Of a stretch of DNA of 64,000 bases, positions 1 through 64,000 are shown one piece after another. The stretch is taken from positions 1 to 64,000 of the IMG/VR virus record IMGVR_UViG_3300026184_000242. One strand, given 5' to 3'. Below the pieces are notes generated by a model. The model saw only the letters and a list, made by a program, of their open reading frames with translations, made no database searches and was not told where the DNA came from. The position numbers and the translations under genes are program-made. Within the stretch, counting starts at the first letter, position 1, and the number at the start of each line of letters is the position of its first letter. Source of the DNA: a virus.

Positions 1-1993
1 CCACCAAAAAGGTGATCTTTAACGCCCTGGGATTGGCCCATGTCGGTGTCTGGGGGGTCAAGGAAAGGTTCTTGCCGTAATAGGCATAATCCCCGGCCGA
101 TCCGCCGCAGGTGATCAAGATGTGGCCGTACAGAGGGGAGACGGAGCCACCGCCACTTGAGTTTGTGTAGAGCTGGTAGTCAGATGGGAGCCCGACAAGG
201 ACGAAGGACTGGTTGTTGTAGGCGACTGCGCCCTTCATTTCCACGTCCCGCCCAAGGGAGAAAGTTGCCCCGTCGTAATTCATGGACTGGTTGCCGCCGT
301 CCCCGACGTACATACGCGGCGATCCGCCGTTGTACTGTAGCTGGATACCGGCGTTACCGAAGGTGGAATTGTTCAGGGACAGGGCCTTGTTGTTCAGGTC
401 CAGGAGAATGTTGGTGCTGTTCTGGATCACGCCGCCCTGGTCCAAACCACTGGTGATCCGGGCGGAGGTGTTGTCGGCCCCCGTCTCCGAAACCGCCTTC
501 CCAGCCCCGGTCTGGACATCGTTCGCCGTGTTGTTACCGGTGACGTCCGCGCCGGACTCAGCAACCGCCTTCCCAGCCCCGGTCTGGACGTCGCTGGCGG
601 TGTGGCTGCCCGTGACGTCGGCTCCTCCCTCGGCCACGGCGTTGGTCGCCTGGGTCAGGTCCACCAGGCTGTGGTCGAAGTCCCGCGCCGTGGACAGGAG
701 GTTGTTGCCTCCGGCGTCCTTGATGAAGATGCCGTAGTCGGCGCTCCCGGTACCGAGCTTGCCGATGGTCACCCGCTTCACTGGGGTGGCCTGGCTGTCC
801 ACGATGGCTACCTGGGAGTTCGATCCGTCGAGCTGGACGTTGTTGGAGCCGATATAGACCTGGCTGGCGGTTACGGTCCCTGCGGTGATCTTGTCGGCCG
901 ACAAGTCGTTCACCTTGGCGTTGGTCACCGCCAGGTTCTGGATCTTGGCGTTGGTGATCGCCGCCCCGGCAATCTTCGCCGTGGTGACGGACAGGTTCTG
1001 GATCTTGGCCTCGGTCACCGCCGCGCTGCCGATCTTGGCCGTGGCGATGGCCCCGTCCGCGATTTTCGCCGTGTCCACCGCCACGTCGGCAAGTTTGGCG
1101 TTGGTAACCGCCAGGTTGGCGATGGCGGCCGACCCCACCGCCGCGTTCTTGATCTTGGCGCTGGTGATGGCCGCGTCGATGATGGCGGCCGAGCCGATCA
1201 CCGCGCTGCCAATCCGGGTGGGATCGGAGAGATAGTCCACCTCGATCCAGGAGCTGCCGTTGTAGCGGTAGACCTTGTCCTGGTCGGTGCGGTAGAAGAA
1301 CTCGCCGTCGTCGGGGGAGGCCGGGAAGGACGTCCCGGAAGTCCCGGCGAACCATTTGGCCACCTTGGACTGGGTGACGGCCGAGTTCGCAATCTTGTTC
1401 GCGGTGATAATGCTGTCCGTCAGGTCCGCGTTCCCCACCTTCCCGGTGGTGGCCGACACCCAGGTCTTGGAGAAGGGGCCCTTCTTGGCCGCCTCGTTCA
1501 CGAACCGCACCCAGTAGAATTTCTGGGTGGCGGCGAGCCCGACGTTGTCCGTGTAGAAGGCCGTGGTGGAGGTGCCCACCTTCACCGCCGTGGCCAGGTT
1601 GGTAGTGGAGTTGCGCCACACCTCCGTGAAGCTGTGGCTGGCGTACTTGTCGTAGGGGCTGTCCCACTGGAGGATCACGGACTGGATTGCCGACGTGGCC
1701 GTGAGCCCGGTCGGGACCGGGGGCGTCTCCACGGTGGGGGCCGGGTTGGACGGCAGGTAACTCGGAACCTTGGCCCCGGGCACGATGTTCGTGGACTGCC
1801 CGGAACCCTGCCAGGAGGAGGTGGCCAGGCCGATGTCCACCAGGTCCTTGAACCGGACGAAGGACTCGCCGTGCGGGCCGGACTGGCCCTCGCGCAACAT
1901 GACCGTGTCCCGCAGCGCCCGCAGGAGGGGCAGGGCCTGGGGGTCCTGGCTTTTGGCCGGGGGCAGCGCCTGGGCCTTGGTATCCCGGGCCAT
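1..1993 (-). CDS. Tail fibre / tail tip protein, 3' end beyond window
   Basis: The frame is open from an ATG at 1993 to the window edge, so at least 664 residues are present and the C-terminus is missing. An N-terminal segment of about 70 residues is followed by a fibronectin type III-like domain (about residues 75-165). A long helical repeat tract with recurring AKI and AVTNAKI units follows, typical of phage tail fibre and tip proteins that form trimeric coiled coils. The distal part (from about residue 380) looks like a beta-rich fibre. The start overlaps the stop of the preceding gene as TAATG, so translation is probably coupled. The role as receptor-binding or tip protein is inferred from architecture and from its place at the end of the structural module. 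Confidence 0.8.
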   Translation of the reverse strand, partial: MARDTKAQALPPAKSQDPQALPLLRALRDTVMLREGQSGPHGESFVRFKDLVDIGLATSSWQGSGQSTNIVPGAKVPSYLPSNPAPTVETPPVPTGLTATSAIQSVILQWDSPYDKYASHSFTEVWRNSTTNLATAVKVGTSTTAFYTDNVGLAATQKFYWVRFVNEAAKKGPFSKTWVSATTGKVGNADLTDSIITANKIANSAVTQSKVAKWFAGTSGTSFPASPDDGEFFYRTDQDKVYRYNGSSWIEVDYLSDPTRIGSAVIGSAAIIDAAITSAKIKNAAVGSAAIANLAVTNAKLADVAVDTAKIADGAIATAKIGSAAVTEAKIQNLSVTTAKIAGAAITNAKIQNLAVTNAKVNDLSADKITAGTVTASQVYIGSNNVQLDGSNSQVAIVDSQATPVKRVTIGKLGTGSADYGIFIKDAGGNNLLSTARDFDHSLVDLTQATNAVAEGGADVTGSHTASDVQTGAGKAVAESGADVTGNNTANDVQTGAGKAVSETGADNTSARITSGLDQGGVIQNSTNILLDLNNKALSLNNSTFGNAGIQLQYNGGSPRMYVGDGGNQSMNYDGATFSLGRDVEMKGAVAYNNQSFVLVGLPSDYQLYTNSSGGGSVSPLYGHILITCGGSAGDYAYYGKNLSLTPQTPTWANPRALKITFLV

Positions 1994-3813
1994 TAGCCGA
2001 TCTCCTGGGGCCGCGAGGCGATGGCCACCCGCTGGACTTCGTCCGTCCCTTCCAGTTCGATCTCCCAGTCCCGTGCCCGGAACCCGGACGGCAGTCGGAA
2101 GATGCCGTCACTCTGTACGCGGATTTCCGCGCCGAGCTGGCCGTCCGCGTACAGACGGAATACCAGGTCGTCAAAGCTGGTGGCGAAAACCCGACCGCAG
2201 GTGAAGTTGACCCGCTGCTGGGCCTGGAACACCTTGCTCCGCCACCGGTAGGTCAGGTTGGTCGAGCCGGCGTCCCACTTCTCGATGGAGCTGGACAGCA
2301 CCAGGAACAGGCTGTCGTTCACCAGATCCGTGTAGCCCGTGGTGGGGTACAGGTCCGTCTCCGTGAAGGTGGAGGCCGGGTTCTGGGGGTCCAGGATGAT
2401 CCCGCCCGTGCTCGCCCCATCCTTCCAGAAGGCGTGGTAGCGGTTGTTGTAGTAGTAGGCGTGGATGGAGGACGGGTTGTACGCCTGCCACTGGTCCCGG
2501 GTGAGAATGTGCTGGGTCAGGAGCTGGCCGCCGCCGGAGCTGATGAACACCAGCCCGTCGGGGCTCGGGTAGATCACCCCGCTCTGGGTGGAGACAATCC
2601 CGCGCTTGCTGACGCAGGCCTGGGGCAGGTCCACCTCCTCCATGGTCATGGAGGCCGGGTCCACCCCCGTGAGCAGGTAGGGATGGCCCTCCGTCAGGAT
2701 CACCAGGGTGGTACCGAAGGTCCCCAGGCCGACGATCTGGTAGTTCGTGGACTGGCGATAGGCCGAGGGATAGGTGTGCGGCAGGTAGGGCTCGGACAGG
2801 CAAACCTCGTTGCCAGAAAACCCCGCGAGCACTCCGTTGGCCATCCCCACCAGGCCGATCATGTCGTCCGGCGGCGTGTTGTAGTGGGCGCTCGGGATCA
2901 CCTCCCCCAGGAGGGCCGGGGGCACCGAATCGTCGAAGGTGGTGTACCCGATGGCCCGCTCCCCCACGTAGACGTATTCCCCGTTGGTCGTGCCCGCGTG
3001 GTAGCGGTAGACCCTGAACTTGGCCATGTTGTAGGCCCCGGTGGGGGCGTCGGGGATATTGGAGAGGGAGATTCGGGTGCGGAAATTGCCGTCCGCCGTC
3101 GCGTTGCCGATGGATTCGTTGGTGACGATGTTGGTCTGATCGTTGCCGCTGTCGTAGGAGGCCGAGGAGACGGTGTAGTTGCCGTCGTTGCCCGTACTGC
3201 CGACGATGGCCGCCGTATCCCCCGAGCCCCAGCTTGAGGTCTGGTCCCCGCTCACCGTCACCGTATTGCTCCCGGTGGCCACGGCGACGATGTCGTGGTC
3301 CCTCCAGTAGGCCGACACCACCGCGCTCGGATCGGAAGGCTGGCCCTCCTCGCCGTAGTCGCTGACATAGGTGGTGACGTAGGCGATGTCCTCCTTGTTG
3401 GCCGGGTCCGAGCTGTCCTGGAAGGACAGCGTGGGGCCATTGGCCGGCTTGGGGACCTCCAGGAGGTACTCGGTGGAGGGATAGGGATGGGCCCCCGTGG
3501 CCACCGTGTGGTCCGTCTTTTTGGGTTTGCCGTCCCCAGTCCAGTAGACGCGCTTGTAGCTGTCGTTGGCGATGGGGGAGCGCACCACGTCCACGTCCTG
3601 GTTCCACTCGAACCAGTAGTTCCACTGGTAGTGGTAGATCGTGGTGGGGGTGGCCACGGTGACGTTGTACGCCTGGTCGGCGGTGCCCTTCCAGGGCTCC
3701 AGGCTCCCGGTCCACAGGCGCGTGTTGGTCGCCGTCTGCGCCTGGTGGCTGTCCAGGAGCTTGGGGTCCTTGGCCGGCAGCATGCCCGCGAAGCCCTCGA
3801 TCTGGACCTTCAT
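1993..3813 (-). CDS. Virion structural protein, probable tail component
   Basis: This 606-residue protein starts MKVQIEGFAGMLPAKDPKLL and is rich in beta-strand-like, Tyr/Trp-containing segments with no signal peptide or membrane segment. It sits between the fibre gene downstream and small virion proteins upstream, with 4-base overlaps (ATGA and TAATG) on both sides. Large proteins with this kind of N-terminus occur in podovirus tail modules as tail or tail-needle/stabilisation proteins, but the sequence alone does not decide which. The start has the ATGA coupling to the 100-residue gene. Confidence 0.7.
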   Translation of the reverse strand: MKVQIEGFAGMLPAKDPKLLDSHQAQTATNTRLWTGSLEPWKGTADQAYNVTVATPTTIYHYQWNYWFEWNQDVDVVRSPIANDSYKRVYWTGDGKPKKTDHTVATGAHPYPSTEYLLEVPKPANGPTLSFQDSSDPANKEDIAYVTTYVSDYGEEGQPSDPSAVVSAYWRDHDIVAVATGSNTVTVSGDQTSSWGSGDTAAIVGSTGNDGNYTVSSASYDSGNDQTNIVTNESIGNATADGNFRTRISLSNIPDAPTGAYNMAKFRVYRYHAGTTNGEYVYVGERAIGYTTFDDSVPPALLGEVIPSAHYNTPPDDMIGLVGMANGVLAGFSGNEVCLSEPYLPHTYPSAYRQSTNYQIVGLGTFGTTLVILTEGHPYLLTGVDPASMTMEEVDLPQACVSKRGIVSTQSGVIYPSPDGLVFISSGGGQLLTQHILTRDQWQAYNPSSIHAYYYNNRYHAFWKDGASTGGIILDPQNPASTFTETDLYPTTGYTDLVNDSLFLVLSSSIEKWDAGSTNLTYRWRSKVFQAQQRVNFTCGRVFATSFDDLVFRLYADGQLGAEIRVQSDGIFRLPSGFRARDWEIELEGTDEVQRVAIASRPQEIG

Positions 3814-4112
3814 TCCGCAAGCACCTTGAGGAAGCCCACCAGGACGAGGGTGTTGCCGTTGGAGGTGGACACCGTGCAGACGAGCTTATAGGTCACTCCC
3901 CCCGTTCCGGCGCTGATGGAGGCCTGGACGGAGGGGTCGTTGACCGAGCCCGCCCCGACCGTAAGGCCGGTTGTCTCCGAGCCCGAAAAGACGCTGTTGC
4001 TGATGGAGGAGACGGAGGCGACGGAGTCCCCGTTCTCCAGAAGGTTGGAGAAGTCGAAGTCGTACTTGCGGGCTTCGGACTGATACTTCTCCAAGGTTTG
4101 GCTGATCGGCAT
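3810..4112 (-). CDS. Small virion protein, unknown
   Basis: The 100-residue product has a short charged helical N-terminus (residues 1-28) followed by a Ser/Thr/Gly-rich beta-type segment ending in a hydrophobic strand. It resembles small head or tail decoration proteins in composition. It lies in the tail operon and overlaps the next gene by ATGA. No family was recognised. Confidence 0.65.
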   Translation of the reverse strand: MPISQTLEKYQSEARKYDFDFSNLLENGDSVASVSSISNSVFSGSETTGLTVGAGSVNDPSVQASISAGTGGVTYKLVCTVSTSNGNTLVLVGFLKVLAE

Positions 4113-4116
4113 AGCT

Positions 4117-7100
4117 CTACCCCTTCCAGGACGTGGAGCGCCCGGGTCCGGTCCATTTGGTCAGCCGCAATTCCGAGCCCCATACGGTGGGCCGGGCCAG
4201 GGCCACCCAGCTTTCTGCGGGGCCCTTGGGCAGGTAGCCCACTCGGAAGGCCTGCGCCGTGACGGAGGCGTACCCGGCCTGCGCGGTGCCGGTGGCGGCC
4301 TGGGACTGGCTCTGCGTGGAGGAAACCGTCGCGTCCGAGGCCTGGACGGCGGCGGTGCCCTGGCGGACGAAAATACCCTTGGCGGTGCTGGTGGCCGGCT
4401 GGGCGGAGACTGCGGCGGTACCAGTGCGCTTCCCCAGGAACAGCCCGGTTGCGGACACCGTTGCCGGATCGGCGGCTACTGCTGCCGTCCCGGTACGCTT
4501 GCCGAGGAACTGCCCGGTGCCGGCCGTGGTGGCCGGTTGTGCAGAGGCGGTCGCCGTGGCGGTGAGGCTCTTTGTCGCCGTGGCGGCTGCGGTCGCCGGT
4601 TGCGCCGAGACGGTGGCGGTTGCGGTGAGATTCTTGGTCGCCGCGCCGACCGTGCCGGAGGCGCTGACAGTGGCCGCCTGGGCCGTGGCCGCCCCAGTGG
4701 CGGTCCAGGTGACGGTGCCCGAGGCCGTGGCGGTGGCCGGTTGCGCCGCTGCGGCGGCAGTACCGGTCTGGGTGGCGAAGGCGCTGCCCGACGCGCTGAC
4801 GGTGGCGTCCTGGGCGCTTGCGGCGGCGGTGGCCGTTCGCACCCGGCCGGCGCTACCTGCGGTCGTGGCGTCCCCGGCCTGCGCGGCCCCCTGGGCGTCG
4901 ATGGCTCCGGTGGGGTCCTGGAAGAACAGGGTTGGGACGTTGACGTCGGCCGGGGGCGGGGTAACGACGTCCAGGGTCATCCCCATGGTGTCGTAGTGGA
5001 GCAGGTTGGCCACCAGATAGGCGCTGGACTCCAGAAGCTCCAGGCTGTTGTTCCAGGTCTCCGTGGTGTTGGAGCTGGTCACCCCGTCGGCAAAGTAGGT
5101 GCCCACCGACCGGTCATTGCCGGCCCCTCCGGCCATGAGCAGGGAGGCGGACTCGGCATGGGCTCCCGTCACCCAGGTGCCTGCTGTCCCGACCTTGGAG
5201 GCCAGACCCACCAGGCCCTTGGCCTGGAAGCCCTGCCCGGGGGTGTAGCTGGTGGTCCCCGAGTCGGTGCTGGCGATCACCGTGGTGGCGCTGGCCACCT
5301 GCCCGGACCCCCACCGCAGGGCCAGGTAGGGGATCAGGGCCCCGCCCGAATCGCCCCGGGTGGGGTTGATCCCGAGTGTGAACCCGTCCGATGCCCACGA
5401 GCTGACGTTGGCGGACCACCCCCAGCCACCCGCGCCGTCGCAGCTCCCCGCCACCTCGCTCTGGTCCCAAATCTCCTGGACGTCGGTGGGATTCGCGCCG
5501 CTCGCCGTGTAGCGGAGGAGGCAGTTGGCCCCGCCGGAGGGCGTATCCCAGCCGAAGGACAGGGTGCCGTCCGCCGTCACCGAGCTGGCCGCGAAGGCGG
5601 TCTGGTTGGTATTGGCGAACAGCACGGCGCTGGGGGAGAAGCCCGTCGTCACCGAGGAGGAGCTTCCGGCCACACCCCCGGTAACGTAGCCGGCCTGGGC
5701 CTGGACCGAGTCTCCGGCGAATAGCTGCACCACCACGGTGTCGCCGTCCTGAGCCACCCCGAAGTCGAGCTGGATCCCCGTCTGCCCATTACCGGAGTCC
5801 GCAATCCAGGCATTGAAGGCGGCCTGGGTCTTGCGGTTGAAGCTGGAGAGGTCGTAGAGCCAGCGGACCGCGCAGTTGGTGTTGTCGAGCGCCCGCGCGG
5901 TGGCCGCCCCGCTGCTGCCGTCCTGGCCCATTAGGGTGGCCGTGAACTGGCTGGTCCCGTCGGTGAAGCCGACGCTCAGGTTCTCCCCCGAAGCAACCGC
6001 GCCAGCTCCGCCGATGTGGCTGACGAAGATCAGCGCCGCCTTGGGCGTCTTGCCCCCCAGGGCGGAGGTGGTGATGTCTAGGGTGCCCGGCGTGGTCGGC
6101 GCGGTAGCCACCACCGTGGCGACGTGAACGTCCGTGGTCCGGGACGCCTCCGCGCTGACGGTTGCGTCGGAGGCCTGAGCCGCCCCGGACCCGGTGATGT
6201 CGGGGCCGCCCGCCGCCGGGTCCTCGAAGGCTATGGTCGGGAAGTAGAGGGTCGCCCCAGGGCTGGTGCCAACATTCAGCGCGAAGCCGTCCGCCTGGAT
6301 GGAGCCGAAGGTGCCGCTCCAGATCGTGGCCGGCGTCACCTCGTCCATGATCTCCCAGTGGTCGTGGAATACCGTCCACGTGGACTCCCGGGAGCTGGTC
6401 GAGGCGGCCAGGGCAGGAATGGGGTTGAGAGCCCCCATATTGCCCTGTGCGTCGAGCATGGCCAGGCCATGTCCGCAGGCCTGGGTGACGTCGTAATAGA
6501 GGTTGTCAGTGGCCTCCGCTCGCGTCAGGTAGCCGAATACCGCCTGGGGCTGGAAACCGTAGCCGGTGAACGAGGTCGTGCCACTGTCGGCGGAGCCCAC
6601 GGACTGGATCACCGAGGCAATTTGGGAGTTGGAGCCCCACTGGATCGCCAGCCAGTACAGGTAGGTCAGGCTGTAGTAGCTGGCGGACGGGGTGACCGAG
6701 AACCCCGAGGCATCAAAATTGCTGATGGTGTAGTAGAAATCGAGGGAGCCGGTGTTCATGCCACCGACCGCCCCGCTGGTTATGATCTCCTGGGTGTCCT
6801 CTTCCGAGGTGGAGGAATAGCCGCCCTTGACGTTGCTGACCACCGACGTCTGCGTTGGCCCGCCATCGTTGATGGCCCAGCCTAGCGAGGTCCACCAGAA
6901 ATACCCCTCCGGGGCGTTGAGGGTGGAGGCCTCCACGTAGTTGAACAGCACCGCGTCCGGGGTGAACCCCGGGGCTGTCACGTTCTGGGTGGCGGTGGAG
7001 CTGGCCGGCATGTCGGTCCGGCCGTGCTTGACCTGGAGGTCGGCACCGGCCAGGAAAAGGACCTGGAAGTAGGCCCCGCTCGTGACCGTGTCCATTTGCA

Positions 7101-7455
7101 GGGTCACCCCATTGGTGATCCAGGCGCTGAATGCCCCCTGCACGTCCCAAATGAAATCGTTGGTCCCCTGGTTCGCGTGGCCGGCCCGCAGGCAGTAGGA
7201 CTCCGTCTGCTCCGTGCGGGTGAAGTTGATGTAGTCGTCGTTCTTGGCCGCCACGCAAGACTGGGAGTTGCCGTCGGTGGAGCCGATGGAGTAGATGGCA
7301 TCGACAACGGTGCTGTTCACCGTCGTGTTGCGCGAGCCCAGGAAGATCGCCGCCTTGGGGGTTAGCCCGCCCAGGTCGGTGGTGGTGAAGTCATGGGTGC
7401 CGGTGGCGGAGGGGCACGTAAAGGTGGCCACCACCGCTTTTAGTTGCTCGGCCAT
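4117..7455 (-). CDS. Large fibre-like virion protein with duplicated domain and Ala/Thr repeats
   Basis: This 1112-residue protein has two related halves. Residues about 1-430 and 440-850 share a start motif (LGG-TPKAA) and a later G-GFQ motif, so a beta-rich domain has been duplicated. Residues about 850-1050 consist of roughly a dozen imperfect 13-16-residue repeats built around SAQPATVSASGT-like units, some separated by FLGKRTGTAA. The C-terminus is short and basic/aromatic. It is probably an appendage or host-binding protein. It ends the run of genes that begins with the two sulfotransferases and its start abuts their 3' end, so it is a conceivable substrate or partner, which is inference only. 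Confidence 0.7.
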   Translation of the reverse strand: MAEQLKAVVATFTCPSATGTHDFTTTDLGGLTPKAAIFLGSRNTTVNSTVVDAIYSIGSTDGNSQSCVAAKNDDYINFTRTEQTESYCLRAGHANQGTNDFIWDVQGAFSAWITNGVTLQMDTVTSGAYFQVLFLAGADLQVKHGRTDMPASSTATQNVTAPGFTPDAVLFNYVEASTLNAPEGYFWWTSLGWAINDGGPTQTSVVSNVKGGYSSTSEEDTQEIITSGAVGGMNTGSLDFYYTISNFDASGFSVTPSASYYSLTYLYWLAIQWGSNSQIASVIQSVGSADSGTTSFTGYGFQPQAVFGYLTRAEATDNLYYDVTQACGHGLAMLDAQGNMGALNPIPALAASTSSRESTWTVFHDHWEIMDEVTPATIWSGTFGSIQADGFALNVGTSPGATLYFPTIAFEDPAAGGPDITGSGAAQASDATVSAEASRTTDVHVATVVATAPTTPGTLDITTSALGGKTPKAALIFVSHIGGAGAVASGENLSVGFTDGTSQFTATLMGQDGSSGAATARALDNTNCAVRWLYDLSSFNRKTQAAFNAWIADSGNGQTGIQLDFGVAQDGDTVVVQLFAGDSVQAQAGYVTGGVAGSSSSVTTGFSPSAVLFANTNQTAFAASSVTADGTLSFGWDTPSGGANCLLRYTASGANPTDVQEIWDQSEVAGSCDGAGGWGWSANVSSWASDGFTLGINPTRGDSGGALIPYLALRWGSGQVASATTVIASTDSGTTSYTPGQGFQAKGLVGLASKVGTAGTWVTGAHAESASLLMAGGAGNDRSVGTYFADGVTSSNTTETWNNSLELLESSAYLVANLLHYDTMGMTLDVVTPPPADVNVPTLFFQDPTGAIDAQGAAQAGDATTAGSAGRVRTATAAASAQDATVSASGSAFATQTGTAAAAAQPATATASGTVTWTATGAATAQAATVSASGTVGAATKNLTATATVSAQPATAAATATKSLTATATASAQPATTAGTGQFLGKRTGTAAVAADPATVSATGLFLGKRTGTAAVSAQPATSTAKGIFVRQGTAAVQASDATVSSTQSQSQAATGTAQAGYASVTAQAFRVGYLPKGPAESWVALARPTVWGSELRLTKWTGPGRSTSWKG

Positions 7456-8130
7456 TTACGCCCCTCGCTGTTTTCGCGCTTCCCGGCAGAATCTCCGATA
7501 CAGGGCCCGCGCCAGCCGCGCCCGGCCCGGGTCCAGGGCCTCCAGGTCCCCCCATCCAATCGGGCCCGCCCGGTGGGTGGCGCTCGTCGGATTGGGGATC
7601 GGTACCTGGGGCATGGCGCATTGCCATCCCAGGGTCTGGCGGATCAGCGGCCAGTGTTTCGGTATCCGCTCCAGCTCCAGGCGCAGGCCCTGCGGCGGGG
7701 TCTGCTCCCAGACGCGCCAGTGCGTCTCCAGCCAGACCACCAGGCCGTAGTGGAGTAGGTCGCCATTGGTCGCGCCCTGGGGGGAGGCCGGCACGTCGTA
7801 GCCGAGCTGGTGGAACCAGCCGAGGAAGCGGTCCCGACCGGTCAGGAACCAGGCCAACGAGGGCACCGCCGTCAACGGGTGGCGCATGAGCCACCAGCGG
7901 TGATCGAACTCGTAGGCGTCGGGGTGATTGGATGGTATGGGGTACCAGTGATGCCGGCTGTGGAAGAAGCCGGTGCAAAGCCCGAAGGCGTCGGGCCGCT
8001 CATGCCCGATATGGGCTCCCGCGCGGCGCAGGAGGTTGGAGAGGTAAGTGGTGCCCCCTTTTGGGCAGCCCTGGATCAGTAGCGTCTTGTGGCCGCCCTC
8101 AGAAACTAGCTGCGGCTCGAACTGGCTCAT
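7456..8130 (-). CDS. Sulfotransferase-like P-loop protein
   Basis: The 224-residue product begins with a strand and loop, CPKGGTTYLSNLL (residues 22-34), which matches the 5'-phosphosulfate-binding loop of PAPS-dependent sulfotransferases (PKSGTT). The central region has the charged and aromatic make-up of the family, but the second conserved motif (3'-phosphate binding, R...S) is weaker than in the upstream neighbour. It overlaps that true sulfotransferase by 32 bases, so the two are co-translated. It may be a divergent second enzyme or a partner subunit. A kinase-like P-loop protein is less likely because the loop lacks GxxGxGKS. Confidence 0.65.
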   Translation of the reverse strand: MSQFEPQLVSEGGHKTLLIQGCPKGGTTYLSNLLRRAGAHIGHERPDAFGLCTGFFHSRHHWYPIPSNHPDAYEFDHRWWLMRHPLTAVPSLAWFLTGRDRFLGWFHQLGYDVPASPQGATNGDLLHYGLVVWLETHWRVWEQTPPQGLRLELERIPKHWPLIRQTLGWQCAMPQVPIPNPTSATHRAGPIGWGDLEALDPGRARLARALYRRFCREARKQRGA

Positions 8131-8950
8131 AGCCCAGCATCTGCATTACCTCGCGGTGATCGGCCTCCAGCTTTTCCACGATTTCGCGCGGGACCACCTC
8201 CTGCCAGCCGCCGGCCGTGCCACGCTTGAAGAAGTCGCCGGCCTTGGGGCTCGCCTCGCGGAAGCCGTTCTCCTGCTCCTGGCGGCGCAGGTGGTCGAAG
8301 CTGGCCAGCTCCACGGCGAGGTCCAGGCGCTCCTCGTCAACCGAGAGGCCGAGGTGCTCCAGCACCTGCTGGAACTCGCCCCGGGGGTCCTCCAGGAGGT
8401 CCTCGTAGCGCAAAACCTTGACGGGGATGGACTCCTGCTCGGCCCAGCTCCGCACGTGCTGGGACCACGTGGTCAGGTGGTGATAGATGCCCAGGTTGCC
8501 CTGGTCCAGACAGGACCCCATGTTGTTCATGGACTCGGCCGCCTGCTCCAGGGTGTGCCCCATGTGGTCGGCGTAGCTCACCAGCACGTCCCTGGGGTCG
8601 CGGACCACGTAGACCGAGGGCCCGGACATTTCCTGGGGGATCAGGTCCACCGACCCCGCCCGCACGTTGGCGTTGTGGGATTTCAGGACCACGGGGTTGT
8701 GCGGGAACCGGGCGATGATATGGGCCAGGGCGGCATGGCGCAGGAACAGGATCTCGGCCGGCGTCATGTCCTTGAGCTGGGTCGGGGCCACCGTGTGATA
8801 GGCGTACGGCTGGCAATCCCCCACCACGATCTCCCCCGACATATTGATGTCCAGGGTCCCCCACCGGTAGGCGGTCAGCATCATCCGGACCCAGGTGTTG
8901 CCGGATTTCGGCCAGCTCGCCAGCCAGCTCACTTGCCGTAGAACCCCCAT
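8099..8950 (-). CDS. PAPS-dependent sulfotransferase
   Basis: This 283-residue protein has all hallmarks of the cytosolic sulfotransferase fold. They are the PAPS loop WPKSGNTW (13-20), a catalytic-type His in KSHN (90-93), the 3'-phosphate motif YVVRDPRDVLVSY (114-126), the helix motif RYEDLLEDP (181-189), and a C-terminal FKRGTAGGW (241-249) equivalent to the RKGxxGDW loop. The reaction would be transfer of sulfate from PAPS to a hydroxyl or amine. The start follows a perfect GGAGGACGCC leader. The location inside the tail gene cluster suggests modification of a virion component or of a host surface molecule; the substrate cannot be read from sequence. Confidence 0.92.
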   Translation of the reverse strand: MGVLRQVSWLASWPKSGNTWVRMMLTAYRWGTLDINMSGEIVVGDCQPYAYHTVAPTQLKDMTPAEILFLRHAALAHIIARFPHNPVVLKSHNANVRAGSVDLIPQEMSGPSVYVVRDPRDVLVSYADHMGHTLEQAAESMNNMGSCLDQGNLGIYHHLTTWSQHVRSWAEQESIPVKVLRYEDLLEDPRGEFQQVLEHLGLSVDEERLDLAVELASFDHLRRQEQENGFREASPKAGDFFKRGTAGGWQEVVPREIVEKLEADHREVMQMLGYEPVRAAASF

Positions 8951-8959
8951 GGCGTCCTC

Positions 8960-9349
8960 CTAGTTCGGCGCAGAATAGGTAAACGAGGTGATCTGGATTT
9001 TATCGCCGCTGGCGATGTTGGTGTTGGACAGGTTCAGGTCGGAGCCGGTGGTGGCCACCGCCCCGGTGAACATGGTGGAGTCGTCCCGATCCCGGATCTT
9101 GAACTCGGCCGCCGTGCCCGTGGCGGTGGCGGTTCCCGAGGGCGAACCGTTCATGGTCGCGGTCCCACCGGAGGCGGCCCCGAAGGCCGGGTTCTGGAGC
9201 GGGATGGAAACCAGGGTGGTTGGGGTGCCTCCCCCGGTGGTGATGATCAGATTACCCACCGTGGTGGCGGTGGCGGTTCCGGTGTCCACCTGATCCACGA
9301 CGTTGTTCGCCAAGCCGTTTCGGATCGTGGCCGGATGGGTGATGGCCAT
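8960..9349 (-). CDS. Small Gly/Thr-rich virion protein, unknown
   Basis: The 129-residue protein starts MAITHPATIRNGLANNVVDQ and is rich in Thr, Gly and Ala, with alternating hydrophobic positions typical of a beta-sandwich virion protein. It has a good ribosome site (AGGAGGAATAACCC). It sits in the late operon 9 bases upstream of the sulfotransferase gene. It resembles hypothetical structural proteins of podophages in general character; the function is unknown. Confidence 0.65.
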   Translation of the reverse strand: MAITHPATIRNGLANNVVDQVDTGTATATTVGNLIITTGGGTPTTLVSIPLQNPAFGAASGGTATMNGSPSGTATATGTAAEFKIRDRDDSTMFTGAVATTGSDLNLSNTNIASGDKIQITSFTYSAPN

Positions 9350-9352
9350 GGG

Positions 9353-9523
9353 TTATTCCTCCTGGAACATGCGGTGGTTGGGGTAGCGGGCCCGCAGGTA
9401 TTCCCGGTCCTGATCGCTCAGGTGGGGCCACACGCGCCGTAATTGGTTGGGGGACACCTTGGGACGGCCGTCACGGTCCCGGACCACGAGAAAGCCGTCC
9501 GTTCGCGCCTTTGGGCGGTTCAT
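9353..9523 (-). CDS. Small basic protein, unknown (56 aa)
   Basis: A 56-codon frame starts at an ATG overlapping the stop of the upstream gene (ATGA) and ends 3 bases before the next start. A strong ribosome site (AAGGAGAAGGG) precedes it. The product MNRPKARTDGFLVVRDRDGR... is basic and contains a short amphipathic helix (SDQDREYLRARYP). The tight packing makes it a real gene. No function is assigned. Confidence 0.65.
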   Translation of the reverse strand: MNRPKARTDGFLVVRDRDGRPKVSPNQLRRVWPHLSDQDREYLRARYPNHRMFQEE

Positions 9524-9735
9524 CCCTTCTCCTTCACGCGCTTGGCGATCACCGTGGCCAGGTCCTTGTCCGCCTGATCGAGCTGACTAAAGGCGTGGTC
9601 CACCTCCTTGTCCGTCAGGTCCCGGCCTTGCTCGTGGGCGGTCTGGATCACCTGCATCATTTGCCGGAGCTGGACGGCCTCCATACCGATACCCATGAGG
9701 GCGTTGAGGATCTTGATGGCGCTGAGTACCGTCAT
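9520..9735 (-). CDS. Small helical protein of the lysis cluster, unknown
   Basis: The 71-residue product has a hydrophobic N-terminal half (MTVLSAIKILNALMGIGMEA) and a charged helical C-terminal half. It overlaps both neighbours by four bases (ATGA). The position after the lipoprotein gene suggests that it belongs to the lysis or membrane module, but the hydrophobic stretch is marginal for a membrane span. Confidence 0.6.
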   Translation of the reverse strand: MTVLSAIKILNALMGIGMEAVQLRQMMQVIQTAHEQGRDLTDKEVDHAFSQLDQADKDLATVIAKRVKEKG

Positions 9736-10070
9736 TTCGAGGACTTCTCCTGCTGGAGCTGCTGCTGGATCCGGGCCAGGGTCTGCTGCATCTTCCGGAG
9801 CTGGACCATGGTGTCGGCCGGCACCTTCTTGTCGCTGTGGACAGCCGCATGAGCCGTATCCAGGGCCGGCTTGAACTTGTGGAGCGTGGCCTGGATCTTC
9901 TTGGCCTGCTCCAGGCTGATGGTATGGGAGCGCAGGAGGTCCGCCGTGGTGCGGGCGGTACTGGCGTAGAGCGCCGCCGCCGCGTAGACGTTCTGCCGGG
10001 GCGTCTCCGGAGCCGTTTGACAGCCCACCAGGGTGAAGGCGAGGAAGGCTGCCAGGATAAGGGGGCGCAC
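9732..10070 (-). CDS. Lipoprotein with coiled coil, candidate outer-membrane spanin
   Basis: The start is a GTG at 10070 just after the stop of the holin-like gene; the longer upstream frame is a shadow. The 112-residue product has a lipoprotein signal peptide with lipobox LVGC (Cys17), so the mature protein would be acylated and sorted to a membrane. The mature part is helical, ending in a Gln/Lys-rich coiled coil (QQTLARIQQQLQQEKSSK). Together with the membrane-anchored coiled-coil protein at 10765-11151 this could form a two-component spanin. There is no C-terminal membrane span, which argues against a unimolecular spanin. Confidence 0.7.
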   Translation of the reverse strand: MRPLILAAFLAFTLVGCQTAPETPRQNVYAAAALYASTARTTADLLRSHTISLEQAKKIQATLHKFKPALDTAHAAVHSDKKVPADTMVQLRKMQQTLARIQQQLQQEKSSK

Positions 10071-10072
10071 GG

Positions 10073-10306
10073 TTAGCCCTTCTGGCCCTTGCGGGCGGAG
10101 GCGTTGTCGGGATTCATGGCCAGGCGGTCCAGGATCTTCTGGAGCCGGCCCACGAACTGCTTCACCTTGCCCGCGAATTTGTCGTCCGCCGTGTTCGGCG
10201 TGACCTTGGCGAAGGCGCGGATGGCGGCGGAAACCGCCGAGGCCACGCCCACGATGCTCGCCAGGAAGGCGATGATCTCCTGGTAGTGCTGCATGAGGAA
10301 CTGCAT
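10073..10306 (-). CDS. Holin-like small membrane protein
   Basis: This 77-residue protein has one clear hydrophobic segment (EIIAFLASIVGVASAVSAAI, residues 10-29) followed by a long charged, amphipathic C-terminus. Small proteins with this plan next to cell-wall-acting genes are typically phage holins or antiholins. The start is preceded by GGAGGATGCC. The lysis role is inferred from topology and neighbours. Confidence 0.65.
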   Translation of the reverse strand: MQFLMQHYQEIIAFLASIVGVASAVSAAIRAFAKVTPNTADDKFAGKVKQFVGRLQKILDRLAMNPDNASARKGQKG

Positions 10307-10315
10307 GGCATCCTC

Positions 10316-10768
10316 CTATCTGGGCCGGATCTCCAGGACTATGGGTCCGGCAGACTTCTGCTGCTTGATTCGCTCCATCCGGTCCATAAACTCGTGGAAG
10401 GTGTCGCGGGAGTTCAGGACTGCCCACTTGCCTTCCACGAACCCAAGGCTGTCGCCCAAGGCGATACACCCCTGGACGTCGTCCACGACGTTGCCCGGGT
10501 GGAGCATGATGTATTTGCGGTTGACGACATGCTGGACGTGCCAGCCGCGCTTGAACTCGCCCCCGGAGGCCCGCCGGACCACGCCGGACCACCGCATCCC
10601 CAGGGAGTACATGCCCACGGGGATCCGGGAGGTGTTCTGGTGGTTGTTCTGCCAGGGGCGCTCGATGGTGTAGCATTCCCAGTTGCCCACCTTCCCGGGC
10701 ATCCGAAGGGTGCCGAAGGTCCCCCAGTTGGGGACTTCCGCGAAGTGCTGGATCAGTAGGCGCATCAT
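10316..10768 (-). CDS. DUF5675 family protein, putative cell-wall-acting enzyme
   Basis: The 150-residue protein carries the pattern of the DUF5675 family: an early IERPWQNN (35-42), RIPVGMY (48-54), then HPGN (90-93) and GCI (100-102). The His...Gly-Cys-Ile arrangement recalls L,D-transpeptidase (YkuD) active sites, though homology is not proven. It lies between the holin-like and the membrane coiled-coil genes, where an endolysin would be expected, and no other endolysin was recognised in the window. Its start overlaps the upstream stop as ATGA. Confidence 0.8.
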   Translation of the reverse strand: MMRLLIQHFAEVPNWGTFGTLRMPGKVGNWECYTIERPWQNNHQNTSRIPVGMYSLGMRWSGVVRRASGGEFKRGWHVQHVVNRKYIMLHPGNVVDDVQGCIALGDSLGFVEGKWAVLNSRDTFHEFMDRMERIKQQKSAGPIVLEIRPR

Positions 10769-11151
10769 TGCTTGCGATCCTCCAGGATCTGGCGGATCAC
10801 CTTCACGTCCGTGCGCATCTTGTGGATCTTCTCCTGGGCGTCCTCCGCCTCCTGACGGATTTCCCGGCGCTTGCGGGCGTTCAGATTCTCCATTTGGTCG
10901 ATCTCGTGGCGCAGGTTGTCGATCTGCGCCCGCATGTTCGTCTGCTGGGTCTGGATTTTGTCCTTAAACACGAGGAGCTGCACTACCCCTCCGATCCCAC
11001 CCCAGACGATTCCGGGCACCACGGTTACCAGGAGGCCGATCAGGATTTTGCGCTTCGTGTCGGTGGTGAACGCCAACAATAACCCCATTCCTGGGAGGGC
11101 CTGCGCTACTTCCAGTAATTTGTGGAACTGATCCAGCATGGCCGCTCTCAT
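10765..11151 (-). CDS. Membrane-anchored coiled-coil protein, candidate inner-membrane spanin
   Basis: The chosen ATG (11151) overlaps the upstream stop (ATGA); another ATG lies at 11139. The 128-residue product has a hydrophobic segment ILIGLLVTVVPGIVWGGIGG (about residues 37-56) and then a long charged coiled coil to the C-terminus (about 62-128). This is the plan of Rz-type inner-membrane spanins, except that the membrane segment is not at the extreme N-terminus. Its partner could be the lipoprotein two genes downstream of the DUF5675 gene. Confidence 0.65.
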   Translation of the reverse strand: MRAAMLDQFHKLLEVAQALPGMGLLLAFTTDTKRKILIGLLVTVVPGIVWGGIGGVVQLLVFKDKIQTQQTNMRAQIDNLRHEIDQMENLNARKRREIRQEAEDAQEKIHKMRTDVKVIRQILEDRKQ

Positions 11152-11777
11152 ATCCACGGGCGCATCTGGGCCTGGGTATTGGCGCGGCGGGTGTTGAAGG
11201 CGTTGCGCTTCGCCTCGGTCAGCTTGGCCAGGTATTCGCGCAGCTTCTCCTGGGCCATGTCCGGATTGGACCATGGCTGACCGGAAACCCGCATGAGCCG
11301 ATATTTGGCCCGGAGGAGGATGGCGTCCCGGTAGTGGGTGGCAATCCAGTCCGGAATATCCGAACTGTCGGTTGTGGGCACAAGGGAAACCAGGAAGTAG
11401 AGGGTCTTGGTTTCGTTTGCCGTGGGTTCCGGCCAGATCAGGAAGCCATCGTCGTCCATAGCCGGAGCGAAATTCCGGGGCGGGCCGGTCCCCGCCTTGC
11501 GGAAAAGGTCCTCGTAGTTGGCGTCATAGACCGGCCGCTGGTCGTACCAGCATTGCTCATAGTTGTCGATCCGCGTCCCCGACGGGATAGACAGGTCCGA
11601 GCTGGGATACTGGGACTGGCCGGCGGTGAGCGTCATGGACAGGGTGGTGCGGTAAAGCCCCGAGTCCTTGAGCAGGTCGATGGCGGCGTAGCGCACCTCG
11701 TGCTCCACGTAGAAGATCGGGGCGTCCTGCACTTCGTCCAACACGCCCGGGGCCAGGGACTGGTAGGTGGTCGCCAT
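11148..11777 (-). CDS. Head-tail adaptor-like protein
   Basis: The 209-residue protein has an N-terminal helix-rich part and a central beta-rich part (GTRIDNYEQCWYDQRPVYDA...GPPRNFAPAMDDDGFLIWPEP). This order is typical of podovirus adaptor proteins of the SU10 or gp11 kind. A C-terminal helix carries many Arg/Lys. It sits between the DUF6682 gene and the lysis genes and overlaps the former by one base. The family assignment rests on pattern and position. Confidence 0.65.
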   Translation of the reverse strand: MATTYQSLAPGVLDEVQDAPIFYVEHEVRYAAIDLLKDSGLYRTTLSMTLTAGQSQYPSSDLSIPSGTRIDNYEQCWYDQRPVYDANYEDLFRKAGTGPPRNFAPAMDDDGFLIWPEPTANETKTLYFLVSLVPTTDSSDIPDWIATHYRDAILLRAKYRLMRVSGQPWSNPDMAQEKLREYLAKLTEAKRNAFNTRRANTQAQMRPWI

Positions 11778-12502
11778 CAGCCACCCCCACCACCCTGGGC
11801 CCGCTCCCGGGTGTCCATGGAGGCACCGGGGATGGTGAACAGGTCCGTGTTGCCCTTGATTCCCAGGCTCTGCGAGAACGCCTTGTAGTGGGCGTTGGCG
11901 AGTTGGGCGCTGCCGAAGTCCGCATCCTTGGAGTAGGCGCGGTACAAAACGTAATCCAGGAGGGCGTTGGCGTAGACGTCGTCCAGCGAAATGCTGTCCG
12001 AAAGGGTGACGTCCTGCGGGGAGCTGGAGTAAAGAAGCTCCACGTAATTGGTCCCGGTGCCCGGTTGCGGCGGGTAGACATAGAACGTCTTGGGATCCCG
12101 CTCGTCGTGCATGAAGTGCATGGCCTCGGCGGCCGTCTGACCGGAATGCCAGTCGGGAACCTGGTAGTCGATGATCTTGCGCTCGATCACCGTGACCGAC
12201 CGGCCCGGGGTGGAACCACCGGTCCCCATATTCCGCACCACGTCGATCAGCCGGATGCCTGCCCCGATGTTGGTCCCGGAGTTGTCCGGGTCGCTGGCCA
12301 GGTCGTTGAAATTCTGCTTGGACCCGGACACCAGCCGCACCGTCTCGTTGTCGGCGTGGGCGGAGGGGTCCAGCAGGACCGTCTCCCGCTGGCCGTCGTT
12401 GAGCCAGTCCAGAAGCTCGCTCTCGGGCCAGCGAACGCTGGTGGTGTCCTGGAGGATCACCCCGGCGCGGTCCACGATTTGCTGGGCCTTGATGGTACTC
12501 AT
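11777..12502 (-). CDS. DUF6682 family head-tail adaptor protein
   Basis: The 241-residue protein matches the DUF6682 pattern. It has RWPESELLDWLNDGQRETVL near the N-terminus, IRLIDVVRNMG, PDWHSGQTA, ERDPKTFYVYPPQP and a C-terminal ALLDYVLYRAYSKDAD helix. The family is found in podophage head-tail modules and probably acts as the adaptor between portal and tail. It follows a small gene and the capsid genes in the late operon. The C-terminus ends in a Gly run. Confidence 0.85.
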   Translation of the reverse strand: MSTIKAQQIVDRAGVILQDTTSVRWPESELLDWLNDGQRETVLLDPSAHADNETVRLVSGSKQNFNDLASDPDNSGTNIGAGIRLIDVVRNMGTGGSTPGRSVTVIERKIIDYQVPDWHSGQTAAEAMHFMHDERDPKTFYVYPPQPGTGTNYVELLYSSSPQDVTLSDSISLDDVYANALLDYVLYRAYSKDADFGSAQLANAHYKAFSQSLGIKGNTDLFTIPGASMDTRERAQGGGGG

Positions 12503-12513
12503 GGGTTCGCCCC

Positions 12514-12864
12514 TTATTCGTTAAGAGCCAACGCCTCCTGGGGCGTCATGCCCTTCTCCATGGCCTCTACCTGGCGCACCAGGGTTTCCTTGCGGTGCCG
12601 CTTGTCCAGCTCCGCGCCGTAGTTGCGGCGGGCATAAGCCTCCAGCATGTCCTTGGTCATGTTGTCGAAGTTGCTGGGGCTCGGACCCTCCAGGGCCTGT
12701 TCCGGCGTACTCTCCTGGACAGCCGCCTGTTGGTCCTCGGCCAGGTAGCCGTTGACCACCTTGCGCGGATCCGCCTGGACCACCCGGAAGTCCCCCCGCT
12801 CCGCGAGCACGAGGGAGTAGGGGTAGAGATAGCCGTCGTCAATCTTCTGGCAGTAGCGAGCCAT
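12514..12864 (-). CDS. Small protein with LEM/HeH-like C-terminal helix pair
   Basis: The 116-residue protein has a beta-type N-terminus (DGYLYPYSLVLAERGDFRVV) and a C-terminal segment MTKDMLEAYARRNYGAELDK (about 70-89) followed by RHRKETLVRQVEAM, which looks like the HeH/SAP-type helix pair common in small phage head proteins. It is probably a virion-assembly accessory protein. Confidence 0.6.
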   Translation of the reverse strand: MARYCQKIDDGYLYPYSLVLAERGDFRVVQADPRKVVNGYLAEDQQAAVQESTPEQALEGPSPSNFDNMTKDMLEAYARRNYGAELDKRHRKETLVRQVEAMEKGMTPQEALALNE

Positions 12865-12882
12865 ATCCTTGCCTTATTGGGA

Positions 12883-12901
12883 GGGCCCCCGCTGGGGGCC
12901 C
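12883..12901 (-). other. Strong hairpin between late genes
   Basis: An 8-bp perfect inverted repeat (GGGCCCCC / GGGGGCCC) with a 3-base loop lies between the 138-residue and 116-residue genes. It has no T-run on either side, so it is more likely an mRNA processing or stability element than a full terminator. Confidence 0.5.
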
Positions 12902-12921
12902 TGTCCGTGATTCCCGGGGCC

Positions 12922-13338
12922 TTAGCCGTCCGGATTCAGGTCGGCCACCAGGGCAGCCACCTCGATCCGCGCCTTGCTTGCAGCGTTGTTGACGTGGACC
13001 CGAATGTCGTCGGCGGCGGTGCCGCTGGTCACCGTGGTGTCGATGGCCTCGGTACTGGTGGCGTTGCCGTCCAGCCCGTTATGCCACCGGGTGTTGGAGC
13101 CGGAATCCCCCACGTCGAAGGTCATGGTGGCCCCTTCGGCCTCCAGGACCTGCGCCCGTACGGACATGACGTGGTGGTTGGCCGGCAGGTTGAGCACCTG
13201 GGCCGAATCCCCGCTGGCCAGGCCGCTGCCTGCGTTGGCCTCGGCGCAGTCCAGGACGGTGCGCATCACGAAAACGTGCCCCATCCGGTTCGAGGGGAAG
13301 CCGATGGTGCCGCCCTTGGTTTCGTCGTAAACCGCCAT
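12922..13338 (-). CDS. Probable capsid decoration protein
   Basis: The 138-residue Ala/Thr/Val-rich protein lies directly after the major capsid gene and has the beta-rich composition of head decoration or fibre proteins. The sequence MAVYDETKGG shares its first residues' style with the capsid protein MAVYPVSAGH. A good ribosome site (ATAGGAGACTGAA) precedes it. Decoration is inferred from position. Confidence 0.6.
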   Translation of the reverse strand: MAVYDETKGGTIGFPSNRMGHVFVMRTVLDCAEANAGSGLASGDSAQVLNLPANHHVMSVRAQVLEAEGATMTFDVGDSGSNTRWHNGLDGNATSTEAIDTTVTSGTAADDIRVHVNNAASKARIEVAALVADLNPDG

Positions 13339-13362
13339 TTCAGTCTCCTATTCGCTTGGGGT

Positions 13363-13382
13363 GGGCCCCGTTACCGGGGCCC
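13363..13382 (-). other. Hairpin downstream of major capsid gene
   Basis: A perfect 8-bp stem (GGGCCCCG / CGGGGCCC) with a TTAC loop lies just after the capsid stop on the minus strand. No T-run follows, so it may protect or space the abundant capsid mRNA and allow partial read-through. Confidence 0.5.
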
Positions 13383-13397
13383 GGTCAATGCCTGGGG

Positions 13398-14324
13398 TCA
13401 GCCCTTCTTGGCGTAGAAGTGGCCGATGGCCTCCGGCTTCACCACCTTGTAGCCATACACGTGGAGGCCCCGGTACTTGTCCCCGAAGGTGAACTCGGAG
13501 CGCATGGGGCCCTCGTTCCGGACAAGCTGGGAGGCGAAGGTAATCGCCGTCTGGTGACCGAACATCATGTTGGTCACCATGCTCCCGCCGTCGGTGGAGT
13601 GGGCCAGGCTGTTGGAGCTGTAGATCGTGAAGCGGTCGATCTGTCCCAGGCGGCCGTTGCGAACGATGGAGGTGCCATCCCCAGCCAGGCTTGCGTCCTG
13701 GAGATCGGACTTCTTGATCATGGCGCAAGCCCAGGGCGGCATAACCACCCAGCGGTTGGACTCGGGGACGTTCTGCTCGTCGAGCACCACGCCCATGTCC
13801 ACCAGGTAGTCCACGATGTTGGACTTATCCAGGGAGACGGGGGCCCCGGTGGAGCCCAGGTCGATGGAGCTGGAGATCGCCCCAGCCGAGGACCCCTTGT
13901 TCGCGGCAGCCACGTCGGCGTAGACGTTGGCCAGGAGGTCGGAGTCAATCTTGATCTTGAGCTGCTCCGAGGCGTCCTGGGTCCAGTCCTCCACGTAATC
14001 GTAGTCGGACTGGTACTTGTCCACGTCGTCGGACGTGAAGGCCCAATACTTGCCCTGGTCGATGGTCAGATCCACCAGATCGGGCTCGGGGTTCTCGTAG
14101 TCGAGCTGCTGCCCCTTGGAGTAGTCCTTGATGGTAATGCTGGGGGTCGTCCGAATGTGGACGGTATCGCCCATATCGGAGATTTCACCCTCGTAGTCCG
14201 TATTGGCGATTTCCCCGAACACGGTTGCCTTGTAGAACTTCACGAGGATTTTTCCCGACCAAATCTCAGGGATCATCACACCAGAATGGTCGGGATGGCC
14301 TGCACTCACAGGATAAACAGCCAT
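13398..14324 (-). CDS. Major capsid protein
   Basis: The 308-residue protein has the N-terminal PEIWSGKILVKFYKATVFGE signature of coat proteins found with scaffold genes in podoviruses, followed by TVHIRTTPSITIKDY and a central helical spine. It has the expected length and lies directly after the scaffold. The HK97-type fold is known for the family and is not visible directly. A terminator lies just upstream, so the gene may have its own promoter or depend on read-through. Confidence 0.88.
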   Translation of the reverse strand: MAVYPVSAGHPDHSGVMIPEIWSGKILVKFYKATVFGEIANTDYEGEISDMGDTVHIRTTPSITIKDYSKGQQLDYENPEPDLVDLTIDQGKYWAFTSDDVDKYQSDYDYVEDWTQDASEQLKIKIDSDLLANVYADVAAANKGSSAGAISSSIDLGSTGAPVSLDKSNIVDYLVDMGVVLDEQNVPESNRWVVMPPWACAMIKKSDLQDASLAGDGTSIVRNGRLGQIDRFTIYSSNSLAHSTDGGSMVTNMMFGHQTAITFASQLVRNEGPMRSEFTFGDKYRGLHVYGYKVVKPEAIGHFYAKKG

Positions 14325-14374
14325 TTTGCGTTCCTTCTGCTTCTAGGTTTTTGATTTCCCGCGAGCCACGGCAC

Positions 14375-14397
14375 AAAAAAACCGCCCATTCGGGCGG
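14375..14397 (-). terminator. Intrinsic terminator between scaffold and capsid genes
   Basis: On the minus strand a 6-bp stem (CCGCCC / GGGCGG) with a 4-base loop is followed by seven T residues. It lies between the scaffold stop and the capsid start, which would set different levels of the two proteins. Confidence 0.85.
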
Positions 14398-14423
14398 CCC
14401 CTCTCGACATTACCGTTGACGGT

Positions 14424-15500
14424 TTAGGACACGGTGCCGTTGTTTTGGGCTTCGCGGATCGCACTTTCGTGTTGCGCAAACTCCTGATCCGTCATGCGTC
14501 CCAGCGCGTAATCCCGGTACACCTGCGCAATGCGGTCCCGGGTGTAGTGCGGGGGCTGGTTCGGCGCTTCGCCGGCCCGGGTTTCACCGGGGGCGATTTT
14601 GCGCTCCAGCTCCTGCTGGCGCTCCTGCGAACGGCGCTCCTTCTCTGCTTCCGGGTTCGGCTGATTGCTTTCCTGGTGCGAAGGCGGAGCCTGCCCGGTG
14701 GAAGCCTTGTAGGAAGTGAAGAACTGCGCCGCCCGATTGGCGTCCAGGTCCTGCCGGGCCTGGTTGAGTAACTGGATCATGGGCTGTCCGGAAAGCGGCT
14801 CGACCTGCTGGAGCCACTGGATGAAGCCCGGATCCTCATTAAGCCGCTGCCAATCAGGAACCTCCCTCGCCAGCGCCTCGAAGAACTCCTGCTCCTGGTC
14901 CCGTTCCCGGCTCTGGGCCACGTCCTGCACCTGCGTCTTGAGCTGGGCCAGTTCGTCGGCAAGCGTCTGGTTCCGCTGCTGCATGGTGCTCAGGAGGTTC
15001 TCCTGATCACGGAACGGCTTGACGAACTCGGGCCCGTAGGTGTTCTCCAGGACCTGTAGGGACTCCTCCAGGTTGGAGGTGTCCAGGTTCGGGGCTTCGG
15101 TCGGCGTCTGGGATTCCTGCTCACGGTCGCCCTTGAGCTGCTCCATCTGCTCCTGGAGGTCCTGCATCTGCTGACGGGACTGCTGGAGCTGCTGGTGGAG
15201 CTGCGGGACCTCGGACTGGTATTTGCCCTCCATGACCTCGAAGCGCCGCTTCCAATACTCGGCGTCCGTTTCCTGGGAGGGCGTCTCTACCGGCGTAGAC
15301 GGCGTAGACGGCGTACCAGCCTCCGGCGTTGCCGTTGCTTCTGCCGGGGTGGCCGGGGTCTGCTCCGTGGGCGTTGCGCTGGGCGGAGTTTGGTTCTCCT
15401 CTGCGGTTGGGGTTTCATGCTGCGCGTCGGCCTCCGTCCACTTTTTCATCAGCTCGTCGGCACGTTCGGCCTGTCGGCGCACCTGCTCGGGAATAGCCAT
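14424..15500 (-). CDS. Capsid scaffolding protein
   Basis: The 358-residue protein is highly charged and Gln/Glu-rich, with a Pro/Thr/Glu-rich low-complexity region (about 28-80), a long coiled coil (about 85-210), and a basic C-terminal end. These are the features of phage scaffolding proteins, and it lies immediately upstream of the major capsid gene. It would guide procapsid assembly and leave before or during packaging. Confidence 0.85.
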   Translation of the reverse strand: MAIPEQVRRQAERADELMKKWTEADAQHETPTAEENQTPPSATPTEQTPATPAEATATPEAGTPSTPSTPVETPSQETDAEYWKRRFEVMEGKYQSEVPQLHQQLQQSRQQMQDLQEQMEQLKGDREQESQTPTEAPNLDTSNLEESLQVLENTYGPEFVKPFRDQENLLSTMQQRNQTLADELAQLKTQVQDVAQSRERDQEQEFFEALAREVPDWQRLNEDPGFIQWLQQVEPLSGQPMIQLLNQARQDLDANRAAQFFTSYKASTGQAPPSHQESNQPNPEAEKERRSQERQQELERKIAPGETRAGEAPNQPPHYTRDRIAQVYRDYALGRMTDQEFAQHESAIREAQNNGTVS

Positions 15501-15540
15501 TCAAACGTCCTTCCTGCTTTGCCGGGATTCACAGCACAAA

Positions 15541-15578
15541 CGCCCCCATTCCCGAGCCGGCGGAGCGGGATTCGGGCG
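15541..15578. other. Imperfect inverted repeat in 150-bp gap
   Basis: The gap 15501-15651 before the scaffold gene holds an imperfect inverted repeat (CGCCCCCATTCCCG / CGGGATTCGGGCG). Only three T residues follow on the minus strand, so it is a weak terminator candidate or a leader structure of the scaffold mRNA. Confidence 0.35.
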
Positions 15579-15651
15579 GGGGTTGGTTCGCGTTATGAGC
15601 CGGGGGTCAGGGTAGATATACCGGTCGGGAGCCGGCGCTGCGGGATTCCCG

Positions 15652-15894
15652 TTACCGGCTGCGATACCGCTGGAGGATCTCTCCAGCCTGCTCCTTGTGC
15701 TCCAGGAGCGATTTCAGGGCCCAAAGGGCCCCCTGGTTCCGGCGGAACGACGTCTCCTCCTGGATGCTGTCGTTCTGCTCACGGATCTGCTGGATGGAGT
15801 CGTTCAGCCACTCCACCACCACCTTGAAGTCCCCGTTGGCCTGGAGGCGCTTGAGGGCTTCCGCCTGGCGTTCGGTGGGCTTGGCCAGTTTCAT
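15652..15894 (-). CDS. Small helical head-module protein, unknown
   Basis: The 80-residue, highly charged helical protein (MKLAKPTERQAEALKRLQAN...) overlaps the upstream gene by ATGA. Small helical proteins in this position occur in many podophage head modules. No function can be assigned. Confidence 0.65.
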   Translation of the reverse strand: MKLAKPTERQAEALKRLQANGDFKVVVEWLNDSIQQIREQNDSIQEETSFRRNQGALWALKSLLEHKEQAGEILQRYRSR

Positions 15895-16196
15895 GCGCTA
15901 GTCACCAGGGTGACCGTCACCATCTCCCCGTTACCCGATGTGTTGGTCAGGTTGGCCCGCACGTAGGCGAAGGGGGCCGCGTCCGTGAAGGTGTCGGCTC
16001 CGTTGCTGGTGGTGATGTTGTTGAACGTGTGGAGGCTCACCCACGGGCCGTCCCGGAGGTTGGAAACCTCGATGTCCACGTCCACGTTCGGGCTGGTGGT
16101 GCCGTCCACGTAGAGGTGGAAGGCGCGGTGGGCCTCCTCGGTGCGGACCGCGTTCCCGGGGCCCACCGCCGTGGCCTGATCTAGTAGGTAGAACAT
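15891..16196 (-). CDS. Small beta-rich virion protein, unknown
   Basis: The 101-residue protein has alternating strands (DVDIEVSNLRDGPWVSLHTF, FAYVRANLTN) and no charged coils, like small head decoration or spike-base proteins. It lies 3 bases after the portal stop and overlaps the next gene by ATGA. Confidence 0.65.
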   Translation of the reverse strand: MFYLLDQATAVGPGNAVRTEEAHRAFHLYVDGTTSPNVDVDIEVSNLRDGPWVSLHTFNNITTSNGADTFTDAAPFAYVRANLTNTSGNGEMVTVTLVTSA

Positions 16197-16199
16197 CGT

Positions 16200-18314
16200 T
16201 TACCCCTGCTGGTGCTCGGGCCCGCCAGCCGGCGAACCATCTGGGTTGGTTTTCTGCGGCGCGGCCTGGCTCGGCCCCTGCTGACCCGGTGCCTCCTGGC
16301 CCGTGCCCTGGCCGGGCGGGACCTGCTGGCCCTGGGCCATGGCCATGCGCCGTTGAATGGCCTCCTCGCGGCGGATCTCGTCGGGATCGGGGACTACTTC
16401 GTCCACGTCCACGTTGAGGTGTTTGGCGGCCTCGCGCAGGAGGGCGGCGCGTCCGGCGCGTCCGATGATGCTCATGTCGAACTCGTTGGTGGTCGCCTTG
16501 AGGAACTCGTTGCGCCGCGTGTTCTCCTGCTCGCGGGCCACCAGGGACTGGCTGCCCTGCGCCTGGACGGACAGGTCGCCCTTAATGGACTCGTCGTCCA
16601 GGTACAGCATGTTGTGCAGATACTGGCGGAACACCGTGGTTTCCACCAGGCCCACGTCGATATGGGCGATCACCCGGCGGATGCCCTTGGACGTCTGCTG
16701 GAGGAGCATATGGAGCCCGGAGGCCGTGTCGGCGGCTCCGCCCATGTCGGACTGGCCGTAGGCGTAGGCCGGGATCCCCGTGTAGTCGTCGGCCAGGCGG
16801 GCGTAGTAGTCGTAGATCGACATAAGCTCCTTGGCCAGGGAGTTGGGCTGGAAGAACTCCACCGGGGGGCGGTGGCTGCTGGCCACGGCGCTGTCGCCCT
16901 CGAACTGCCAGACCTTCCATGGATACAGTGCTGTCACCTGCTCGCCGGCCGGGATCCGGTTAATGTCGTTGATCGCAACCTGGGGCCCGGACGCTATGCC
17001 CATGTTGTTGGCAAGGGCGCGGGCGGCGGCGTTGCACATGGCCTGGGTGTCGCGCATCAGCTCCGAGACGCCCTTCCCCCAGAAGGCCCCGGGGATCACC
17101 TCGTAGCTGGCCTTGGACAGGGGCCGGGCCGGAACCGGGTCGTCCGCCACCACCGCCTTGATCACCCAGGAGCCGATCAGCCAGGCCTCCACCTCGTACT
17201 GCCGGGAGGGGTTTTCCACCTTCAAGCCCCACTCGGCCAGGTCCTGTCCGGAGGCGGGGCCGAAATACTGGAGCGCCTCGATCTTGTCCGAGTTCTGGTA
17301 GTAGAAGCCCTGGTCCCGCTCCTCGATCTCGCGGCGCTGCTGGTCGATGGCCACGTATTCGTGGTAGCCCTTGTTGTTGTACTCCTCCAGCACCGCGCGG
17401 ATGGCCTCGTCGTCGTATCCCTCCACCCCGATCATGGCCTCCAGGTCATGGCGGGACAGCCGGTGGCGGCGGAACAGGTAGGAGTCGTCCACGTCCACGG
17501 CGTCGGGGGCCGGGTAGATGTCGAAGGGGGAGACGCGCTCATACTCCAGGGTGTGCTCCTCCTCGACCTTCGGCTGGTAACCACCAGGGCCCTGCTCCCA
17601 GCGGAGCTTGCGCTTGCGGCGCACGATAGGCCCGGCGACAAAGCCGGCCTTCGAGGTCACCACGTCCGAAATGGCTTCGTCCATGGCCGCCCGCCACTTC
17701 CCCTCCAGGAACTGGTCCGCGATGGTGTGCTCCATGCGCTGGGCAATCTCCTGGGCCTGGTCCTTGACCTCCTTCTCGATCTCCTGACGGACCTCCTGGG
17801 CTCGTTCGTGGATCTGCTGGGGGGTCATAGGGGCCCCCATCATTTCCTCTTGCTGGGCGGCCTCCATGCCCACCTGATGGCCGATCCGCTGCTCCATGTC
17901 CGGGGGCAGCTCCGGCTCCGGGGACGGCTTCAAGGACCACGGGTTGGCGTCGGCCGGCAGCATGACGTCCCGGATCCAGGCCTCGGCGGCCCGGCACTTC
18001 ACCGACGTCAGCATCATGTAGATTTCCGAGCCGCCCTGCTTCCGGATCTCCGCCAGCTTGTCCGGGTCGTACTCCCCGTTGCGCTGGCGGTAGTCCCGGA
18101 GCATTTCCTGCTCGATCTCGCGCTTGGCGTTCTTGGCCGTCTCCCACTTGCGCCGCATTTCCCCAGCCAGGGCCAGGATATGGGGCTGGGACTGGCGCTG
18201 CTCGGCCAGCTCGCGCTCGGAGCGCCGGGCCTCCAGCTCGTCGTTGGGGACCAAGCGCATATAGCTGATGGAGGCACCGCCGGTCTGGTTGTTCTGGGGC
18301 GTCATTGCGGTCAT
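16200..18314 (-). CDS. Portal protein
   Basis: The 704-residue protein has the length and make-up of a podovirus portal. It has a helical Glu/Gln-rich N-terminal third, SEIYMMLTSVKCRAAEAWIRDVM (about 95-118), a central wing/stem region with AFWGKGVSELMRDTQAMCNA, and a Gln/Pro/Gly-rich C-terminal tail of about 80 residues. It lies upstream of scaffold and capsid genes and downstream of the large terminase, as usual. It would form the dodecameric ring for DNA packaging and tail attachment. Confidence 0.88.
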   Translation of the reverse strand: MTAMTPQNNQTGGASISYMRLVPNDELEARRSERELAEQRQSQPHILALAGEMRRKWETAKNAKREIEQEMLRDYRQRNGEYDPDKLAEIRKQGGSEIYMMLTSVKCRAAEAWIRDVMLPADANPWSLKPSPEPELPPDMEQRIGHQVGMEAAQQEEMMGAPMTPQQIHERAQEVRQEIEKEVKDQAQEIAQRMEHTIADQFLEGKWRAAMDEAISDVVTSKAGFVAGPIVRRKRKLRWEQGPGGYQPKVEEEHTLEYERVSPFDIYPAPDAVDVDDSYLFRRHRLSRHDLEAMIGVEGYDDEAIRAVLEEYNNKGYHEYVAIDQQRREIEERDQGFYYQNSDKIEALQYFGPASGQDLAEWGLKVENPSRQYEVEAWLIGSWVIKAVVADDPVPARPLSKASYEVIPGAFWGKGVSELMRDTQAMCNAAARALANNMGIASGPQVAINDINRIPAGEQVTALYPWKVWQFEGDSAVASSHRPPVEFFQPNSLAKELMSIYDYYARLADDYTGIPAYAYGQSDMGGAADTASGLHMLLQQTSKGIRRVIAHIDVGLVETTVFRQYLHNMLYLDDESIKGDLSVQAQGSQSLVAREQENTRRNEFLKATTNEFDMSIIGRAGRAALLREAAKHLNVDVDEVVPDPDEIRREEAIQRRMAMAQGQQVPPGQGTGQEAPGQQGPSQAAPQKTNPDGSPAGGPEHQQG

Positions 18315-18324
18315 GGCGAATCCC

Positions 18325-18642
18325 TTACTGCGTTAGGCGGTGCAGGGCCTTGGAAATAGAGTCGTGGCGGTGATCTTCGAGCCGGTCCCGGACGTCCACC
18401 AGGAGGTTCTCCAGGTAGGGCCGGCCCTTGCGGATCAGGGTGGGGACGTCCAGCTCCACCTCCACCAGCTTGTCGTCCCACGACACCAGCCGGTATTTGA
18501 TCCGGCCCTCGCGGGTGTTCTTGCCCACCAGGACCTCGATCCCCTTGGCGTTCTCGCGGGGCAGCTTGCCGGTGGCGGCGAAAACCGACAGGGCATCCAC
18601 CATCTGCCGGTTCAGCTCGGAGACGTCGATCTCGGTTTTCAA
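18325..18642 (-). CDS. Small protein, unknown; TTG start
   Basis: The coding-looking part starts at a TTG (18642) that overlaps the stop of the upstream gene as TTGA and has GGGGGAG just before it; longer upstream frames are shadows. The 105-residue product is acidic and helical with a central KYRLVSWDDKLVEVELDVPT stretch. It lies between the portal and other small late genes. Function unknown. Confidence 0.6.
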   Translation of the reverse strand: MKTEIDVSELNRQMVDALSVFAATGKLPRENAKGIEVLVGKNTREGRIKYRLVSWDDKLVEVELDVPTLIRKGRPYLENLLVDVRDRLEDHRHDSISKALHRLTQ

Positions 18643-18860
18643 TGCAGCTCCCCCAAGTCCTCGTCGTCCTCCTCCCCCAGGAACTCGAAAAGCTCCCCCA
18701 TGCAGATCCGGAGGCCATCCTGGGTAATGTCGGAGTACAGCACGGTGGACACCCCCAGGCCATCCACCTCCAGGCGCACCTCCCATCCTTCCTCGAACGG
18801 GATCACCTGGGGCTGCGGGAACTCCCGGGCAAAGGTCTGACGGATCTCGTCGGTGGTCAC
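18639..18860 (-). CDS. Small acidic protein, unknown
   Basis: The 73-residue acidic protein ends in EDDEDLGELH. It overlaps both neighbours by four bases, as is usual in this operon. No family was recognised. Confidence 0.6.
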   Translation of the reverse strand: MTTDEIRQTFAREFPQPQVIPFEEGWEVRLEVDGLGVSTVLYSDITQDGLRICMGELFEFLGEEDDEDLGELH

Positions 18861-19048
18861 TTTTTCTTTCCCTCGTTCGCCATGGCCTTGCGGGCGTGTT
18901 GGGCCCCCTTGGACGTCAGCTCCAGGTGCTTACCGTTCTGCTTCATCCAGCCCCGGTCCTTGGCGATGGCGATGGCCTCGGACTTGGACATGCGCTTGCC
19001 GCCGCTGCGGATGGCGCGGAGCAGGGCTTCCTCCCCCTTGTCGCTCAT
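18857..19048 (-). CDS. Small basic helical protein, unknown
   Basis: The ATG at 19048 has CAGGAGCTGACC before it; the longer frame upstream is a shadow of the zinc-ribbon gene. The 63-residue product is basic with a helix-turn-helix-like middle (KSEAIAIAKDRGWMKQNGKH) and a Lys tail. It might bind DNA near the terminase, which is speculative. Confidence 0.55.
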   Translation of the reverse strand: MSDKGEEALLRAIRSGGKRMSKSEAIAIAKDRGWMKQNGKHLELTSKGAQHARKAMANEGKKK

Positions 19049-19050
19049 GG

Positions 19051-19218
19051 TCAGCTCCTGTAGGTGCGGGGCGGGATCACCCGCGCCGGCTTCTTGCAGT
19101 AAGGGCAGGCCAGATACCGGTCGGTCTTGCGCACTACCCAGGTCGCCCTCCACTGACAGTGGGGGCAGACCAGGGCCCGGACCGTCCATTGGTTTGACGA
19201 CGGGGCCGTTTCTGGCAT
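19051..19218 (-). CDS. Zinc-ribbon protein (55 aa)
   Basis: The 55-residue product carries two CxxC pairs, CPHC (18-21) and CPYC (38-41), 17 residues apart, the signature of a small zinc ribbon. It starts one base after the stop of the previous gene (TGAC-ATG). It may act as a DNA- or protein-binding accessory of packaging. Confidence 0.65.
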   Translation of the reverse strand: MPETAPSSNQWTVRALVCPHCQWRATWVVRKTDRYLACPYCKKPARVIPPRTYRS

Positions 19219-19219
19219 G

Positions 19220-19435
19220 TCACTGTTCCCTGGCGAACCCGGCCTGCATGAGTTCCACCACGCTCTGGAAGTCCTCGGTGGTCATGGAGGGCAGCTCCTC
19301 CGGATCGACCCACCACTTGGCCACCTTGGTGGACCCGGTCGGATGCACCAGGAAGCGGACCCGGCCCTGCTGGAACCAAAACCAGGATTGCCCGAAGGTT
19401 GTGCGCAGAATCTCGTTGGCTTGTTGGGCGTCCAT
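19220..19435 (-). CDS. Small protein, unknown
   Basis: The chosen ATG (19435) overlaps the terminase stop as TAATG and has AAAGGA eight bases upstream. The 71-residue product is aromatic-rich (FGQSWFWFQQGRVRFLVHP). Function unknown. Confidence 0.6.
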   Translation of the reverse strand: MDAQQANEILRTTFGQSWFWFQQGRVRFLVHPTGSTKVAKWWVDPEELPSMTTEDFQSVVELMQAGFAREQ

Positions 19436-21735
19436 TACGTCCATCCTTTGGCTGAGGGCACCACGATCTGGCGCGGTGCTCGATGTTTTGGCCCGAAGGT
19501 ATGCGCCGAGGCCAGTACCTGGAATGCGTCCGCGCCGTGGGAGGCCCAATCATGGCGCGGCTGGTTTTTCCAGGTCCCGCGCTTGTCGTCCCACTCCTTG
19601 CGGTACGCGGCCAGCACCCCCAGCCCCTCCTGGCAATGTTCCTCGTCAAAATAGCAATACCCCAGGAAGTTGCGGGCGGCCTGGATGGCGTCCTCCTTGC
19701 GGTCGGGCCGGTTGGCGATCTCGAAGTGGATGCCAAGCTGCGCCGCTGTCTCCCAGCGGCTTTTCCCCGTCCCCATTTCCCGGACGGCGATGTCATGCGG
19801 CGCGGTATGGGTACCGTAGCGCCAGCCCCGCTCCCGCGCCTTCTGGTGGAGCATGTCGATGTAGTAGGGGATACCCTCTCCGGAGTCCTCGAAGTAGTCC
19901 ACCACCCACACCTCGCGCCCCACCGTCTGCGTAAACCAGATCGCGGTGGAGTCCCCCACCCCCAGGTCCCACCACGTATCCACGGATACCGCCTTCTCCG
20001 GCGTGATCCGCGTCACCCGCCCCTCCTGACGGGCCTCCGAAAGCTGGCGGGCGAAGTACGCGCCGTACAGGGTCGCCTGGAACGCCTCCTCCGGCGTGGA
20101 CGGATGCTCCTTGAGCATATCTTTGCCCTGCTGCTTCTCCTTGAGCACGTACCAGGCCTTTTGCCGAGCATCCAGCTCGATCCCGTACTCCTTGGCCAGC
20201 CGGTCGAAGTAATCCTGCAACCGCTGGCCGATCACCACCCGGTTCGCCTCCTCCGCCGTCAACCGGTACGAAGGCTCCTTCCACCAGGGGTAGAAGTGGA
20301 ACTCCATATCCAGCCGGGTCAGCGGCCGGTCCTGCTCCTGACGCTCCTGGGCCGCCATGGCCATGTCATAGAACACGCCCTCCTGGCCCTCCGCCGTGGA
20401 CTCCACCCACACCATCCCGGACTGGGGCACCGCCTCCAACGACCCGCTTTTGATCTCCTGGGCCTTGTCCGGATGCTTGGCCGCCAGCCTCCCATACTCC
20501 GATATATGCAGGAGCTGGACCGTCCCCGACCGGGCGGAAGTTGTCACGCGGATCGAAGATCCGTTCTCGAAAACCAGCTCGGCGGATTGCTCCGTCTCCG
20601 TCACCCGCGCCTGCTGGAGCGCCTCCGGCAGGTTGTCATACGGGAACTTCACCTTCTCCCGGAAGATCCGGCCGGCATCCTCCAGGGTATGGGCGATGAT
20701 CGCCGCCGACACGTGGTTGTTGAACAAGCACGTATCCAGGATGAACAGGTCGATGAAGGTGGTGTTGTGGGAGACGAACCCTTCCGCGATGTACGTGCCC
20801 ACGTCCGTCTGGAGGTCAATGAGCGTCTGTTCCCCCAGCTCCTCGATGGATTCGATCCGACTCCAGCCTATCCTGCCATTGCGCTTCCCGGGCAGCTCGC
20901 GGCCCTCCCAGAAACGGTCGCCAAGGAAGCGGCTGGGGCGGGTCTGCCCGACCAGGCGGAACAGCTCGTCCATCCGGCCCATGGCCAGCTTGGGCACCGG
21001 GTTGGCCCCGAACCGGCTGGGGCGGTCGTTGTCGTCCTCGATCCGGTAGTGGTAGCCATGGGCGTCCAGGTAATCGACCATCCGATCCCAGACCGCGCCC
21101 TCGCGCTGCGCCACCGTCACTCCGGCCGACGTATTGCCGTTGGCGATGGAGCCTTCCCCGTCGAGCATCCCGCCGAACCAGCCGTCCTCGGCCTCGGGGG
21201 CGTCCCACGGGCGGGTGACCCAGCGCACGTAGGTCCCCGGGGTGAGCTTCTTCTTGTTGTCGGATTCGATGGTCCGCCAGTCCGTGCCGGTCCCGGCCTT
21301 CTTGGAAAGCCAGGGGTGCTTGCCGGTGCAGACCACCGACCGGCCATCGTCGAAGGTAATTCGATACGCCTTTCGGTACACCTCGACCACACCCTGGACG
21401 GTGGCGGTCCGCATTTTGCGGGCCCGCCCGCGCCCGCCAGGCGGGTATTCGTCCACCGACACGATCTGCTGGCCCGGTTCCAGGTCGGCGATCTGGACCC
21501 ATTGCAGCTCGGCCGTCAGGACCCGGGTGCTTGGGTCCAGGCAGAACCCAATCTGCCGCGCCTTCAAGATCAGGTTCCGGTACCACATGGACCGGTACAG
21601 GTCCGCCTGGGCCCAATTCGCCCGGAACGGCACCACGTTCGAGTCCCGGTCCACCACCTTGTATAGCCGGTTAAGCCGCGCCCACTGATTGCGTAGAAGC
21701 TGCCGCGACAGCTCCCGCTCCTTCGCCTCGGCCAT
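19435..21735 (-). CDS. terL: Terminase large subunit with in-frame intein
   Basis: The start chosen is the ATG at 21735 behind GGAGGTGTT; 42 upstream codons are low-complexity shadow. The 766-residue precursor is a packaging ATPase and nuclease split by an intein at residues 65-324. Joining the flanks gives LKARQIGF-TTFIDL, a variant Walker A loop. After the intein come a Walker B region LLHISEYG (408-415), motif III ESTAEG (445-450), and an RNase H-type nuclease with WWDLGVGDS (588-596, Asp590). The spliced enzyme would be 506 residues, normal for the family. It heads the late operon. Confidence 0.93.
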   Translation of the reverse strand: MAEAKERELSRQLLRNQWARLNRLYKVVDRDSNVVPFRANWAQADLYRSMWYRNLILKARQIGFCLDPSTRVLTAELQWVQIADLEPGQQIVSVDEYPPGGRGRARKMRTATVQGVVEVYRKAYRITFDDGRSVVCTGKHPWLSKKAGTGTDWRTIESDNKKKLTPGTYVRWVTRPWDAPEAEDGWFGGMLDGEGSIANGNTSAGVTVAQREGAVWDRMVDYLDAHGYHYRIEDDNDRPSRFGANPVPKLAMGRMDELFRLVGQTRPSRFLGDRFWEGRELPGKRNGRIGWSRIESIEELGEQTLIDLQTDVGTYIAEGFVSHNTTFIDLFILDTCLFNNHVSAAIIAHTLEDAGRIFREKVKFPYDNLPEALQQARVTETEQSAELVFENGSSIRVTTSARSGTVQLLHISEYGRLAAKHPDKAQEIKSGSLEAVPQSGMVWVESTAEGQEGVFYDMAMAAQERQEQDRPLTRLDMEFHFYPWWKEPSYRLTAEEANRVVIGQRLQDYFDRLAKEYGIELDARQKAWYVLKEKQQGKDMLKEHPSTPEEAFQATLYGAYFARQLSEARQEGRVTRITPEKAVSVDTWWDLGVGDSTAIWFTQTVGREVWVVDYFEDSGEGIPYYIDMLHQKARERGWRYGTHTAPHDIAVREMGTGKSRWETAAQLGIHFEIANRPDRKEDAIQAARNFLGYCYFDEEHCQEGLGVLAAYRKEWDDKRGTWKNQPRHDWASHGADAFQVLASAHTFGPKHRAPRQIVVPSAKGWT
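20764..21543 (-). other. Intein with LAGLIDADG-type domain inside terminase
   Basis: The 260-residue insert starts with Cys65 (CLDPSTRVLT, block A) and has a block B TGKHPWL (137-143). A homing-endonuclease motif GGMLDGEGSI (188-197) follows, then block F DLQTDVGTYIAEGF and a terminal His-Asn (323-324) before Thr325. All splicing residues (Cys1, TxxH, HN, +1 Thr) are present, so it should splice. Only one clear LAGLIDADG-like motif is seen, so a homing enzyme would probably act as a dimer or be decayed. The insertion is exactly at the nucleotide-binding loop, a site where inteins favour conserved, essential sequence. Confidence 0.92.
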
Positions 21736-21783
21736 AACACCTCCACCACCAGGTGGGTCCTCCTGGACCCCCCGGCACGAGCT

Positions 21784-22037
21784 GGGGCCCCATGAGCTTG
21801 TCGTGGGGCCCCATAGAACCTTGCAACCCCCATGGGATACTGCCCCCCGAGGCCATCGCACTAGAGGACTGAATCAATGGGACTTTTAACTTTGCTACTT
21901 CTGTGCAGCGGGGCCCCTATTTTTGGGTCCTACTGGGAGTCCCGGGCTTTATGGGGCCCCTTGGGATTTTGGCGATTGTTCGGGGGGAGAACCTGACTGG
22001 AGCGGTCCACCCCCCCGGCCCCCGGGGGTGGGGCCCC
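21784..22037. repeat. Five copies of GGGGCCCC next to terL
   Basis: The octamer GGGGCCCC occurs at 21784, 21805, 21910, 21953 and 22030, several times as TGGGGCCCC. They cluster just upstream of the large terminase gene in a stretch without a gene. They could be packaging or regulator sites, or may simply reflect low-complexity GC sequence. Confidence 0.5.
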
Positions 22038-22497
22038 TCTGAGGGGGTGCCCCCTGGGGGGTCGCCTGCGCGGGCGCGCGGACGGCCAGGACGCCCACGC
22101 GGACGCCGCTACGCAAGGTTTTCCCCTTGAGAATCAAGGAGATACCCCGCGAACCCCAACATTGCGCGTAACGTCCATTATGTTAAAAGCAGCCGGGAAC
22201 GCGCATAACTCCGGGCCTTGTCCCTGGCGCATTGTGCGCCCTGTCACGCCCTTCATCCGCCACGCCAGGGCAGGGACACCAGGACCGAGCCAAGCTCCAC
22301 GCACAGGGCCACCTGGGCCGCGAGAACCCCATCCTCGTACGGGACTTCCCCTAGTCCAGTAGGGACTAGCACCACTACCACCCAAGAATCAACCGGATAT
22401 ACGCGCCGTCTCCGACCGTGCGACAAAGTCCCTGACGGTGGCTGCCAAGCGGTACGGCGACCACCAGGGCACCCCAGCCCCTCGCAGCTCCCCGCAT

Positions 22498-22676
22498 GAG
22501 CGCGATTGCGAGCGCGATTGCGAGCGATTGCGAGCGATTGCGAGCGTGAGCGAGCGCAGCTCCCCGCGTGAGTGCGTGAGCGTGAGCGAGTGCGGCTGCC
22601 CGCGTAAGCGCATGAGCGCGATTGCGAGCGCGAGCGTGAGCGCGATTGCAAGTGCGCGTGAGCGAGCCTGCGAGCG
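22498..22676. repeat. Iteron-like low-complexity array
   Basis: About 180 bases consist mainly of alternating hexamers GCGATT, GCGAGC, GCGTGA and GAGCGA. A larger unit beginning CGCAGCTCCCCGC is repeated at about 22481 and 22555, and in altered form at 22592. The only gene-like reading is a Ser/Arg-rich shadow. Such arrays in a divergent region are typical of replication or packaging signals. Confidence 0.65.
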
Positions 22677-22885
22677 CATGGGGGGGGGTGCCGCCCTTCT
22701 CGGGTTGCATGACGGCCGGGCCAGTCTTTGGCGGGTGCCTTGGTCGAGACTACACCCCGGGGTTCGGGCTGCTCATTCACAACCTGTTACGAGTCGCCCC
22801 CTATCCTCGACGAACGGCTAACAGCGGGGGAGGTGGGGGCGAGGCTGCCGCCGGGCTCCACCAGGACGGAGAGGCTGGCGAGCGC

Positions 22886-22929
22886 GTTTATCGTCTTGCC
22901 CCCTCGCGCAGGGGGCAGGCGCGATAAAC
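22886..22929. other. Large nested inverted repeat before first early gene
   Basis: An outer 8-bp repeat (GTTTATCG / CGATAAAC) encloses an inner 7-bp repeat (TGCCCCC / GGGGGCA). The structure ends 27 bases before the first early start codon and overlaps the shared GATAAACACGCC element, so it may be an operator or leader hairpin. Confidence 0.6.
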
Positions 22930-22939
22930 ACGCCAACCA
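22923..22939 (+). promoter_or_regulatory. Shared early leader element, copy 1
   Basis: GATAAACACGCCAACCA here matches 16 of 17 bases of GATAATCACGCCAACCA at 25803-25819. Both lie about 20 bases upstream of a start codon at the head of a gene run. GATAAA/GATAAT could serve as a -10 box, although no good -35 box is at the right distance. Confidence 0.5.
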
Positions 22940-22956
22940 CAGTAGGAGGAAGCGCC

Positions 22957-23220
22957 ATGCCTAGCCCGTACCAATCTGTTGAGGTTGTCCCTTACCACGT
23001 CTGGGTCCACCAGCCTACGGGGAGACAGGCGAGCATCCACGGGGCCGCCCCCTGGACCAGCGAGACCGACAAGAAGAACTGGACACGCAAGCGCCGGGGG
23101 TGGACGTGGCGATCCTGGATGATGTCGGGGAGGACTTCGGGGTCCTGTACGGGGACCGGGCCGAGCGGGCTATCGAGAAGGCCACGAGCAGCGCAAAGGG
23201 CCCAACTGGTGGGCCCTTGA
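22957..23220 (+). CDS. Small early protein, probably frameshifted
   Basis: The start has an excellent site (GTAGGAGGAAGCGCC). The first 48 residues (YHVWVHQPTGRQASIHGAAPW...) look like a genuine conserved phage protein. After about base 23100 the frame turns into Ser/Arg/Gly-rich shadow, while the -1 frame continues as VDVAILDDVGEDFGVLYGDR... and ends in a TGA that overlaps the next start (ATGA at 23255). A G5 run at the switch point could be a slippery site or a sequencing error. The intended product would be about 100 residues. Confidence 0.5.
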   Translation: MPSPYQSVEVVPYHVWVHQPTGRQASIHGAAPWTSETDKKNWTRKRRGWTWRSWMMSGRTSGSCTGTGPSGLSRRPRAAQRAQLVGP

Positions 23221-23254
23221 CGGTGCCCACCAACAGCAACCACAGGAGTGGGAA

Positions 23255-24031
23255 ATGAGTGAGTACCCCAAAACCGCAAGGGAAATCTGGCATGCCCTGC
23301 GCCGGGCGAGCACAAAGCGGTACGTGATCTATGCACCAACGGGTGAGCCTACCCGAACCGAGTATCGCCGCGTAACGAACGGCGCCTACGTGCCGTATAT
23401 CCGGGTCAAGCGGGGCAAGGCGGGCCTGCGCGATTTCCTGGCTCACCAGCTCCTGGAGCGCAACCGCTGGCTGGACTGGCCCCGGCCACAATCGCTAGAG
23501 GCCCGCCTTAATGCTTATCTGGTGACAAAGGGCCTCCGGATCATCAACCAGCGCGGGCTATCCACCCCGGCGGGCTGGGGCCCTGCCCGGGTCCAAGTCC
23601 GGGACCACCAGCCCGGGCTAACGCTAATCGCGGGGGAGTACGAGTACAAGTACTCTCGCCGGGCGGGCTCCTGGCGGGTCGGTGGAGCCTACCTGTTCGG
23701 CACGGATGATGCCGGGGAGTGGGCAATCCGGGTTCCCCGCGACACAAAAACGATCCGGTCGGCCCTGGCGTGGGCCACCCCGGCAAAGGTTCTTGAGGCG
23801 GAGCGGGAAGGCCGCGACGTCCGACGCCAGGGCGACGTCTTTTTCGTACCGCTCAAGCGGGGCGGGTCCAATTTCCAGGCCTTGACCGCACAACGGCACG
23901 AGGTCCGCCAGCGGCGCGACGGGGGCTATACCGTGGTCCACCCCGAGCACCGGCCCCTCCGCCTGCCTCGCGGAGCGTGGCGGGCATATATGATGCGCCA
24001 GGATGCCGCCCACGGGGGCGGCGGAGACTAA
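23255..24031 (+). CDS. Early protein, unknown (258 aa)
   Basis: The basic, Arg-rich product starts MSEYPKTAREIWHALRRAST. It has no membrane segment and no recognised motif; alternating Arg/Tyr-rich strands (YEYKYSRRAGSWRVGGAYLF) suggest a beta-rich, possibly nucleic-acid-binding fold. The start overlaps the end of the -1 frame of the preceding gene. Function unknown. Confidence 0.65.
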   Translation: MSEYPKTAREIWHALRRASTKRYVIYAPTGEPTRTEYRRVTNGAYVPYIRVKRGKAGLRDFLAHQLLERNRWLDWPRPQSLEARLNAYLVTKGLRIINQRGLSTPAGWGPARVQVRDHQPGLTLIAGEYEYKYSRRAGSWRVGGAYLFGTDDAGEWAIRVPRDTKTIRSALAWATPAKVLEAEREGRDVRRQGDVFFVPLKRGGSNFQALTAQRHEVRQRRDGGYTVVHPEHRPLRLPRGAWRAYMMRQDAAHGGGGD

Positions 24032-24121
24032 CACCAACCGGGTCCGGGTTGCCTACCGCCGCCTGTGGGGCATTACCAAATCACCAGCCTAGTTCCCATT
24101 TCCGAGCTATAGGAGAACGCC

Positions 24122-24370
24122 GTGAAGGACGCCAACAACCGAAACACCCCCGGCGAGCAGGCTTACCGCGCCGCCTACGCGCAGGACCTGCATGCGCTAT
24201 GCACTATGGACCGCCAGGAACTGAACGCCGGGCTCCGTATCGCCAAGCAGCGGCAGCGGGATCCGAGCGCGGCAACGCGGCGACAGGGGGCCGGAGCTGC
24301 CCGCACCTTGGCCCACCTGCTATCCCTGCAATCACGCCAGCCGGTCCAGGACCTGTTAGACCTTGACTAA
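24122..24370 (+). CDS. Small early protein, unknown; GTG start
   Basis: The GTG start has AGGAGAACGCC before it. The 82-residue product is helical and rich in Ala, Gln and Arg. A terminator hairpin follows 15 bases after the stop. Function unknown. Confidence 0.6.
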   Translation: MKDANNRNTPGEQAYRAAYAQDLHALCTMDRQELNAGLRIAKQRQRDPSAATRRQGAGAARTLAHLLSLQSRQPVQDLLDLD

Positions 24371-24384
24371 GGGAGTGCCACAGG

Positions 24385-24407
24385 AAGCCCCCTGCATAGG
24401 GGGCTTT
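24385..24407 (+). terminator. Terminator-like hairpin
   Basis: An 8-bp stem (AAGCCCCC / GGGGGCTT) with a 6-base loop is followed by only a short T stretch. It lies between two early genes and probably gives partial termination. Confidence 0.6.
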
Positions 24408-24454
24408 GGCTGGGGCAATCCCGCCCCTTTGGACGCCAATCGGAGGACGCACAA

Positions 24455-24682
24455 ATGATCCGTAACCCCATGATTTGGCATGGCCGCCGCGCCGCCGCCC
24501 GGGAGCTGGCCCGTCTCCGCCAGGAGCTGGAGGAGCTGGCCGTACACTCCGACCCCGTGGCCCGGGAATACTACTGGGAGGTGGAGGCGGAGTACGTGGA
24601 GGCGGAACGGCTGCTCCGCACCATCCAGGAGGGACGGCCCCGTGACCAGTACGAGGCCGCCGAACAAGCAATGGCGCTATAG
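24455..24682 (+). CDS. Small helical early protein, unknown
   Basis: The 75-residue protein is a charged Glu/Arg-rich helix (ARELARLRQELEELAV...). The start has GGAGGACGCACAA before it. Function unknown. Confidence 0.6.
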   Translation: MIRNPMIWHGRRAAARELARLRQELEELAVHSDPVAREYYWEVEAEYVEAERLLRTIQEGRPRDQYEAAEQAMAL

Positions 24683-24691
24683 GAGGCCACC

Positions 24692-24886
24692 ATGCACCGC
24701 GAACCCAATGCAGCCGAGCACGTCGGGGCCGTGTTCCTGGTGGCCCTCCTGGCCGCCTGGATTGTGCTCCCTACGGTCTATGGGGCTATCTGGATAGCTG
24801 CGGACCCGTTCAACCTCCAGGCCTGGGCCTGCGCCCTCGCATGGCCAATCGTATTTGGCCTGGGGGCCCTTTCTACCCACGGATAG
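24692..24886 (+). CDS. Small membrane protein, unknown
   Basis: The 64-residue product has two hydrophobic segments, VGAVFLVALLAAWIVLPTVY (about 11-30) and WACALAWPIVFGLGAL (45-60), so it is probably an inner-membrane protein with two spans. ATAGGAGGCCACC precedes the start. The function could be host takeover or exclusion, which is speculation. Confidence 0.6.
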   Translation: MHREPNAAEHVGAVFLVALLAAWIVLPTVYGAIWIAADPFNLQAWACALAWPIVFGLGALSTHG

Positions 24887-24954
24887 GGGGGGCAGCCGGT
24901 AGGGCCTCCGCCTGGAGGCCCTGCATCGGGTGCCACCAACCGAAGGAGGACGCC

Positions 24955-25254
24955 ATGAGCGTTGAATCCCAACGTCTCCGCCAGGACCCGACCCTTCAAT
25001 CCATCGGGCGCAAGTTAGGCCAGCACAAAAAGCCGCGCCTGCGGGTACGCCTGCTCCGCGCCGCGTGGAAGGCAGCGGAATGGGCATTTATCGCCTTCTG
25101 CTACGGCTCCCCGTTCGCCCTGATCTACGTCAACGCCCCCCATATCTCCTGGCTCACGTACTGCTGGGCCGGGGCCTCCCTGGTGGGGCTAATGCAACAA
25201 ATGGAGCGGGAACGTCTCGCCCACGTCAACGCCTGGAGGCATCACCATGACTGA
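24955..25254 (+). CDS. Small membrane protein, unknown
   Basis: The start at 24955 is preceded by GGAGGACGCC; the longer frame upstream is shadow. The 99-residue product has a basic N-terminus and two hydrophobic segments (AAEWAFIAFCYGSPFALIYV and WLTYCWAGASLVGLM). It overlaps the next start by 8 bases. Confidence 0.6.
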   Translation: MSVESQRLRQDPTLQSIGRKLGQHKKPRLRVRLLRAAWKAAEWAFIAFCYGSPFALIYVNAPHISWLTYCWAGASLVGLMQQMERERLAHVNAWRHHHD

Positions 25255-25741
25255 CCCATCTTGTGCCGACCGTCTCCCCGAGCATTGGCAATCCACCAGG
25301 GACGACTTGGAGACCATCCTGTACCCGGACAAGGCCGACCCCGAGGACCTGGAGGCCCTGGGCCAGGACCCCGAGGACGCCTCCCTGGCCCGGTACGGCC
25401 TGGCCTTCGATTATGTCCCCATGGCCACCTTCTCCGACCAACAGGAGGGTTATTTCCGCTACCAAATCTCTTGGGGCGGTCCGTCGGACGAAATCCGATT
25501 TTACCTGAGCATCGCGGACCGGATGGCCCTACTCCAGGGGAAGCGCAGCTCGATAGAACCCGAAAGCATCGTGTACTGGTTCATGGATTGGTTCGACGGA
25601 GCCAGTAAAGACGTGACCTATGACGAAATCGCCCGCGCCACCTGGCAATGGTTCGCGGACGTGGGGGGCCCCCGCACCGCCATGCAGGAGGCCGACGTGG
25701 GCGAAGGCGAACTCCTGGCCGAAGCCGACGAGGAGGAATAA
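25247..25741 (+). CDS. Early protein, unknown (164 aa)
   Basis: The acidic 164-residue protein contains YFRYQISWGGPSDEIRFYLS and YWFMDWFDGA, patterns seen in widespread phage hypothetical proteins. No catalytic motif is seen. It overlaps the preceding membrane protein gene. Confidence 0.65.
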   Translation: MTDPSCADRLPEHWQSTRDDLETILYPDKADPEDLEALGQDPEDASLARYGLAFDYVPMATFSDQQEGYFRYQISWGGPSDEIRFYLSIADRMALLQGKRSSIEPESIVYWFMDWFDGASKDVTYDEIARATWQWFADVGGPRTAMQEADVGEGELLAEADEEE

Positions 25742-25802
25742 CCGCCAGGGCGGGCCTATCCGGTCCGCCCCTCTTGTCAACCCTGTTACCCCTTGCTAAC
25801 GT

Positions 25803-25819
25803 GATAATCACGCCAACCA
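25803..25819 (+). promoter_or_regulatory. Shared early leader element, copy 2
   Basis: GATAATCACGCCAACCA lies 20 bases before the DUF932 start and matches the copy at 22923. GTGATAATCAC (25802-25812) is also a perfect 11-base palindrome, so an operator is possible. A TTGTCA box at 25774 is too far (23-base spacer) for a normal promoter. Confidence 0.5.
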
Positions 25820-25839
25820 TTCAAGCTCAGGAGCTACCA

Positions 25840-26820
25840 ATGAGCCACGAAATCGCAAGCCGCGCCGACGGACGCGCCGCCATGGCCTTTACCGGGGATA
25901 CCCCCTGGCACGGGCTGGGCCACAATCTCACCCCGGGCGCCCCCCTGGAGGACTGGCAGCGGGAGGCGGGCCTGGACTATTCCGTCGCCTCCGCCCCTGT
26001 CGAGTACCACACCGAGGATGGGGAGCACCGCCGCGCCGCCGGCCAGAAGGTCCTGTATCGTTCCGACAACGCCCAATCCCTGGCCGTGGTGTCCGACCGG
26101 TATCAGGTCCTTCAACCCGGGGACGTGATGGCCTTTTACCGGGACCTGACCGAGGCGCAGGGCTACACGATGGAAACTGCGGGAGTGCTGAAAGGTGGCC
26201 GCCGGGTCTGGGCCCTGGCCCGCGCCCCGCAGGAGGACTTCGCCGTCGGGGGTGATCTCATGCAGGGATATGTCCTGCTGGCGACCAGCTATGATGGAAC
26301 CATGGCAACCGTCGCCAGCCACACCACGGTTCGCGTGGTTTGCCACAACACCCTGTCCATGGCCGTCGGGGCCGGGGGCGAGCGCGGGGATATTAAGATC
26401 CCGCACAACACCTCGTTCGACGCCGACGCCGTCAAGGCCCGCCTCGGGCTGCGCCCGGATCTGGTTGCGCGGTTCCAGGAGAACGCCGAGGCCATGGCCC
26501 GGAAGCAGGTTTCCAAGGACGCTGCCGTCCGGTTCTTCCTGAATGTCTACTATCCGGACCAGGAAACCTTGGAGGTCACCCGCGCCGTCAATCGCCGCCT
26601 GGAGGAGCTGGTGACCCTGTGGAACACCGCGCCCGGCCAGGAGACGGACGCTGCCCGGGGCACCGCCTGGGGCCTGCTCAACGCGGTCACCTACCACACC
26701 GACCACGCAAGGAACACCCGGACCCAGGAGAACCGCCTAGAGGCCGCATGGTTCGGGACCGGGGCAACCACCAAGGCCAGGGCTGCCTTCGAGGCTCGCA
26801 AGCTCGCGGAGGTCGCCTAA
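25840..26820 (+). CDS. DUF932 family phage/plasmid protein
   Basis: The 326-residue protein starts at the ATG behind CAGGAGCTACCA. It has the DUF932 pattern: N-terminal AFTGDTPWHGLGHNL, VLYRSDNAQSLAVVSDRYQVLQP, VVCHNTLSMAV, and a Thr-rich C-terminal LLNAVTYHTDH. Family members are common in phages and plasmids and their function is not established. The gene has its own leader element and a terminator behind it, so it is probably a single transcription unit. Confidence 0.88.
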   Translation: MSHEIASRADGRAAMAFTGDTPWHGLGHNLTPGAPLEDWQREAGLDYSVASAPVEYHTEDGEHRRAAGQKVLYRSDNAQSLAVVSDRYQVLQPGDVMAFYRDLTEAQGYTMETAGVLKGGRRVWALARAPQEDFAVGGDLMQGYVLLATSYDGTMATVASHTTVRVVCHNTLSMAVGAGGERGDIKIPHNTSFDADAVKARLGLRPDLVARFQENAEAMARKQVSKDAAVRFFLNVYYPDQETLEVTRAVNRRLEELVTLWNTAPGQETDAARGTAWGLLNAVTYHTDHARNTRTQENRLEAAWFGTGATTKARAAFEARKLAEVA

Positions 26821-26828
26821 GCCCAACG

Positions 26829-26856
26829 GGCCCGGGGTTCGCCCCGGGCCTTCTTG
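26829..26856 (+). terminator. Terminator after DUF932 gene
   Basis: A 9-bp stem (GGCCCGGGG / CCCCGGGCC) with a TTCG tetraloop is followed by TTCTTGT. The very stable stem makes it a likely terminator despite the short T stretch. Confidence 0.7.
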
Positions 26857-26871
26857 TGTCTGGAGGACGCC

Positions 26872-27162
26872 ATGATTCCCCTAATCCTTTTTGCCCCGCT
26901 TGGTATCGGGGCCGTCGGAGGGGCCGTCGCCGCCGCCGTCGAGAACGTTACCGGAGGACGCCATGAGACGCGCAAACATCCTGCTGCCCCTGGCCCTGGC
27001 CGCCTGCGGGCCTATTCACCCCCGGACGGTACGCCGGGAGGGGGCTTACCTCGCCGTCCAGGCTACGGACTGGAGGCAGTCCCGGACCATCGCCGCGCAC
27101 CCGGACCGGTTCCAGGAGGCCAACCGGGTCTTGGGCAACCATCCGAGCCGGGCCGCCGTTGA
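26872..27162 (+). CDS. Possible membrane peptide overlapping the lipoprotein gene
   Basis: The ATG has a perfect GGAGGACGCC leader. The first 30 residues form a hydrophobic segment (MIPLILFAPLGIGAVGGAVA...). The remaining frame runs inside the lipoprotein gene and is Pro/Gly/Arg-rich shadow-like sequence. It may be a short membrane protein that lost its stop, or an embedded overlapping gene. Confidence 0.35.
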   Translation: MIPLILFAPLGIGAVGGAVAAAVENVTGGRHETRKHPAAPGPGRLRAYSPPDGTPGGGLPRRPGYGLEAVPDHRRAPGPVPGGQPGLGQPSEPGRR

Positions 27163-27382
27163 CCGGTATTTCCTGGCCGCGTCCCTGCTGCATGCCGGGG
27201 CCGTTGCCGCGCTGCCGGATACCTACCGGGCCCGCTTTCAGTGGCTCTCCCTGTCCCTGGAGGCGTCCTGCATTGCCATGAACGCCCAGGATGGGGCCGG
27301 GGGCCCGCGAATCGGGTATAACCACCCGGTGGGCTACTCCGTCGCCCACGTATCCGGACGGTTTCACGGACTCACGCACTAG
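26963..27382 (+). CDS. Small lipoprotein
   Basis: The start has GGAGGACGCC before it. The 139-residue product has a short signal with a lipobox (LPLALAACG, Cys about 14) and a mature domain with LPDTYRARFQWLSLSLEASC, a pattern found in other phage lipoproteins of unknown role. It would be exported and acylated. Confidence 0.65.
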   Translation: MRRANILLPLALAACGPIHPRTVRREGAYLAVQATDWRQSRTIAAHPDRFQEANRVLGNHPSRAAVDRYFLAASLLHAGAVAALPDTYRARFQWLSLSLEASCIAMNAQDGAGGPRIGYNHPVGYSVAHVSGRFHGLTH

Positions 27383-27396
27383 TAGGAGGTTGCGCA

Positions 27397-27594
27397 ATGC
27401 CCAACACCACCCAGGAGAAGCCCACCATCCCCGGCCCCGACACCGTGGAGACGCCGTTCCAGGTATTGATTACCGCCTCCCGCGCCCTGCTCAACCGGGG
27501 CGAATCCGTGCGGGCTGCGGAAATGCAGGATCGGGTATACGAGGATCCGGAACGGGCCCTGGAGATCATGCAGGAGTACGTACGCTTCCGATGA
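27397..27594 (+). CDS. Small early protein, unknown
   Basis: The 65-residue protein (MPNTTQEKPTIPGPDTVETP...) ends in a helix and overlaps the next start (ATGA). TAGGAGGTTGCGCA precedes it. Function unknown. Confidence 0.6.
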   Translation: MPNTTQEKPTIPGPDTVETPFQVLITASRALLNRGESVRAAEMQDRVYEDPERALEIMQEYVRFR

Positions 27595-27812
27595 ACTACG
27601 AGGTCACCTATTTCCAGCTAGGCGGGCCGAGCGACTACCCGGAACCGTGCCATTCCTACGAGGAGGCGGATCTGGTGGCTCGCAAGGCCCGCGATTCCTA
27701 CCTGTACGCCCACCCGGGCAAAGGACTCCGAGGACGCCACCACAAAGACAAATACCAAGCGGTACGCCCGGATGGCACCGTGGAGTTCCAAGCCTGGGTA
27801 TCCCTTTTTTAG
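27591..27812 (+). CDS. Small early protein, unknown
   Basis: The start overlaps the previous stop (ATGA). The 73-residue product is Tyr/His-rich (MNYEVTYFQLGGPSDYPEPC...) and looks like a compact beta-alpha fold. Function unknown. Confidence 0.6.
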   Translation: MNYEVTYFQLGGPSDYPEPCHSYEEADLVARKARDSYLYAHPGKGLRGRHHKDKYQAVRPDGTVEFQAWVSLF

Positions 27813-27821
27813 GAGGCAGCA

Positions 27822-28274
27822 ATGACCCAAGTTATCGGCTCGATCAGCACCGGCACCCAACGCCCCCAGGACCTGATCCCAACCTTCCTGGAGGAGCTGG
27901 GGGAGCGGGACACCGAACGCTATCAATCCGAGCTGGAGTATATCGGCGCGAGCAGCCCGGTGGACCTGCCCGAAGATTCCAACCCCTGGTGGAGCGGGGA
28001 TAAGCCTCCGGAGGTCCTGGAGCGCCTCCAGGAAGCCTTAAACAACACCGCCCCGCCGTATTGCTACTTCGGCCCCCACGAGGGAGACAACTCGGACTAC
28101 GGATTCTGGCCAGACCTGGAGCAGGCTGCCGAGGAGCTGCCTACCTTCACCGACCCCGGGCTCCTGGATGAAGCCGATTCCAACGCCGCCGTAGTGGTCA
28201 ATGACCACGGCAACATGACCCTCTATTCCCGGGATCCGTCCGGGGAATGGCAGGAGGTATGGGCCATCGTCTGA
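27822..28274 (+). CDS. Conserved phage hypothetical protein (150 aa)
   Basis: The acidic product has a central PYCYFGPHEGDNSDYGFWPD and ends with VVVNDHGNMTLYSRDPSGEW, a pattern widespread in phage hypothetical proteins. No enzyme motif is visible. TAGGAGGCAGCA precedes the start. Confidence 0.7.
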   Translation: MTQVIGSISTGTQRPQDLIPTFLEELGERDTERYQSELEYIGASSPVDLPEDSNPWWSGDKPPEVLERLQEALNNTAPPYCYFGPHEGDNSDYGFWPDLEQAAEELPTFTDPGLLDEADSNAAVVVNDHGNMTLYSRDPSGEWQEVWAIV

Positions 28275-28359
28275 CGCCTTGAGCGGGCTTGTGCGGGGAT
28301 TTTTGGTTGACCCCTAGCTTCCCCCTACGGGCCCACCTGAAAACGCTTTGGAGGACGCC

Positions 28360-28851
28360 ATGGAAAGCCAAAACAAAAACGGACGAGTTAAGTTCGTGGA
28401 CCTTGCCGAGGAGCTGGGCCTGGAGTTTGACACGGAGCGCGTCGATCCCCCGGAGGCGCAGGGCCTGCCCGAAGGGGTGACCCCCGTCCTGGCCCATATC
28501 ACCCGGCAGGGCTGCTCCGGAACCCTGTCCCTGGTGATCGGGTCACCCTCCGAGGAGACGGTACCGCCGGAGGCTATCCTTGCGGGCCTGGGGATGCAGC
28601 TCCTGATGTACCACCAGATGCAGGACTGGGCCGATTTTGTCTCCCGCTTCTGGGAGCCTTCCAGCGGGGCGGATGGGCTGCGCGAGGGGTCCAAGGCCTT
28701 CGACACGCTCGCCCAACAGGACCGCCTGGCCCGGCTCCTGCTGGGCAATTACGGGGTCCGTAAGCTCCTGGCCCTGGCCAATTCCGACGTTCACTCCGAG
28801 GTCAAGAAGGAGGGAACGGAGGTGCCTGCGACGAACCGGTCCCTGCATTGA
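28360..28851 (+). CDS. Early protein, unknown (163 aa)
   Basis: The ATG at 28360 has the GGAGGACGCC leader. The product is acidic in the N-terminal half and helical in the second half. No motif recognised. The next gene overlaps its stop as TTGA. Confidence 0.6.
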   Translation: MESQNKNGRVKFVDLAEELGLEFDTERVDPPEAQGLPEGVTPVLAHITRQGCSGTLSLVIGSPSEETVPPEAILAGLGMQLLMYHQMQDWADFVSRFWEPSSGADGLREGSKAFDTLAQQDRLARLLLGNYGVRKLLALANSDVHSEVKKEGTEVPATNRSLH

Positions 28852-29138
28852 CCGCCGCCGAGCTACCCGGCGAGCTGTCCCTGCCCGGGATGGCTCGCCG
28901 CATCGGCTGCCCATCCTGGGAGGTGGCCCGGCTGCGGCTGGGCTACCACCTGGAGGTGCCGGACTGGCAGGAGCCGATCCTTGTGGAGGAGATCCAGGGG
29001 ATGGTTTTCTGTCGCCTGGAGGCCCCACCCTGCTTCCTGCCCCGGCTGAATTTCCCGGCCACCCGGGCCATCCGCCCGGAGCAGATGGCCTATCCGCCCA
29101 TACGTGCCCTTTTCGATCACGTACCCATCGGGGCCTAG
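28848..29138 (+). CDS. Small early protein, unknown; TTG start
   Basis: The TTG start overlaps the previous stop (TTGA). The 96-residue product (TAAELPGELSLPGMARRIGC...) has a helix-turn-helix-like MARRIGCPSWEVARLRLGYH segment (about 15-34), so it may bind DNA. Function otherwise unknown. Confidence 0.5.
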   Translation: MTAAELPGELSLPGMARRIGCPSWEVARLRLGYHLEVPDWQEPILVEEIQGMVFCRLEAPPCFLPRLNFPATRAIRPEQMAYPPIRALFDHVPIGA

Positions 29139-29153
29139 CCCCAAGGAGTAGAA

Positions 29154-29366
29154 ATGGCAACGCTGCGCCGGTCCCACCCGGACTCCTACCACGTGCTTAA
29201 CGATGCCGGGGAGGTTACCGGCAAATGCGAATGGGGCCGCCAGGGGCAATGGCTCGGATGGCGGCTCACTATCACCCACCGCAACCGGACCCACCAATAT
29301 ACCCGCCAGAACCTGGAGCAGATCAAGGCCATCCTCCAGGACCTGGAACGGGAAGGGTTCCTGTAG
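29154..29366 (+). CDS. Small early protein, unknown
   Basis: The 70-residue basic product has strands (QGQWLGWRLTITHRNRTHQY) followed by an acidic helix. CAAGGAGTAGAA precedes the start. Function unknown. Confidence 0.6.
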   Translation: MATLRRSHPDSYHVLNDAGEVTGKCEWGRQGQWLGWRLTITHRNRTHQYTRQNLEQIKAILQDLEREGFL

Positions 29367-29375
29367 GAGCCAGCC

Positions 29376-29624
29376 ATGGCGGAATACTGGACGTGCCCCG
29401 GCCAGGAGTACGTGGTCCACACCGTCACCAATGTCCAGGGCGGAATCCTGTTCAACCCCCATTTCCTGGGCTACCTGACCATGGCCTTGTCCCTGGCCAT
29501 CACCGTGCTCGCCGCCTGGGCCTACCGGGTCGGACGGCGGCGCGGCTGGCAGGAAGCCCACGGCCTGTTGCCCCCCGAGCAGCCCACCCTCAAAAAGGAC
29601 CCGCATTCGGACGAATCCGATTAG
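29376..29624 (+). CDS. Small single-span membrane protein
   Basis: The 82-residue product has one hydrophobic segment (FLGYLTMALSLAITVLAAWAY, about 30-50) followed by RRRGW, so the C-terminus is probably cytoplasmic. Its end overlaps the convergent small terminase gene. Confidence 0.6.
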   Translation: MAEYWTCPGQEYVVHTVTNVQGGILFNPHFLGYLTMALSLAITVLAAWAYRVGRRRGWQEAHGLLPPEQPTLKKDPHSDESD

Positions 29625-30199
29625 TCCTGCCCTTCCTCCTCCTGCCCGTCCTGGCCCTCCAGGGCGGGCGGGCTCACCAGCTCGCCATCTTCCGTCACGT
29701 CCGAAAAGGACCCGTCGAGCGTGGAACGCTCCCGCGGGGGGGCCATGGTCTCCCCCGAAATCTCACTCAGGAGACTCCGGAGGGAGTCGTCCGCCCCCAC
29801 GCTGACATTCACTTGCCGGTCGAACCCCCCCGTATAGCGCCCGATGGCCTCCAGGGCCTTGGCCGCTCCGGAGCTGTCGAACCGGTACTCCCCGAGGAAA
29901 TTGCCCTTCTTGTCCCGGACGGGGACCTCCTGAACGCACCGTTCGTACAGGGCCATCCATTTGCGCAGGACCCAGTCCGAGTCGATCCCCACGCTCTGGG
30001 TGATCTCCTCCAGGAGCCGATCAACCTCCTTGCGGACGGCCGGCTTGCGCAGCAGCTCGTACGATACGTTGCGGGCCATTTTCTTGGAGTATCCCGCCTC
30101 CAGCGCCGCCTTTTTTGCGTCGAAGTCTCGCACGTAGTAGCGGGCGAACGCTTTCTGCTTCGGGGTCAGCCCGTTTCTTGGATTGATCTTGTTGGGCAT
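29621..30199 (-). CDS. terS: Terminase small subunit
   Basis: The 192-residue protein starts with a helix-turn-helix region LTPKQKAFARYYVRDFDAKK followed by AALEAGYSKKMARNVSYELL. This is the N-terminal pattern of Terminase_2-type small terminases that bind the packaging site. A central oligomerisation helix and an acidic C-terminal tail follow. It lies about 8 kb from the large subunit and inside the early region, on the minus strand, which is unusual. An inverted repeat (30209-30290) followed by TTTTTATT precedes the start, so it is probably transcribed on its own. Confidence 0.85.
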   Translation of the reverse strand: MPNKINPRNGLTPKQKAFARYYVRDFDAKKAALEAGYSKKMARNVSYELLRKPAVRKEVDRLLEEITQSVGIDSDWVLRKWMALYERCVQEVPVRDKKGNFLGEYRFDSSGAAKALEAIGRYTGGFDRQVNVSVGADDSLRSLLSEISGETMAPPRERSTLDGSFSDVTEDGELVSPPALEGQDGQEEEGQD

Positions 30200-30293
30200 T
30201 CCCTCCTCCGAATAAAAATCGGGGCGGGCCCACAGGCGCTGGGCCGATAGGTTTCAAGGTTACTTTCCACAGTTTCCGCCCGCCCCGAACCGC

Positions 30294-30326
30294 AAAAAAA
30301 GGACCCGCCTCCGAAAAGGCGGGCCC
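30294..30326 (-). terminator. Intrinsic terminator of minus-strand block
   Basis: On the minus strand a 9-bp stem (with one G-T pair) and an 8-base loop are followed by seven T residues. It ends transcription after the 110-residue gene and before terS. Confidence 0.85.
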
Positions 30327-30347
30327 GGTCGGCCGTATCACTCCGAC

Positions 30348-30680
30348 CTACTCCCAGTAGCCATCGACCTCCAGACGGGTGCCCTCGCTCACGGGCTCCC
30401 CCGTTTCCGGGTGTCGGGCGTGTACCTCAAGAACCCCTTGGTAGGGCTCCCAGACGTCCAGTTCAACCTCGCCCTGGTCGCTCGCCGTGCGGCCCACCAG
30501 GGTGGGATGGCCCCAGGTATTGGACGGGTCGGAGGCGAGGGTCAGGGCCCCGCGCAAGACCCGGGCGGTGAACCCGAAGGGGCACCGCGTGTTTAGGTAG
30601 ACCGAGGGGATACGGACGTATCCGCTGGACAGTTGGCCCTGCTCGGTCCCGTTGATTCCCATAAGGCTAGTCGGACCCAT
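30348..30680 (-). CDS. Early protein, unknown (110 aa)
   Basis: The ATG at 30680 has GGAGG ten bases upstream and overlaps the previous gene by 14 bases; the longer frame is a shadow. The product is beta-rich (SGYVRIPSVYLNTRCPFGFT...) and ends acidic. It is the last gene before a strong terminator. Function unknown. Confidence 0.6.
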   Translation of the reverse strand: MGPTSLMGINGTEQGQLSSGYVRIPSVYLNTRCPFGFTARVLRGALTLASDPSNTWGHPTLVGRTASDQGEVELDVWEPYQGVLEVHARHPETGEPVSEGTRLEVDGYWE

Positions 30681-30891
30681 AAGGGGTAACCTCCTCCGCG
30701 TCGGCCGGGTCCACATGGAAAACCACCTGCCTCCCCAGGTACTGGGTTTCCACGCGGTAGACCTGAATGCCGGGATCCCATTTGGCATTCAGGACCCGCC
30801 CCCGCCATTCCGCCAGGCGGGGAGCTGTCCCGAACCGTCTCCGGGTTGCATCCAGGCTATGGATTTTTATGAGCCGTTCCATTGAACCCAT
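30667..30891 (-). CDS. Small early protein, unknown
   Basis: The 74-residue basic product (MERLIKIHSLDATRRRFG...) has two possible starts (30891 or 30882) at the end of the upstream gene. Overlapping ends on both sides support an operon. Function unknown. Confidence 0.55.
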   Translation of the reverse strand: MGSMERLIKIHSLDATRRRFGTAPRLAEWRGRVLNAKWDPGIQVYRVETQYLGRQVVFHVDPADAEEVTPYGSD

Positions 30892-31235
30892 GGCAGGCTC
30901 TTTAACTCCCCCGAGACGAGGATTCCGGCCCCGTTCTCAACAAACACGTTGTTCCCGTCCAGGTCCACCACGAAGCCCCACACCCGGGGGCCGGGGGTGG
31001 TCTTGCTGAACAGGCCGAACAGCCCCTTGCGCTTCTTCCGGCCCGCCTTGCGCTCGGCAATGGCCTTGCCCTTGGCTCGGAACACCTTGCCCCGCTGCTC
31101 GCAGGGGGTTGTCCCACCGTTATCCATAGCCCAGTAGGCTATATCCGTCAGCATCACCAGATGGACGGGCTCCTGGTTCTCGACCGGGTCCTCCGTCTCC
31201 TCCGGGACGCGGGCAGGGATTTTCTCCTTGAACAT
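30867..31235 (-). CDS. Early protein, unknown (122 aa)
   Basis: The start has the perfect GGAGGACGCC leader. A Lys/Arg-rich centre (KAGRKKRKGLFGLFSK) separates two hydrophobic-strand regions. Function unknown. Confidence 0.6.
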   Translation of the reverse strand: MFKEKIPARVPEETEDPVENQEPVHLVMLTDIAYWAMDNGGTTPCEQRGKVFRAKGKAIAERKAGRKKRKGLFGLFSKTTPGPRVWGFVVDLDGNNVFVENGAGILVSGELKSLPWVQWNGS

Positions 31236-31264
31236 GGCGTCCTCCGGGCGGCCTGGAGGGGCTC

Positions 31265-31345
31265 CTAACCCATCCGCCGCACTGGCTTGGGTTGGGGCTC
31301 GAAACAGTACCGAGCCCGTTTTTTGGCGTCCTTCACTTCATCCAC
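31265..31345 (-). CDS. Possible 26-residue peptide
   Basis: A GTG overlapping the stop of the NrdJb-like gene has a strong site (GGAGGGAGCGC) and opens a 26-codon frame with a basic product. Size and lack of homology keep this uncertain. Confidence 0.3.
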   Translation of the reverse strand: MDEVKDAKKRARYCFEPQPKPVRRMG

Positions 31346-32015
31346 ACGCGCTCCCTCCACACTCCAGGCAGGTCGCACACCCTCCCTGGATGGCGTGTTC
31401 GGTTCGCCTTCCGCAGTCGCGGCATAGGCGGTATTCGGCCGAGTCCTGGTCATTCTCTTCCGGCTCCCCTTCTTGTTCCGCCACCTTTTCGGCCTTGCCC
31501 TTGGGGGGGGCCTTTTCCACCAGCCCCTCCTCGTATAGATGGCGCTGGAGGACCTCCCCGATATGGGCCACCACGGAGGGTTGCCATTTCCCGCCGGGGA
31601 GCCAATACCCCCCATTCGGGTGGAACACCGACCGCAGCTCCTCCACCAGGAACTCCAGGTCTCCCCCCTTGCGAAATATGCCGGAAATAACCCGGGTCAG
31701 GGCCACGATCCACTGGAAGGACTCCATGTCCTTCGAGTTCAGGAAAATCTCGAAGGGCCTGCGGTATTCGTGCTCCGTCCCCGGGTTCACCACCACGTCG
31801 TTGATCGTGATGTAGAGGGCATGCGGCTCCGTGGGCGGGTGGATCTTGTAGGTCCTCCCCTCCAGCGCATCCGGCCGGACTTCCGGCGGAATATGGGTCA
31901 CGGTCGGCCCCTCTGCTGTTTCCGGCTCCGGCTCATTGACCACCGAGCATCTAACAATCGGTTGGTCAATTCTAATCCGGCCCCGGTTCTCTGGGGCAGG
32001 ATCGGGGTCAGTCAC
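31338..32015 (-). CDS. NrdJb-like TSCPD domain protein with C-terminal zinc ribbon
   Basis: The GTG at 32015 has GGGAGGGGG before it and overlaps the vWA stop. The 225-residue protein contains ALYITINDVVVN, RRPFEIFLNSKDMESFQWIV and LTRVISGIFRKGGDLEFLVE. This is the pattern of NrdJb, the separate C-terminal subunit of some B12-dependent ribonucleotide reductases (TSCPD domain). The C-terminus has four cysteines in CxxC form (CRDCG ... CATCLECG), the usual class II zinc site. No catalytic NrdJa is in the window, so it may join the host enzyme or have another role. Confidence 0.82.
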   Translation of the reverse strand: MTDPDPAPENRGRIRIDQPIVRCSVVNEPEPETAEGPTVTHIPPEVRPDALEGRTYKIHPPTEPHALYITINDVVVNPGTEHEYRRPFEIFLNSKDMESFQWIVALTRVISGIFRKGGDLEFLVEELRSVFHPNGGYWLPGGKWQPSVVAHIGEVLQRHLYEEGLVEKAPPKGKAEKVAEQEGEPEENDQDSAEYRLCRDCGRRTEHAIQGGCATCLECGGSACG

Positions 32016-32655
32016 CGGCTTCCCCCTCCCTTTCCTGAGCGCGAAGGTCGGCAACGGTCTGGGTGGCGTAATTGTAGCTCCGGGCCACCCCTTCGGCGTC
32101 TCCGGAGAAGCTCCGGGTGTACCGCTGGGCGATCCCTAATCGGGTTCCCTGGGCGAAGGCGTCGATGCCCACGCCAAGGAACAGGAAATCCCAGTTGTAC
32201 TTTTCCTGTTGATGCTCCACCCGCTGACGAACGTCCCCCAGCTCGTACCGCTTGCTGGAGTTCTCCTCGCCATCGGTCAGGACCACGAAGATCACCTTAC
32301 CGGGCCGCTGGCTCTCCGGAAGCTCCGCGAGACGCTCCCCGACCTTGTCGATGGTTTCCACCAGGGCGTCGTGCAACGCCGTGGCTCCCCCGATCTGGTA
32401 GGGCTTGTAGATCAGCCCATCCTCCGGAGGGGTTTCGGCATGGTGGTAGATCCCACCGAAAAGGTCCCCGTCCACGCGAACACAGGGAGTCTCCACCACG
32501 GTGTCGAACAGGGCCAGGGTGAATCGAAACCGGCCCTCCACCTCCCGCTGCTTGTCGAGGAACTCGTTTAGGCCCCCCACCATGTCCTGGATCTTGCTGG
32601 CCATAGACCCGGAACGGTCCAGGACACACACAATCTCGGTCAGGTCCTTGTCCAT
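32008..32655 (-). CDS. von Willebrand A domain protein
   Basis: The ATG at 32655 follows CAAGGAGGTTTTC. The 215-residue protein is almost one vWA domain with the MIDAS residues DRSGSM near the N-terminus and LTDGEEN later. It resembles bacterial stress or chaperone-associated vWA proteins. It has its own strong promoter and is followed by the NrdJb-like gene with overlap. The partner is unknown. Confidence 0.85.
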   Translation of the reverse strand: MDKDLTEIVCVLDRSGSMASKIQDMVGGLNEFLDKQREVEGRFRFTLALFDTVVETPCVRVDGDLFGGIYHHAETPPEDGLIYKPYQIGGATALHDALVETIDKVGERLAELPESQRPGKVIFVVLTDGEENSSKRYELGDVRQRVEHQQEKYNWDFLFLGVGIDAFAQGTRLGIAQRYTRSFSGDAEGVARSYNYATQTVADLRAQEREGEAGD

Positions 32656-32680
32656 GAAAACCTCCTTGCCTTGGAGGCCC

Positions 32681-32719
32681 AAGTTACCCAGGGGGGCTGC
32701 TTATGTCAATCCCATTATC
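32681..32719 (-). promoter_or_regulatory. Promoter with GATAA-N5-TTGACA architecture
   Basis: On the minus strand GATAA is followed by 5 bases, TTGACA, a 17-base spacer and TAACTT. It lies 26 bases upstream of the vWA start. The same GATAA-N5-TTGACA layout occurs at 39447 and 46620. Confidence 0.8.
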
Positions 32720-32725
32720 ATCCAA

Positions 32726-32746
32726 GGGAGCCCTGAAGGGCCTCCC
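32726..32746 (-). terminator. Weak terminator-like hairpin
   Basis: A stem of 8 bp with one bulge and a 4-base loop lies just after the stop of the 250-residue gene and just before the vWA promoter. Only two T residues follow on the minus strand, so termination may be partial. Confidence 0.45.
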
Positions 32747-32763
32747 GGGCTGGGGGTTTCCTC

Positions 32764-33516
32764 TTACCGCTCCGCCACGGTCAGCACCCAATCCACGTCC
32801 AGGATGCGGGAGCCCGTATTGTCGTCAGAGGCCGCCACAATGGGCGTCAGGGCGGTTCCGGGGGTAACGGCCGAGGCGAGCTGGGCCACCTGGGAGCCGT
32901 CCAGGATAAACTCGGCCAGGCCGGAGCTGCGGACACGCACCTCCAGCTCCACCCAGGTCCCGTTGGCCGGGGTCTGGTCGAGCTGGGTGGGCCCGGCGTC
33001 GGTGTCACCGGCCACACCGGCCACGAACCAGTAGTCCGATCCCGTGGAGTCGTACAGGAAGCCGGCCGCGTCGGTGGCGGTGGACGTCAGGGCGTTGGAG
33101 CCGTCCAGGCTGAACGGCTGCTCGGCCGAGGAGGACGCCAAGGTGTCGGTGAACCCCACGAAAATCCAGGAGTTCGCCTTATTGTCGATCTGGACCCGGG
33201 CGCGGGCCAGCATTTCCCCCTTGTCGGCCTGGAAGTTGAGCCCGAGGGTCAGGCTGGAGATATTGCCCCCGAAGCCCGAGGTCCCCCCACCCGTGGCCAG
33301 GCGGACCACACCGCCGGACTGGGCGTTGAGTGCCGGGGAGCTGCCGTCCGCCCCCGATCCCCCGGACCAAGTGGCGTCCAGGGTATCCCCCAGGAAGTCG
33401 TCATAGGCCACCACCTTGGAGGGCTCCCCTAGGCCGGGGACAACATCGGCCAGGAGCCGGGCGTTCTTGCGCAGGGACGAAGGTCCCGTTCCTCGTACGT
33501 GGTAATCGCGGATCAT
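32764..33516 (-). CDS. Concanavalin/LamG-like beta-sandwich protein
   Basis: The 250-residue product has YDDFLGDTLDATWSGG, then FGGNISSLTLGLNFQADKGE, WIFVGFTD and a final ILDVDWVLTV. This spacing of strands is typical of jelly-roll glucanase/lectin-like domains in phage virion proteins. It is a structural-type gene in a block of replication genes, which is unusual. GTAGGAGAAGCAG precedes the start. Confidence 0.65.
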   Translation of the reverse strand: MIRDYHVRGTGPSSLRKNARLLADVVPGLGEPSKVVAYDDFLGDTLDATWSGGSGADGSSPALNAQSGGVVRLATGGGTSGFGGNISSLTLGLNFQADKGEMLARARVQIDNKANSWIFVGFTDTLASSSAEQPFSLDGSNALTSTATDAAGFLYDSTGSDYWFVAGVAGDTDAGPTQLDQTPANGTWVELEVRVRSSGLAEFILDGSQVAQLASAVTPGTALTPIVAASDDNTGSRILDVDWVLTVAER

Positions 33517-33576
33517 CTGCTTCTCCTACGTCGTCGGTTACCGACGCCAGAACGGGTCTGGCGCAGGAGGGGTGGA

Positions 33577-33819
33577 TTAGCTGGACCGATTCGGGTCCGG
33601 TCCGTGGACCTTTTGCGGGGTGCCGCTGGGGCTGGGGTGGCTCGCACCGCCGCCCTTGACCTTCTTGCCATGCTCACCCGAGTGGCTCGGCATGGATCCT
33701 CGGTCGTCGGCATCCGGGCGAGACTCCCGGCGTTCTTCGCGCCGGCCGCCGGGCTCCCCGCTCCGGTCGTCCGCATCGCTGCGGCTTTCCCGGCGTTCCT
33801 CGCGTCGTTCCTTGGCCAT
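33577..33819 (-). CDS. Small charged protein with internal repeat
   Basis: The 80-residue product contains two copies of REERRESR-DADDR, is highly charged and probably disordered. It starts 20 bases after a complete terminator, so its expression may depend on read-through. Function unknown. Confidence 0.5.
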   Translation of the reverse strand: MAKERREERRESRSDADDRSGEPGGRREERRESRPDADDRGSMPSHSGEHGKKVKGGGASHPSPSGTPQKVHGPDPNRSS

Positions 33820-33838
33820 GTCGTTCTCCCGTAGGCAT

Positions 33839-33868
33839 AAAAAAGGCCGGACCCGTGGGGGTCCGGCC
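33839..33868 (-). terminator. Strong intrinsic terminator in leader
   Basis: On the minus strand a perfect 10-bp stem (GGCCGGACCC / GGGTCCGGCC) with a 4-base loop is followed by six T residues and lies just before the 33819 start. Confidence 0.85.
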
Positions 33869-33898
33869 CGGCTTGAAGGACGCCAATCTTCCAAGCCC

Positions 33899-33928
33899 GG
33901 ATGGGGAGAGGACGCACAGTCCCCATCC
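33899..33928 (-). other. Hairpin upstream of terminator, possible attenuator or small RNA
   Basis: A perfect 9-bp stem (GGATGGGGA / TCCCCATCC) with a 12-base loop lies about 30 bases before the terminator at 33839. The two stems together look like a short regulatory leader or a small RNA of about 90 bases. The gap 33820-34069 holds nothing else on the minus strand. Confidence 0.5.
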
Positions 33929-34069
33929 TGGAGATTTCATGGTGCAGGGAGGGCGAGGGTCGGTCAATAGGAGATGAACCTTTTTATCCGTTGCGGCTCA
34001 CCCGAATCGCCAAATCACCATGTCGTGTTATTCTCATTAGCACCATTTCCGCAAAAGGAGGGGAAAGGC

Positions 34070-34351
34070 ATGGATCAGTCGGCCTCCCGCAACCCCGAGG
34101 AGTTCCGCATCAACGGCGGGCTCCTCATTCGGATCCTGCTGGTGATCGCCCGGGGCGAAACCGGCCGCAAGGATCTCCAGCTCGCCACTGGCCTGAGCCA
34201 GGGTACCATCACCCGGATGCTCCATGTGGCCCGAGCCCAGTTCGGGGTGGACATTCAGTTCGACCGGTCCCACGGCTATCAGGTCCAGGACTGGGGCGTA
34301 TTCAACCCCGAGGTTTTCCAGGAGGTGCTCCAGGATAATCAGGAGGGGTGA
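34070..34351 (+). CDS. Winged-helix-type transcriptional regulator
   Basis: The ATG at 34070 has AAGGAGGGGAAAGGC before it; upstream codons in frame are shadow. The 93-residue product has a helix-turn-helix (RKDLQLATGLSQGTITRMLH, about 32-51) followed by a wing-like VDIQFDRSHGYQVQDWG. It is the only plus-strand gene within the minus-strand block, so it probably regulates the flanking early operons. Confidence 0.7.
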   Translation: MDQSASRNPEEFRINGGLLIRILLVIARGETGRKDLQLATGLSQGTITRMLHVARAQFGVDIQFDRSHGYQVQDWGVFNPEVFQEVLQDNQEG

Positions 34352-34938
34352 TCTCCCCCCACCAGCCCCGTCTCGCGTAGCGGACCCGCTGCGGCACCTT
34401 TGGCCTCGCCGCGCCATTGCTCAAGGACCTCCTCGGCTCCCTCGATCTCCGCCGATCCGAACCGGTGGCGGCGCAGGGTCTTGGCATCCCGCATGAGTTG
34501 GCGGGCCCAATCGGCGTGGGTTTTGTGCATCGGCAGCCCGGCCCACCCACGTACCAGGTCCCAGATCCAATCCCGCTCCAGGGCCACGTCGTCCAGGTAC
34601 TCCAGGAGCTGGTCGGCCACCCGGGCGCAGGCCACCTCCTTGTCAGGGATGCCATGCTCCGTCAGGGGCAGGTAGTAGGCCCGCACCACAGTCCAGTGCC
34701 AGGGCCGTAGGTGCCTGCGCAGTAGGCGGACCACCATGCAGGCCTGGATATGGTGATCCCATTCGGTGAGCCCGGAGCTGTTGCGTCCGGGCACCGTGGA
34801 GCCCGTCAGCCGCGCCAGGGCCTGACTGGTCCGCCACACCGGGTGGTTCTCGTACCGGTGGACGTACCGAAGCGCCCCTTCCACGGAGGGCCATAGGGGT
34901 TCATTCGCTTCGGAATGGGTAATCTTCGAGGGGGGCAC
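34339..34938 (-). CDS. Early protein, unknown; possible DNA-binding or antitermination-type
   Basis: The GTG at 34938 has AGGGGAAAC before it and overlaps the nuclease gene. The 199-residue product is His/Trp/Arg-rich and helical. The middle (CMVVRLLRRHLRPWHWTVVR) and the end (DWARQLMRDAKTLRRHR) recall helix-turn-helix proteins of the phage Q/antiterminator type, but no firm match is possible. Confidence 0.55.
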   Translation of the reverse strand: MPPSKITHSEANEPLWPSVEGALRYVHRYENHPVWRTSQALARLTGSTVPGRNSSGLTEWDHHIQACMVVRLLRRHLRPWHWTVVRAYYLPLTEHGIPDKEVACARVADQLLEYLDDVALERDWIWDLVRGWAGLPMHKTHADWARQLMRDAKTLRRHRFGSAEIEGAEEVLEQWRGEAKGAAAGPLRETGLVGGDHPS

Positions 34939-35254
34939 GTTTCCCCTGGTTCCCAGCCTCGCCCTTCCGCTCGGCAAGGCGCTGGATTTTGGGAATGTTG
35001 GGAAGCCGCTGCTGGAATGCGAGGACTGGGACGGTGCCAAGCGACTCGCACAGGTCATAGAGCTGGTTCCACTCCGTATAATCCAAGCGCCCGTTGCGCT
35101 TGGCCTGGACAAAAAGGGGCGGGTGCCCCTTCCGGAAAGCGATCAGATCCGCCTCGCCCCGACTGGCAGCGGCCCGTACCACCCACCAGCCATTCTCCTC
35201 CAACAGGTTGCGGATCTTGCGCTCGAAACGAGCGCCCGCATGAGACTTGTTCAC
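34901..35254 (-). CDS. Hjc-like Holliday junction resolvase
   Basis: The GTG at 35254 overlaps the previous stop (GTGA) and has GGGAGGAGGAGTC before it. The 117-residue product has the PD-(D/E)xK core of Hjc-type nucleases: RFERKIRNLLEENG, VVRAAASRGEADLIAF and LFVQAKRNGR (E, D and QxK positions). It would cut branched DNA during replication or packaging. It is translated with the HNH and primase genes. Confidence 0.8.
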   Translation of the reverse strand: MNKSHAGARFERKIRNLLEENGWWVVRAAASRGEADLIAFRKGHPPLFVQAKRNGRLDYTEWNQLYDLCESLGTVPVLAFQQRLPNIPKIQRLAERKGEAGNQGKRAPLEDYPFRSE

Positions 35255-35946
35255 GACTCCTCCTCCCATTCCCGATAGGCCCGGGGCAGGTAGACGCTCA
35301 GGCCGTTAGCCTGAGCCCATGCCCGAAATTCCCCCGGCTCGATCTGCGATAGATGGTCCACCCCGAATCCCTCCTTGATTGACTTTTTGGCCCAGGCGGC
35401 GGGGTAGTCCACGCTCGCCTTCTCCCACCAATCCTGGTCCCCCAGGGCGGAGTACCCCTGATCGTGCTGTAGGCGATGGTGGCGGTCGCATAGGGGGATG
35501 GCGGAATAAGGGGGTTTGTGGCCAGTACCGGACCCCCGGGATACCCGGCGGTAGTGCGCGGCCACCACGTCGCCCTGGCATCCTCCGTGGTCGGCCAGGG
35601 CGCAGCCCTGGTGGGTGAGCCAGTCCAGGAAATTGGAGTCCGGGCCGGCCGCCTCCCACACCCGGGGGGCCGCGAAAAACCCGTTGCGGTGCAGCTCCTT
35701 GGCGTACTGGCCGTATTCGCCCCGGTCCTCCCGGGTAACGCCTGCGGCCTGGTGGCTGCTGGCGGCTTCGTCCGACAGGCGGGCCAGGGCCAGGGCCGCG
35801 CCAACCCGGGCCACCCGGGTGACGGCTCGCTCATAGGTCTGGTCGTCGGGGGTGAACAGGTCCACCTCCACACGCAGGGTGCCGTCCGCCATGGACCGGT
35901 GCTTCACAACGTGGCCCATGATGGCCAGCGGTTCGTCCTCACTCAC
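35251..35946 (-). CDS. HNH-family endonuclease (DUF968/Ref-like)
   Basis: The start is a GTG at 35946. The 231-residue product has an N-terminal helical part and a C-terminal HNH-type fold with CQGDVVAAHYRRVS, GTGHKPPYSAIPLCDRHHRL and a final WW/W-rich helix. The pattern resembles phage DUF968/Ref-type nucleases. It lies between the primase and Hjc-like genes and may act in recombination. Confidence 0.72.
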   Translation of the reverse strand: MSEDEPLAIMGHVVKHRSMADGTLRVEVDLFTPDDQTYERAVTRVARVGAALALARLSDEAASSHQAAGVTREDRGEYGQYAKELHRNGFFAAPRVWEAAGPDSNFLDWLTHQGCALADHGGCQGDVVAAHYRRVSRGSGTGHKPPYSAIPLCDRHHRLQHDQGYSALGDQDWWEKASVDYPAAWAKKSIKEGFGVDHLSQIEPGEFRAWAQANGLSVYLPRAYREWEEES

Positions 35947-36085
35947 GGGTGTCCCCCAGGCTGTATCCGGTGGTTTCGTCGTGGCCGTCCAGGAGGGTGC
36001 CGTGGAGCCCCAGGCTGGCGAAGTGCTCCAGGATCCCGGACACCTCCGGCATGTAGTGCTCCAGGTCAGCGCGGGTGCGGATCAA
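35939..36085 (-). CDS. Small protein, unknown (48 aa); TTG start
   Basis: A TTG overlapping the primase stop (TTGA) opens a 48-codon frame (IRTRADLEHYMPEVSGIL...) that ends overlapping the HNH gene start. The tight packing supports a real gene. Function unknown. Confidence 0.55.
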   Translation of the reverse strand: MIRTRADLEHYMPEVSGILEHFASLGLHGTLLDGHDETTGYSLGDTRE

Positions 36086-37023
36086 TCGCCTGTCAGCCCT
36101 TTTTTTTTCCGCAGGAGGTCGTTCCAGTCCATTCCGACCTCCGGCGGGATATGGACATTCTCGGCCTCCACGGAGTACCCCTTGGCCCGGAGCCGGAAGG
36201 CGAGGGTATAGGCCGCCTTCTGGCCGGCGCAGGACGGATCGTTGTCCCCGAAGATGGAAACCGCCTTGATCCCGGCCGGAGGCACCCAGGCCTCCATGTT
36301 GTTGGCGCTGTAGAGGGACCAGCACGGGATCCCGTACAACTCCCAGACCGACAGCGCCGTCTCGATCCCCTCCGCCACCGCGAGGTGATCCAGGCCCCGG
36401 ACATCGAACAGCCGGATGGCCCCACCCTTGAGGGGGCGGTACGGGGGAAGGACCTTCTTGCGGGACTGGTTGGCGGGGAAGGATGCATCCCCGGGGAGGT
36501 AGGTGCGGTGGAGGCTGGCCCCCCGGCCATCGGCGTCATGGAAAGGCACCACCAGGGCCGGATACTTGGCCAGGAGGTTCATATCCTTGTCGTAGAGGGG
36601 GAGGTCGGGGTGCTCGCGGAGCACTTCGGGAAGCTCGGATTCGATCCCCCGGCCGCGCAGGTAGGCCTCCACGCTCGGCCGGGACTGGGAAAGCTCCCCC
36701 CAGATCCGTTCGATGCGCTTGCGGTTCTCCTCCTTGGACGGACCTTGGGGGGTGGGGTCGGTAGCGGGGGCCTGACCGGTCATTTCCAGGACCTCCCGCA
36801 GGGCTTCCCGGAAGGTGAGCCCCAGGAGCTGCTGGACCAGCCGGATCCCGTCCCCCGGGCCCTCGACGTTGCAGTACCAGTCCCCGTTGCCCCGCTTGTT
36901 ATCGAATCGGAAGCGGTCCTTTCCGCCGCAGGACGGACAGGGATGGTGGTGGCCGTCCAGGTACTGGGACGGGACGCCGACGGCGGCCAGGATCCAGGAC
37001 CAGCGCCCCCGGGCCGCCTCCAG
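36082..37023 (-). CDS. P4-type DNA primase (zinc ribbon + TOPRIM)
   Basis: The product has RGRWSWILAAVG, a zinc ribbon PCPSCGGKDRFRF (Cys29, Cys32, Cys51) and a TOPRIM domain with VAEGIETALS (about 216) and IFGDNDPS (about 258), the P4 alpha/RepA type of phage primase. No ATG, GTG or TTG lies in frame near the expected start. A CTG at 37023 follows GGGAGGACGTC, the same leader this phage uses before ATG, and gives 313 residues. The only alternative is an ATG at 37161 with 46 extra low-complexity residues and no ribosome site. Confidence 0.85.
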   Translation of the reverse strand: MEAARGRWSWILAAVGVPSQYLDGHHHPCPSCGGKDRFRFDNKRGNGDWYCNVEGPGDGIRLVQQLLGLTFREALREVLEMTGQAPATDPTPQGPSKEENRKRIERIWGELSQSRPSVEAYLRGRGIESELPEVLREHPDLPLYDKDMNLLAKYPALVVPFHDADGRGASLHRTYLPGDASFPANQSRKKVLPPYRPLKGGAIRLFDVRGLDHLAVAEGIETALSVWELYGIPCWSLYSANNMEAWVPPAGIKAVSIFGDNDPSCAGQKAAYTLAFRLRAKGYSVEAENVHIPPEVGMDWNDLLRKKKGLTGD

Positions 37024-37036
37024 GACGTCCTCCCGG

Positions 37037-38557
37037 TCAAGCCTGGGCCCGCTCCTTCTCCCGCTGCTTGGCGAGCTTGATGTTGCGGTATTTGATCCAC
37101 CGTGCGACCTCGTCGTTGGGGCGGAGGGGCTGCCCCTTCCACCATGTCCGTTCTGGATCATGGCCGAATTTGTCCCGGAAGGCGTAGTACGCCCACCCGC
37201 GTTTGTGGCCTTTCAGCTCGGCATGTCCCCATAGCATCCGGAACCATAGGTGCTTGGTTTTCTCGGTCGGCTCCTGGGCCTCGGAGGGCTGGGCCTGGCC
37301 GGAATCGCGGCGGATCTCGCCTAGCTGGCCGTCCACGTAGGCCACACCCTTGCCGATCTCGTCGGGGATGGTACCGCAGTTGGGACAATCCGGGCGGCCG
37401 GAGTAGACATGGAGGCAGTTTTCGCAGGTAAGGAGGGTAGCGCCCTTCTCTTTGCGCTTCTCCTGGACGGGGTTTTTGTTGTCCTGCCCCGGTTCCAGGG
37501 TCCAATCCTCGAACTCGTCAATGAACCCATGCTCGAAAACGGCCCCGGCATGGTCCAGGACAAGGGCGTCCTCCTTGCCATCCGCCGGGCGCAAAACGCG
37601 CCCAACCATTTGCAGGTAGAGGATAAGAGACTTCGTCGGCCGCGCCAATACACAACAGGAAGCGCGGGGAAAATCCCATCCCTCGGTCAACACCTGACAG
37701 TTTACGACAACCTGCAAATGTCCTGCTTCCAAATCTTCGAGAATCCGGTCGCGCTCCTCCTTGTCCGTCTTGCCGTGGACCACCTCGGCGGCCACCCCGG
37801 ACGCGCGGAACTCCTCGGCCAGATGGACGGCATGCCGGACCCCGGAGGCGAACACCACGGTGGGCCGGTCCGGCGCGTACCGCTCCCAGTGGGTGACCAC
37901 GTCCCCCACCAGAGTGGGTTGGTCCATGGCGGATTCCAGCTCCCCGCTGGCGTAGTCCCCGTTGCGGATGGTGACCTCGTCCAGGTCGGGCTGGCTGGGG
38001 GCGAAGTACCGGGGCGGGACCAGCCACCCGGCGTCCAACATTTCCCGCATTGTCGGACCCTGGACCAGGGCCTCGAACACGTTGCCCAGGCCGCGCCCTT
38101 GGATATTGGCGGGCGTGGCGGTAAGGCCGATGAAAACGGCGTCCGGCCACTTCTCCATCAGCTCGCGGTAGGACTTGGCGGTGGCGTGGTGGGCTTCGTC
38201 AATGAAAACCAGGCCGGCGGCCGGCGGGGTGATGCTGCCGTCCTTCACGGCCCGGCGGTATAGGGTCTGGATGGAGCAGACCTGGACATGGCGGGCCAGC
38301 GGTTGGGCCCCGGCCATAATGATCCCGTGGGGGACGTCGTAGGCCTCCAGCTTATCGCTGGCCTGGTTCACCAGCTCCCGGCGGTGGGCCAGGAACGCGG
38401 TGTAGGTGGACTTCTCCACGGCCCTTCGGATGATGTCGGCGGCCAGGACCGTTTTCCCGGATCCCATCCAGGCCTGGACCAGGATCGTGCGGTTCCCCTG
38501 ACGGATCAGGTCCCGGATCTCCTCGCGGAGGCGCTCCTGGTAGTCGCGCAGTTCCAT
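37037..38557 (-). CDS. SF2 (DEAH-type) helicase with zinc ribbon
   Basis: The 506-residue protein has WMGSGKT (Walker A, 30-36), FIDEAHH (DEAH, 118-124), GLTATP, and motif VI QMVGRVLRP (about 317-325). Four cysteines near 380-398 (CENCLHVYSGRPDCPNCG) form a zinc ribbon after the helicase core. It would unwind DNA with the primase, 13 bases downstream. AGGACGCCGCA precedes the start. Confidence 0.88.
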   Translation of the reverse strand: MELRDYQERLREEIRDLIRQGNRTILVQAWMGSGKTVLAADIIRRAVEKSTYTAFLAHRRELVNQASDKLEAYDVPHGIIMAGAQPLARHVQVCSIQTLYRRAVKDGSITPPAAGLVFIDEAHHATAKSYRELMEKWPDAVFIGLTATPANIQGRGLGNVFEALVQGPTMREMLDAGWLVPPRYFAPSQPDLDEVTIRNGDYASGELESAMDQPTLVGDVVTHWERYAPDRPTVVFASGVRHAVHLAEEFRASGVAAEVVHGKTDKEERDRILEDLEAGHLQVVVNCQVLTEGWDFPRASCCVLARPTKSLILYLQMVGRVLRPADGKEDALVLDHAGAVFEHGFIDEFEDWTLEPGQDNKNPVQEKRKEKGATLLTCENCLHVYSGRPDCPNCGTIPDEIGKGVAYVDGQLGEIRRDSGQAQPSEAQEPTEKTKHLWFRMLWGHAELKGHKRGWAYYAFRDKFGHDPERTWWKGQPLRPNDEVARWIKYRNIKLAKQREKERAQA

Positions 38558-38639
38558 TGCGGCGTCCTGTCTTGAAATGGGCGTGATAACGAGGGTATCC
38601 CCACCAGGAGGGTGGGGAAAGGGGCAAGAGGGATGGGGG

Positions 38640-38667
38640 TTGACCCTAATGGGCTATAGGGTAATAG
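38640..38667 (+). promoter_or_regulatory. Candidate promoter over a palindrome
   Basis: TTGACC, a 16-base spacer and TAATAG form a plus-strand promoter. The spacer holds an ACCCTA ... TAGGGT inverted repeat, a possible operator. It would drive the structured region or the 39190 gene. Confidence 0.5.
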
Positions 38668-38678
38668 TGAATGGACGC

Positions 38679-38721
38679 AAAAAAACCCGGCGGTCGGTCA
38701 TGGGGCCTTACCCGCCGGGTT
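38679..38721 (-). terminator. Intrinsic terminator, minus strand
   Basis: A perfect 10-bp stem (AACCCGGCGG / CCGCCGGGTT, 18-base loop) is followed on the minus strand by seven T residues. No minus-strand gene lies upstream of it, which suggests an RNA transcribed leftward from the structured region. Confidence 0.7.
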
Positions 38722-39180
38722 CAGCCTGGGTGGAACCAGGGACTCAACATATTGTACCCCTGAGTCCCTCCCAGATACAAGAAGTTCCCACCAGGCTGTT
38801 TCGATGTGACCCCATCCGGAATCGCCCAAGCCGCAGACCTCCGGGGGATGCAACCCCTGCAAGGGAGGTAAGAGGCGAACCCACCCTGGCCGTCCGCTTG
38901 GACCAGCGGCCCGTACTCGGGAAGGTAGCCCGAGCGAGGGATAAACGGTTGAAGGTAGGGCTCCGTTGCGTCGGAGCCAGGTGCTGGGGGCCTGATGATC
39001 CGTGCTGGAGCTGTTCACCGACCAGCGTGGAATGCACGGTAAAGGCTCAGGCAGCGGAGTGGCGGGCGAGACACCGCGCCGATATAGCGACCAGGGCGGA
39101 ACAGCTACCGAAACACCACAAAGGCCTAGAGGCTGGGGGAGGCAGCACCGCCTACCCCGGTCAAAGATTCTTATTGCCTG
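38684..39180. ncRNA. Highly structured 500-base region, candidate ncRNA
   Basis: No gene fits this stretch between divergent operons. It holds a series of perfect stems: 38723-38729 with 38791-38797, 38739-38746 with 38761-38768, 38837-38842 with 38864-38869 (inner GGGG/CCCC), 38916-38921 with 38929-38934, 38959-38965 with 38972-38978 and 39004-39008 with 39022-39026. The density of hairpins suggests a structured RNA. A plus-strand promoter lies before it and a minus-strand terminator at its left end, so the strand is open. It does not match tmRNA, a group I intron or a tRNA by eye. Confidence 0.5.
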
Positions 39181-39189
39181 GAGGTTGGC

Positions 39190-39396
39190 ATGAGCGACTG
39201 CAAGTGCGGCGGGGTGGTCGAGGTAAAAACCCATGACGTTTCCGGGAAAACCAAGAAAAGGGAATGGCTCCAAAACCCATCCCGCCAGGTCCCCGAAGGC
39301 TCCCTTTCTGTTTACCAGCGCCGTTGCCGGTCCTGCGGCAGGCAGGAAGTCCGGATTTTTGACGCCGAGGGCTATCAGGTCGAGCACCGGGGGTAG
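39190..39396 (+). CDS. Small zinc-binding protein
   Basis: The 68-residue product has CxC (CKC, 4-6) and CRSC (46-49), consistent with a small zinc ribbon. TGGAGGTTGGC precedes the start. It lies after the structured region and before a promoter. Function unknown. Confidence 0.6.
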   Translation: MSDCKCGGVVEVKTHDVSGKTKKREWLQNPSRQVPEGSLSVYQRRCRSCGRQEVRIFDAEGYQVEHRG

Positions 39397-39446
39397 GTCG
39401 CCGGATCAAAGGGCCCCCGGTATGTCTTAGCCCAGAATCAGGATAT

Positions 39447-39485
39447 GATAACCCTGTTGACATCGGGAATCCCGCTAAGTAGGAT
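39447..39485 (+). promoter_or_regulatory. Promoter of the recombination operon
   Basis: GATAA, 5 bases, TTGACA, a 17-base spacer and TAGGAT form a near-consensus promoter 50 bases before the first gene of the exonuclease-RecT-SSB run. It shares the GATAA-N5-TTGACA layout with 32681 and 46620. A small hairpin (GGTTC / GAACC) lies just downstream in the leader. Confidence 0.85.
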
Positions 39486-39534
39486 TCCATACATGGGTTC
39501 GGAAAGAACCTAACTGCGGCGAGGAGAAGGCGAA

Positions 39535-40350
39535 ATGGGCGATGGGAATTGTTCTGACCCCCGGATGATTAGAGACGTCTACGTCCGGGAGCTGGGGGAT
39601 GGAAAGGATTGGTACGGGGAAGTCCGGGCCGAGTTCGTTCCTTCCCGCAGCCTGGGGTGGATCGGGGTTACGGGTTTTCACCAGGAGGCCAGCGAAGATC
39701 CTGGATTCGACTTTCCTGTAGCCGTGGTAGGGGTAACCCGGGAGGAGCTGATCGAGTCCGCTATCCTGGTGCGGGATGCCCTGCGCCAGTGGGGCACCCA
39801 GCTCACCGCCGGCCACCGGCCCACCGAGGCCAGGCAGGGTTTGCGCCGGGCCAAGCGGGCCATTCTGGGGGAGGCGGAGCCGGAGCCAGCCAAGACTCCG
39901 AGTAAACAACCCGCCCCCACCGAGAAACCTGCCAACCAACAAGGTTGCACCCTCAACCCAGACGGCAAAACCTACTCCGTTCCCCCCCACCTTCTCCGCA
40001 GCCCGCCCAGCTCCAATCCCCGCGCCCAGAAGTGGACCCAGGTCCCCCGGGCTGACCAATTCGTTAGCGACCCCTCTTGGCGTGGCCGGAAAGTGGAGGA
40101 GCTGGAGCTTGGGCCCTACCCGCGCGGCCGGCTTTTGGCCGCAGGGATCCGGAGGCTGGGGCAACTCCAGGACTTCACGGAGGCCGACCTGGCCCAGATC
40201 CAAGGCATTGGCACCGATACCGCCCGCGCCATCCTGACCACCATCAACCAGTACGTGGCCTGGGAAGGAAGCGGAAAGAAGGTCACACGGGCCCGCGACC
40301 GCAACCCAAACCCGGCCAAGACCAAGGCCAAGCCCAAGGAGCTTTTCTGA
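39535..40350 (+). CDS. Protein with RNA polymerase alpha-CTD-like helix-hairpin-helix domain
   Basis: The 271-residue product has an N-terminal alpha/beta region (residues 1-110), a Pro/Lys-rich linker (about 120-190) and a C-terminal segment LLAAGIRRLGQLQDFTEADL followed by AQIQGIGTDTARAILTTINQ. That segment looks like the helix-hairpin-helix fold of the RNA polymerase alpha C-terminal domain. It starts the recombination operon and abuts the exonuclease gene. It may bind DNA or host polymerase. Confidence 0.65.
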   Translation: MGDGNCSDPRMIRDVYVRELGDGKDWYGEVRAEFVPSRSLGWIGVTGFHQEASEDPGFDFPVAVVGVTREELIESAILVRDALRQWGTQLTAGHRPTEARQGLRRAKRAILGEAEPEPAKTPSKQPAPTEKPANQQGCTLNPDGKTYSVPPHLLRSPPSSNPRAQKWTQVPRADQFVSDPSWRGRKVEELELGPYPRGRLLAAGIRRLGQLQDFTEADLAQIQGIGTDTARAILTTINQYVAWEGSGKKVTRARDRNPNPAKTKAKPKELF

Positions 40351-41232
40351 ATGCTTACGGAGGAGGACAAGAGGCTTCGGCAAACCGGGGTAGGGGGTTC
40401 CGATCTGGCCACCATCCTGGGGCTGAATCCTTACCAGACCGCGTGGGAGCTGTACTACGAGAAGATCGGTGTCATGCCTGACGACGGCGAGGACAGCTTG
40501 GCGCAGCGGATGGGCCATCGCCTGGAGGATCCTATCGCCCGCGAGTACGCCCAGGAGTTCCAGGTCCGCCTCCGGCGGCGCAACCAGACGGTGCGCCACC
40601 CCAAGTACGACTGGTTGCTGGCCAACATCGACCGGGAGCGCGTCAAGGAGAAGCGCGGGGTGGAGATCAAGAATGTCGGGTGGCCGATGGTGGACCGTTG
40701 GGGGCCCAGCGGGACGGATCAGGTAGCCGAGCACTACCTACCCCAGCCGCTGCACTACATGCTCGTGCTCGACTATCCGCGCTGGGACGTCGCCGCCTAC
40801 CTGGCCGGCACGGAGATCCGCTACTACCACCTGGAGCGTGACCCCGAGTGGGACGAAATCATTATCCAGACCACCCACGACTTCTGGCACCACCACGTGC
40901 TGGTCCAGAAGCCCCCGGAGCCGGATTTCTCCAAGGAGCCCAACCGGGAGGCCCTGAAGCGCCTCTACCCCGGGACGAATGGGGAGACGGTCGAGCTTCC
41001 CCCGGAAGCGGTTCACTGGGACCGCGTGTACCAGGAGTCCCGGGAGCTGGCAAAACGCTATGACAACGCCGCACAGGCCGCCCAGGCCCATATTCTGGAG
41101 CTGATCGGGGAGGCGTCCCGGGGGGTGTTTCCGGATGGCTCCGGGTGGGAGCGCAAGAAGGTTTCCCGCAAGGGCTACACCGTCGATGCGGCCGAGTATG
41201 TCCAGGCCAACCGCAAGAAGGAGCTGAAATGA
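40351..41232 (+). CDS. YqaJ-type viral recombination exonuclease
   Basis: The 293-residue product has the YqaJ pattern of lambda-exonuclease-like enzymes: N-terminal GVGGSDLATILGLNPYQTAW, GHRLEDPIAREYAQ, and the PD-(D/E)xK core LLANIDRER...GVEIKNVGW. It would resect double-stranded ends 5' to 3' for annealing by the RecT-type protein, whose gene overlaps its stop (ATGA). Confidence 0.9.
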   Translation: MLTEEDKRLRQTGVGGSDLATILGLNPYQTAWELYYEKIGVMPDDGEDSLAQRMGHRLEDPIAREYAQEFQVRLRRRNQTVRHPKYDWLLANIDRERVKEKRGVEIKNVGWPMVDRWGPSGTDQVAEHYLPQPLHYMLVLDYPRWDVAAYLAGTEIRYYHLERDPEWDEIIIQTTHDFWHHHVLVQKPPEPDFSKEPNREALKRLYPGTNGETVELPPEAVHWDRVYQESRELAKRYDNAAQAAQAHILELIGEASRGVFPDGSGWERKKVSRKGYTVDAAEYVQANRKKELK

Positions 41233-41999
41233 CCGCCAGCCAGCCGAGCCTCCTGGTGCGGATGGGGCAGCAATACGGGGTGGACCCCAACAAGATGATG
41301 GTCACCCTCAAGTCCACCGCCTTCCGCCGCGCGGGCCAGATCACCAACGAGGAAATGATGTCCCTCCTGGTGGTGGCCGAGCAGTACGGGCTCAACCCCT
41401 TCACCGGGGAGATCCACGCCTTCCCGAGCAGATCCGGAATCATCCCCGTGGTGGGCGTGGATGGCTGGAGCCGGATCATCAATGAGAACCCCAACTTCGA
41501 CGGGGTGGAGTTCGTGTACTCCGAGGAAATGGCCCAGCCCGAGGGCGGCAAACGCGCCCCCGAGTGGATCGAGGCGGTGATCTACCGCAAGGACCGCAGC
41601 CACCCCACCCGCGTCCGGGAGTACCTGGACGAGGTCTACCGGGGCACCCAGCCCTGGGTCACCCATACCAAGCGCATGCTCCGGCATAAGGCCCTGATCC
41701 AGGGGGCCCGGATTGCCTTCGGGTTCGCCGGCCTCTACGACGAGGACGAAGCGGAGCGGATCCGGGAGGCGCAGGTAGTGGAGCCCCAGGGCGGCCCGGT
41801 GGAATCCACCCCCACCAGCCGCACCCAGGACCTCAAGGACCAATTCCTGCCGCCATCCGATCCGGACGAGGACGGTGCCGAGGCGGAGGGCGAGGAGCTT
41901 GCCGCAGAGGGGCCGGAGGAGAATCCGGACGACGAATTGTCCGCCCTGGATGGCGACCCCGGGCAAACCACCAAGGAGGACGCCGAGGATGGAGAGTAA
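41229..41999 (+). CDS. RecT/Bet-type single-strand annealing protein
   Basis: The 256-residue product has LLVVAEQYGLNPFTGEIHAF, GIIPVVGVDGWSRIINENP and WVTHTKRMLRHKALIQGARI, the Bet/RecT family signature. An acidic, probably disordered C-terminal tail (from about 190) follows, as is usual. It pairs with the exonuclease upstream and SSB downstream. Confidence 0.92.
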   Translation: MTASQPSLLVRMGQQYGVDPNKMMVTLKSTAFRRAGQITNEEMMSLLVVAEQYGLNPFTGEIHAFPSRSGIIPVVGVDGWSRIINENPNFDGVEFVYSEEMAQPEGGKRAPEWIEAVIYRKDRSHPTRVREYLDEVYRGTQPWVTHTKRMLRHKALIQGARIAFGFAGLYDEDEAERIREAQVVEPQGGPVESTPTSRTQDLKDQFLPPSDPDEDGAEAEGEELAAEGPEENPDDELSALDGDPGQTTKEDAEDGE

Positions 42000-42303
42000 A
42001 AAGAATCAGGACGACCTGCTGGCGCACCAACTGCGCCAGATGGCCGATGGGCAGGAGGTATCCGTGGAGGCCCTGATCCGCGCGGCCCATCGGATCGAGC
42101 AGCTCAACGCCTTCCACGAACAGATCATCAACGCCTCCGGCGGGATCTTCCAGGGCCTGATTCGGCTCCTGCCCGAGTCCGACCGGGACGAAGGCATGAG
42201 CTTCGCGGACCAGCGCCACCTCCACACCACCATCCGCCGGGCCTATGACCTGGCCCTGGCTGGCGGGTTCGATCCCGACCAGCGCCCGGAGGCCAAGGGA
42301 TGA
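41989..42303 (+). CDS. Small helical protein in recombination operon
   Basis: The 104-residue product is a helical, charged protein. GGAGGACGCC lies a few bases further upstream than usual, and the gene overlaps both RecT and SSB. It may modulate recombination; no motif is seen. Confidence 0.6.
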   Translation: MESKKNQDDLLAHQLRQMADGQEVSVEALIRAAHRIEQLNAFHEQIINASGGIFQGLIRLLPESDRDEGMSFADQRHLHTTIRRAYDLALAGGFDPDQRPEAKG

Positions 42304-42689
42304 TTTCCTTCAACAAGCAGTTCATCCAGGGCGAGGTGGTAAACGAGCCAGAGGTCAGCAACCAGGGCCGGACGGCCCGGGGCAAGGTCACCGTGCGTAC
42401 CGACCGGGTGGTGAACAAGCGCGAGGGTGGCCAGGAAACCTATAGCGACTACCACCGGGTGGTGGCCTTTGGGGACCGGGCCGACACCCTGGGCCAGGTC
42501 CGCCAGGGAGACGTGGTCTATGTGGAGGGGCGCAGCTCCACCCGCAAGTACCAGGACAAGCAGAACAACAACCGCTACATCACCGAGCTAATCGCCATGG
42601 AGATCCAGACCCAGGAATCCCGCCCTCAGCCCCAGGAGGTTCCCTCCAATGCGGGCGGCGAGGACCTGGAGGACGATCTGCCGTTCTAG
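42300..42689 (+). CDS. ssb: Single-stranded DNA-binding protein
   Basis: The 129-residue product has an OB fold typical of SSB (FNKQFIQGEVVNEPEV, KVTVRTDRVV, YHRVVAFGDRADTL, QGDVVYVEGR) and a C-terminal acidic tip ending DDLPF, the protein-interaction tail of bacterial SSB. It overlaps the preceding gene and is followed by a GGAGGACGCC leader. Confidence 0.92.
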   Translation: MISFNKQFIQGEVVNEPEVSNQGRTARGKVTVRTDRVVNKREGGQETYSDYHRVVAFGDRADTLGQVRQGDVVYVEGRSSTRKYQDKQNNNRYITELIAMEIQTQESRPQPQEVPSNAGGEDLEDDLPF

Positions 42690-42701
42690 GAGGACGCCAA
42701 G

Positions 42702-42935
42702 ATGTCGGATGGGCTTTACCGGGTTTCGGATGGGGCGGAAGCCGTTTTCGTCCAGGAGGACGGAACGGAGATCCGGGTTCATAACTCGCACGATACCACC
42801 GGGGTGGTGGTGGACTTCCGCTACCCGGACGGCCGGAAACACCATCCACTCCATGTGGTGCGCCTGCTGACCCATCGAGTCCGGATCGAGCGCCCCACGG
42901 AGCCGCTAGTGGGGCACCCTTTGGACGATGATTAA
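42702..42935 (+). CDS. Small early protein, unknown
   Basis: The 77-residue product is beta-rich (GLYRVSDGAEAVFVQEDGTE...). TAGGAGGACGCCAAG precedes the start. Function unknown. Confidence 0.6.
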   Translation: MSDGLYRVSDGAEAVFVQEDGTEIRVHNSHDTTGVVVDFRYPDGRKHHPLHVVRLLTHRVRIERPTEPLVGHPLDDD

Positions 42936-43206
42936 GCATGGTTGCTATAACGCGCCGCGTCATAGGGCCTGGCCAGGGGCGAGCCTGACCTGCGCCTACA
43001 GTTTCGACCCCGACGCGGACCACGGGCCATGCAGGGGCTGTTTCCACTACCGCCGGGTCTACCCCGGGGATGAATGGCTGTACCCACAGTACGTCGCCGC
43101 GCAGGGCGTACATTACATCGACCGGCCCTGCCCGGAATGCGGGCGTGAGCGGCTGGTGAGCAATGGGCAGCGGGTATGGTGCCCGCGCTGCCCTCATTCG
43201 CCTTAA
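42928..43206 (+). CDS. Zinc-ribbon protein, unknown
   Basis: The 92-residue product has CRGCF (35-39), CPECG (68-72) and CPRCP (84-88), so it probably binds zinc. It overlaps the previous gene. It could be a nucleic-acid-binding factor. Confidence 0.6.
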   Translation: MIKHGCYNAPRHRAWPGASLTCAYSFDPDADHGPCRGCFHYRRVYPGDEWLYPQYVAAQGVHYIDRPCPECGRERLVSNGQRVWCPRCPHSP

Positions 43207-43218
43207 CTGGAGGACGCC

Positions 43219-43653
43219 ATGCAGCGTTACATGCAGTTCACCGATTATGAGAACGACCGGCTCCTGATCAACCTGGATCACGTCTACGCCTGCGGGTACC
43301 GCCGGGACCGCCATGGGACCTACGGCGGGGGCACCCCTCCCGTCCTGTTCCTGGAGTTCGGTGGGGTTTTGCAGCACGTGGTGCTCAAGGACGAATCCCT
43401 GGTGATCCAGTCGGCCAACGAGGTGCGCGAGCTGGGCCACCGGGTGCTGTTCGCCTCCTGGGGAATCAACCCGGACAAGACCGTCTGGATGCGGGCCGAC
43501 CGGATCATCCATGCCCTGGAGAGTCCTGGAGGCGAGTACACCACCGTGGGCCTGGGCGAGACGGGTGACCCGAACGACCGCCGCCCGGACGGGCTGGAGG
43601 TGGCCGAGAACCTGGATCAGCTCCAATCCCACCTGCACCAGCTCTGGAACTAG
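43219..43653 (+). CDS. Early protein, unknown (144 aa)
   Basis: The start has a perfect GGAGGACGCC leader. The product is a mixed alpha/beta protein with GGGTPPVLFLEFGGVLQHVV; no motif recognised. Confidence 0.6.
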   Translation: MQRYMQFTDYENDRLLINLDHVYACGYRRDRHGTYGGGTPPVLFLEFGGVLQHVVLKDESLVIQSANEVRELGHRVLFASWGINPDKTVWMRADRIIHALESPGGEYTTVGLGETGDPNDRRPDGLEVAENLDQLQSHLHQLWN

Positions 43654-43662
43654 GGGGAGAAA

Positions 43663-44127
43663 ATGGCGCGAATGCTCATATCAATCCCCGTCCTGGCCAC
43701 GACGTCCGGCCGCTTCCGGAACCTTTCCCGGATCGGGGCTGGAGGGTTGCTGTTCCAGGAGATCAAGGTGGTCTGGGAGGACGGAAGGGCCTTCTGGACC
43801 ATCGGCTGCACGACGATTTCCACCAAGGACCTGCGCAGGGCCCTCCGTCGGTCCCTGATTTCCTACCGCTGGGCCGCCCTCGCCCTTTCCCCCATGGCCA
43901 CGGGTGAGGACGTCAAGCGTCATGCCTGGCTTGGGCGGTACGTGCTCCGGATCATGGAGATCCTGGAGGACAGGAGGGTGACGGAGTTCGATGTCAAGAT
44001 CCTGGCCGATGCCGAGGTAACCGCTCCGGATACGTCTATCCTCCAAGAAACCCTGGAGGACCTGGAGGCGATACGGGACCGAGCCGGACGCTCCCATGCA
44101 CGGATCCGGATGCGAATGAACCACTGA
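43663..44127 (+). CDS. Early protein, unknown (154 aa)
   Basis: The basic 154-residue product has hydrophobic strands followed by a long helical C-terminus. GGGGGAGAAA precedes the start. Function unknown. Confidence 0.6.
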   Translation: MARMLISIPVLATTSGRFRNLSRIGAGGLLFQEIKVVWEDGRAFWTIGCTTISTKDLRRALRRSLISYRWAALALSPMATGEDVKRHAWLGRYVLRIMEILEDRRVTEFDVKILADAEVTAPDTSILQETLEDLEAIRDRAGRSHARIRMRMNH

Positions 44128-44179
44128 ACCACGGAACCGCTGACTACCCCGGGGGCCTCCCCGGGGCTTGGAGGACGCC

Positions 44180-44506
44180 ATGACTGCCAACCCCTTTGGA
44201 CGCAACAAGCGCCAGGCCTGGAGAAACCGCCTGGTCCTCTACGACCTCACCACCCGGACCCTCCAGGACACCGGACTCCGCTATGGCTTAACCCCCACCC
44301 GGGTCCGCCAGATTGCCGTGGAGGAGATCCGGGACTACTTCCCCGAGCTGAAAGACGGGGACAGCCCTCCGTCCATCCGGCAATTCCACCAGAGACCGCG
44401 TCTGAACCGGCGGACGATTACCAAGACCACTCCCTGGTGGGTTTTCCTCATGGGGCCTTGTGTACGGATGCGGGGCCGGTTCCGCCACTTCCGCCGCCAG
44501 TCCTGA
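44180..44506 (+). CDS. Small helix-turn-helix protein
   Basis: The ATG at 44180 has the GGAGGACGCC leader. The 108-residue product has an N-terminal helix-turn-helix resembling sigma-factor region 4 (LQDTGLRYGLTPTRVRQIAV, about 31-50) and a basic Arg-rich tail. It may regulate middle or late transcription. Confidence 0.6.
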   Translation: MTANPFGRNKRQAWRNRLVLYDLTTRTLQDTGLRYGLTPTRVRQIAVEEIRDYFPELKDGDSPPSIRQFHQRPRLNRRTITKTTPWWVFLMGPCVRMRGRFRHFRRQS

Positions 44507-44521
44507 CAAAGGAGCTTTCCC

Positions 44522-44926
44522 GTGTCGGATTATCCATCCGTGCGTTCCCTGATGTCCCGTTTTCCGAATCCGGTCCGTGCTCGTCATGGGACTAAACGTA
44601 ACCGGTATTGCGTGGGTGGGGCGTTACTTATCGCCCTGGAGGAGCGGGAAGATAGCCGGAGGCTGTCTTTCCCCTCTTACTCCGAGCTTGGCATGGAGTT
44701 CCAAAAGGTGAACCCAGGGCTATCCCCGGTTCGGGCCCATTCACTGGCCGATGAGCTGGTCGATGCCAACGACCGGGGCCAGTTTAATGAGGCCTGGGGG
44801 ATCCTGGCCGAGGTCTTGGGGGAATCCAAGCCCGTCCCGCGCTCCAAGTCCCTGGTACCCATCGAGCCCGAGCCCGTCGAGCCGGTGCGGATCGAGCTGG
44901 AGCAGAAAGAACCAGCCCTTGTCTAG
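44522..44926 (+). CDS. Early protein, unknown; GTG start
   Basis: The GTG has AAAGGAGCTTTCCC before it. The 134-residue product ends with a Pro/Glu-rich tail. It lies directly before the AAA+ gene. Function unknown. Confidence 0.55.
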   Translation: MSDYPSVRSLMSRFPNPVRARHGTKRNRYCVGGALLIALEEREDSRRLSFPSYSELGMEFQKVNPGLSPVRAHSLADELVDANDRGQFNEAWGILAEVLGESKPVPRSKSLVPIEPEPVEPVRIELEQKEPALV

Positions 44927-44981
44927 CGATAATCCGTTTGAGCCTGATCAACTATCCTCCATCCCTCCAGGGGAGATTCAT

Positions 44982-46121
44982 ATGCAGGACGCCAAGACTT
45001 CCGGAATGAGCCTGGGATTCCACAACGAGGATCCCGACGAGCTGGAGCTGTACGCCTTCCTGTCCAAGGAGCAGGGGTACTTCGAGCCCGAAACCTCCCA
45101 CCTGTTCCAGGCCCACCTGCAACCAGAGCAGGTCGCCTACTTCCAGGAGCTGGTGCTGGAGCACCTGTCCGACGGTCAGCCCTTGGCCCAATTCCACGCC
45201 GATCTGGCCAAGGACGGCTATATCCTCCACCCCCGTGCCCGGCTGCTGATCCACCGCCACGCCTACGGATCCTCCTCCACCAAGGTTTTCGCGGTGCTGC
45301 CTCCCGATCAGCTCCAGCCGTTCCAGAAGATCCTGGAGAGGGTGGACCAGGACCGCCCGGTTGTGAAGGACGGGACCGCCGGCGTCACGCTCCACTTCTG
45401 GGAAAAGGACCCCATGGGCCGCCTGAATTTCGACCGGATGCTGGTCCAGGCCGACAGTCTCGGCGGGGACGATGGGCTGTATCCCTTCCTGAACGTCCCC
45501 AAGATGGTCAACAGCTTCCTGGATTCCGACGAGCATATCCTGATCCTGTTCGGCCCTCCTGGCTCCGGGAAAACCAGCCTCATAAAGCGTGTCATGTGGG
45601 AGGTGGCCCAAAGCGGACTGCGCCAGGGCGAACCCTTCCCCAACACGTTCTATGTCAAGGACGAAAACCTGCTCCGGGACAACAGCTTCTGGAGCAAGAT
45701 GTCCGGCTCCAACTGCTCCCTGCTGGTGCTGGACGACCTGGACGACAGCCTCCAGCCCCGCACCGCCAGGAAGCCCAATCCGTTCGTCAGCCAGCTCCTG
45801 TCCTACTCGGACGGCGTGTTCCAGCATCCAGCCAAGACGATCATCACCTCCAACCGGCCCGAGCAATCGGTGGATAAGGCGCTGGTGCGCCCCGGGCGGT
45901 GCTTCGACGTCCTGGAAATGCCCTACCTGACCCGGCAGCAAGCCCAAACGTACTGGACAAGCCAGGGGCTGTCCGCCTCCTCCTTCCATGACCATTTCGA
46001 GGGTCAGGAGGAGATCAGCCAGGCGTGGCTGGTCAGCGCCGTCCAGACGGCCAAGGATCTGCTCCCCCGGGACTACCTCCACCAGGAGGGGGTGAGCGTT
46101 CGCCAACGGTTCCTGCAATGA
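44982..46121 (+). CDS. AAA+ ATPase
   Basis: The 379-residue product has an N-terminal domain of about 170 residues without recognised motif and a C-terminal AAA+ module with GPPGSGKTS (about 191), LLVLDDLDD (about 247), TIITSNRPEQ (sensor 1) and VRPGRCFDVLEMP (arginine-finger region). The ATG at 44982 has GGGGAGATTCAT before it; upstream in-frame codons belong to the preceding gene. It may act as a motor or chaperone on DNA or proteins. It precedes two small genes and the Ro60/Y RNA locus. Confidence 0.88.
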   Translation: MQDAKTSGMSLGFHNEDPDELELYAFLSKEQGYFEPETSHLFQAHLQPEQVAYFQELVLEHLSDGQPLAQFHADLAKDGYILHPRARLLIHRHAYGSSSTKVFAVLPPDQLQPFQKILERVDQDRPVVKDGTAGVTLHFWEKDPMGRLNFDRMLVQADSLGGDDGLYPFLNVPKMVNSFLDSDEHILILFGPPGSGKTSLIKRVMWEVAQSGLRQGEPFPNTFYVKDENLLRDNSFWSKMSGSNCSLLVLDDLDDSLQPRTARKPNPFVSQLLSYSDGVFQHPAKTIITSNRPEQSVDKALVRPGRCFDVLEMPYLTRQQAQTYWTSQGLSASSFHDHFEGQEEISQAWLVSAVQTAKDLLPRDYLHQEGVSVRQRFLQ

Positions 46122-46366
46122 CCGACCGGCGGGCATCGCAGGAGGATCTGGCCTACGCCCTGGCCCAGGTCCTTTTCCTGCTGGACCGGCTGGAAACCCT
46201 GGAGCGGGACGAAATCCAGGAGGCCGCCCGGACGTTTGCCGCCTACTCCAAGGTGTCCCGGGCTCCGCTGTTCGAGCAGAAGGTGGCCCGCAACCTTTCC
46301 CGCCTGCGTCTGGCGAGCGGCTCCTGGAGCCAACGGCGAGCGGCGAGGGAAACCAATGGGCCATAG
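46118..46366 (+). CDS. Small helical protein, unknown
   Basis: The start overlaps the AAA+ stop (ATGA). The 82-residue product is a charged helix bundle (LAYALAQVLFLLDRLETLER...). It may be a partner of the ATPase. Confidence 0.6.
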   Translation: MTDRRASQEDLAYALAQVLFLLDRLETLERDEIQEAARTFAAYSKVSRAPLFEQKVARNLSRLRLASGSWSQRRAARETNGP

Positions 46367-46619
46367 CACCAAGGTCGGCAACAAGCGGCGCTCCCTGGAG
46401 GAGCAGGCCCGGGAGGACCGCTACAACGCCTGGGTGAAACGGTCGGGGAAGGAGGCCGCCGACCGGATCCTGGAGCTGGAGGACGCCCTGCACCTTGTCC
46501 TCCAATCCCTGGGGGACATGATCCCCAGGGCCGACGATAGGACGGCCGCAGCCCGGACAGCGAAGCGACGGGCAGAGGAGGTGCGGGACAATGCTTACGG
46601 GGTTGCCCGAAAAAACTAG
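46356..46619 (+). CDS. Small helical basic protein, unknown
   Basis: The 87-residue product is Arg/Lys-rich and helical; its end abuts the Y RNA promoter. It overlaps the preceding gene. Function unknown. Confidence 0.6.
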   Translation: MGHSTKVGNKRRSLEEQAREDRYNAWVKRSGKEAADRILELEDALHLVLQSLGDMIPRADDRTAAARTAKRRAEEVRDNAYGVARKN

Positions 46620-46657
46620 GATAACCCCATTGACATGACAGGGAGGGCCAGTAGAAT
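46620..46657 (+). promoter_or_regulatory. Promoter of the Y RNA-like locus
   Basis: GATAA, 5 bases, TTGACA, a 16-base spacer and TAGAAT form a strong promoter that begins at the last base of the preceding stop codon. It would start a transcript at about 46664 reading through the three structured units to the terminator at 47059-47083. Confidence 0.85.
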
Positions 46658-46682
46658 AGGAATTGTGCCGCAGACGTCGGAC

Positions 46683-46759
46683 GGCCGGGGGATCTTCCCG
46701 CTTCGCACCCCGGCCCCGTCCGGCCACACAAGGATAGCTTGCTGTCCTTGTGTGGCTGG
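46683..46759 (+). other. Leader hairpins before the Y RNA units
   Basis: Two strong stems lie in the leader. The first is a perfect 8-bp stem 46683-46690 with 46708-46715. The second is a perfect 12-bp stem 46723-46734 with 46745-46756, which extends outward to 46720/46759. The second stem uses the GGCTGG bases that also start unit 1, so the two folds are mutually exclusive. Confidence 0.65.
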
Positions 46760-46828
46760 ATGGCGCAGAGGACAGGTACTTCGTCCAGTGATAACGTCAA
46801 CCCCCGTTCGCAACAGCTTCCTCCAGCC
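46754..46828 (+). ncRNA. Y RNA-like unit 1
   Basis: A 7-bp closing stem (GGCTGGA / TCCAGCC) encloses TGGCGCAG at the 5' side, a hairpin GGAC...GTCC around AGGTACTTC, and CAGCTTCC at the 3' side. The same 5' and 3' conserved blocks bound units 2 and 3. Bacterial Y RNAs form a stem from their ends that is bound by the Ro60 (Rsr) ring. The Ro60-family gene lies directly downstream. Confidence 0.7.
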
Positions 46829-46839
46829 TCTACTCAGTT

Positions 46840-46920
46840 TGCCCGTGGCGCAGGGCTCGGTTACTTCGCCAGTGACTTGAAATCACTACCAAAACACCGA
46901 GCCCATCAGCTTCCCGGGCA
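46840..46920 (+). ncRNA. Y RNA-like unit 2
   Basis: A closing stem TGCCCG/CGGGCA encloses TGGCGCAG and CAGCTTCC as in unit 1. Inside, GGGCTCGGT (46853-46861) pairs with ACCGAGCCC (46896-46904). A perfect 5-bp hairpin AGTGA/TCACT (46871-46887) has the 7-base loop CTTGAAA, which equals a serine (UGA) anticodon loop, although no full tRNA folds. The closing-stem bases differ from unit 1 but still pair, which supports the structure. Confidence 0.7.
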
Positions 46921-46926
46921 TCTTTT

Positions 46927-47055
46927 CGGGTGGCGCAGAGGGCGGATACTTCGCCATAGGAGCGAGTGGTCGTCGGTTCGAGTCCGACCGGGTTTCAAAG
47001 GAACCCGTAGCTCAGTGGGTAGAGCACTTATCTCCGTCCTCCCCAGCTTCCCCCG
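46927..47055 (+). ncRNA. Y RNA-like unit 3 with tRNA-like module
   Basis: CGGG/CCCG closes the unit around TGGCGCAG and CAGCTTCC. The insert is tRNA-like in permuted order: T-arm GTCGG-TTCGAGT-CCGAC (46972-46988), acceptor stem CGGGTT/AACCCG closed by a 7-base loop (46989-47007), TA, then D-arm GCTC-AGTGGGTA-GAGC (47010-47025). AGTG (46965-46968) pairs with CACT (47025-47028) to join it to the Ro-binding stem. This is the layout known for YrlA-type bacterial Y RNAs. Confidence 0.8.
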
Positions 47056-47058
47056 TCC

Positions 47059-47083
47059 GGGGCCCTTCGGGGCCCCACTTTTT
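47059..47083 (+). terminator. Terminator of Y RNA-like transcript
   Basis: A perfect 7-bp stem (GGGGCCC / GGGCCCC) with a TTCG tetraloop is followed by AC and five T residues. It lies 14 bases before the Ro60-family start, so the RNAs end here and the protein is made from read-through. Confidence 0.88.
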
Positions 47084-47097
47084 CAAGGAGCCCCGCC

Positions 47098-48465
47098 ATG
47101 TCCCGCCTCAACACCCCGTCCCAGGCTGACCGCCCCCGCACCCACGAGGGAGCCCCTGCCCGCCGGCTGACCGCCATCCAGGCGCTGCGCCGGACGGTAC
47201 TGTCCGCCCTCCTGTGGGAGGACACCTTCTACGAGTTCGGTAGCGAAGGAGCCCAGCGGATCCGGGCCCAGGTTGCCCGTCTCGCGGAGACGGACCCGGA
47301 CCTGGAGACGGTGGCCGCTATGGCCGTCGAGGCGCGGGAGGAGCAGCACCTGCGTCATGTCCCCCTGCTGCTGGTGCGGGAGCTGGCTCGGTTCAGTTCC
47401 CCGCGCACCGCGCAGACCCTGGCCCGGGTGATCCGGCGCCCGGACGAATTGGGGGAGTTCGTGCGCATGTATTGGGAGGGGAGCACGGAGGGCCCGGCCC
47501 TTTCCAACCAGGTCAAGAAGGGGCTGGCGGAGGCGTTCCGCAAGTTCGACCGCTACCAGCTCGCCAAGTGGTCTACGGGAGACACGCGCAAGGGAGGGGT
47601 GCAGGGGCGGACGGTTTCGCTCCTGGACGTTATGCGGCTGGTCCACCCCAAGCCCAAGGACGCGGCCCAGGCGAAGCTGTGGGCCGATCTCAAGGCTGCC
47701 CCCCTGGCCCCTCCGGACACCTGGGAGACTCGGCTTTCCGGGGGCGAGTCGGCCAAGTCCGCCTTCCTGGACCTTCTGGAGCGGAACAAGCTGGGGTACA
47801 TGGCCCTGCTCCGGAACCTACGGAAGATGGATATGGAGGGGGTGGACTCCGATCTGGTCCGCCAGCGGCTCCTGGAAGGGGCCCAGAAAGCCCAGGCCCT
47901 TCCCTTCCGGTTCATCGCCGCAGCCCGCGCCGCCCCGCGCCTGGAGCCCACCCTGGATCAGGCCATGATCGAGTCCATGGGGGCCATGGACCGTCTCCCG
48001 GGCAAGACCCTGGTCCTGGTGGACCACTCCGGATCCATGTCTGCCCCGGTTTCCCGGCGGTCGGATATGAGGCGCTGGGACGCCGCCGCCGGCCTCGCCG
48101 TTCTGCTGGCCGGGGTGGCGCAGGAGTGCGAAGTTTGGTCGTTCGGAACGGACATTCAGGCGGTTCCGCCCCGCCAGGGCATGGCCCTGATCGACGCCAT
48201 ACACAAGGCCCGGGTGGGAATGAGCACCAACCTGGGGAAGGCCGTCAAGAATGCGCTGGTCGAGGATTGGGACCGCCTGGTGGTGATTACCGACGAGCAG
48301 TCCGGCGACCGGGTTCCGGAGCCCTCCACCGCCAAGCCGGCCTACATGATTAACGTGGCCCCATATGAGCACGGGGTCGGCTATGGAAGCTGGGTGCATA
48401 TCGACGGATTCAGCGAAGCCACCCTCAAGTTCATCCAGGCCCTGGAGAGCGAGGAGCTGTCCTGA
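47098..48465 (+). CDS. rsr: TROVE and vWA protein of Ro60/Rsr family
   Basis: The 455-residue product has a TROVE (HEAT-like ring) region at about 20-290, with PLLLVRELARFSSPRTAQTL, KKGLAEAFRKFDRYQLAKW, DVMRLVHPKPKD and NKLGYMALLRNLRKM. A vWA domain with MIDAS VDHSGSMSA (about 307-315) and VITDEQSGD (about 395) follows. It is the bacterial Ro60 orthologue that binds Y RNAs and misfolded RNAs and works with exoribonucleases in RNA quality control. CAAGGAG precedes the start. The neighbouring tRNA-like RNA units fit its known ligands. No RtcB or RtcA gene is present. Confidence 0.92.
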   Translation: MSRLNTPSQADRPRTHEGAPARRLTAIQALRRTVLSALLWEDTFYEFGSEGAQRIRAQVARLAETDPDLETVAAMAVEAREEQHLRHVPLLLVRELARFSSPRTAQTLARVIRRPDELGEFVRMYWEGSTEGPALSNQVKKGLAEAFRKFDRYQLAKWSTGDTRKGGVQGRTVSLLDVMRLVHPKPKDAAQAKLWADLKAAPLAPPDTWETRLSGGESAKSAFLDLLERNKLGYMALLRNLRKMDMEGVDSDLVRQRLLEGAQKAQALPFRFIAAARAAPRLEPTLDQAMIESMGAMDRLPGKTLVLVDHSGSMSAPVSRRSDMRRWDAAAGLAVLLAGVAQECEVWSFGTDIQAVPPRQGMALIDAIHKARVGMSTNLGKAVKNALVEDWDRLVVITDEQSGDRVPEPSTAKPAYMINVAPYEHGVGYGSWVHIDGFSEATLKFIQALESEELS

Positions 48466-48512
48466 CGGGCGGCTCCGCCACCAGCCCGCCTAAACCTCAT
48501 GGAGAGGACGCC

Positions 48513-49061
48513 ATGAAAGACGGAACACGCCGTTTGCTGAACGTACTCCGGGAAGCGATTCCCCTGGCCAGGGAGGAAGCCGAGAATGGCCACCTGGAGT
48601 TCGATACCTTCGGCCTGGCCGGACCTGCCTGCGGAACCGTGGCCTGCCTGATGGGGTGGGCGGCCCAAACCCCCTCCATGATCGAGGAGGGGCTGGCCCC
48701 CAAGGTAAGTTTCCCGGAAAGAAGTGGGTTCGGTACCTCTAAGGAGAACCCGCTGATCTTTTATTTCAACGGGCAACCCCTAACCAGTTTCAAGCAGATT
48801 GCCTTGTTCTTCGGTATTACGCTCAATATGACGGAGCAGATTTTCGGGATTTCCCGCATGGCCTGCCCCGCAGAGGACCTGAAATTCCGGGAGGAGAAAC
48901 TTCGAGCCCTGCTCCTGGAACGGCTGCTGGAGGAAGGGGAGCTTCTGGACGAGCCTGCGGCGGAGGTTGCCGCCTGCAAGGAGAAGGAGGCTCGGGAAGC
49001 GGCCACCCAGGCCACCCAGGTGATGCGGGAGAAACCCGCCCGGCATACGGAGTGCGTGTGA
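48513..49061 (+). CDS. Early protein, paralogue of 49328 gene
   Basis: The 182-residue product carries LEFDTFGLAGPACGTVACLM followed by GWAA (about 28-51), matched by LNFNTFG...CGTFGCLVGWAA in the gene at 49328. Both have a helical C-terminus rich in Glu/Ala. The start has GAGGACGCC. The conserved CGTxxCLxGWAA motif has no known function to me; two cysteines may bind metal. Confidence 0.65.
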   Translation: MKDGTRRLLNVLREAIPLAREEAENGHLEFDTFGLAGPACGTVACLMGWAAQTPSMIEEGLAPKVSFPERSGFGTSKENPLIFYFNGQPLTSFKQIALFFGITLNMTEQIFGISRMACPAEDLKFREEKLRALLLERLLEEGELLDEPAAEVAACKEKEAREAATQATQVMREKPARHTECV

Positions 49062-49318
49062 TGGACGAGCAAGAGCTTCCCCGGTACCGCTGCCACAAGG
49101 AGGTGTGGGCGGTAAAGATAAAGGCCATCAAGAACAACCCGGAGGAGGGCTGGCAAATTATCCCGGCCGACGAGGGCTACCCGGCCATCCATGTTCCCTA
49201 TAGCTACATGGAGAAGCATAACCCGGTCCCCGGTGGATACTACGTGGTCTACGAGGACGGGTACGAGAGCTGGAGCCCGGCCGAGGCCTTCGAGGCCGGA
49301 TATACCCGGATTGACTAG
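49061..49318 (+). CDS. Conserved small phage protein
   Basis: The ATG at 49061 overlaps the previous stop (TGATG); a GTG at 49052 is an alternative. The 85-residue product has YRCHKEVWAVKIKAI, GWQIIPADEGY and PGGYYVVYEDGYESWSPAEA, a pattern widespread in phage hypothetical proteins. Function unknown. Confidence 0.75.
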   Translation: MDEQELPRYRCHKEVWAVKIKAIKNNPEEGWQIIPADEGYPAIHVPYSYMEKHNPVPGGYYVVYEDGYESWSPAEAFEAGYTRID

Positions 49319-49327
49319 GAGGATGCC

Positions 49328-49888
49328 ATGAGCAAGGAAAGGGAGCGGATCGAGGCCCTGGTTCGCAACGCCTTCCCACGGGCCTGGGAGGCCTATGACG
49401 AGGGCAGGCTGAATTTCAACACATTCGGTCACCACAAGGAGGAATGCGGGACCTTCGGGTGCCTGGTGGGGTGGGCGGCCATAGAGGACGGGGGCCGGGA
49501 AATCGGCCTTTACCCGAGCTGGAATTGCGGAGCCTTGGACGTGCGGAATTCGGAGGGGAAAAGCCTGCTAGATGGCCAATGGGGGCGGACCCTGTCCGAT
49601 TTCTTTGGGATTGCCCAGGATGAATCCACCCTTCTTTTTGGAGGGAACCACCAACACCTCTTTTGGGAAATGCACGGTCACGGTGACCTTCTCCCCAATG
49701 AAGATCCGGGAATTTCGAATATATCCGACGACCTGGAGCTGGAGCTACGGGAGAGGCTCGCCCGCCAGATCGTGGCCAGGATGCGCGAGGAGGAAGGGTT
49801 GCCACCCGACATGGAGGAGGACGACGGTCAGGAGGCTGCCCAGGAGGTCCAGGAGTTCCTGCGCAGCGAGGCAACCGTCACCGCCTGA
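49328..49888 (+). CDS. Early protein, paralogue of 48513 gene
   Basis: The 186-residue product shares the LNFNTFG...CGTFGCLVGWAA motif (about 28-52) with the gene at 48513. The start has TAGGAGGATGCC. The C-terminus is acidic and helical. The two copies flank a conserved small protein. Function unknown. Confidence 0.65.
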   Translation: MSKERERIEALVRNAFPRAWEAYDEGRLNFNTFGHHKEECGTFGCLVGWAAIEDGGREIGLYPSWNCGALDVRNSEGKSLLDGQWGRTLSDFFGIAQDESTLLFGGNHQHLFWEMHGHGDLLPNEDPGISNISDDLELELRERLARQIVARMREEEGLPPDMEEDDGQEAAQEVQEFLRSEATVTA

Positions 49889-50054
49889 GCGTTTCGCCCG
49901 CCCCGTTCTTCAACAGGCGCGGCCACTCCTGGTGGGGCGGGCACTATTCGACGGGCCCTGGGGGCAACGCTCCTTGGTTGTTGGTTGGCGCTGACAATCG
50001 CCCCTGGGCCCACCTTTCGGCCCGTCAGGGATCCCGCCACCACCTGGGTGGGAT

Positions 50055-50080
50055 CCCGCCGCAATGGCGGGCCCCTTTTT
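50055..50080 (+). terminator. Terminator in 200-bp gap after 49328 gene
   Basis: A stem CCCGCC/GGCGGG with a 5-base loop is followed by CCCC and five T residues. The gap 49889-50090 also holds GCCCGCCCC/GGGGCGGGC and GGGATCCC repeats, and no other gene. Confidence 0.65.
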
Positions 50081-50090
50081 GGAGGACGCC

Positions 50091-50423
50091 ATGTTTCCAA
50101 GGTGTTTGCAGGTGAAGCCGACCCTTAAACCGGTGGTGGTCCAGGTACATCGCCGCTCCTATGCCCACCAGGAGCAGGGGATTTCGGGGGCCATGGGGCG
50201 AGCTATCGCCCATTTCCGGAAGGATTCGGTGGTGGGGCTCATGGTCGCCACCCCGTTCGGGATCCGCCCCAGCATTCGGGGAAACCATGATGTTGTGTGT
50301 GGGAGGCTGGACCGCCTCCCGGAATGGATGGGAAACAGAGGACGCCAGAATGCCTACCAAGGAACGCGAGACGAGCATGCCGAAGTTCCCGCAGGAAACC
50401 GAGAGCCCGTCGGAGCCCGATAA
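50091..50423 (+). CDS. Possible early protein, unknown
   Basis: The ATG has a perfect GGAGGACGCC leader and the first 65 residues look coding, but the rest overlaps the next gene by 74 bases with shadow-like sequence. It may be a real overlapping gene or a frame-shifted one. Confidence 0.4.
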   Translation: MFPRCLQVKPTLKPVVVQVHRRSYAHQEQGISGAMGRAIAHFRKDSVVGLMVATPFGIRPSIRGNHDVVCGRLDRLPEWMGNRGRQNAYQGTRDEHAEVPAGNREPVGAR

Positions 50424-50712
50424 CCGGGTCCTGGTGACGGTTAGAACCCGCGCTTACATGCGGGCCAGCCCGAATACGGAGCGAAAGGAGGACCCTTGGG
50501 CCGGCTATCCCGAAGCCGACGAGGAGGTCGAGGTGATCGCCCTGGGGCTTTGTTGCGGGAACTGGAGCTACGTCGTGCGCGGCACCGACGGGGAGAGTAT
50601 CTATCAGGTAAACCCGCATTACACCACCCACACCCAGGGCTCCAAGGCCGACCTGCCGAAGGGGGACTGTGGGTCGATCCTTGTCCACGAGGGTCGCGTC
50701 CCCGAGGACTGA
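50350..50712 (+). CDS. Last early-strand gene, unknown (120 aa)
   Basis: GAGGACGCCAGA precedes the ATG. The acidic product has RVLVTVRTRAYMRASPNTER and a central EEVEVIALGLCCGNWSYVVR. It ends one base before the convergent polyvalent gene stop. Function unknown. Confidence 0.65.
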   Translation: MPTKERETSMPKFPQETESPSEPDNRVLVTVRTRAYMRASPNTERKEDPWAGYPEADEEVEVIALGLCCGNWSYVVRGTDGESIYQVNPHYTTHTQGSKADLPKGDCGSILVHEGRVPED

Positions 50713-50713
50713 C

Positions 50714-53700
50714 CTACTCCAGCCCCTGGCTTTCCAGGGTCTTTATGGACCGCCGGAAGATTTCATTCTTCCGGCGGTTTAGTTCTTCGATCTTGCGCCG
50801 CTTCTCCTCCGGATCCAGGTAGGGGGTTCGGTAAAGCTCCTCCACCTGATTGTTGATCTCCCGGATGGTCCGGTAGTTCTTGCGCAGGAAGTCGTGCTCC
50901 CGAAGCTGCTTCTCGTGGCTGGTGAGCAGGCTGCGCTTCTGCTGGGGGAGGTGGCGGTTGCGGTAGCTCCGCGCCGTGTTCATGGTCTTGTCGGCGTCCA
51001 CCATCAGCTCGTAGAACCGCTTCTCGTAGTACGTGTTGTGCTCCGGGCCGGTGCCCCGGTAGAGCGCCCCCAGCACCGGCCAGTCCTGTAGCTCGGTGCT
51101 CGGCGGGTGCGGGTAGTCCAGCATGTTGCGGGCGAACACGTCCGTGGCCCCCAGGGCGTACATGCCGATGGGGCCCAGGTAGCCCCGGAAAAGGTGCTCC
51201 AGGCGGTCCGGAGACATACCGGTGGCCTGGCCCACCGCCCGCATGGTGTCGCTGGTCCAGGGGCCATACTGCGCCTGCGGGAGCAGCTCCTGCTCCCCTT
51301 CCGGGACGATGGGCCGGTTCGTGAAGAAGCTCCGGTTGGCGATTTCCTCCGCCAGCGGGGCCAGCACGTGCGGCACCGGGGCCGGGATCCCGTCTACCTC
51401 CACGTTCCCGAAGTTCAGGGTGTTCTCCAGGTCGAATTGGAGCGCCCGCATGGACTTGTCCAGCGCCTCCCGGTTGTGGAAGTACAACAGCTCCGCCAGC
51501 CGCTCCGGCACGTTGCCGAACAGAATCCCGATCTCGAAGGGCTTGGGGATCACCCAGTGCTCGCCCCCGGCGAAGAAGTGCCAGTATTGCTCCCGCTGCC
51601 AGGTTTCCAGGGCGTTGAACCGGTCGTCGTCCTTGTTCTGCATCCAGAGGGCCACCGACGCCAAGGCCAGACCCATGCCCTTGAAGGTGAAGGCCACGGG
51701 GTGCTGGAGCCCGTACCGCGCCAGCCGGTCGATGCCCTGGAGGCGGGCGTTCAGGAAGGGCACGGTGCTGGCCATGAAGCGCACCACCGGGTTATCCCCG
51801 CGCTTTGAGAAATCCATCATGTCCTTGGCCTCGAAGGCCGCCTCCAGGTTGGACTTCCCGGCCCGCTTGGCCGCCTTGTAGTAGGCCAGGCGGTTGGCGT
51901 TCTCCGAGCGCACCGACAGGGATTCCCATTTGTCGTTGGCCCGCGCCATGAGCTTGACCGGGCTCCCCCACGCGCGGCGCTTGCGGTCGTGGGCCCTGAG
52001 CAGGCGGCGGGTCACCTTGGTCATGGCCGAGGGGTCCTGAGCGTGGAGATAGCCGCCGTAGAAGCCACCACCAGCCGCCCACATTGCGATCATGTCCGGG
52101 TCCTCCTCGTGGGCGTGGAACAGCTCCCGGACCCCGGAGAGGATCGGGGTGACGTTATCCCGCGACAGGACATAGGCCTGGCCCGTATCCCGGAGGAAGT
52201 TGCGAAGCATGAACTCCGGATTCCGCGTCACCGACCAGCGCAGGAGCTGGGTGGGGGCCCGGAAGGCCCGCGCCCATGGCCCCAGGGGCTTCTCCTGGAG
52301 GGAGCCCATGGCCCGCGCCAGGAGCTGGTTGTGGACCTCCCAGTATTCCGCCTGGCCGCCCCGGTACACCCGCATGATCCGGGCGTCGTCCGGCTGCGCC
52401 CAGTGGTACATCATCCGCATGCCCCGCCAGGCTTCATCGGGCAGGCTGTCCACGTCCACCCCGTCCTCGGCCAGGAGCCGCTTGACCTGCTCCATGGGCA
52501 CCGGGGCCTTGCGGAAGTTGGGCCGGGCCCGGGTCATAAGGTCGGAATGACCACCCAGGTTCTCCACGGCCATGGCCGCCGCATGGTTGCGCATGGAGGC
52601 GGTCAGGAGGTGGGCGGTGTTCATCAGCATGTTTTCGATCACGCTATTGATGTTGCTCCGCCCCCCACCCAGGCGCTTGATGGGGTTGGTCTGGTTGGCC
52701 AGGCTGCCCGCCGCCTTGGGGCCGCGAATGTCGTCCGCCTCGTGGACGCGGTAGAAGGGTACATAGTCCATATGCTCCCAATACTTCCGGGACTCCGGGT
52801 CGATCAGGCCGGAGGATTCCGCGAAGTTAAGCATCTGGTGGTTGAAGTCCGTCCACTCCTGCGCGGCCTGCTCGAACTCGGGGTGGAGACGCCCCAGGTC
52901 AATGGCGGCCTCGATCTCCTCGGGGGTGAACAGGCGCTCCCGCCCCTCCATCCATAGCCGCGCCGCCCGGCGCCCGGCCATATACCGTTCCCATAGATCC
53001 CACTCGTGCTGGATAGGGTCGAGAATATCCAGTAGACCCTTGCGGTTCGGCACCAGGGTGGCGGCACCGTCCTTGAACATGAGGGGCCCATGCAGGAGCA
53101 CGACGCGCATTTGGGCATCGGGAGTGGTGCTCATTCGGGCGGCGATATAGGCGCTGCTTTGCGGGGTCAGCGTGGTCTGGTCCCGCTGCTCCACAATATC
53201 CTCGGCGTATTTCAGCCCGTAGAACTTGTCCAGTCCGCCCTGCTGGAGCCGTTTGGCGAGCCCCTTGCGGCTGCGGAAAAACTCCTGGATCGGGCTACGG
53301 TGGGGGCGGCCGATCTTAGCCCCCATGGATTGAAGGTGCGGGTTGTCGCGGGGGTCGGATCCCTCGTTCGTGGCCAGGAGCGGATCCGCGCTGGCCTGGC
53401 TCAGGGCCTGCCGGACGGCGGCCTGGCCCTGGGGGGAAAGGCGCTGGTACCGCGCGCGGAGGGGGCCGTACTGCTGGAACCGGCGCTGGTTGGCCCGGTT
53501 CTCCGCCTCCAGCACCGCCACCTCGTCCTGGTTTCCCTGCTTGCGGGCCTTGGCCAGCCGGCGCTGGACCGTGCGGGCCCGGTGCTGGTCGCGGAAGGCC
53601 TGGTCCGGGCGGATACCCGCCTGGACGGCGTCCTCCACCAGGGAGCCCGCTTCCCCGGCCTCGTGCGGATTGCGGTGGCGCAGGGCGGCCCAAGACTCCT

Positions 53701-56700
53701 TGGAGCCTAGCTGCCAGTTGGCGGTCAGGCTTTCCCAGTGATCCCCCAGGGCACCGTCCAGCCAGCTACCCCGCAGGTAGCGGTAGGACCGGCCGATCAG
53801 GTTCCGCAGGTCCCGGTCGGTGAGCTGGAGCTTGAACCCTAGGCTGCGCAAGGCGGCCTTGATCGGCCCCAGGACCCGGTCCAGGAGGGTTGGCTGGGCC
53901 CCCTCCTCGGTCATTTCCGCTAAGGCCTCCTCGGCGGCCCTGCGGCGCTCTGAGACGACATTCAGGTCCAGGCCATGGGAACGCGCCGCCATCTGGACCT
54001 GCGCCGGGAACTGGTCGGCCACCTGATCCATATAGGAGTCGAGCTGCCCACCCAGGAGGGACCGGATCCCGTAGTGCCCCACCGTCTCATGCAGGAGCAC
54101 CTGCTGGGCCCGCTCCACGGAGGGCAGGTTGTCGGCCACCAGATAGACCTGGCCCGTAACAGGGTCGAATACGCCCTGGGTGCCCTTCTCGAAGCCGCGC
54201 TGACGAATCGGATGGGACAGCCGGAACGGGAGGTCGGAAACCGATTGCACCACCTGGAACCCGGGCCCGTGTCGCCAGCCCTCGGCAACCGGTTGCAGGC
54301 CCTGCTCGATGGTGTGGCGCGGCAGCCCTCCCTGTTCCTGCTGCTGGCTCGGCCAGTCCTGGAACAGTGGCTGGCCCTGCATGGCGGACTCGCGCATGGC
54401 CTCCGTCACCGGAAGCCGCCATACCTGCATCGTGTGGAAGGGGTCCTCGGTCAGCGTCCCGTTGAAGTGGGCGGCCAGCCCCGGGGTGCCCTCCGCCTCC
54501 ATGGCCTCCCGGAAGGTGGCTCCGGCCTCCATTTTCTCCAGCACCAGCCGCAGGGTATCAAGGTAGGGCCTGTCCAGGGATACCAGGCTCGTTCCATCCG
54601 GAAGGGGAATATCCCCCCGTTCCATGGCGGCGAGCTGCCCTTCATCCAGCGTATCGCCTTCGTAGCGCAGCTCCCCATTATCGTTGGGGATCTGGACGGT
54701 CGATGTCTCCGGCTTGGCCCCCCACTTCTTCGTGTACTTCTTGACGGCCTCGGGCAGGATCTTGTCGTAGTAGGCCTTCATGCCCTCGCCGCCCATTTCC
54801 AGGTCCAGGCCGGACAGGCTGGTGAACTGCATGCCCTGCCAGGGGCCGCTGGTGGGGCTGTGCGGCTCCTGCTCCAGGAGCCGGTTGGCCAGCTCCTGCC
54901 CCACGAAGCCCTGGACCTCCTTGACGCCCATTTGCCGGCGGAGAATCTCTCTCCCGTTGTGGTCGAAGGCGACGAGCTTGGGGTTCTCGAATGCCTTGGT
55001 CGTACCCTTGGGGACCTTCTCCCGTAGCTCCAGCCGGGTAACGTGTCGGGCCATGTTGTACCGGTGGGTCTGGGTGGAACCGGTGGTCCAGCCGATGGAG
55101 CTATACCCGTTCTCCGTGGCCCAACGGATCATCCGTTTCAGGACGAGGTTGGTCCAGCCGTTGCCCTCGAAGGGGGCTTGCGGAACCACCTTCCGGGAAA
55201 ACTCCTGCTGCTCCATCATGTCCTCGCGGTAGGGGGCCGGATCCACGTCCTCCCCCAGCCCAAAGAACTCCCGAACCTGGGCGTCAGTGGGCTCCTTGCC
55301 CTGGTAGCCGTGCTTGCGGCCCGCCTGGTGCCAGTCGGATTGGAGTTCCTCCAGGAACAGCATGGGGTTACCGTCCGCGTCCTCCCGATCCGTGAACCGC
55401 ACGTGGGCCAGAATGTTGGGCTCGCCCCGGAAGTGGGGGGCCCAGTAGGTCTCGCCCTTGCCTGCCGGAAGGGTCAGGGTCAGCTCGCGGTAGTTCTCCC
55501 CACCAGGGGATTTGAACTGGTCGTAGCTGGTGGGGGTCTGGCGGGGCTCGATCCGGGTGGCCACCATGGCCTTGGCCGCCTCCAGGTCCTGGAAGTGGCT
55601 AACACCTCCTCCGAAACCGGGGACGCGGTACTCCCCGGTTTCGGGGTCCTGGTCGATAACCATGACGACTCGCTTGAAGTTGATCGGGTTCTGGCCCTTG
55701 GCCATGTAGACCTTCCGGCCCCCGTCCTCCCCTTCCTGCCATTTCAGGCCCCCGGCCGGGGCCCCGCGCAGGTTCTCCTGCACCGTGACGTGGTTGTCGC
55801 GCAGGAAGTCCAGGACCTCCTGACGGCTGATCTTCTTGGGCCCCTCGAAGATCGTTCCCTGGAACTCGTCGCGGGCCGTGTCGGCCCGGTCGTCCAGGTA
55901 CTCCAGGAGTCCGGACCAGTCCAGCTCCTCCTGCTTGAAGATCCGCCCCTTTCGCGCCATCGTCTGGACGATCTGTTTGATCTGCTCCGGGGTGCCGGAA
56001 TTGGGCAGCCGGTTCGCCAGCTCGTGCTCCATCTGGTAGTAGAAGCCCGGGGCCACATGGGCCAGGTAGGGTTCGGAATCCTGGGGAATGCCGCCCTGGA
56101 GCGCGAGGGAGCTGAGGTCCCCCCGGGGGCCGGTGAAGGTGTCCAGGAACTCCAACTGGTTGTTGTTGGCGAAGCGGCTCAGGTTCGTCACCGAGGGCCC
56201 GGAGGGGCTGCGCAGGCGGGCGATGAAGGCGGACGCACCCGTCTGGTGGAGGGCCTGCAACAGCCGGGAGGCCCCCGTGCCCTGCTGGCGGGTACGGAGC
56301 GGGGCCATTTCCTCGGCGGTCATGGGCAGGAAGCCCACCACGTTGTGGCGGTGGTCCAGGAGAAGCAGGCCTTCTTCGTCCCCGACCTTGTTGGCCACGT
56401 ACTGGCGGGCGTCCTGGGCGCTCTCCAGGGTATCCCTCTGGTCCTGGGGCTCGACCCGGCGGAACCTGCGCTCCTCCACCGGGATCTGGTGGACCCGCCG
56501 CATGCCCGGGATGCGGTTCGCCTTCTGCCCCCGGTCCTCCGCCTTGGGGCCCTGGTCCTCGGTGAACTCACCGCCCGGGGCCACCACCACCATGCCTCGG
56601 AAATGGATGCCCGTTGCGGCCATGTTGCGGTTGAACCGGTCGGTGACGCGCTGGTCCAGGGCGGACTGCTGGGGGTTGCCCCCGGGATGGTTGTGGACAA

Positions 56701-59700
56701 GCCAGACCTGAGCGGCCCCCGGGACATCGTGAACCGCCCCCGCCATCAATCCGGAGTCGAAACTGGCGGAGCTGGGGCCTCCCAGGGAATGGCGGATCAC
56801 CGAAAGCACGTTGCCCTTCTTGTCCGCCACCACGGCCAGGAGGTTCTCCTGGGCCTCTTTGCGGAAGGGGGCGGTAAGGTGTGCCACACCCTCGGCGCTG
56901 CTGATCCGCGTCTGGCCGGTATGGACCCTGCCGGTGCGCACCCGGGAGACGGTCTGGCGGATATGGCGCTTGGGGATGGCCGGCTTGGCCTGGGGGGCGG
57001 TAAAGAAGTCCAGCCCGCCCGGCTCGGGGACGGAGAAATCCAGGCTGTACTGCTCGCCGCCCTGGCTGATGCTGTAGGTCGGCTGCTCGCCGTTCTCCAG
57101 GTCCGTGGGGTAGTCGAACTGCTCGGACGTGGACTGGCGCTGGTGGAAGCTCGGGGAGGCCGGCTCCTTCGGGTTGGCGTTTTCCAGCCAGTCCCGGAAC
57201 TCGCGCACGTTGGCGAAATCCCGCATGGCCCCCAGGCCCTTCCAGCCCTTGGCGTAGTTGCGCCGGTAGGCCTTGCGGGCCTCCTCCCGGTTCTTGTAGC
57301 CGAGCATGACCTTGTGCTCGTCAAACTCACCCGTCTGGGGGTTCTGCTGATCCACCACGAACACGGGGTTGTTGGGGTTGCGGGCGCGGCGGCCGATAAA
57401 GACGTCCATGGGCTCCCCTTCTCCGCCCACGGTGCGCTTTATGTACCCGTAGTCGTCCTGGAGCTTCACGGACCACGGGGTGCCGTTCTGGTCGGTGCCC
57501 CGCCGGGTGGACCCTCGGGGGTTCTCTACCCCGATCTCCAGACCGGGGATGGGCCGGAAGTGGCCCTTCGGGTAGTTGCCGGCCTCCTTCTGGGCCTCGC
57601 TGGGGTTGGTTTCGACCTGCCGGCGGGCCTCTGTAATCTTTGTGGTGTATTGTGGCCGCCCCTCGAAGGGAATATCTTTCTCGCTCGTGATCGTCCCTTC
57701 CGGGGATTGCTCCAGGAGAGTGCCATGCTGCGCCTGATAGGTCGCCTCCTCCTCTGGCGTAAGCCCCTGCTCCAGATCCTGATTCTCCTGAGCTTGGTAG
57801 GTATAGGTGGGCTGACCCTTCTGCTCCTGGTCGATACGATTCACCAGATCGTCGGGGCCATGTACGGGGTACCCAAGCTCCTCCAGCCGCCGGGACAGAC
57901 CGTCGAGCGAATCCCCGCCATTTTTCCGGAAGGCCATGGTATCCCGCTTGAAATTCTCGGGATCAATCTCCCCTCCCAGGTCCTCGCGGTTCAGCCCCCC
58001 CAGTTTCCGGATAGCCGTCATTAGGCTGTCCTTCTGAGGGTTCACCTTGGTCCGCCGGGGGGTCGGCTGGGGCTTCGCCGGGGTTTCGCTGCCCACCACC
58101 TCGTCGTAGACCTGATTCAGCTTCCCTTCGGGAAGGTTCTTGAGGGCCTTGAAAATCGCCTTCTGCTGGGAGCTGCCCTGCTGGCCGGTCTGGGTATCCA
58201 GCTCATAATCCGTCACCAGGGAGTCCAGGTTGCCCTTGCGGGCCTTGAGGATCTGCTGGGCCTTGTAGGTCGGGGAGTTCTTTTGGGCCTCCCGTTCCTG
58301 GTCGAGCCGCTGCTGTAGGAGCTGGTCGGTGCGCTGCTCTTGCTCCTGACGGATCTGGGCCCGGGTCTTTTCCGGCCCGCTGTACTCGGGCTCACCCTCG
58401 ATCTGGTTGGGGTACTGCCGCCCCAGGTCCGGGTAGTGGGTGACCGCCTTGGCCGGTACCGTCTGGCCCTGCTTTAGGGCCCGCTCCACCTGCCGGCGGT
58501 GGGGCCAGTGCCCCGGGGTCTTGCTCTTGGGCGAGTATTGGAGCCCCTGGGGCCGGCTCTGCACGTCGATCAGCTCGTCAAGGTGATCCCGCAGGAAGCC
58601 CCGCATTTCCTCGGTGCTGGGGACCTCCTTGCCGTTCTGCTTGGGCTCGTTCGCCAGCGCCCGGTAGGCCTTCTCCACCTCCTGGTCCGTCATGTCCTCG
58701 GGCTGCTTGCCCTGGAACCGGTCGTTGTTGACCAACGACTCCTCCAGGGAGTTCTGCGCCTCCTTGGTGCGCCTCTGGTTCTTGGCCACCTTGCTCGACC
58801 GGATCTGATCGACGTCCTCCTGTAGCCAATTCGCGGCGTCCGGGATCTCCTGCCCTTTCTGGACGGCTTGGCGAACGGCCTGGGAGTAGCGGCGCACCTG
58901 ATCCGGGGTTACCTCCTCGGACGGCACCCCGTGCCCGGCAAGCTGGTGGTCCAGGTTGCGCCGGTCCATATCCTTTTCGGATAGGTCCTTGGTCTGGAGC
59001 TGGCGTCCCAGGTCGTAGGCGTAGGCAGAGAAATCGTCGGGCAGGTTGACCTCGTGCTTGCCGTACCGACCCAGGTTGAGCTGTCGCTTCGGGCCCTGGT
59101 TCTCGGCTTCCGGCTGGGCCTCCTCCTCGGGCGGACCCACCAGATCCCCTTGCTCGGGCTGGGGTTCGGGCTGGGGTTCGGGCTGGGGCTCGCCGTTCTG
59201 CTTGGCCAGGATGCCGTCGATCAGGCCTTGGCGATCCTTGCCCTCGGTCTGGACTCCGAGCTTCTCCCCCAGGGCCCGCAGGTTCTCCTCGTCAAAGTCC
59301 TGGAGGTCCTCGGCCCCCAGGTTCATCTGGGGCTGCTCGGTCGGCGTGGCCTCGGTCGGCGTGGCCTCCGTGGGGGCCGCCTGGGGCCCCTGGTCCGGGC
59401 TGATCTCGGTCTGGGCCAAGGGGAAGTCCCGGAACGGATCCTGCTCCGGGGCTTCCGCGTTGTTATGCGCGGTCTGCGTCTCGGGCGAGCCGCGCTCGGC
59501 CATGATTATGGAGTTGACAATCTGGTCCCGGCCCTTCCCCTCGGTGGGGATGCCAAGCTCGTCGGCACGGGCCTGGAGGTCCCCATCGGAAAGCTGCCCC
59601 AGCTCCTGTCGGCGCTGTTCGGCCTGCTGGCGGATCTGCTGGGCCTGGTTCTCCAGGTCGGCCTGCCCCGAGCCGCCCTGGAAGGACGGGGTTTCCTCGC

Positions 59701-61174
59701 CCTCCGGGTGGCCACCCTTGGCCGCCTGGACTGCCTTCTTGGCCGCCTGCTTTCCACCAAGGACGGAGTGGAGGATGCTGCCGGCCCCAGCGCCGCCAAT
59801 GGCCCCCAGGATCCCGGCGTTGAGGATGGTGTGCCCCACCTTACTCCAGTCCAGGTTCTTCACGTCCTCCCAGGAGTCCACGCCCTCGAACTGGTTGAGG
59901 TTGTACGCCGTCTGGGCGGCCTGGTTGAGCATTTCCGTGAAGCCCTCGGCCGCGCCGCCACCCAGGGTGCGCCGCAGGAGGGTGTGACCCTTGGCCAGGA
60001 ACTCGTGGAAGGGCAGGCCCTCGGAAGCGATCTCCGTTAGGCCGTTGAACGCGGCATGGATTGTCGCGTCCTTCTGATCCCGGTGCTGGAGGTTGACGTC
60101 GCTGCCATAGGTCGCCCCGGCGCTCTGCCCGTACAACATGGCGTAGCCCAAGCCGGGGTTGCCGGTGGTCACCGACACCCCCAGGGCCGGGAGGAGGCTG
60201 CTGGCCATGGTGATCCCGCCCTTCTCCAACCACCAGGCGGGCGTCCCCTTCTCGGCTTTCAGCGGGCTCTGTAGGAGCTTTTTGGTCGCGTCCAGGTAGA
60301 TCCCCCGGCCCACCTTGTTCAGGGCCTGGGAGGCGGGGTTCTTGGCCGCCTCCTGGATCAGCTTCTGGCGCTCCTTGTCCGACATGGAGCCCTGGTCCAT
60401 GTACTGTAGAAGCTGCTTGCGCTGGGCCTCCAGGTTATCCCCGACCATCTGGAGGGCACCCCCGGCGTCCTGCTGGAGGCGCAGGCCGATATGCGCCAGG
60501 GCCTTGAGGGGCTCCACCTGGCCGACGTTGCCACCCTGGTCTGCGCTGCCGCCGTGCTCGTGCTCCATGCCGGCGTGGGGCGGGGCCTGGAACTGGGACC
60601 AATCGGGCTGCTGGGGGTGGTAGCCCACCACGTCCCGGGCCTGGTCCAGGGGGTTGGCCGGCTGGGCCTGCTCCTGGGGCTGGCCCGCCTGGCCATGGGT
60701 AACCTGTTGGATGATCTGGTCAGGGATCCCGGCCTGACGCGCCAGCTCGGCCTTGGTCTGGAGGTCCGGCGCGTCGTGGATCTTCTGCGCCACCTCCGGG
60801 TCGATATGCAGGTTCTGGAGCTGGTCCTGCGGCGACGGGCCGGGCTGCGGGGGCTCCCCGACCCCGGGCGGCTTGGGCGGCAGCTTGCCGATGGGCTGGT
60901 CCGGGGAGACGTCCGGAACGGTGCCCTGGCCGCCCAAGTTCTGGGTGTGCTCCATGGCCGGATGCGGCGAGGGCGGTTCCGGGGCGGAGGGGGCCGGTGT
61001 GGGCGTGTGGAGCCCCTGGGGCTCCTTGGGCATGGTGTAGGTGTCGCCCTTCGGCGCCAGGGGGAAGTCCTTGAACGGATCGTCGCCCGATTCGGGCGCA
61101 CCCGTATCGGGCGGTTCGGAATCCTGATTGGCCCCCTGCCGGAGCGGGAGGTTGGCGAAGGGATCGTCCGCCAT
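50714..61174 (-). CDS. Giant polyvalent virion protein (3486 aa)
   Basis: This multi-domain protein has the plan of polyvalent proteins that phages inject with their DNA. The N-terminal 500 residues are Pro/Gln-rich with hydrophobic stretches (about 315-360, 448-480). Two SAP/HeH-like segments follow (about 525-560, 625-655). Further on come a pyrophosphatase-like domain (about 1195-1330), a RadC/JAB-type domain with HNHPGG (about 1493), and a domain with FLEELQSDWHQAGRKHGY (about 1940-1955). Then come an HExxH metalloprotease-type motif HETVGHYG (about 2360) and an LPD38-like region with RNPEFMLRNFLRDTGQAYVL (about 2981-3000). The C-terminus has a hydrophobic helix and a Lys/Arg/Glu-rich tail. 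It is the last gene of the late operon. Confidence 0.85.
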   Translation of the reverse strand: MADDPFANLPLRQGANQDSEPPDTGAPESGDDPFKDFPLAPKGDTYTMPKEPQGLHTPTPAPSAPEPPSPHPAMEHTQNLGGQGTVPDVSPDQPIGKLPPKPPGVGEPPQPGPSPQDQLQNLHIDPEVAQKIHDAPDLQTKAELARQAGIPDQIIQQVTHGQAGQPQEQAQPANPLDQARDVVGYHPQQPDWSQFQAPPHAGMEHEHGGSADQGGNVGQVEPLKALAHIGLRLQQDAGGALQMVGDNLEAQRKQLLQYMDQGSMSDKERQKLIQEAAKNPASQALNKVGRGIYLDATKKLLQSPLKAEKGTPAWWLEKGGITMASSLLPALGVSVTTGNPGLGYAMLYGQSAGATYGSDVNLQHRDQKDATIHAAFNGLTEIASEGLPFHEFLAKGHTLLRRTLGGGAAEGFTEMLNQAAQTAYNLNQFEGVDSWEDVKNLDWSKVGHTILNAGILGAIGGAGAGSILHSVLGGKQAAKKAVQAAKGGHPEGEETPSFQGGSGQADLENQAQQIRQQAEQRRQELGQLSDGDLQARADELGIPTEGKGRDQIVNSIIMAERGSPETQTAHNNAEAPEQDPFRDFPLAQTEISPDQGPQAAPTEATPTEATPTEQPQMNLGAEDLQDFDEENLRALGEKLGVQTEGKDRQGLIDGILAKQNGEPQPEPQPEPQPEQGDLVGPPEEEAQPEAENQGPKRQLNLGRYGKHEVNLPDDFSAYAYDLGRQLQTKDLSEKDMDRRNLDHQLAGHGVPSEEVTPDQVRRYSQAVRQAVQKGQEIPDAANWLQEDVDQIRSSKVAKNQRRTKEAQNSLEESLVNNDRFQGKQPEDMTDQEVEKAYRALANEPKQNGKEVPSTEEMRGFLRDHLDELIDVQSRPQGLQYSPKSKTPGHWPHRRQVERALKQGQTVPAKAVTHYPDLGRQYPNQIEGEPEYSGPEKTRAQIRQEQEQRTDQLLQQRLDQEREAQKNSPTYKAQQILKARKGNLDSLVTDYELDTQTGQQGSSQQKAIFKALKNLPEGKLNQVYDEVVGSETPAKPQPTPRRTKVNPQKDSLMTAIRKLGGLNREDLGGEIDPENFKRDTMAFRKNGGDSLDGLSRRLEELGYPVHGPDDLVNRIDQEQKGQPTYTYQAQENQDLEQGLTPEEEATYQAQHGTLLEQSPEGTITSEKDIPFEGRPQYTTKITEARRQVETNPSEAQKEAGNYPKGHFRPIPGLEIGVENPRGSTRRGTDQNGTPWSVKLQDDYGYIKRTVGGEGEPMDVFIGRRARNPNNPVFVVDQQNPQTGEFDEHKVMLGYKNREEARKAYRRNYAKGWKGLGAMRDFANVREFRDWLENANPKEPASPSFHQRQSTSEQFDYPTDLENGEQPTYSISQGGEQYSLDFSVPEPGGLDFFTAPQAKPAIPKRHIRQTVSRVRTGRVHTGQTRISSAEGVAHLTAPFRKEAQENLLAVVADKKGNVLSVIRHSLGGPSSASFDSGLMAGAVHDVPGAAQVWLVHNHPGGNPQQSALDQRVTDRFNRNMAATGIHFRGMVVVAPGGEFTEDQGPKAEDRGQKANRIPGMRRVHQIPVEERRFRRVEPQDQRDTLESAQDARQYVANKVGDEEGLLLLDHRHNVVGFLPMTAEEMAPLRTRQQGTGASRLLQALHQTGASAFIARLRSPSGPSVTNLSRFANNNQLEFLDTFTGPRGDLSSLALQGGIPQDSEPYLAHVAPGFYYQMEHELANRLPNSGTPEQIKQIVQTMARKGRIFKQEELDWSGLLEYLDDRADTARDEFQGTIFEGPKKISRQEVLDFLRDNHVTVQENLRGAPAGGLKWQEGEDGGRKVYMAKGQNPINFKRVVMVIDQDPETGEYRVPGFGGGVSHFQDLEAAKAMVATRIEPRQTPTSYDQFKSPGGENYRELTLTLPAGKGETYWAPHFRGEPNILAHVRFTDREDADGNPMLFLEELQSDWHQAGRKHGYQGKEPTDAQVREFFGLGEDVDPAPYREDMMEQQEFSRKVVPQAPFEGNGWTNLVLKRMIRWATENGYSSIGWTTGSTQTHRYNMARHVTRLELREKVPKGTTKAFENPKLVAFDHNGREILRRQMGVKEVQGFVGQELANRLLEQEPHSPTSGPWQGMQFTSLSGLDLEMGGEGMKAYYDKILPEAVKKYTKKWGAKPETSTVQIPNDNGELRYEGDTLDEGQLAAMERGDIPLPDGTSLVSLDRPYLDTLRLVLEKMEAGATFREAMEAEGTPGLAAHFNGTLTEDPFHTMQVWRLPVTEAMRESAMQGQPLFQDWPSQQQEQGGLPRHTIEQGLQPVAEGWRHGPGFQVVQSVSDLPFRLSHPIRQRGFEKGTQGVFDPVTGQVYLVADNLPSVERAQQVLLHETVGHYGIRSLLGGQLDSYMDQVADQFPAQVQMAARSHGLDLNVVSERRRAAEEALAEMTEEGAQPTLLDRVLGPIKAALRSLGFKLQLTDRDLRNLIGRSYRYLRGSWLDGALGDHWESLTANWQLGSKESWAALRHRNPHEAGEAGSLVEDAVQAGIRPDQAFRDQHRARTVQRRLAKARKQGNQDEVAVLEAENRANQRRFQQYGPLRARYQRLSPQGQAAVRQALSQASADPLLATNEGSDPRDNPHLQSMGAKIGRPHRSPIQEFFRSRKGLAKRLQQGGLDKFYGLKYAEDIVEQRDQTTLTPQSSAYIAARMSTTPDAQMRVVLLHGPLMFKDGAATLVPNRKGLLDILDPIQHEWDLWERYMAGRRAARLWMEGRERLFTPEEIEAAIDLGRLHPEFEQAAQEWTDFNHQMLNFAESSGLIDPESRKYWEHMDYVPFYRVHEADDIRGPKAAGSLANQTNPIKRLGGGRSNINSVIENMLMNTAHLLTASMRNHAAAMAVENLGGHSDLMTRARPNFRKAPVPMEQVKRLLAEDGVDVDSLPDEAWRGMRMMYHWAQPDDARIMRVYRGGQAEYWEVHNQLLARAMGSLQEKPLGPWARAFRAPTQLLRWSVTRNPEFMLRNFLRDTGQAYVLSRDNVTPILSGVRELFHAHEEDPDMIAMWAAGGGFYGGYLHAQDPSAMTKVTRRLLRAHDRKRRAWGSPVKLMARANDKWESLSVRSENANRLAYYKAAKRAGKSNLEAAFEAKDMMDFSKRGDNPVVRFMASTVPFLNARLQGIDRLARYGLQHPVAFTFKGMGLALASVALWMQNKDDDRFNALETWQREQYWHFFAGGEHWVIPKPFEIGILFGNVPERLAELLYFHNREALDKSMRALQFDLENTLNFGNVEVDGIPAPVPHVLAPLAEEIANRSFFTNRPIVPEGEQELLPQAQYGPWTSDTMRAVGQATGMSPDRLEHLFRGYLGPIGMYALGATDVFARNMLDYPHPPSTELQDWPVLGALYRGTGPEHNTYYEKRFYELMVDADKTMNTARSYRNRHLPQQKRSLLTSHEKQLREHDFLRKNYRTIREINNQVEELYRTPYLDPEEKRRKIEELNRRKNEIFRRSIKTLESQGLE

Positions 61175-61176
61175 GC

Positions 61177-62667
61177 TTACTCCTGGTGCTGGAGCACGTA
61201 TTCCGCCATGCCCTGGCCGTAGTGCTTATTGAAGTAGGCGCGAGTGGTATCGGAGGGGTTCTGCCGCAGGATCTCCTGAGCCTTCTGCGGGATCTGCCGG
61301 ACCCGGGAGCCCGGATCATCGACGGGATCCCCCACCTTGCTGGGGTCCACCCGGGATACGTCGCCGCCGGACTCGTTGGTTTTCTGCCCGGCGGTTCCGG
61401 AATGCCCGGGGTGGTCGCCGCCGTTCTCCTGCGGCGTCCCGGTGGGCGCGGGCTGGTTCATAATGCCCCCCTGGTAACCGGGGTGCTGCTGGTGAAGGAT
61501 GGACCGCTGGCGCTGCTGGATCTCCTTCTCGGAGGGCCCGGCCCATGGGTCCAGCTTGTAGCCGACCCAGGGCCAGAATCCTTGGTTCCAGGCCTGGTTG
61601 TTACTCTCCTGCTGGAGCTGGTGTTCGGCCTGCTGACGGGCCTGGTCCTCCCAGCCGTTGACGTTCGGGACCTCCTTGCGGGTTTGCGTGTAGGCCTGGA
61701 TGGCCGCCTCGCCGGGGTTGGCCCCCTGGTCGATCAGGTCATGGGCAATCTTCTGGGCCCGCATGAACCACATGGTCTTGCCCGGGGTGGTCCCGGTGAA
61801 CACGCCGTTCTGGAAGTCCCCGCCGATGGCCTGCCCCAGGGCGCGGGAGGCGGCATTGTAGAGGGAGGTGGACGGCCGATCCTCGCTCTTGCTCTTGGCG
61901 TTGTGGTAGATCCGGTGACCGTTCTTGTCCACCAGGTCGTGGCCGGGGGCGACGTCGAAGGGGTCGGGCTGCTTGATCCCCGCCATCTGCTGGATGGTGT
62001 CCAGGCCCATGGCGTGGGGCTGGCCCTCGGAGTCCTGGAAGGTCACCTGATTCTGGTCCGGCTGGATCTCCAGGCTGCCGGGCTGGATCTGGAATTGGCC
62101 CGTCTGGTTGAACTCCTGCTCCGCGCGGCGGGGGTCACCCAGGAATACCGAGCGGGCGAAGTCCTTGAAATTCTCGTCATGGGCCTTGCGCAGCACCTGA
62201 TGGAGGTGCTCGGCCGCCTGCGGGTCCGTCTGGGCCACGTGGTTGGTCAGGGACTGAATGTACTCCGGGTAGTTGAACTCCGTCTGGTCCTGGAGCCCCT
62301 GCACCTGCTGGTCCGGGATCTGGAACGCCGTGGAGGGGGCCTGGGACACGGTCTGGTCCTGGAGCCCCTGTTCCATGGCCTGCCCGTTAGGGTAGGCGTT
62401 GGCGATGGACATATCCGTGCCCTGCCCGGAGTAGTCATGGGGCGAGGTCACGGTGGTGGTGCCCTGCATGGCCTGCTGACCCGAGTAGGGGTGGGGCTCC
62501 GTGGTCGCCTGCTCCTGCGCCTGCTGGGCGGCGTCCTGGAGGGCCTGCTGCTGCTCCAGCTTGCGCTGGGCCTCCTGGAGCTTGAGGTCACGCAGCTTCT
62601 GCTCCTGCATGGCCTGCTTGCCGCCCGTGTAGCCCTCCATGAAGCTGTCGAGCAATCCGGTTCCCAT
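61177..62667 (-). CDS. Internal virion protein, unknown
   Basis: The 496-residue product has a Gln-rich helical N-terminus, a middle with APGHDLVDKNGHRIYHNAKS and an acidic/Gly-rich C-terminal third. It overlaps the stop of the upstream gene by one base (TGATG) and precedes the polyvalent gene by 2 bases. Gln-rich proteins next to giant polyvalent proteins are typically ejected core proteins. Confidence 0.65.
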   Translation of the reverse strand: MGTGLLDSFMEGYTGGKQAMQEQKLRDLKLQEAQRKLEQQQALQDAAQQAQEQATTEPHPYSGQQAMQGTTTVTSPHDYSGQGTDMSIANAYPNGQAMEQGLQDQTVSQAPSTAFQIPDQQVQGLQDQTEFNYPEYIQSLTNHVAQTDPQAAEHLHQVLRKAHDENFKDFARSVFLGDPRRAEQEFNQTGQFQIQPGSLEIQPDQNQVTFQDSEGQPHAMGLDTIQQMAGIKQPDPFDVAPGHDLVDKNGHRIYHNAKSKSEDRPSTSLYNAASRALGQAIGGDFQNGVFTGTTPGKTMWFMRAQKIAHDLIDQGANPGEAAIQAYTQTRKEVPNVNGWEDQARQQAEHQLQQESNNQAWNQGFWPWVGYKLDPWAGPSEKEIQQRQRSILHQQHPGYQGGIMNQPAPTGTPQENGGDHPGHSGTAGQKTNESGGDVSRVDPSKVGDPVDDPGSRVRQIPQKAQEILRQNPSDTTRAYFNKHYGQGMAEYVLQHQE

Positions 62668-64000
62668 CAGTGGACCCTCCCCTGCATGGCTTCCTGAGCC
62701 TTCTGGACCATCTTGTCCAGCTTATCCAGCCCGTAGTATTTCACCGCCTCGGTGGGCAGCACGTATTCGCCATTGGAGAGGGCCACGGGCTTGCTGTTGC
62801 CCTGGGCGTCCACCGCCTGGCCCGGGATGCTGTCCGATTTGGGACCACCAGGGCCCTGGATCAGCTCGCCCCCGTTGTTGAAGGTCCGCCCGCCCATGGC
62901 CTGGGTATCTACCTCGCCGCCTTCGGCCATGCCCGAATAACCGGCCGCCTGACCGGCCCCCTTGAGGAGGCCGTTGAACTCTTTCAGGGCGGCCGTGGTG
63001 TTGAACTGCCGCGCCTTCTCGGCGGTGTTGTAGATGTTCTGGAAAGCGCCCTGCGCCGAGGTTAGCCCGGAAAGCGCCCCCTGCTGGAGGCTGCCCGCGC
63101 CCTGGATGGCGCTGCCCGCGTTGCCGTAGATCCCGGAGGCCCCGGAGTAGAGGTTGTTCATTCCGGACCACTGGTTGCCGGCCCCGGCGTAGGCGTTCCC
63201 CAGCCCGGCTTCGAGTTGGCCGGCGGAGCTGTTGAGGTTGCCCGCGCCGCCGTAGCTGGAGGTCGCACCACCCAGGCCCGCCTGCGCCTGGCTGAATCCC
63301 TGCTGGGCCATGCCGGGCAGGTACTGGCCGCGCCCCAGGGCGGTGGTCTTGAAGTTGAAGGAATCCGCCTTCTCCTTCCTGCGGGCCTGGGTCCGGGCCT
63401 GCGCCTCCTGCGCGGCCTGGGTCATGGCCCGGTTCTCCGCCGCCGTGGCGAAGCGCCCGCTGTTCGGGTTCATCCCGTAACGGGACAGCATCCGGGCGTT
63501 CTGGTCCAGGTTGTTGCCCTGCGCAGCCGCGACATCGGCCATGGCCTGGGATACGGCGCGGTCGTAGTTCGGCCCCTGGTTGGCCATGTCGAGCATGGCT
63601 TTCTCCGTGGGCCGGTACAGGTCGCGGTAGTCCTGCCACCGCTGCTGACCGAAATCCAGCGCCTGCTGGCCAATATCCGCCCGCTTCTGGGCGATGTCGG
63701 CCATGTTCTGTCCCAGGTCGAGCTGGTTCTGGGCAATGTCCTTGCGCTGGTTGATGGACTGCTGGGTCAGATTGAGCTGCTTCTGCGCCAGATCCTGGCG
63801 GTTGGCCGCAATCTGCTTGTTCAGGTCCATCTGCTGCTGGCCAATGTTCATCTGGCGGTTGCCGATGTTCTGCATGACGTCGGCCTGGTGGCGCATGGCC
63901 TCCGCCTGAGCCAGCCCGGCGTCCTGGAGGCGCTTGGCGTTCTTCTTGGCCGCCTTGGCTGCCTTGTGCGCCGCCGTCTGTCCGGTCAGGTCCTTCCAGC
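62667..64000 (-). CDS. Internal virion protein, 5' end beyond window
   Basis: The frame is open from the window edge (WKDLTGQTAAHKAAKAAKKN) to its stop, so at least 444 residues are present. An N-terminal Ala/Lys/Gln coiled coil (repeats of QQMDLNKQIAANRQDLAQ type) is followed by a Gly/Ala/Asn-rich segment with GAGN and GASG repeats, and a C-terminal PGGPKSDSIPGQAVDAQGNS then ALSNGEYVLP motif that is common in phage virion proteins. The start codon lies to the right of the window. Confidence 0.7.
   Translation of the reverse strand, partial: WKDLTGQTAAHKAAKAAKKNAKRLQDAGLAQAEAMRHQADVMQNIGNRQMNIGQQQMDLNKQIAANRQDLAQKQLNLTQQSINQRKDIAQNQLDLGQNMADIAQKRADIGQQALDFGQQRWQDYRDLYRPTEKAMLDMANQGPNYDRAVSQAMADVAAAQGNNLDQNARMLSRYGMNPNSGRFATAAENRAMTQAAQEAQARTQARRKEKADSFNFKTTALGRGQYLPGMAQQGFSQAQAGLGGATSSYGGAGNLNSSAGQLEAGLGNAYAGAGNQWSGMNNLYSGASGIYGNAGSAIQGAGSLQQGALSGLTSAQGAFQNIYNTAEKARQFNTTAALKEFNGLLKGAGQAAGYSGMAEGGEVDTQAMGGRTFNNGGELIQGPGGPKSDSIPGQAVDAQGNSKPVALSNGEYVLPTEAVKYYGLDKLDKMVQKAQEAMQGRVH

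Follow-up and report, generated by a model that had tools for sequence, protein, structure and literature searches.

Genes A and B within a phage virion operon

We analysed positions 1 to 64,000 (the window) of the 64,379-base IMG/VR virus record IMGVR_UViG_3300026184_000242, which has a G+C content of 65%. Family searches place two overlapping genes, here termed A and B, in a virion operon of late-type structural genes on the minus strand. The operon runs from an 808-aa large terminase-type protein (19435-21861, with a sub-threshold match to the intein-splicing family PF14890 at 153-366) through a portal/head-tail adaptor protein (16200-18314; phrog_332, SU10_portal), the major head protein (13398-14324; phrog_267, 9.4e-64), structural proteins of phrog_399 (connector region, 11777-12502; 3.9e-54) and phrog_437, and a spanin-like gene. 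It continues with a 129-aa virion structural protein (8960-9349; phrog_3758, 2.2e-15), A, B, a gene for a repeat-rich putative appendage of 1112 aa (4117-7455) that gave zero family matches in Pfam and PHROG searches, and an internal virion protein that serves as a marker of the virion operon (1993-3813; phrog_511, 1.3e-156). The earlier note had assigned A and B to a tail module; the virion-structural setting holds, and the term is loose for a position between portal/capsid/adaptor-type genes and internal virion proteins. At the opposite end of the record, also on the minus strand, lies a 3486-aa polyvalent protein with InPase, RadC and LPD38 domains (50714-61174) that is probably packaged and injected. 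The phrog_511 protein finds its best match in phage phiARM81mr and is common to Burkholderia, Stx and Vibrio podoviruses, and we infer that the phage is a Bcep22/BPP-1-type podovirus.

Both reading frames proposed in the earlier note are present on the minus strand: A extends from 8950 to 8099 (283 aa) and B from 8130 to 7456 (224 aa), with a 32-nt overlap, and the large repeat-rich gene starts at 7455 directly after B with 0 bp between them, as had been described. The G+C content at the three codon positions (0.68/0.40/0.90 in A and 0.68/0.51/0.85 in B) matches that of the remaining phage genes, so A and B look like genuine genes.

A is clearly a PAPS-type sulfotransferase by its sequence, in agreement with the initial assignment. 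It matches Sulfotransfer_1 (PF00685) with E=9e-26 and 91.2 bits against a cut-off of 22, over residues 8-271, which represent the whole domain, and its top PDB sequence matches are human SULT1A enzymes, led by SULT1A3 (5.6e-21). Every catalytic motif is found: a 5'-PSB loop PKSGNTW at residues 14-20 (pattern PKSGxTW), the catalytic histidine H92 in a KSH motif, a 3'-PB motif formed by R117 and S125 (RxxxxxxxS), and a C-terminal PAPS motif of the RxGxxGxW type that reads FFKRGTAGGW. In an alignment of A with four alphaproteobacterial homologs, the PKSGxTW and RYED motifs and residues H92, R117, S125, F240, F241, G244 and W249 are all invariant. Inspection of the sequence revealed no apparent signal peptide, and A should therefore act in the cytoplasm. 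Like members of the SULT superfamily such as cytosolic SULT1A and Teg12/StaL, A is a cytosolic, single-domain protein with all catalytic motifs; it differs from them in belonging to a viral lineage embedded in virion operons.

Sequence and modelled fold of B

The designation of B as a second sulfotransferase proved to be partly justified. Its sole Pfam match is to Sulfotransfer_3 (PF13469), spanning the PKGGTT loop and falling below the cut-off (E=0.047; 14.4 bits against 27), and a PDB sequence search returned nothing. B encodes a 5'-PSB-like PKGGTTY loop, a GHE motif and a 3'-PB-like RHPLTAVPS motif, and a degenerate DNA pattern of the P-loop and GHE recovered three viral relatives, all of which share the RHPLxxxxS motif that was absent from the search pattern. 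A profile scan contributed a fifth family member (L194), and a further relative occurs in a cyanomyovirus-like record (phage C48C1). Both PAPS motifs are present in L189, L190, L191 and L194, and R83 and S91 of B are invariant in the five-row alignment, at ~20-29% identity between B and its relatives. The relatives, too, are without a PF13469 match.

We built an AlphaFold model of B on the five-row alignment, which is of low confidence (pLDDT 50.9, pTM 0.47), as is a single-sequence fold model (pLDDT 39.7). In the low-confidence AlphaFold model, the order of elements (beta/P-loop/alpha ... beta/alpha) is that expected of SULT enzymes; Foldseek returned a sulfotransferase as the first PDB match, weakly (E ~0.2), and in a second structural comparison sulfotransferases occupy every one of the first 32 ranks (Z 3.9-5.2), with adenylate kinases entering from rank 33. 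On the basis of its motifs and this tentative model, B appears to be a divergent, small sulfotransferase-like protein outside PF13469. There is an appreciable chance that B is inactive as a sulfotransferase and is instead a P-loop protein that binds PAP(S) or another nucleotide and merely assists A, in keeping with its score below the Pfam cut-off, the low model confidence (pLDDT 51, pTM 0.47) and its low identity to relatives. Against this reading, every relative retains both the 5'-PSB-like and the 3'-PB-like motif, and sulfotransferases fill the head of the structural match list. Cyanophage Sulfotransfer_3-type proteins annotated as sulfotransferase family protein (~200 aa) resemble B in size and weakly in fold; however, B lies below the PF13469 cut-off and a B profile finds no match in P-SSM7, and we dropped these weak structural matches as candidate members of the B family.

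Viral relatives of B are rare. Searches of 50,697 phage records for close relatives recovered none of A even at E=10, none of B at E=0.01, and none of three further viral A-type proteins, and thus no cultured phage offers a handle on this system. B also lacks a tblastn match in plasmids, a relative in genome contigs, and a profile match in 385 genomes from the same class as genome G066, the last in a search run without a positive control. In the virus of L194 (6010-7631), the B-type protein lies directly before a 330-aa gene that looks glycosyltransferase-like from its sequence.

Viral and bacterial neighbourhoods of A-type genes

The earlier note raised the question of whether related phages keep A and B together beside the same fibre gene, and comparative analysis does not support this. 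The A+B pair occurs only in the window and in one contig that is near-identical across the region (1 mismatch in 11,781 bases), and PF00685 and PF13469 are both absent from the available sequence of 16 contigs that encode a phrog_511 protein, several of which are fragments. The 1112-aa gene is likewise not a recurrent neighbour of A-type genes, with a weak match in one A-bearing locus only; what recurs instead is the placement of A directly downstream of phrog_3758. The pair and its link to the 1112-aa gene are not conserved; the combination of A and the 129-aa virion gene before it is. We also considered whether viruses with an A-type gene carry a B-like gene as a second enzyme and rejected this possibility, as 47 records have essentially one A-type gene each and two such genes occur in L038 and L041.

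In phiARM81mr (L023, 9819-11452), the site that holds the sulfotransferase cassette in the window is taken up by a reverse transcriptase gene and an Avd-like one, probably a diversity-generating retroelement, with the equivalent structural genes on one side and the internal virion protein on the other, indicating that the slot is variable. A similar retroelement was considered for the window and set aside, as no reverse transcriptase appeared among the window proteins tested. In another relative with phrog_399 and phrog_511 proteins (L052), phrog_3758 and A lie beyond phrog_511, on the opposite side, a location implying that the two genes stayed together through rearrangement.

We examined A-type genes across viruses with a profile scan of viral contigs, which yielded 76 loci; the lineage of A counts 69 viral homologs. 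The gene directly before the A-type gene encodes a phrog_3758 protein in 10 viral loci, a P22-type major capsid protein in eight and a Gp80 head fibre (Podophage GP4 fibre I) in five, and in more loci other small proteins beside capsid genes take this position. Of 69 upstream neighbours, 63 are co-directional with the A-type gene and 56 lie within 60 bp of it. The closest relative of A (L033, 44% identity) is encoded in the order HK97-type capsid protein, 137-aa protein, sulfotransferase, head-tail adaptor. A-type genes directly adjoin an annotated virion gene in 33 of 67 loci, compared with 13.8 on average and at most 26 in 5000 trials of random placement within the same loci, a comparison that counts loci with their shared ancestry ignored. 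This context fits a virion-linked role; from location, the earlier note had argued for a virion- or receptor-related target. In trees with the best 80 of >500 bacterial sequences, the viral/bacterial label changes 3-4 times compared with ~30-53 times when labels are shuffled, which argues that most viral copies are not recent acquisitions from hosts. A thus belongs to a mostly virus-specific lineage, with viral and bacterial sequences almost fully apart in the tree.

Some loci depart from the virion setting, among them L035, with an A-type gene beside a DNA methyltransferase, and L093. In the latter viral contig, three consecutive genes (4410-7293) encode a tryptophan halogenase, an endonuclease V-like protein and the sulfotransferase, possibly as a small tailoring cluster.

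The position of A and B may also reflect accessory cargo whose substrate is a small metabolite of the host or the phage, with the virion-gene location merely a tolerated insertion site. We regard this as distinctly unlikely. Small phenols and alcohols are frequent substrates of enzymes with SULT-type folds, and A finds its best PDB matches in human SULT1A enzymes; the phiARM81mr slot holds an unrelated cassette, and near relatives are without A and B. Opposing this, the lineage is mostly viral and deeply diverged, is kept beside virion genes in several capsid types, and is tightly coupled to the upstream gene. The adjacency itself could nonetheless owe part of its strength to an insertion site that tolerates accessory genes.

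Among bacterial relatives of A (best 80 of >500), a Porin_4-type gene lies directly before the sulfotransferase gene or genes on the same strand in 24 of 80 loci, and 25 of 80 carry at least two sulfotransferases. Genomes encode 0-4 porins each in a sample of 41, placing this link far above chance. In L108, L116, L118, L136, L138 and other loci, between one and three PF00685 sulfotransferases come after an alphaproteobacterial porin gene. This recurrent arrangement suggests porin sulfation, and we found no description of it in the literature searched. Sulfotransferase-linked porins show no enrichment of tyrosine or of tyrosine in an acidic context over control porins. The porin-linked tandem enzymes of Roseovarius, Sneathiella and Neomegalonema share 33-39% identity with A and, like A, are encoded close behind a surface-protein gene on the same strand, often in pairs; both members of such pairs are A-type, unlike B, and they fall on a separate side of the tree from viral A.

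A second bacterial setting, found in 15 of the same 80 loci, contains an Asn-synthase-type gene; where the surroundings of this gene were checked, they include PqqD and HPr-kinase-like genes. The sulfotransferases of these neighbourhoods are A homologs. By analogy these neighbourhoods resemble lasso-peptide clusters, in which HPr-kinase homologs modify a serine of the precursor and which have been noted to contain putative sulfotransferase genes (PMC8498205), with a putative role in peptide tailoring. More distant kin of A in Niveispirillum and Dinoroseobacter (26-27% identity) lie among glycosyltransferase and O-antigen genes.

Candidate substrates and a proposed role for A and B

As the best explanation of these patterns, we tentatively propose that A sulfates a virion surface protein during assembly. 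A would be a cytoplasmic PAPS-dependent sulfotransferase made late alongside virion proteins, drawing PAPS from the host. As particles assemble, a side-chain hydroxyl of Tyr, Ser or Thr in a virion surface protein would most likely receive the sulfate, which would give the virion surface a permanent negative charge. We favour the 129-aa phrog_3758 protein, whose gene lies 9 bp upstream of A, as the candidate acceptor, with the 1112-aa appendage downstream as the second choice. B may act as a divergent sulfotransferase-like partner that serves a second site or substrate. We infer from sequence and gene context that A is catalytically active, that its acceptor is a protein and which protein this is, when transfer occurs, and that adsorption or stability is affected. 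The 129-aa protein has a single tyrosine, near its C-terminus, that is not kept in most homologs. Profile comparison detected no common ancestry among the small upstream proteins of different phages, and with these proteins differing in this way no common acceptor site is visible.

An alternative, which we consider unlikely, is that A, with or without B, sulfates a host surface glycan (LPS, capsule or exopolysaccharide) late in infection and thereby blocks superinfection or prevents progeny from binding debris. Phages commonly modify host LPS, the distant bacterial homologs of A lie among glycosyltransferase and O-antigen genes, and the B relative in L194 directly precedes the gene that looks glycosyltransferase-like. 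However, none of 48 virus records with an A-type gene, the window among them, has a GT2 glycosyltransferase that scores over the cut-off, A-type genes occupy late virion-operon positions alongside small virion genes in unrelated phages, and the closest bacterial kin neighbour porins and lasso-peptide-like genes and not glycan clusters. The adjacency to virion genes, the lack of GT2 enzymes in these records and the bacterial neighbourhoods lead us to favour a virion protein over a host glycan. It is very improbable that the target of A is instead an outer-membrane protein of the host, for example a porin that serves as phage receptor, in mimicry of the bacterial porin-linked enzymes. The location of the closest bacterial homologs directly after Porin_4 genes invites this idea, but the viral enzymes stand apart from porin-linked clades in the tree, no porin is found among the annotated phage genes, and the gene position argues for a co-encoded virion partner.

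The candidate acceptors across these settings (virion proteins, porin precursors and lasso precursors) are all proteins that pass through the cytoplasm and are accessible there, and the simplest common reading is that the lineage sulfates proteins. More speculatively, and with less confidence than for A itself, the viral lineage may modify capsid, decoration or fibre proteins such that the particles of several phage groups are sulfated, and the sister bacterial lineage may sulfate porins; the two would then amount to a system of protein sulfation in prokaryotes that has gone unrecognised. Sulfation of proteins is known chiefly from eukaryotes. The proposed reaction of A likens it to RaxST/TPST protein tyrosine sulfotransferases, which were not the closest sequence relatives of A found; RaxST, which sulfates a protein (PMC4216712), is the one bacterial enzyme of this kind that we met in the literature searched.

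The earlier note called sulfation of a tail protein or host envelope glycan by a phage rarely described, which needs a qualification: several reports have annotated sulfotransferases in phages. PF13469 proteins in Synechococcus and OM43 phages are listed among auxiliary metabolic genes with no known role and their function is called unclear (PMC10580990), as it is for further phage sulfotransferase annotations (PMC8290583). In the literature searched, outside of which lay most subscription papers and bioRxiv, we found no paper tying phage sulfotransferases to virion genes or porins. Such annotations alone are already known; new here is that the A-type lineage is mostly viral and recurs beside virion genes in unrelated phages. 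The consistent link to virion genes across capsid types and to bacterial porins points to a specific, testable role in the covalent sulfation of virion and outer-membrane proteins, and gene context gives a hint that certain viruses may chemically add sulfate to coats or fibres of their own. If so, phages could tune particle surface charge, adsorption or immunity without sequence change.

Elsewhere in the window, the phage encodes on the plus strand a TROVE/Ro60-type RNA-binding protein (47098-48465; PF05731, 4.5e-12; phrog_850), with no Y RNA or other Rfam family detected in an Rfam scan of the window, and a RecE-like exonuclease and RecT recombination pair (39535-41999).

What the first reader, a model, noticed from the sequence alone, without database searches (positions are those of the whole stretch)
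46620..48465. Phage-borne Ro60 with three tandem Y RNA-like RNAs
A strong promoter, three structured non-coding units sharing 5' TGGCGCAG...ACTTCG and 3' CAGCTTCC, an intrinsic terminator and a TROVE/vWA (Ro60, Rsr) gene lie in one line. Ro60 proteins are known to bind Y RNAs, and bacterial YrlA RNAs mimic tRNAs. Three tandem units, two without and one with a tRNA-like module, in a phage would be unusual and could steer Ro60 and nucleases toward host or phage RNA. The closing stems differ between units but all pair, and the small internal stems co-vary (GGAC/GTCC, GGC/GCC).
Basis: partly seen in the sequence, partly recalled or inferred. Interest (0 to 1): 0.9.

Follow-up and report, generated by a model that had tools for sequence, protein, structure and literature searches.

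The report
Phage Ro60 operon with Y RNAs
This phage carries a Ro60 RNA-binding protein gene preceded by a row of three small Y RNA-like RNAs, one containing a rearranged tRNA look-alike; such rows turn out to be common beside this kind of Ro60 gene in phages and bacteria, and many of the look-alikes keep an anticodon arm, which the published description of bacterial Y RNAs does not include.

Summary
ORF 47098-48465 is a Ro60/TROVE protein with a vWA domain. The region upstream holds three Y RNA-type units. Unit 2 (46840-46920) and unit 1 (46754-46828) are the only hits in the 64-kb window of a covariance model I built from other phages and bacteria (E 1e-8 and 0.002). Unit 3 (46927-47055) matches Rfam YrlA (44.9 bits, below the curated cutoff of 69) and contains a circularly permuted tRNA fold. 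A 22-bp hairpin unique to this window overlaps the 5' arm of unit 1, so unit 1 may not fold as a Y RNA.

The arrangement is not unusual. Stem-and-motif scans found 372 units beside Ro60 genes of 82 phage-type and 80 bacterial loci against 1 on the reverse strand; arrays reach 7. Outer and inner helices covary strongly. About half of the testable tRNA-bearing units (72/153) also have an anticodon arm and variable loop in correct tRNA geometry, while the acceptor stem is capped by a short loop.

Phage and bacterial Ro60-Y RNA pairs with tRNA mimicry are already known; complete four-arm permuted mimics in multi-unit arrays look like a new variant, though the key 2014 paper could not be read. Function in infection is inferred only.

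The parts
46630..46657 (+). sigma70-like promoter TTGACA-16-TAGAAT reading into the RNA array
   Evidence: 11 of 12 consensus matches, the only one in 3.5 kb on both strands. In related phage arrays 26 of 59 have such a promoter within about 150 nt upstream of the first unit, 7.7 expected in shuffles
46716..46763 (+). 22-bp near-perfect hairpin with a 4-nt loop; its 3' arm contains the 5' outer-stem arm of unit 1
   Evidence: -44.3 kcal/mol, z -8.2; no comparable hairpin at the same place in the other loci examined (next longest 14 bp)
46754..46828 (+). Y RNA-like unit 1, no tRNA module: outer stem GGCTGGA/TCCAGCC, TGGCGCAG 46761-46768, TACTTCG, CAGCTTCC 46814-46821; inner helix poor
   Evidence: model R1 (built without the window): 20.5 bits, E 0.0024 in 64 kb
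46840..46920 (+). Y RNA-like unit 2, no tRNA module: outer stem TGCCCG/CGGGCA, 9-bp inner stem GGGCTCGGT/ACCGAGCCC, apical hairpin AGTGA/TCACT
   Evidence: model R1 40.3 bits, E 1.1e-8; fold -35.8 kcal/mol, z -4.4, 0 of 200 shuffles
46927..47055 (+). Y RNA-like unit 3 with a circularly permuted tRNA-like module
   Evidence: Rfam YrlA RF02553 44.9 bits, E 3.6e-8; aligned with 33 homologous units
46950..46971 (+). anticodon-arm-like hairpin TTCGC-CATAGGA-GCGAG plus 5-nt variable loop TGGTC (position 33 is A, not U)
   Evidence: geometry test over all units
46972..46988 (+). T arm GTCGG-TTCGAGT-CCGAC
46989..47007 (+). acceptor-like stem CGGGTTT/GAACCCG closed by a 5-nt loop (no free CCA end)
   Evidence: acceptor helix covaries at all 7 pairs in homologues
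47010..47025 (+). D arm GCTC-AGTGGGTA-GAGC
47059..47085 (+). intrinsic terminator between the RNA array and the protein gene
   Evidence: 7-bp all-GC stem followed by ACTTTTTC
47098..48465 (+). Ro60/Rsr (TROVE + vWA) protein, 455 aa
   Evidence: Pfam TROVE E 4.5e-12; PHROG 850 E 5.5e-50; AlphaFold model pLDDT 86 matches 9kop Z 25.3, Xenopus Ro60 1yvr Z 23.5, Thermus phage phiLo Ro60 9l5y Z 22.9, D. radiodurans Rsr 2nvo Z 19.6

Best explanation
The locus encodes a phage Ro60 ribonucleoprotein. A promoter drives a short array of Y RNAs that mostly ends at a terminator; read-through or a second promoter gives the Ro60 protein. Each RNA presents a conserved bulged helix to Ro60 (outer stem - U bulge - GG/CC - GGYGNAG opposite YUKUUCC - inner stem), so the ring can be loaded with alternative RNAs. 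The end away from the ring differs between RNAs: a simple hairpin or loop in some units, a circularly permuted tRNA in others. By analogy with D. radiodurans and Salmonella, the simple units would gate the ring and the tRNA-like unit would attract tRNA-binding enzymes or tether a nuclease, so that the RNP redirects RNA processing or decay during infection. Shown by sequence: the protein family, the unit architecture, the covarying helices, the tRNA-like arms. Inferred: transcription, binding to Ro60, gating, partners and benefit to the phage.
For: Ro60 fold with a full-length match to Ro60 structures; vWA metal-site residues D309, S311, S313 and D399 invariant in 30 relatives; the histidine of VHPKP (H183) is invariant and aligns with the SHLKP histidine of human Ro60. 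The units lie immediately upstream on the same strand in nearly all relatives: 166 vs 0 reverse-strand units in 82 phage-type loci, 206 vs 1 in 80 bacterial loci, and model R1 finds units in 18 of 19 phage-type loci where the scan had found none, all on the Ro60 strand. Two long-range helices covary at 14 of 16 pairs, 92% paired vs 63% in shuffles. tRNA arms covary in A4. The closest function known comes from D. radiodurans and Salmonella (PMC7790460, PMC8394870).
Against: No expression or binding data. Unit 1 may be unable to fold because of the upstream hairpin. The unit scanner demanded pairing, so the percentages of paired cells are biased upward; the A3/A4 covariation is not wholly independent of selection. 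The Ro60-binding role of the GGYGNAG/UUCC helix is by analogy.
Confidence: 0.8

Rival explanations
1. Decoy: the tRNA-bearing units, held and protected by Ro60, act as sponges for tRNA-cutting or tRNA-modifying enzymes (host anticodon nucleases of abortive-infection systems, RNase P, tRNA modification enzymes), sparing the real tRNAs during infection. (This is a sharper version of the last step of the best explanation, not a rejection of the RNP itself.)
For: 72 of 153 testable tRNA-bearing units carry an anticodon arm plus 4-5 nt variable loop at exact tRNA geometry (30 expected, maximum 45 in 2000 shuffles), 61 with U33 and 66 with a purine at 37; GUU (Asn) is the commonest anticodon, with CAU, UGU and GUC also recurring. 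The acceptor end is capped by a loop of 7 nt or less in 82 of 97 (GCAA and GAAA commonest), so the mimic could be bound but hardly charged. Hughes et al. already proposed YrlA as a competitive inhibitor of an anticodon nuclease (PMC7790460).
Against: Equally common in bacterial chromosomes, so not specifically an anti-defence device. The window's own loop CAUAGGA lacks U33. Salmonella YrlA was not cut by the nuclease studied (PMC7790460).
Confidence: 0.3
2. Tether: the tRNA-like end binds an exoribonuclease such as PNPase and Ro60 feeds it structured RNA, as in the D. radiodurans RYPER complex.
For: Established for D. radiodurans Rsr and Y RNA (PMC7790460; summarised in PMC8394870).
Against: The D. 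radiodurans case does not explain why different tRNA types and non-tRNA units coexist in one array.
Confidence: 0.3
3. The tRNA-bearing units are genuine permuted tRNA genes that mature into working tRNAs.
For: Rotating the module lets ARAGORN call a tRNA in 38 of 49 phage modules against 15-21 in chimaeric controls and 2 unrotated. Ten of 97 units hold CCA near the acceptor 3' strand.
Against: Most acceptor stems are closed by tight loops without CCA; every module sits inside the covarying Y RNA stem; no tRNA is called in the window; the window's loop lacks U33.
Confidence: 0.05
4. The repeats are only a structured 5' leader that controls translation or transcription of the Ro60 gene (attenuator or riboswitch-like).
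For: They lie upstream of the gene and are followed by a terminator in the window.
Against: In other phages units lie downstream of the Ro60 gene (L010 3890-4105; L045 5403-5903). Conserved motifs are inside each unit, and a terminator between array and gene was found in only 13 of 130 loci by a crude scan.
Confidence: 0.08

Closest known systems
Bacterial Y RNAs / YrlA (Rfam RF02553; Chen et al. 2014 RNA 20:1715, not readable here)
   Same: Encoded beside Ro60; 5'-3' stem plus T arm, capped acceptor stem and D arm in permuted order; by my memory of its abstract that paper reports Y RNAs near Ro60 in more than 250 bacterial and phage species, at least one per species with a tRNA-like domain
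   Different: Scores below the Rfam gathering threshold (44.9 vs 69). The non-tRNA units have no Rfam match. Many related units, including unit 3, add an anticodon arm and variable loop that the Rfam consensus lacks; a review lists only the D, T and acceptor arms (PMC8394870)
D. radiodurans Rsr - Y RNA - PNPase (RYPER)
   Same: Ro60 ring (2nvo, Z 19.6) with a partner Y RNA
   Different: One system in a bacterium with PNPase shown; here a phage, several tandem units, partners unknown
Salmonella rsr-yrlBA-rtcBA operon (PMC7790460)
   Same: Ro60 gene with more than one Y RNA in an operon, one with a tRNA-like domain
   Different: No RtcA/RtcB noticed beside the window's gene; RNAs upstream of Ro60 behind a sigma70-like promoter
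Thermus phage phiLo Ro60 (PDB 9l5y) and 9kop
   Same: Closest solved structures by sequence (phmmer E 1e-24) and among the best by fold
   Different: 28-29% identity in the structural alignment; no RNA named in the entry titles seen here
Listeria phage CKA15 Rsr candidate (PMC12282133)
   Same: Phage Rsr-like protein within 2 kb downstream of highly transcribed short regions suggested to be Y RNAs
   Different: There the RNAs are seen but not identified; here the RNAs are identified but expression is unknown

Membership tests
Ro60/Rsr (TROVE) | TROVE domain above the curated cutoff | tested here: met
   46.3 bits, cutoff 23
Ro60/Rsr (TROVE) | helical-repeat ring plus C-terminal vWA fold | tested here: met
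   399-426 residues aligned to Ro60 structures, Z 19-25
Ro60/Rsr (TROVE) | intact vWA metal-site residues | tested here: met
   DHSGS (D309, S311, S313) and TDEQ (D399) invariant in 30 relatives
Ro60/Rsr (TROVE) | binds Y RNA | not testable with these tools
   only the aligned histidine H183 and genomic pairing with Y RNA units
YrlA, Rfam RF02553 | score at or above the gathering threshold | tested here: not met
   unit 3 44.9 bits against 69; units 1 and 2 no match
YrlA-type bacterial Y RNA (functional sense) | T arm, closed acceptor stem and D arm in permuted order inside a 5'-3' stem | tested here: met
   unit 3; E 3.6e-8
YrlA-type bacterial Y RNA (functional sense) | encoded beside a Ro60 gene | tested here: met
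   same arrangement in relatives
YrlA-type bacterial Y RNA (functional sense) | conserved Ro60-binding sequence in the basal helix | tested here: inconclusive
   a strongly conserved GGYGNAG / UUCC helix exists, but its match to the published binding consensus could not be checked
   unit 2 E 1.1e-8, unit 1 E 0.0024
eukaryotic Y RNA (Rfam Y_RNA) | Rfam match | tested here: not met
   no match at E up to 5
tRNA gene | called by ARAGORN in native order | tested here: not met
   0 genes in the window

The most novel reading that the evidence does not exclude
Y RNAs of this Ro60 clade form multi-unit arrays in which different units present complete, four-arm, circularly permuted tRNA mimics with real anticodons but capped acceptor ends: a set of uncharged look-alike tRNAs carried by Ro60, which in phages protect against host tRNA-cleaving defences.
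Probability: 0.2. Interest if true: 0.85.

Novelty: new variant of a known kind. Interest (0 to 1): 0.58.

Why it matters
What bacterial and phage Ro60 particles do is still largely open. A compact family of phage loci with up to seven or more Y RNAs, including ones that display an anticodon arm, gives tractable systems (for example Caulobacter phage CcrColossus in laboratory Caulobacter) to test whether Y RNAs are nuclease tethers, ring gates or tRNA decoys. The covariance model also finds the tRNA-free Y RNAs that Rfam misses, and it shows that some annotated phage tRNAs are parts of Y RNAs.

Tried and rejected
A strict DNA pattern of the window's motifs in viral contigs found only a chance match inside a tail-protein gene (L002). 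Using the window protein as query in viral contigs found no relative because the pattern step was too strict; the Xanthomonas phage protein as query gave 74 loci. A possible fourth unit at about 46664-46733 (GTGCCGCAG ... CACAA) was considered and dropped: model R1 gives no credible + strand match there. The idea that arrays are a phage speciality was rejected: bacteria have them as often. The ARAGORN rotation test is weak by itself because chimaeras also score (15-21 of 49 against 38); fixed-geometry and covariation tests were used instead. Chen 2014, Sim and Wolin 2018, Wang 2018 and Sim 2020 are not held, so novelty against them is from memory and from papers citing them. A search for a paper on the Thermus phage phiLo Ro60 structure found none.

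Full report
WHAT IS THERE. The window lies in an IMG/VR virus record of 64,379 bp with a portal/head-tail adaptor, primase and helicase genes. A sigma70-like promoter (46630-46657) is followed by a very stable 22-bp hairpin (46716-46763), three units that share TGGCGCAG, ACTTCG and CAGCTTCC (46754-46828, 46840-46920, 46927-47055), an intrinsic terminator (47059-47085) and a 455-aa ORF (47098-48465).

THE PROTEIN. Pfam TROVE is matched at E 4.5e-12, above its cutoff, and PHROG 850 'RNA-binding protein' at E 5.5e-50. An AlphaFold model (mean pLDDT 86) aligns over 399-426 residues with the TROVE structure 9kop (Z 25.3), Xenopus Ro60 (Z 23.5), the Ro60 of Thermus phage phiLo (Z 22.9) and D. radiodurans Rsr (Z 19.6). 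The vWA metal-site residues (DxSxS, TDEQ) are invariant in 30 relatives, and the histidine in VHPKP is invariant and aligns with the SHLKP histidine of human Ro60. It is a Ro60 protein.

THE RNAs. With Rfam, only unit 3 matches: YrlA, 44.9 bits, E 3.6e-8 in the 2.5-kb stretch, below the gathering score of 69. Relatives were therefore collected: 78 phage records with a similar protein, of which ten loci were read; 74 IMG/VR loci; and 80 bacterial loci out of 247 hits. Upstream of the Ro60 gene nearly all of them hold the same kind of unit in tandem: outer stem - GGUGGYGNAG - inner stem - KUACUUC - variable apical part - inner stem' - YGCYUGUUCCCC - outer stem'. A motif-plus-stem scanner found 166 units on the Ro60 strand and 0 on the other strand in 82 phage-type loci (up to 7 per locus, 47 loci with two or more) and 206 against 1 in 80 bacterial loci (up to 6 per locus, 58 loci with two or more). 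Duplicates removed, these are 350 units. A few IMG/VR loci duplicate GenBank phages (L023 and L025 have the lengths of CcrColossus and CcrPW).

COVARIATION. In 75 short units without tRNA module (alignment A3, window left out) 14 of 16 pairs of the two long-range helices show changes on both sides; 92% of cells are paired against 63% in shuffles and 43-53% when slid. The scanner selected for pairing, which inflates the percentage. The model R1 built from A3 is independent of the window: its only two matches in 64 kb, both strands, are unit 2 (40.3 bits, E 1.1e-8) and unit 1 (20.5 bits, E 0.0024). R1 also finds units in 18 of 19 phage-type loci in which the scanner had found none, all on the Ro60 strand, and in the Microcystis phage Mvi-JY20 downstream of the gene. 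The array is thus a general companion of this Ro60 clade. A quick tree needs at least 13 switches between phage and bacterial labels for 160 proteins, with the window's protein nearest to Deltaproteobacterial and other bacterial proteins, on a long branch; repeated transfer between phages and bacteria is likely, though FastTree supports are weak (only 5 switches are forced by well-supported branches).

THE tRNA-LIKE MODULE. In unit 3 the order is anticodon-like arm (46950-46966), variable loop TGGTC, T arm (46972-46988), acceptor 3' strand, short loop, acceptor 5' strand (46989-47007), D arm (47010-47025): a tRNA cut between D arm and anticodon arm and closed at its acceptor end. Of 350 distinct units, 170 have a T arm. 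At the fixed tRNA geometry (5-bp stem, 7-nt loop, 4-5 nt variable loop, T arm) 72 of 153 testable units have an anticodon stem with at least 4 of 5 pairs; shuffled partners give a mean of 30 and a maximum of 45 in 2000 trials. Sixty-one of the 72 have U33, 66 a purine at 37, and the variable loop is AGGTC or TGGTC in 39. Recurrent anticodons are GUU (20), CAU (6), UGU (4), CUU and GUC (3 each). In 34 aligned units, including the window's, 26 of 37 pairs have two-sided changes, among them all 7 acceptor pairs. For the anticodon stem only two pairs covary, because its 5' strand is the conserved UUC motif, and these rows were chosen for that stem, so the shuffle test above is the better evidence. 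The acceptor stem is capped by 7 nt or fewer in 82 of 97 units, most often GCAA or GAAA; 10 have CCA nearby. The window's anticodon-like loop, CAUAGGA, resembles a Leu(UAG) loop but has A at position 33, so it should not be called a functional anticodon. Rotated, the phage modules are called tRNA by ARAGORN in 38 of 49 cases against 15-21 for chimaeras and 2 unrotated.

UNIT 1. Its sequence is a Y RNA unit with a perfect 7-bp outer stem, but the inner helix is poor, and the 5' outer arm plus TGG lies in the 22-bp hairpin (-44 kcal/mol against -24 for the unit alone; the 430-nt fold keeps the hairpin). No other locus examined has such a hairpin there (next longest 14 bp). Either it is cut (for example as an RNase III substrate) or unit 1 is switched off in this phage.

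HOW IT MOST LIKELY WORKS. Shown: protein family, unit architecture, covarying helices, tRNA arms. From known biology: Ro60 rings bind Y RNAs through a basal bulged helix; in D. radiodurans Y RNA tethers PNPase; YrlA is a substrate of tRNA-modifying enzymes (PMC7790460, PMC8394870). Inferred: the phage makes several alternative RNA partners for one Ro60 ring, some that only gate it and one that offers a tRNA-like surface. Two readings of that surface are about equally likely, tether for a nuclease or decoy for tRNA-cutting or tRNA-modifying enzymes. Hughes et al. suggested the decoy idea for Salmonella YrlA (PMC7790460); the anticodon arms found here would make it more plausible, but the fact that bacteria have them too speaks against a purely anti-defence role.

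NOVELTY. Phage Ro60 and tRNA-mimicking Y RNAs are known (Chen et al. 2014, from memory of its abstract and from PMC12282133 and PMC8394870; a phage Ro60 structure is in the PDB). The window is a new member of that kind. What I could not find described is the complete, four-arm permuted tRNA in many units and the length of the arrays; a review lists only D, T and acceptor arms for YrlA (PMC8394870), and the Rfam consensus has no anticodon hairpin. Hence 'new variant of a known kind', with the caution that the primary papers could not be read.

Noticed in passing
46716-46763: A 22-bp hairpin just upstream of, and overlapping, Y RNA unit 1; no comparable hairpin at this place in about 130 related loci. 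Possible processing site or switch.
   Followed up: partly
L003 2292-2359, L006 2269-2343, L008 1631-1698: Annotated tRNA genes (Thr, Ser, Gln) in published Xanthomonas, Brevundimonas and Caulobacter phage genomes overlap these Y RNA units; they look like misannotated permuted mimics.
   Followed up: partly
48513-49061 and 49328-49888: Two neighbouring ORFs downstream of the Ro60 gene share a motif (FDTFG...CGT..CL.GWAA / FNTFG...CGTFGCLVGWAA) and look like tandem paralogues; no PHROG match for the first and no Pfam match for either.
   Followed up: no
50714-61174 (- strand): A 3486-aa giant ORF with inorganic pyrophosphatase-like, RadC/JAB and LPD38 domains: a large polyvalent phage protein.
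   Followed up: partly
44751-46121: AAA ATPase gene upstream of the array (Pfam AAA, E 5e-11).
   Followed up: no
L006 5844-6189: Permuted tmRNA-like match (RF04321, 57.7 bits, above its cutoff) in Brevundimonas jumbo phage Kikimora, near the Ro60 locus.
   Followed up: no
L008 1452-2419 (CcrColossus) and its relatives: Different units of one array mimic different tRNA types, including ones with a long variable arm (Ser/Leu-like) and an anticodon plus T arm only.
   Followed up: partly
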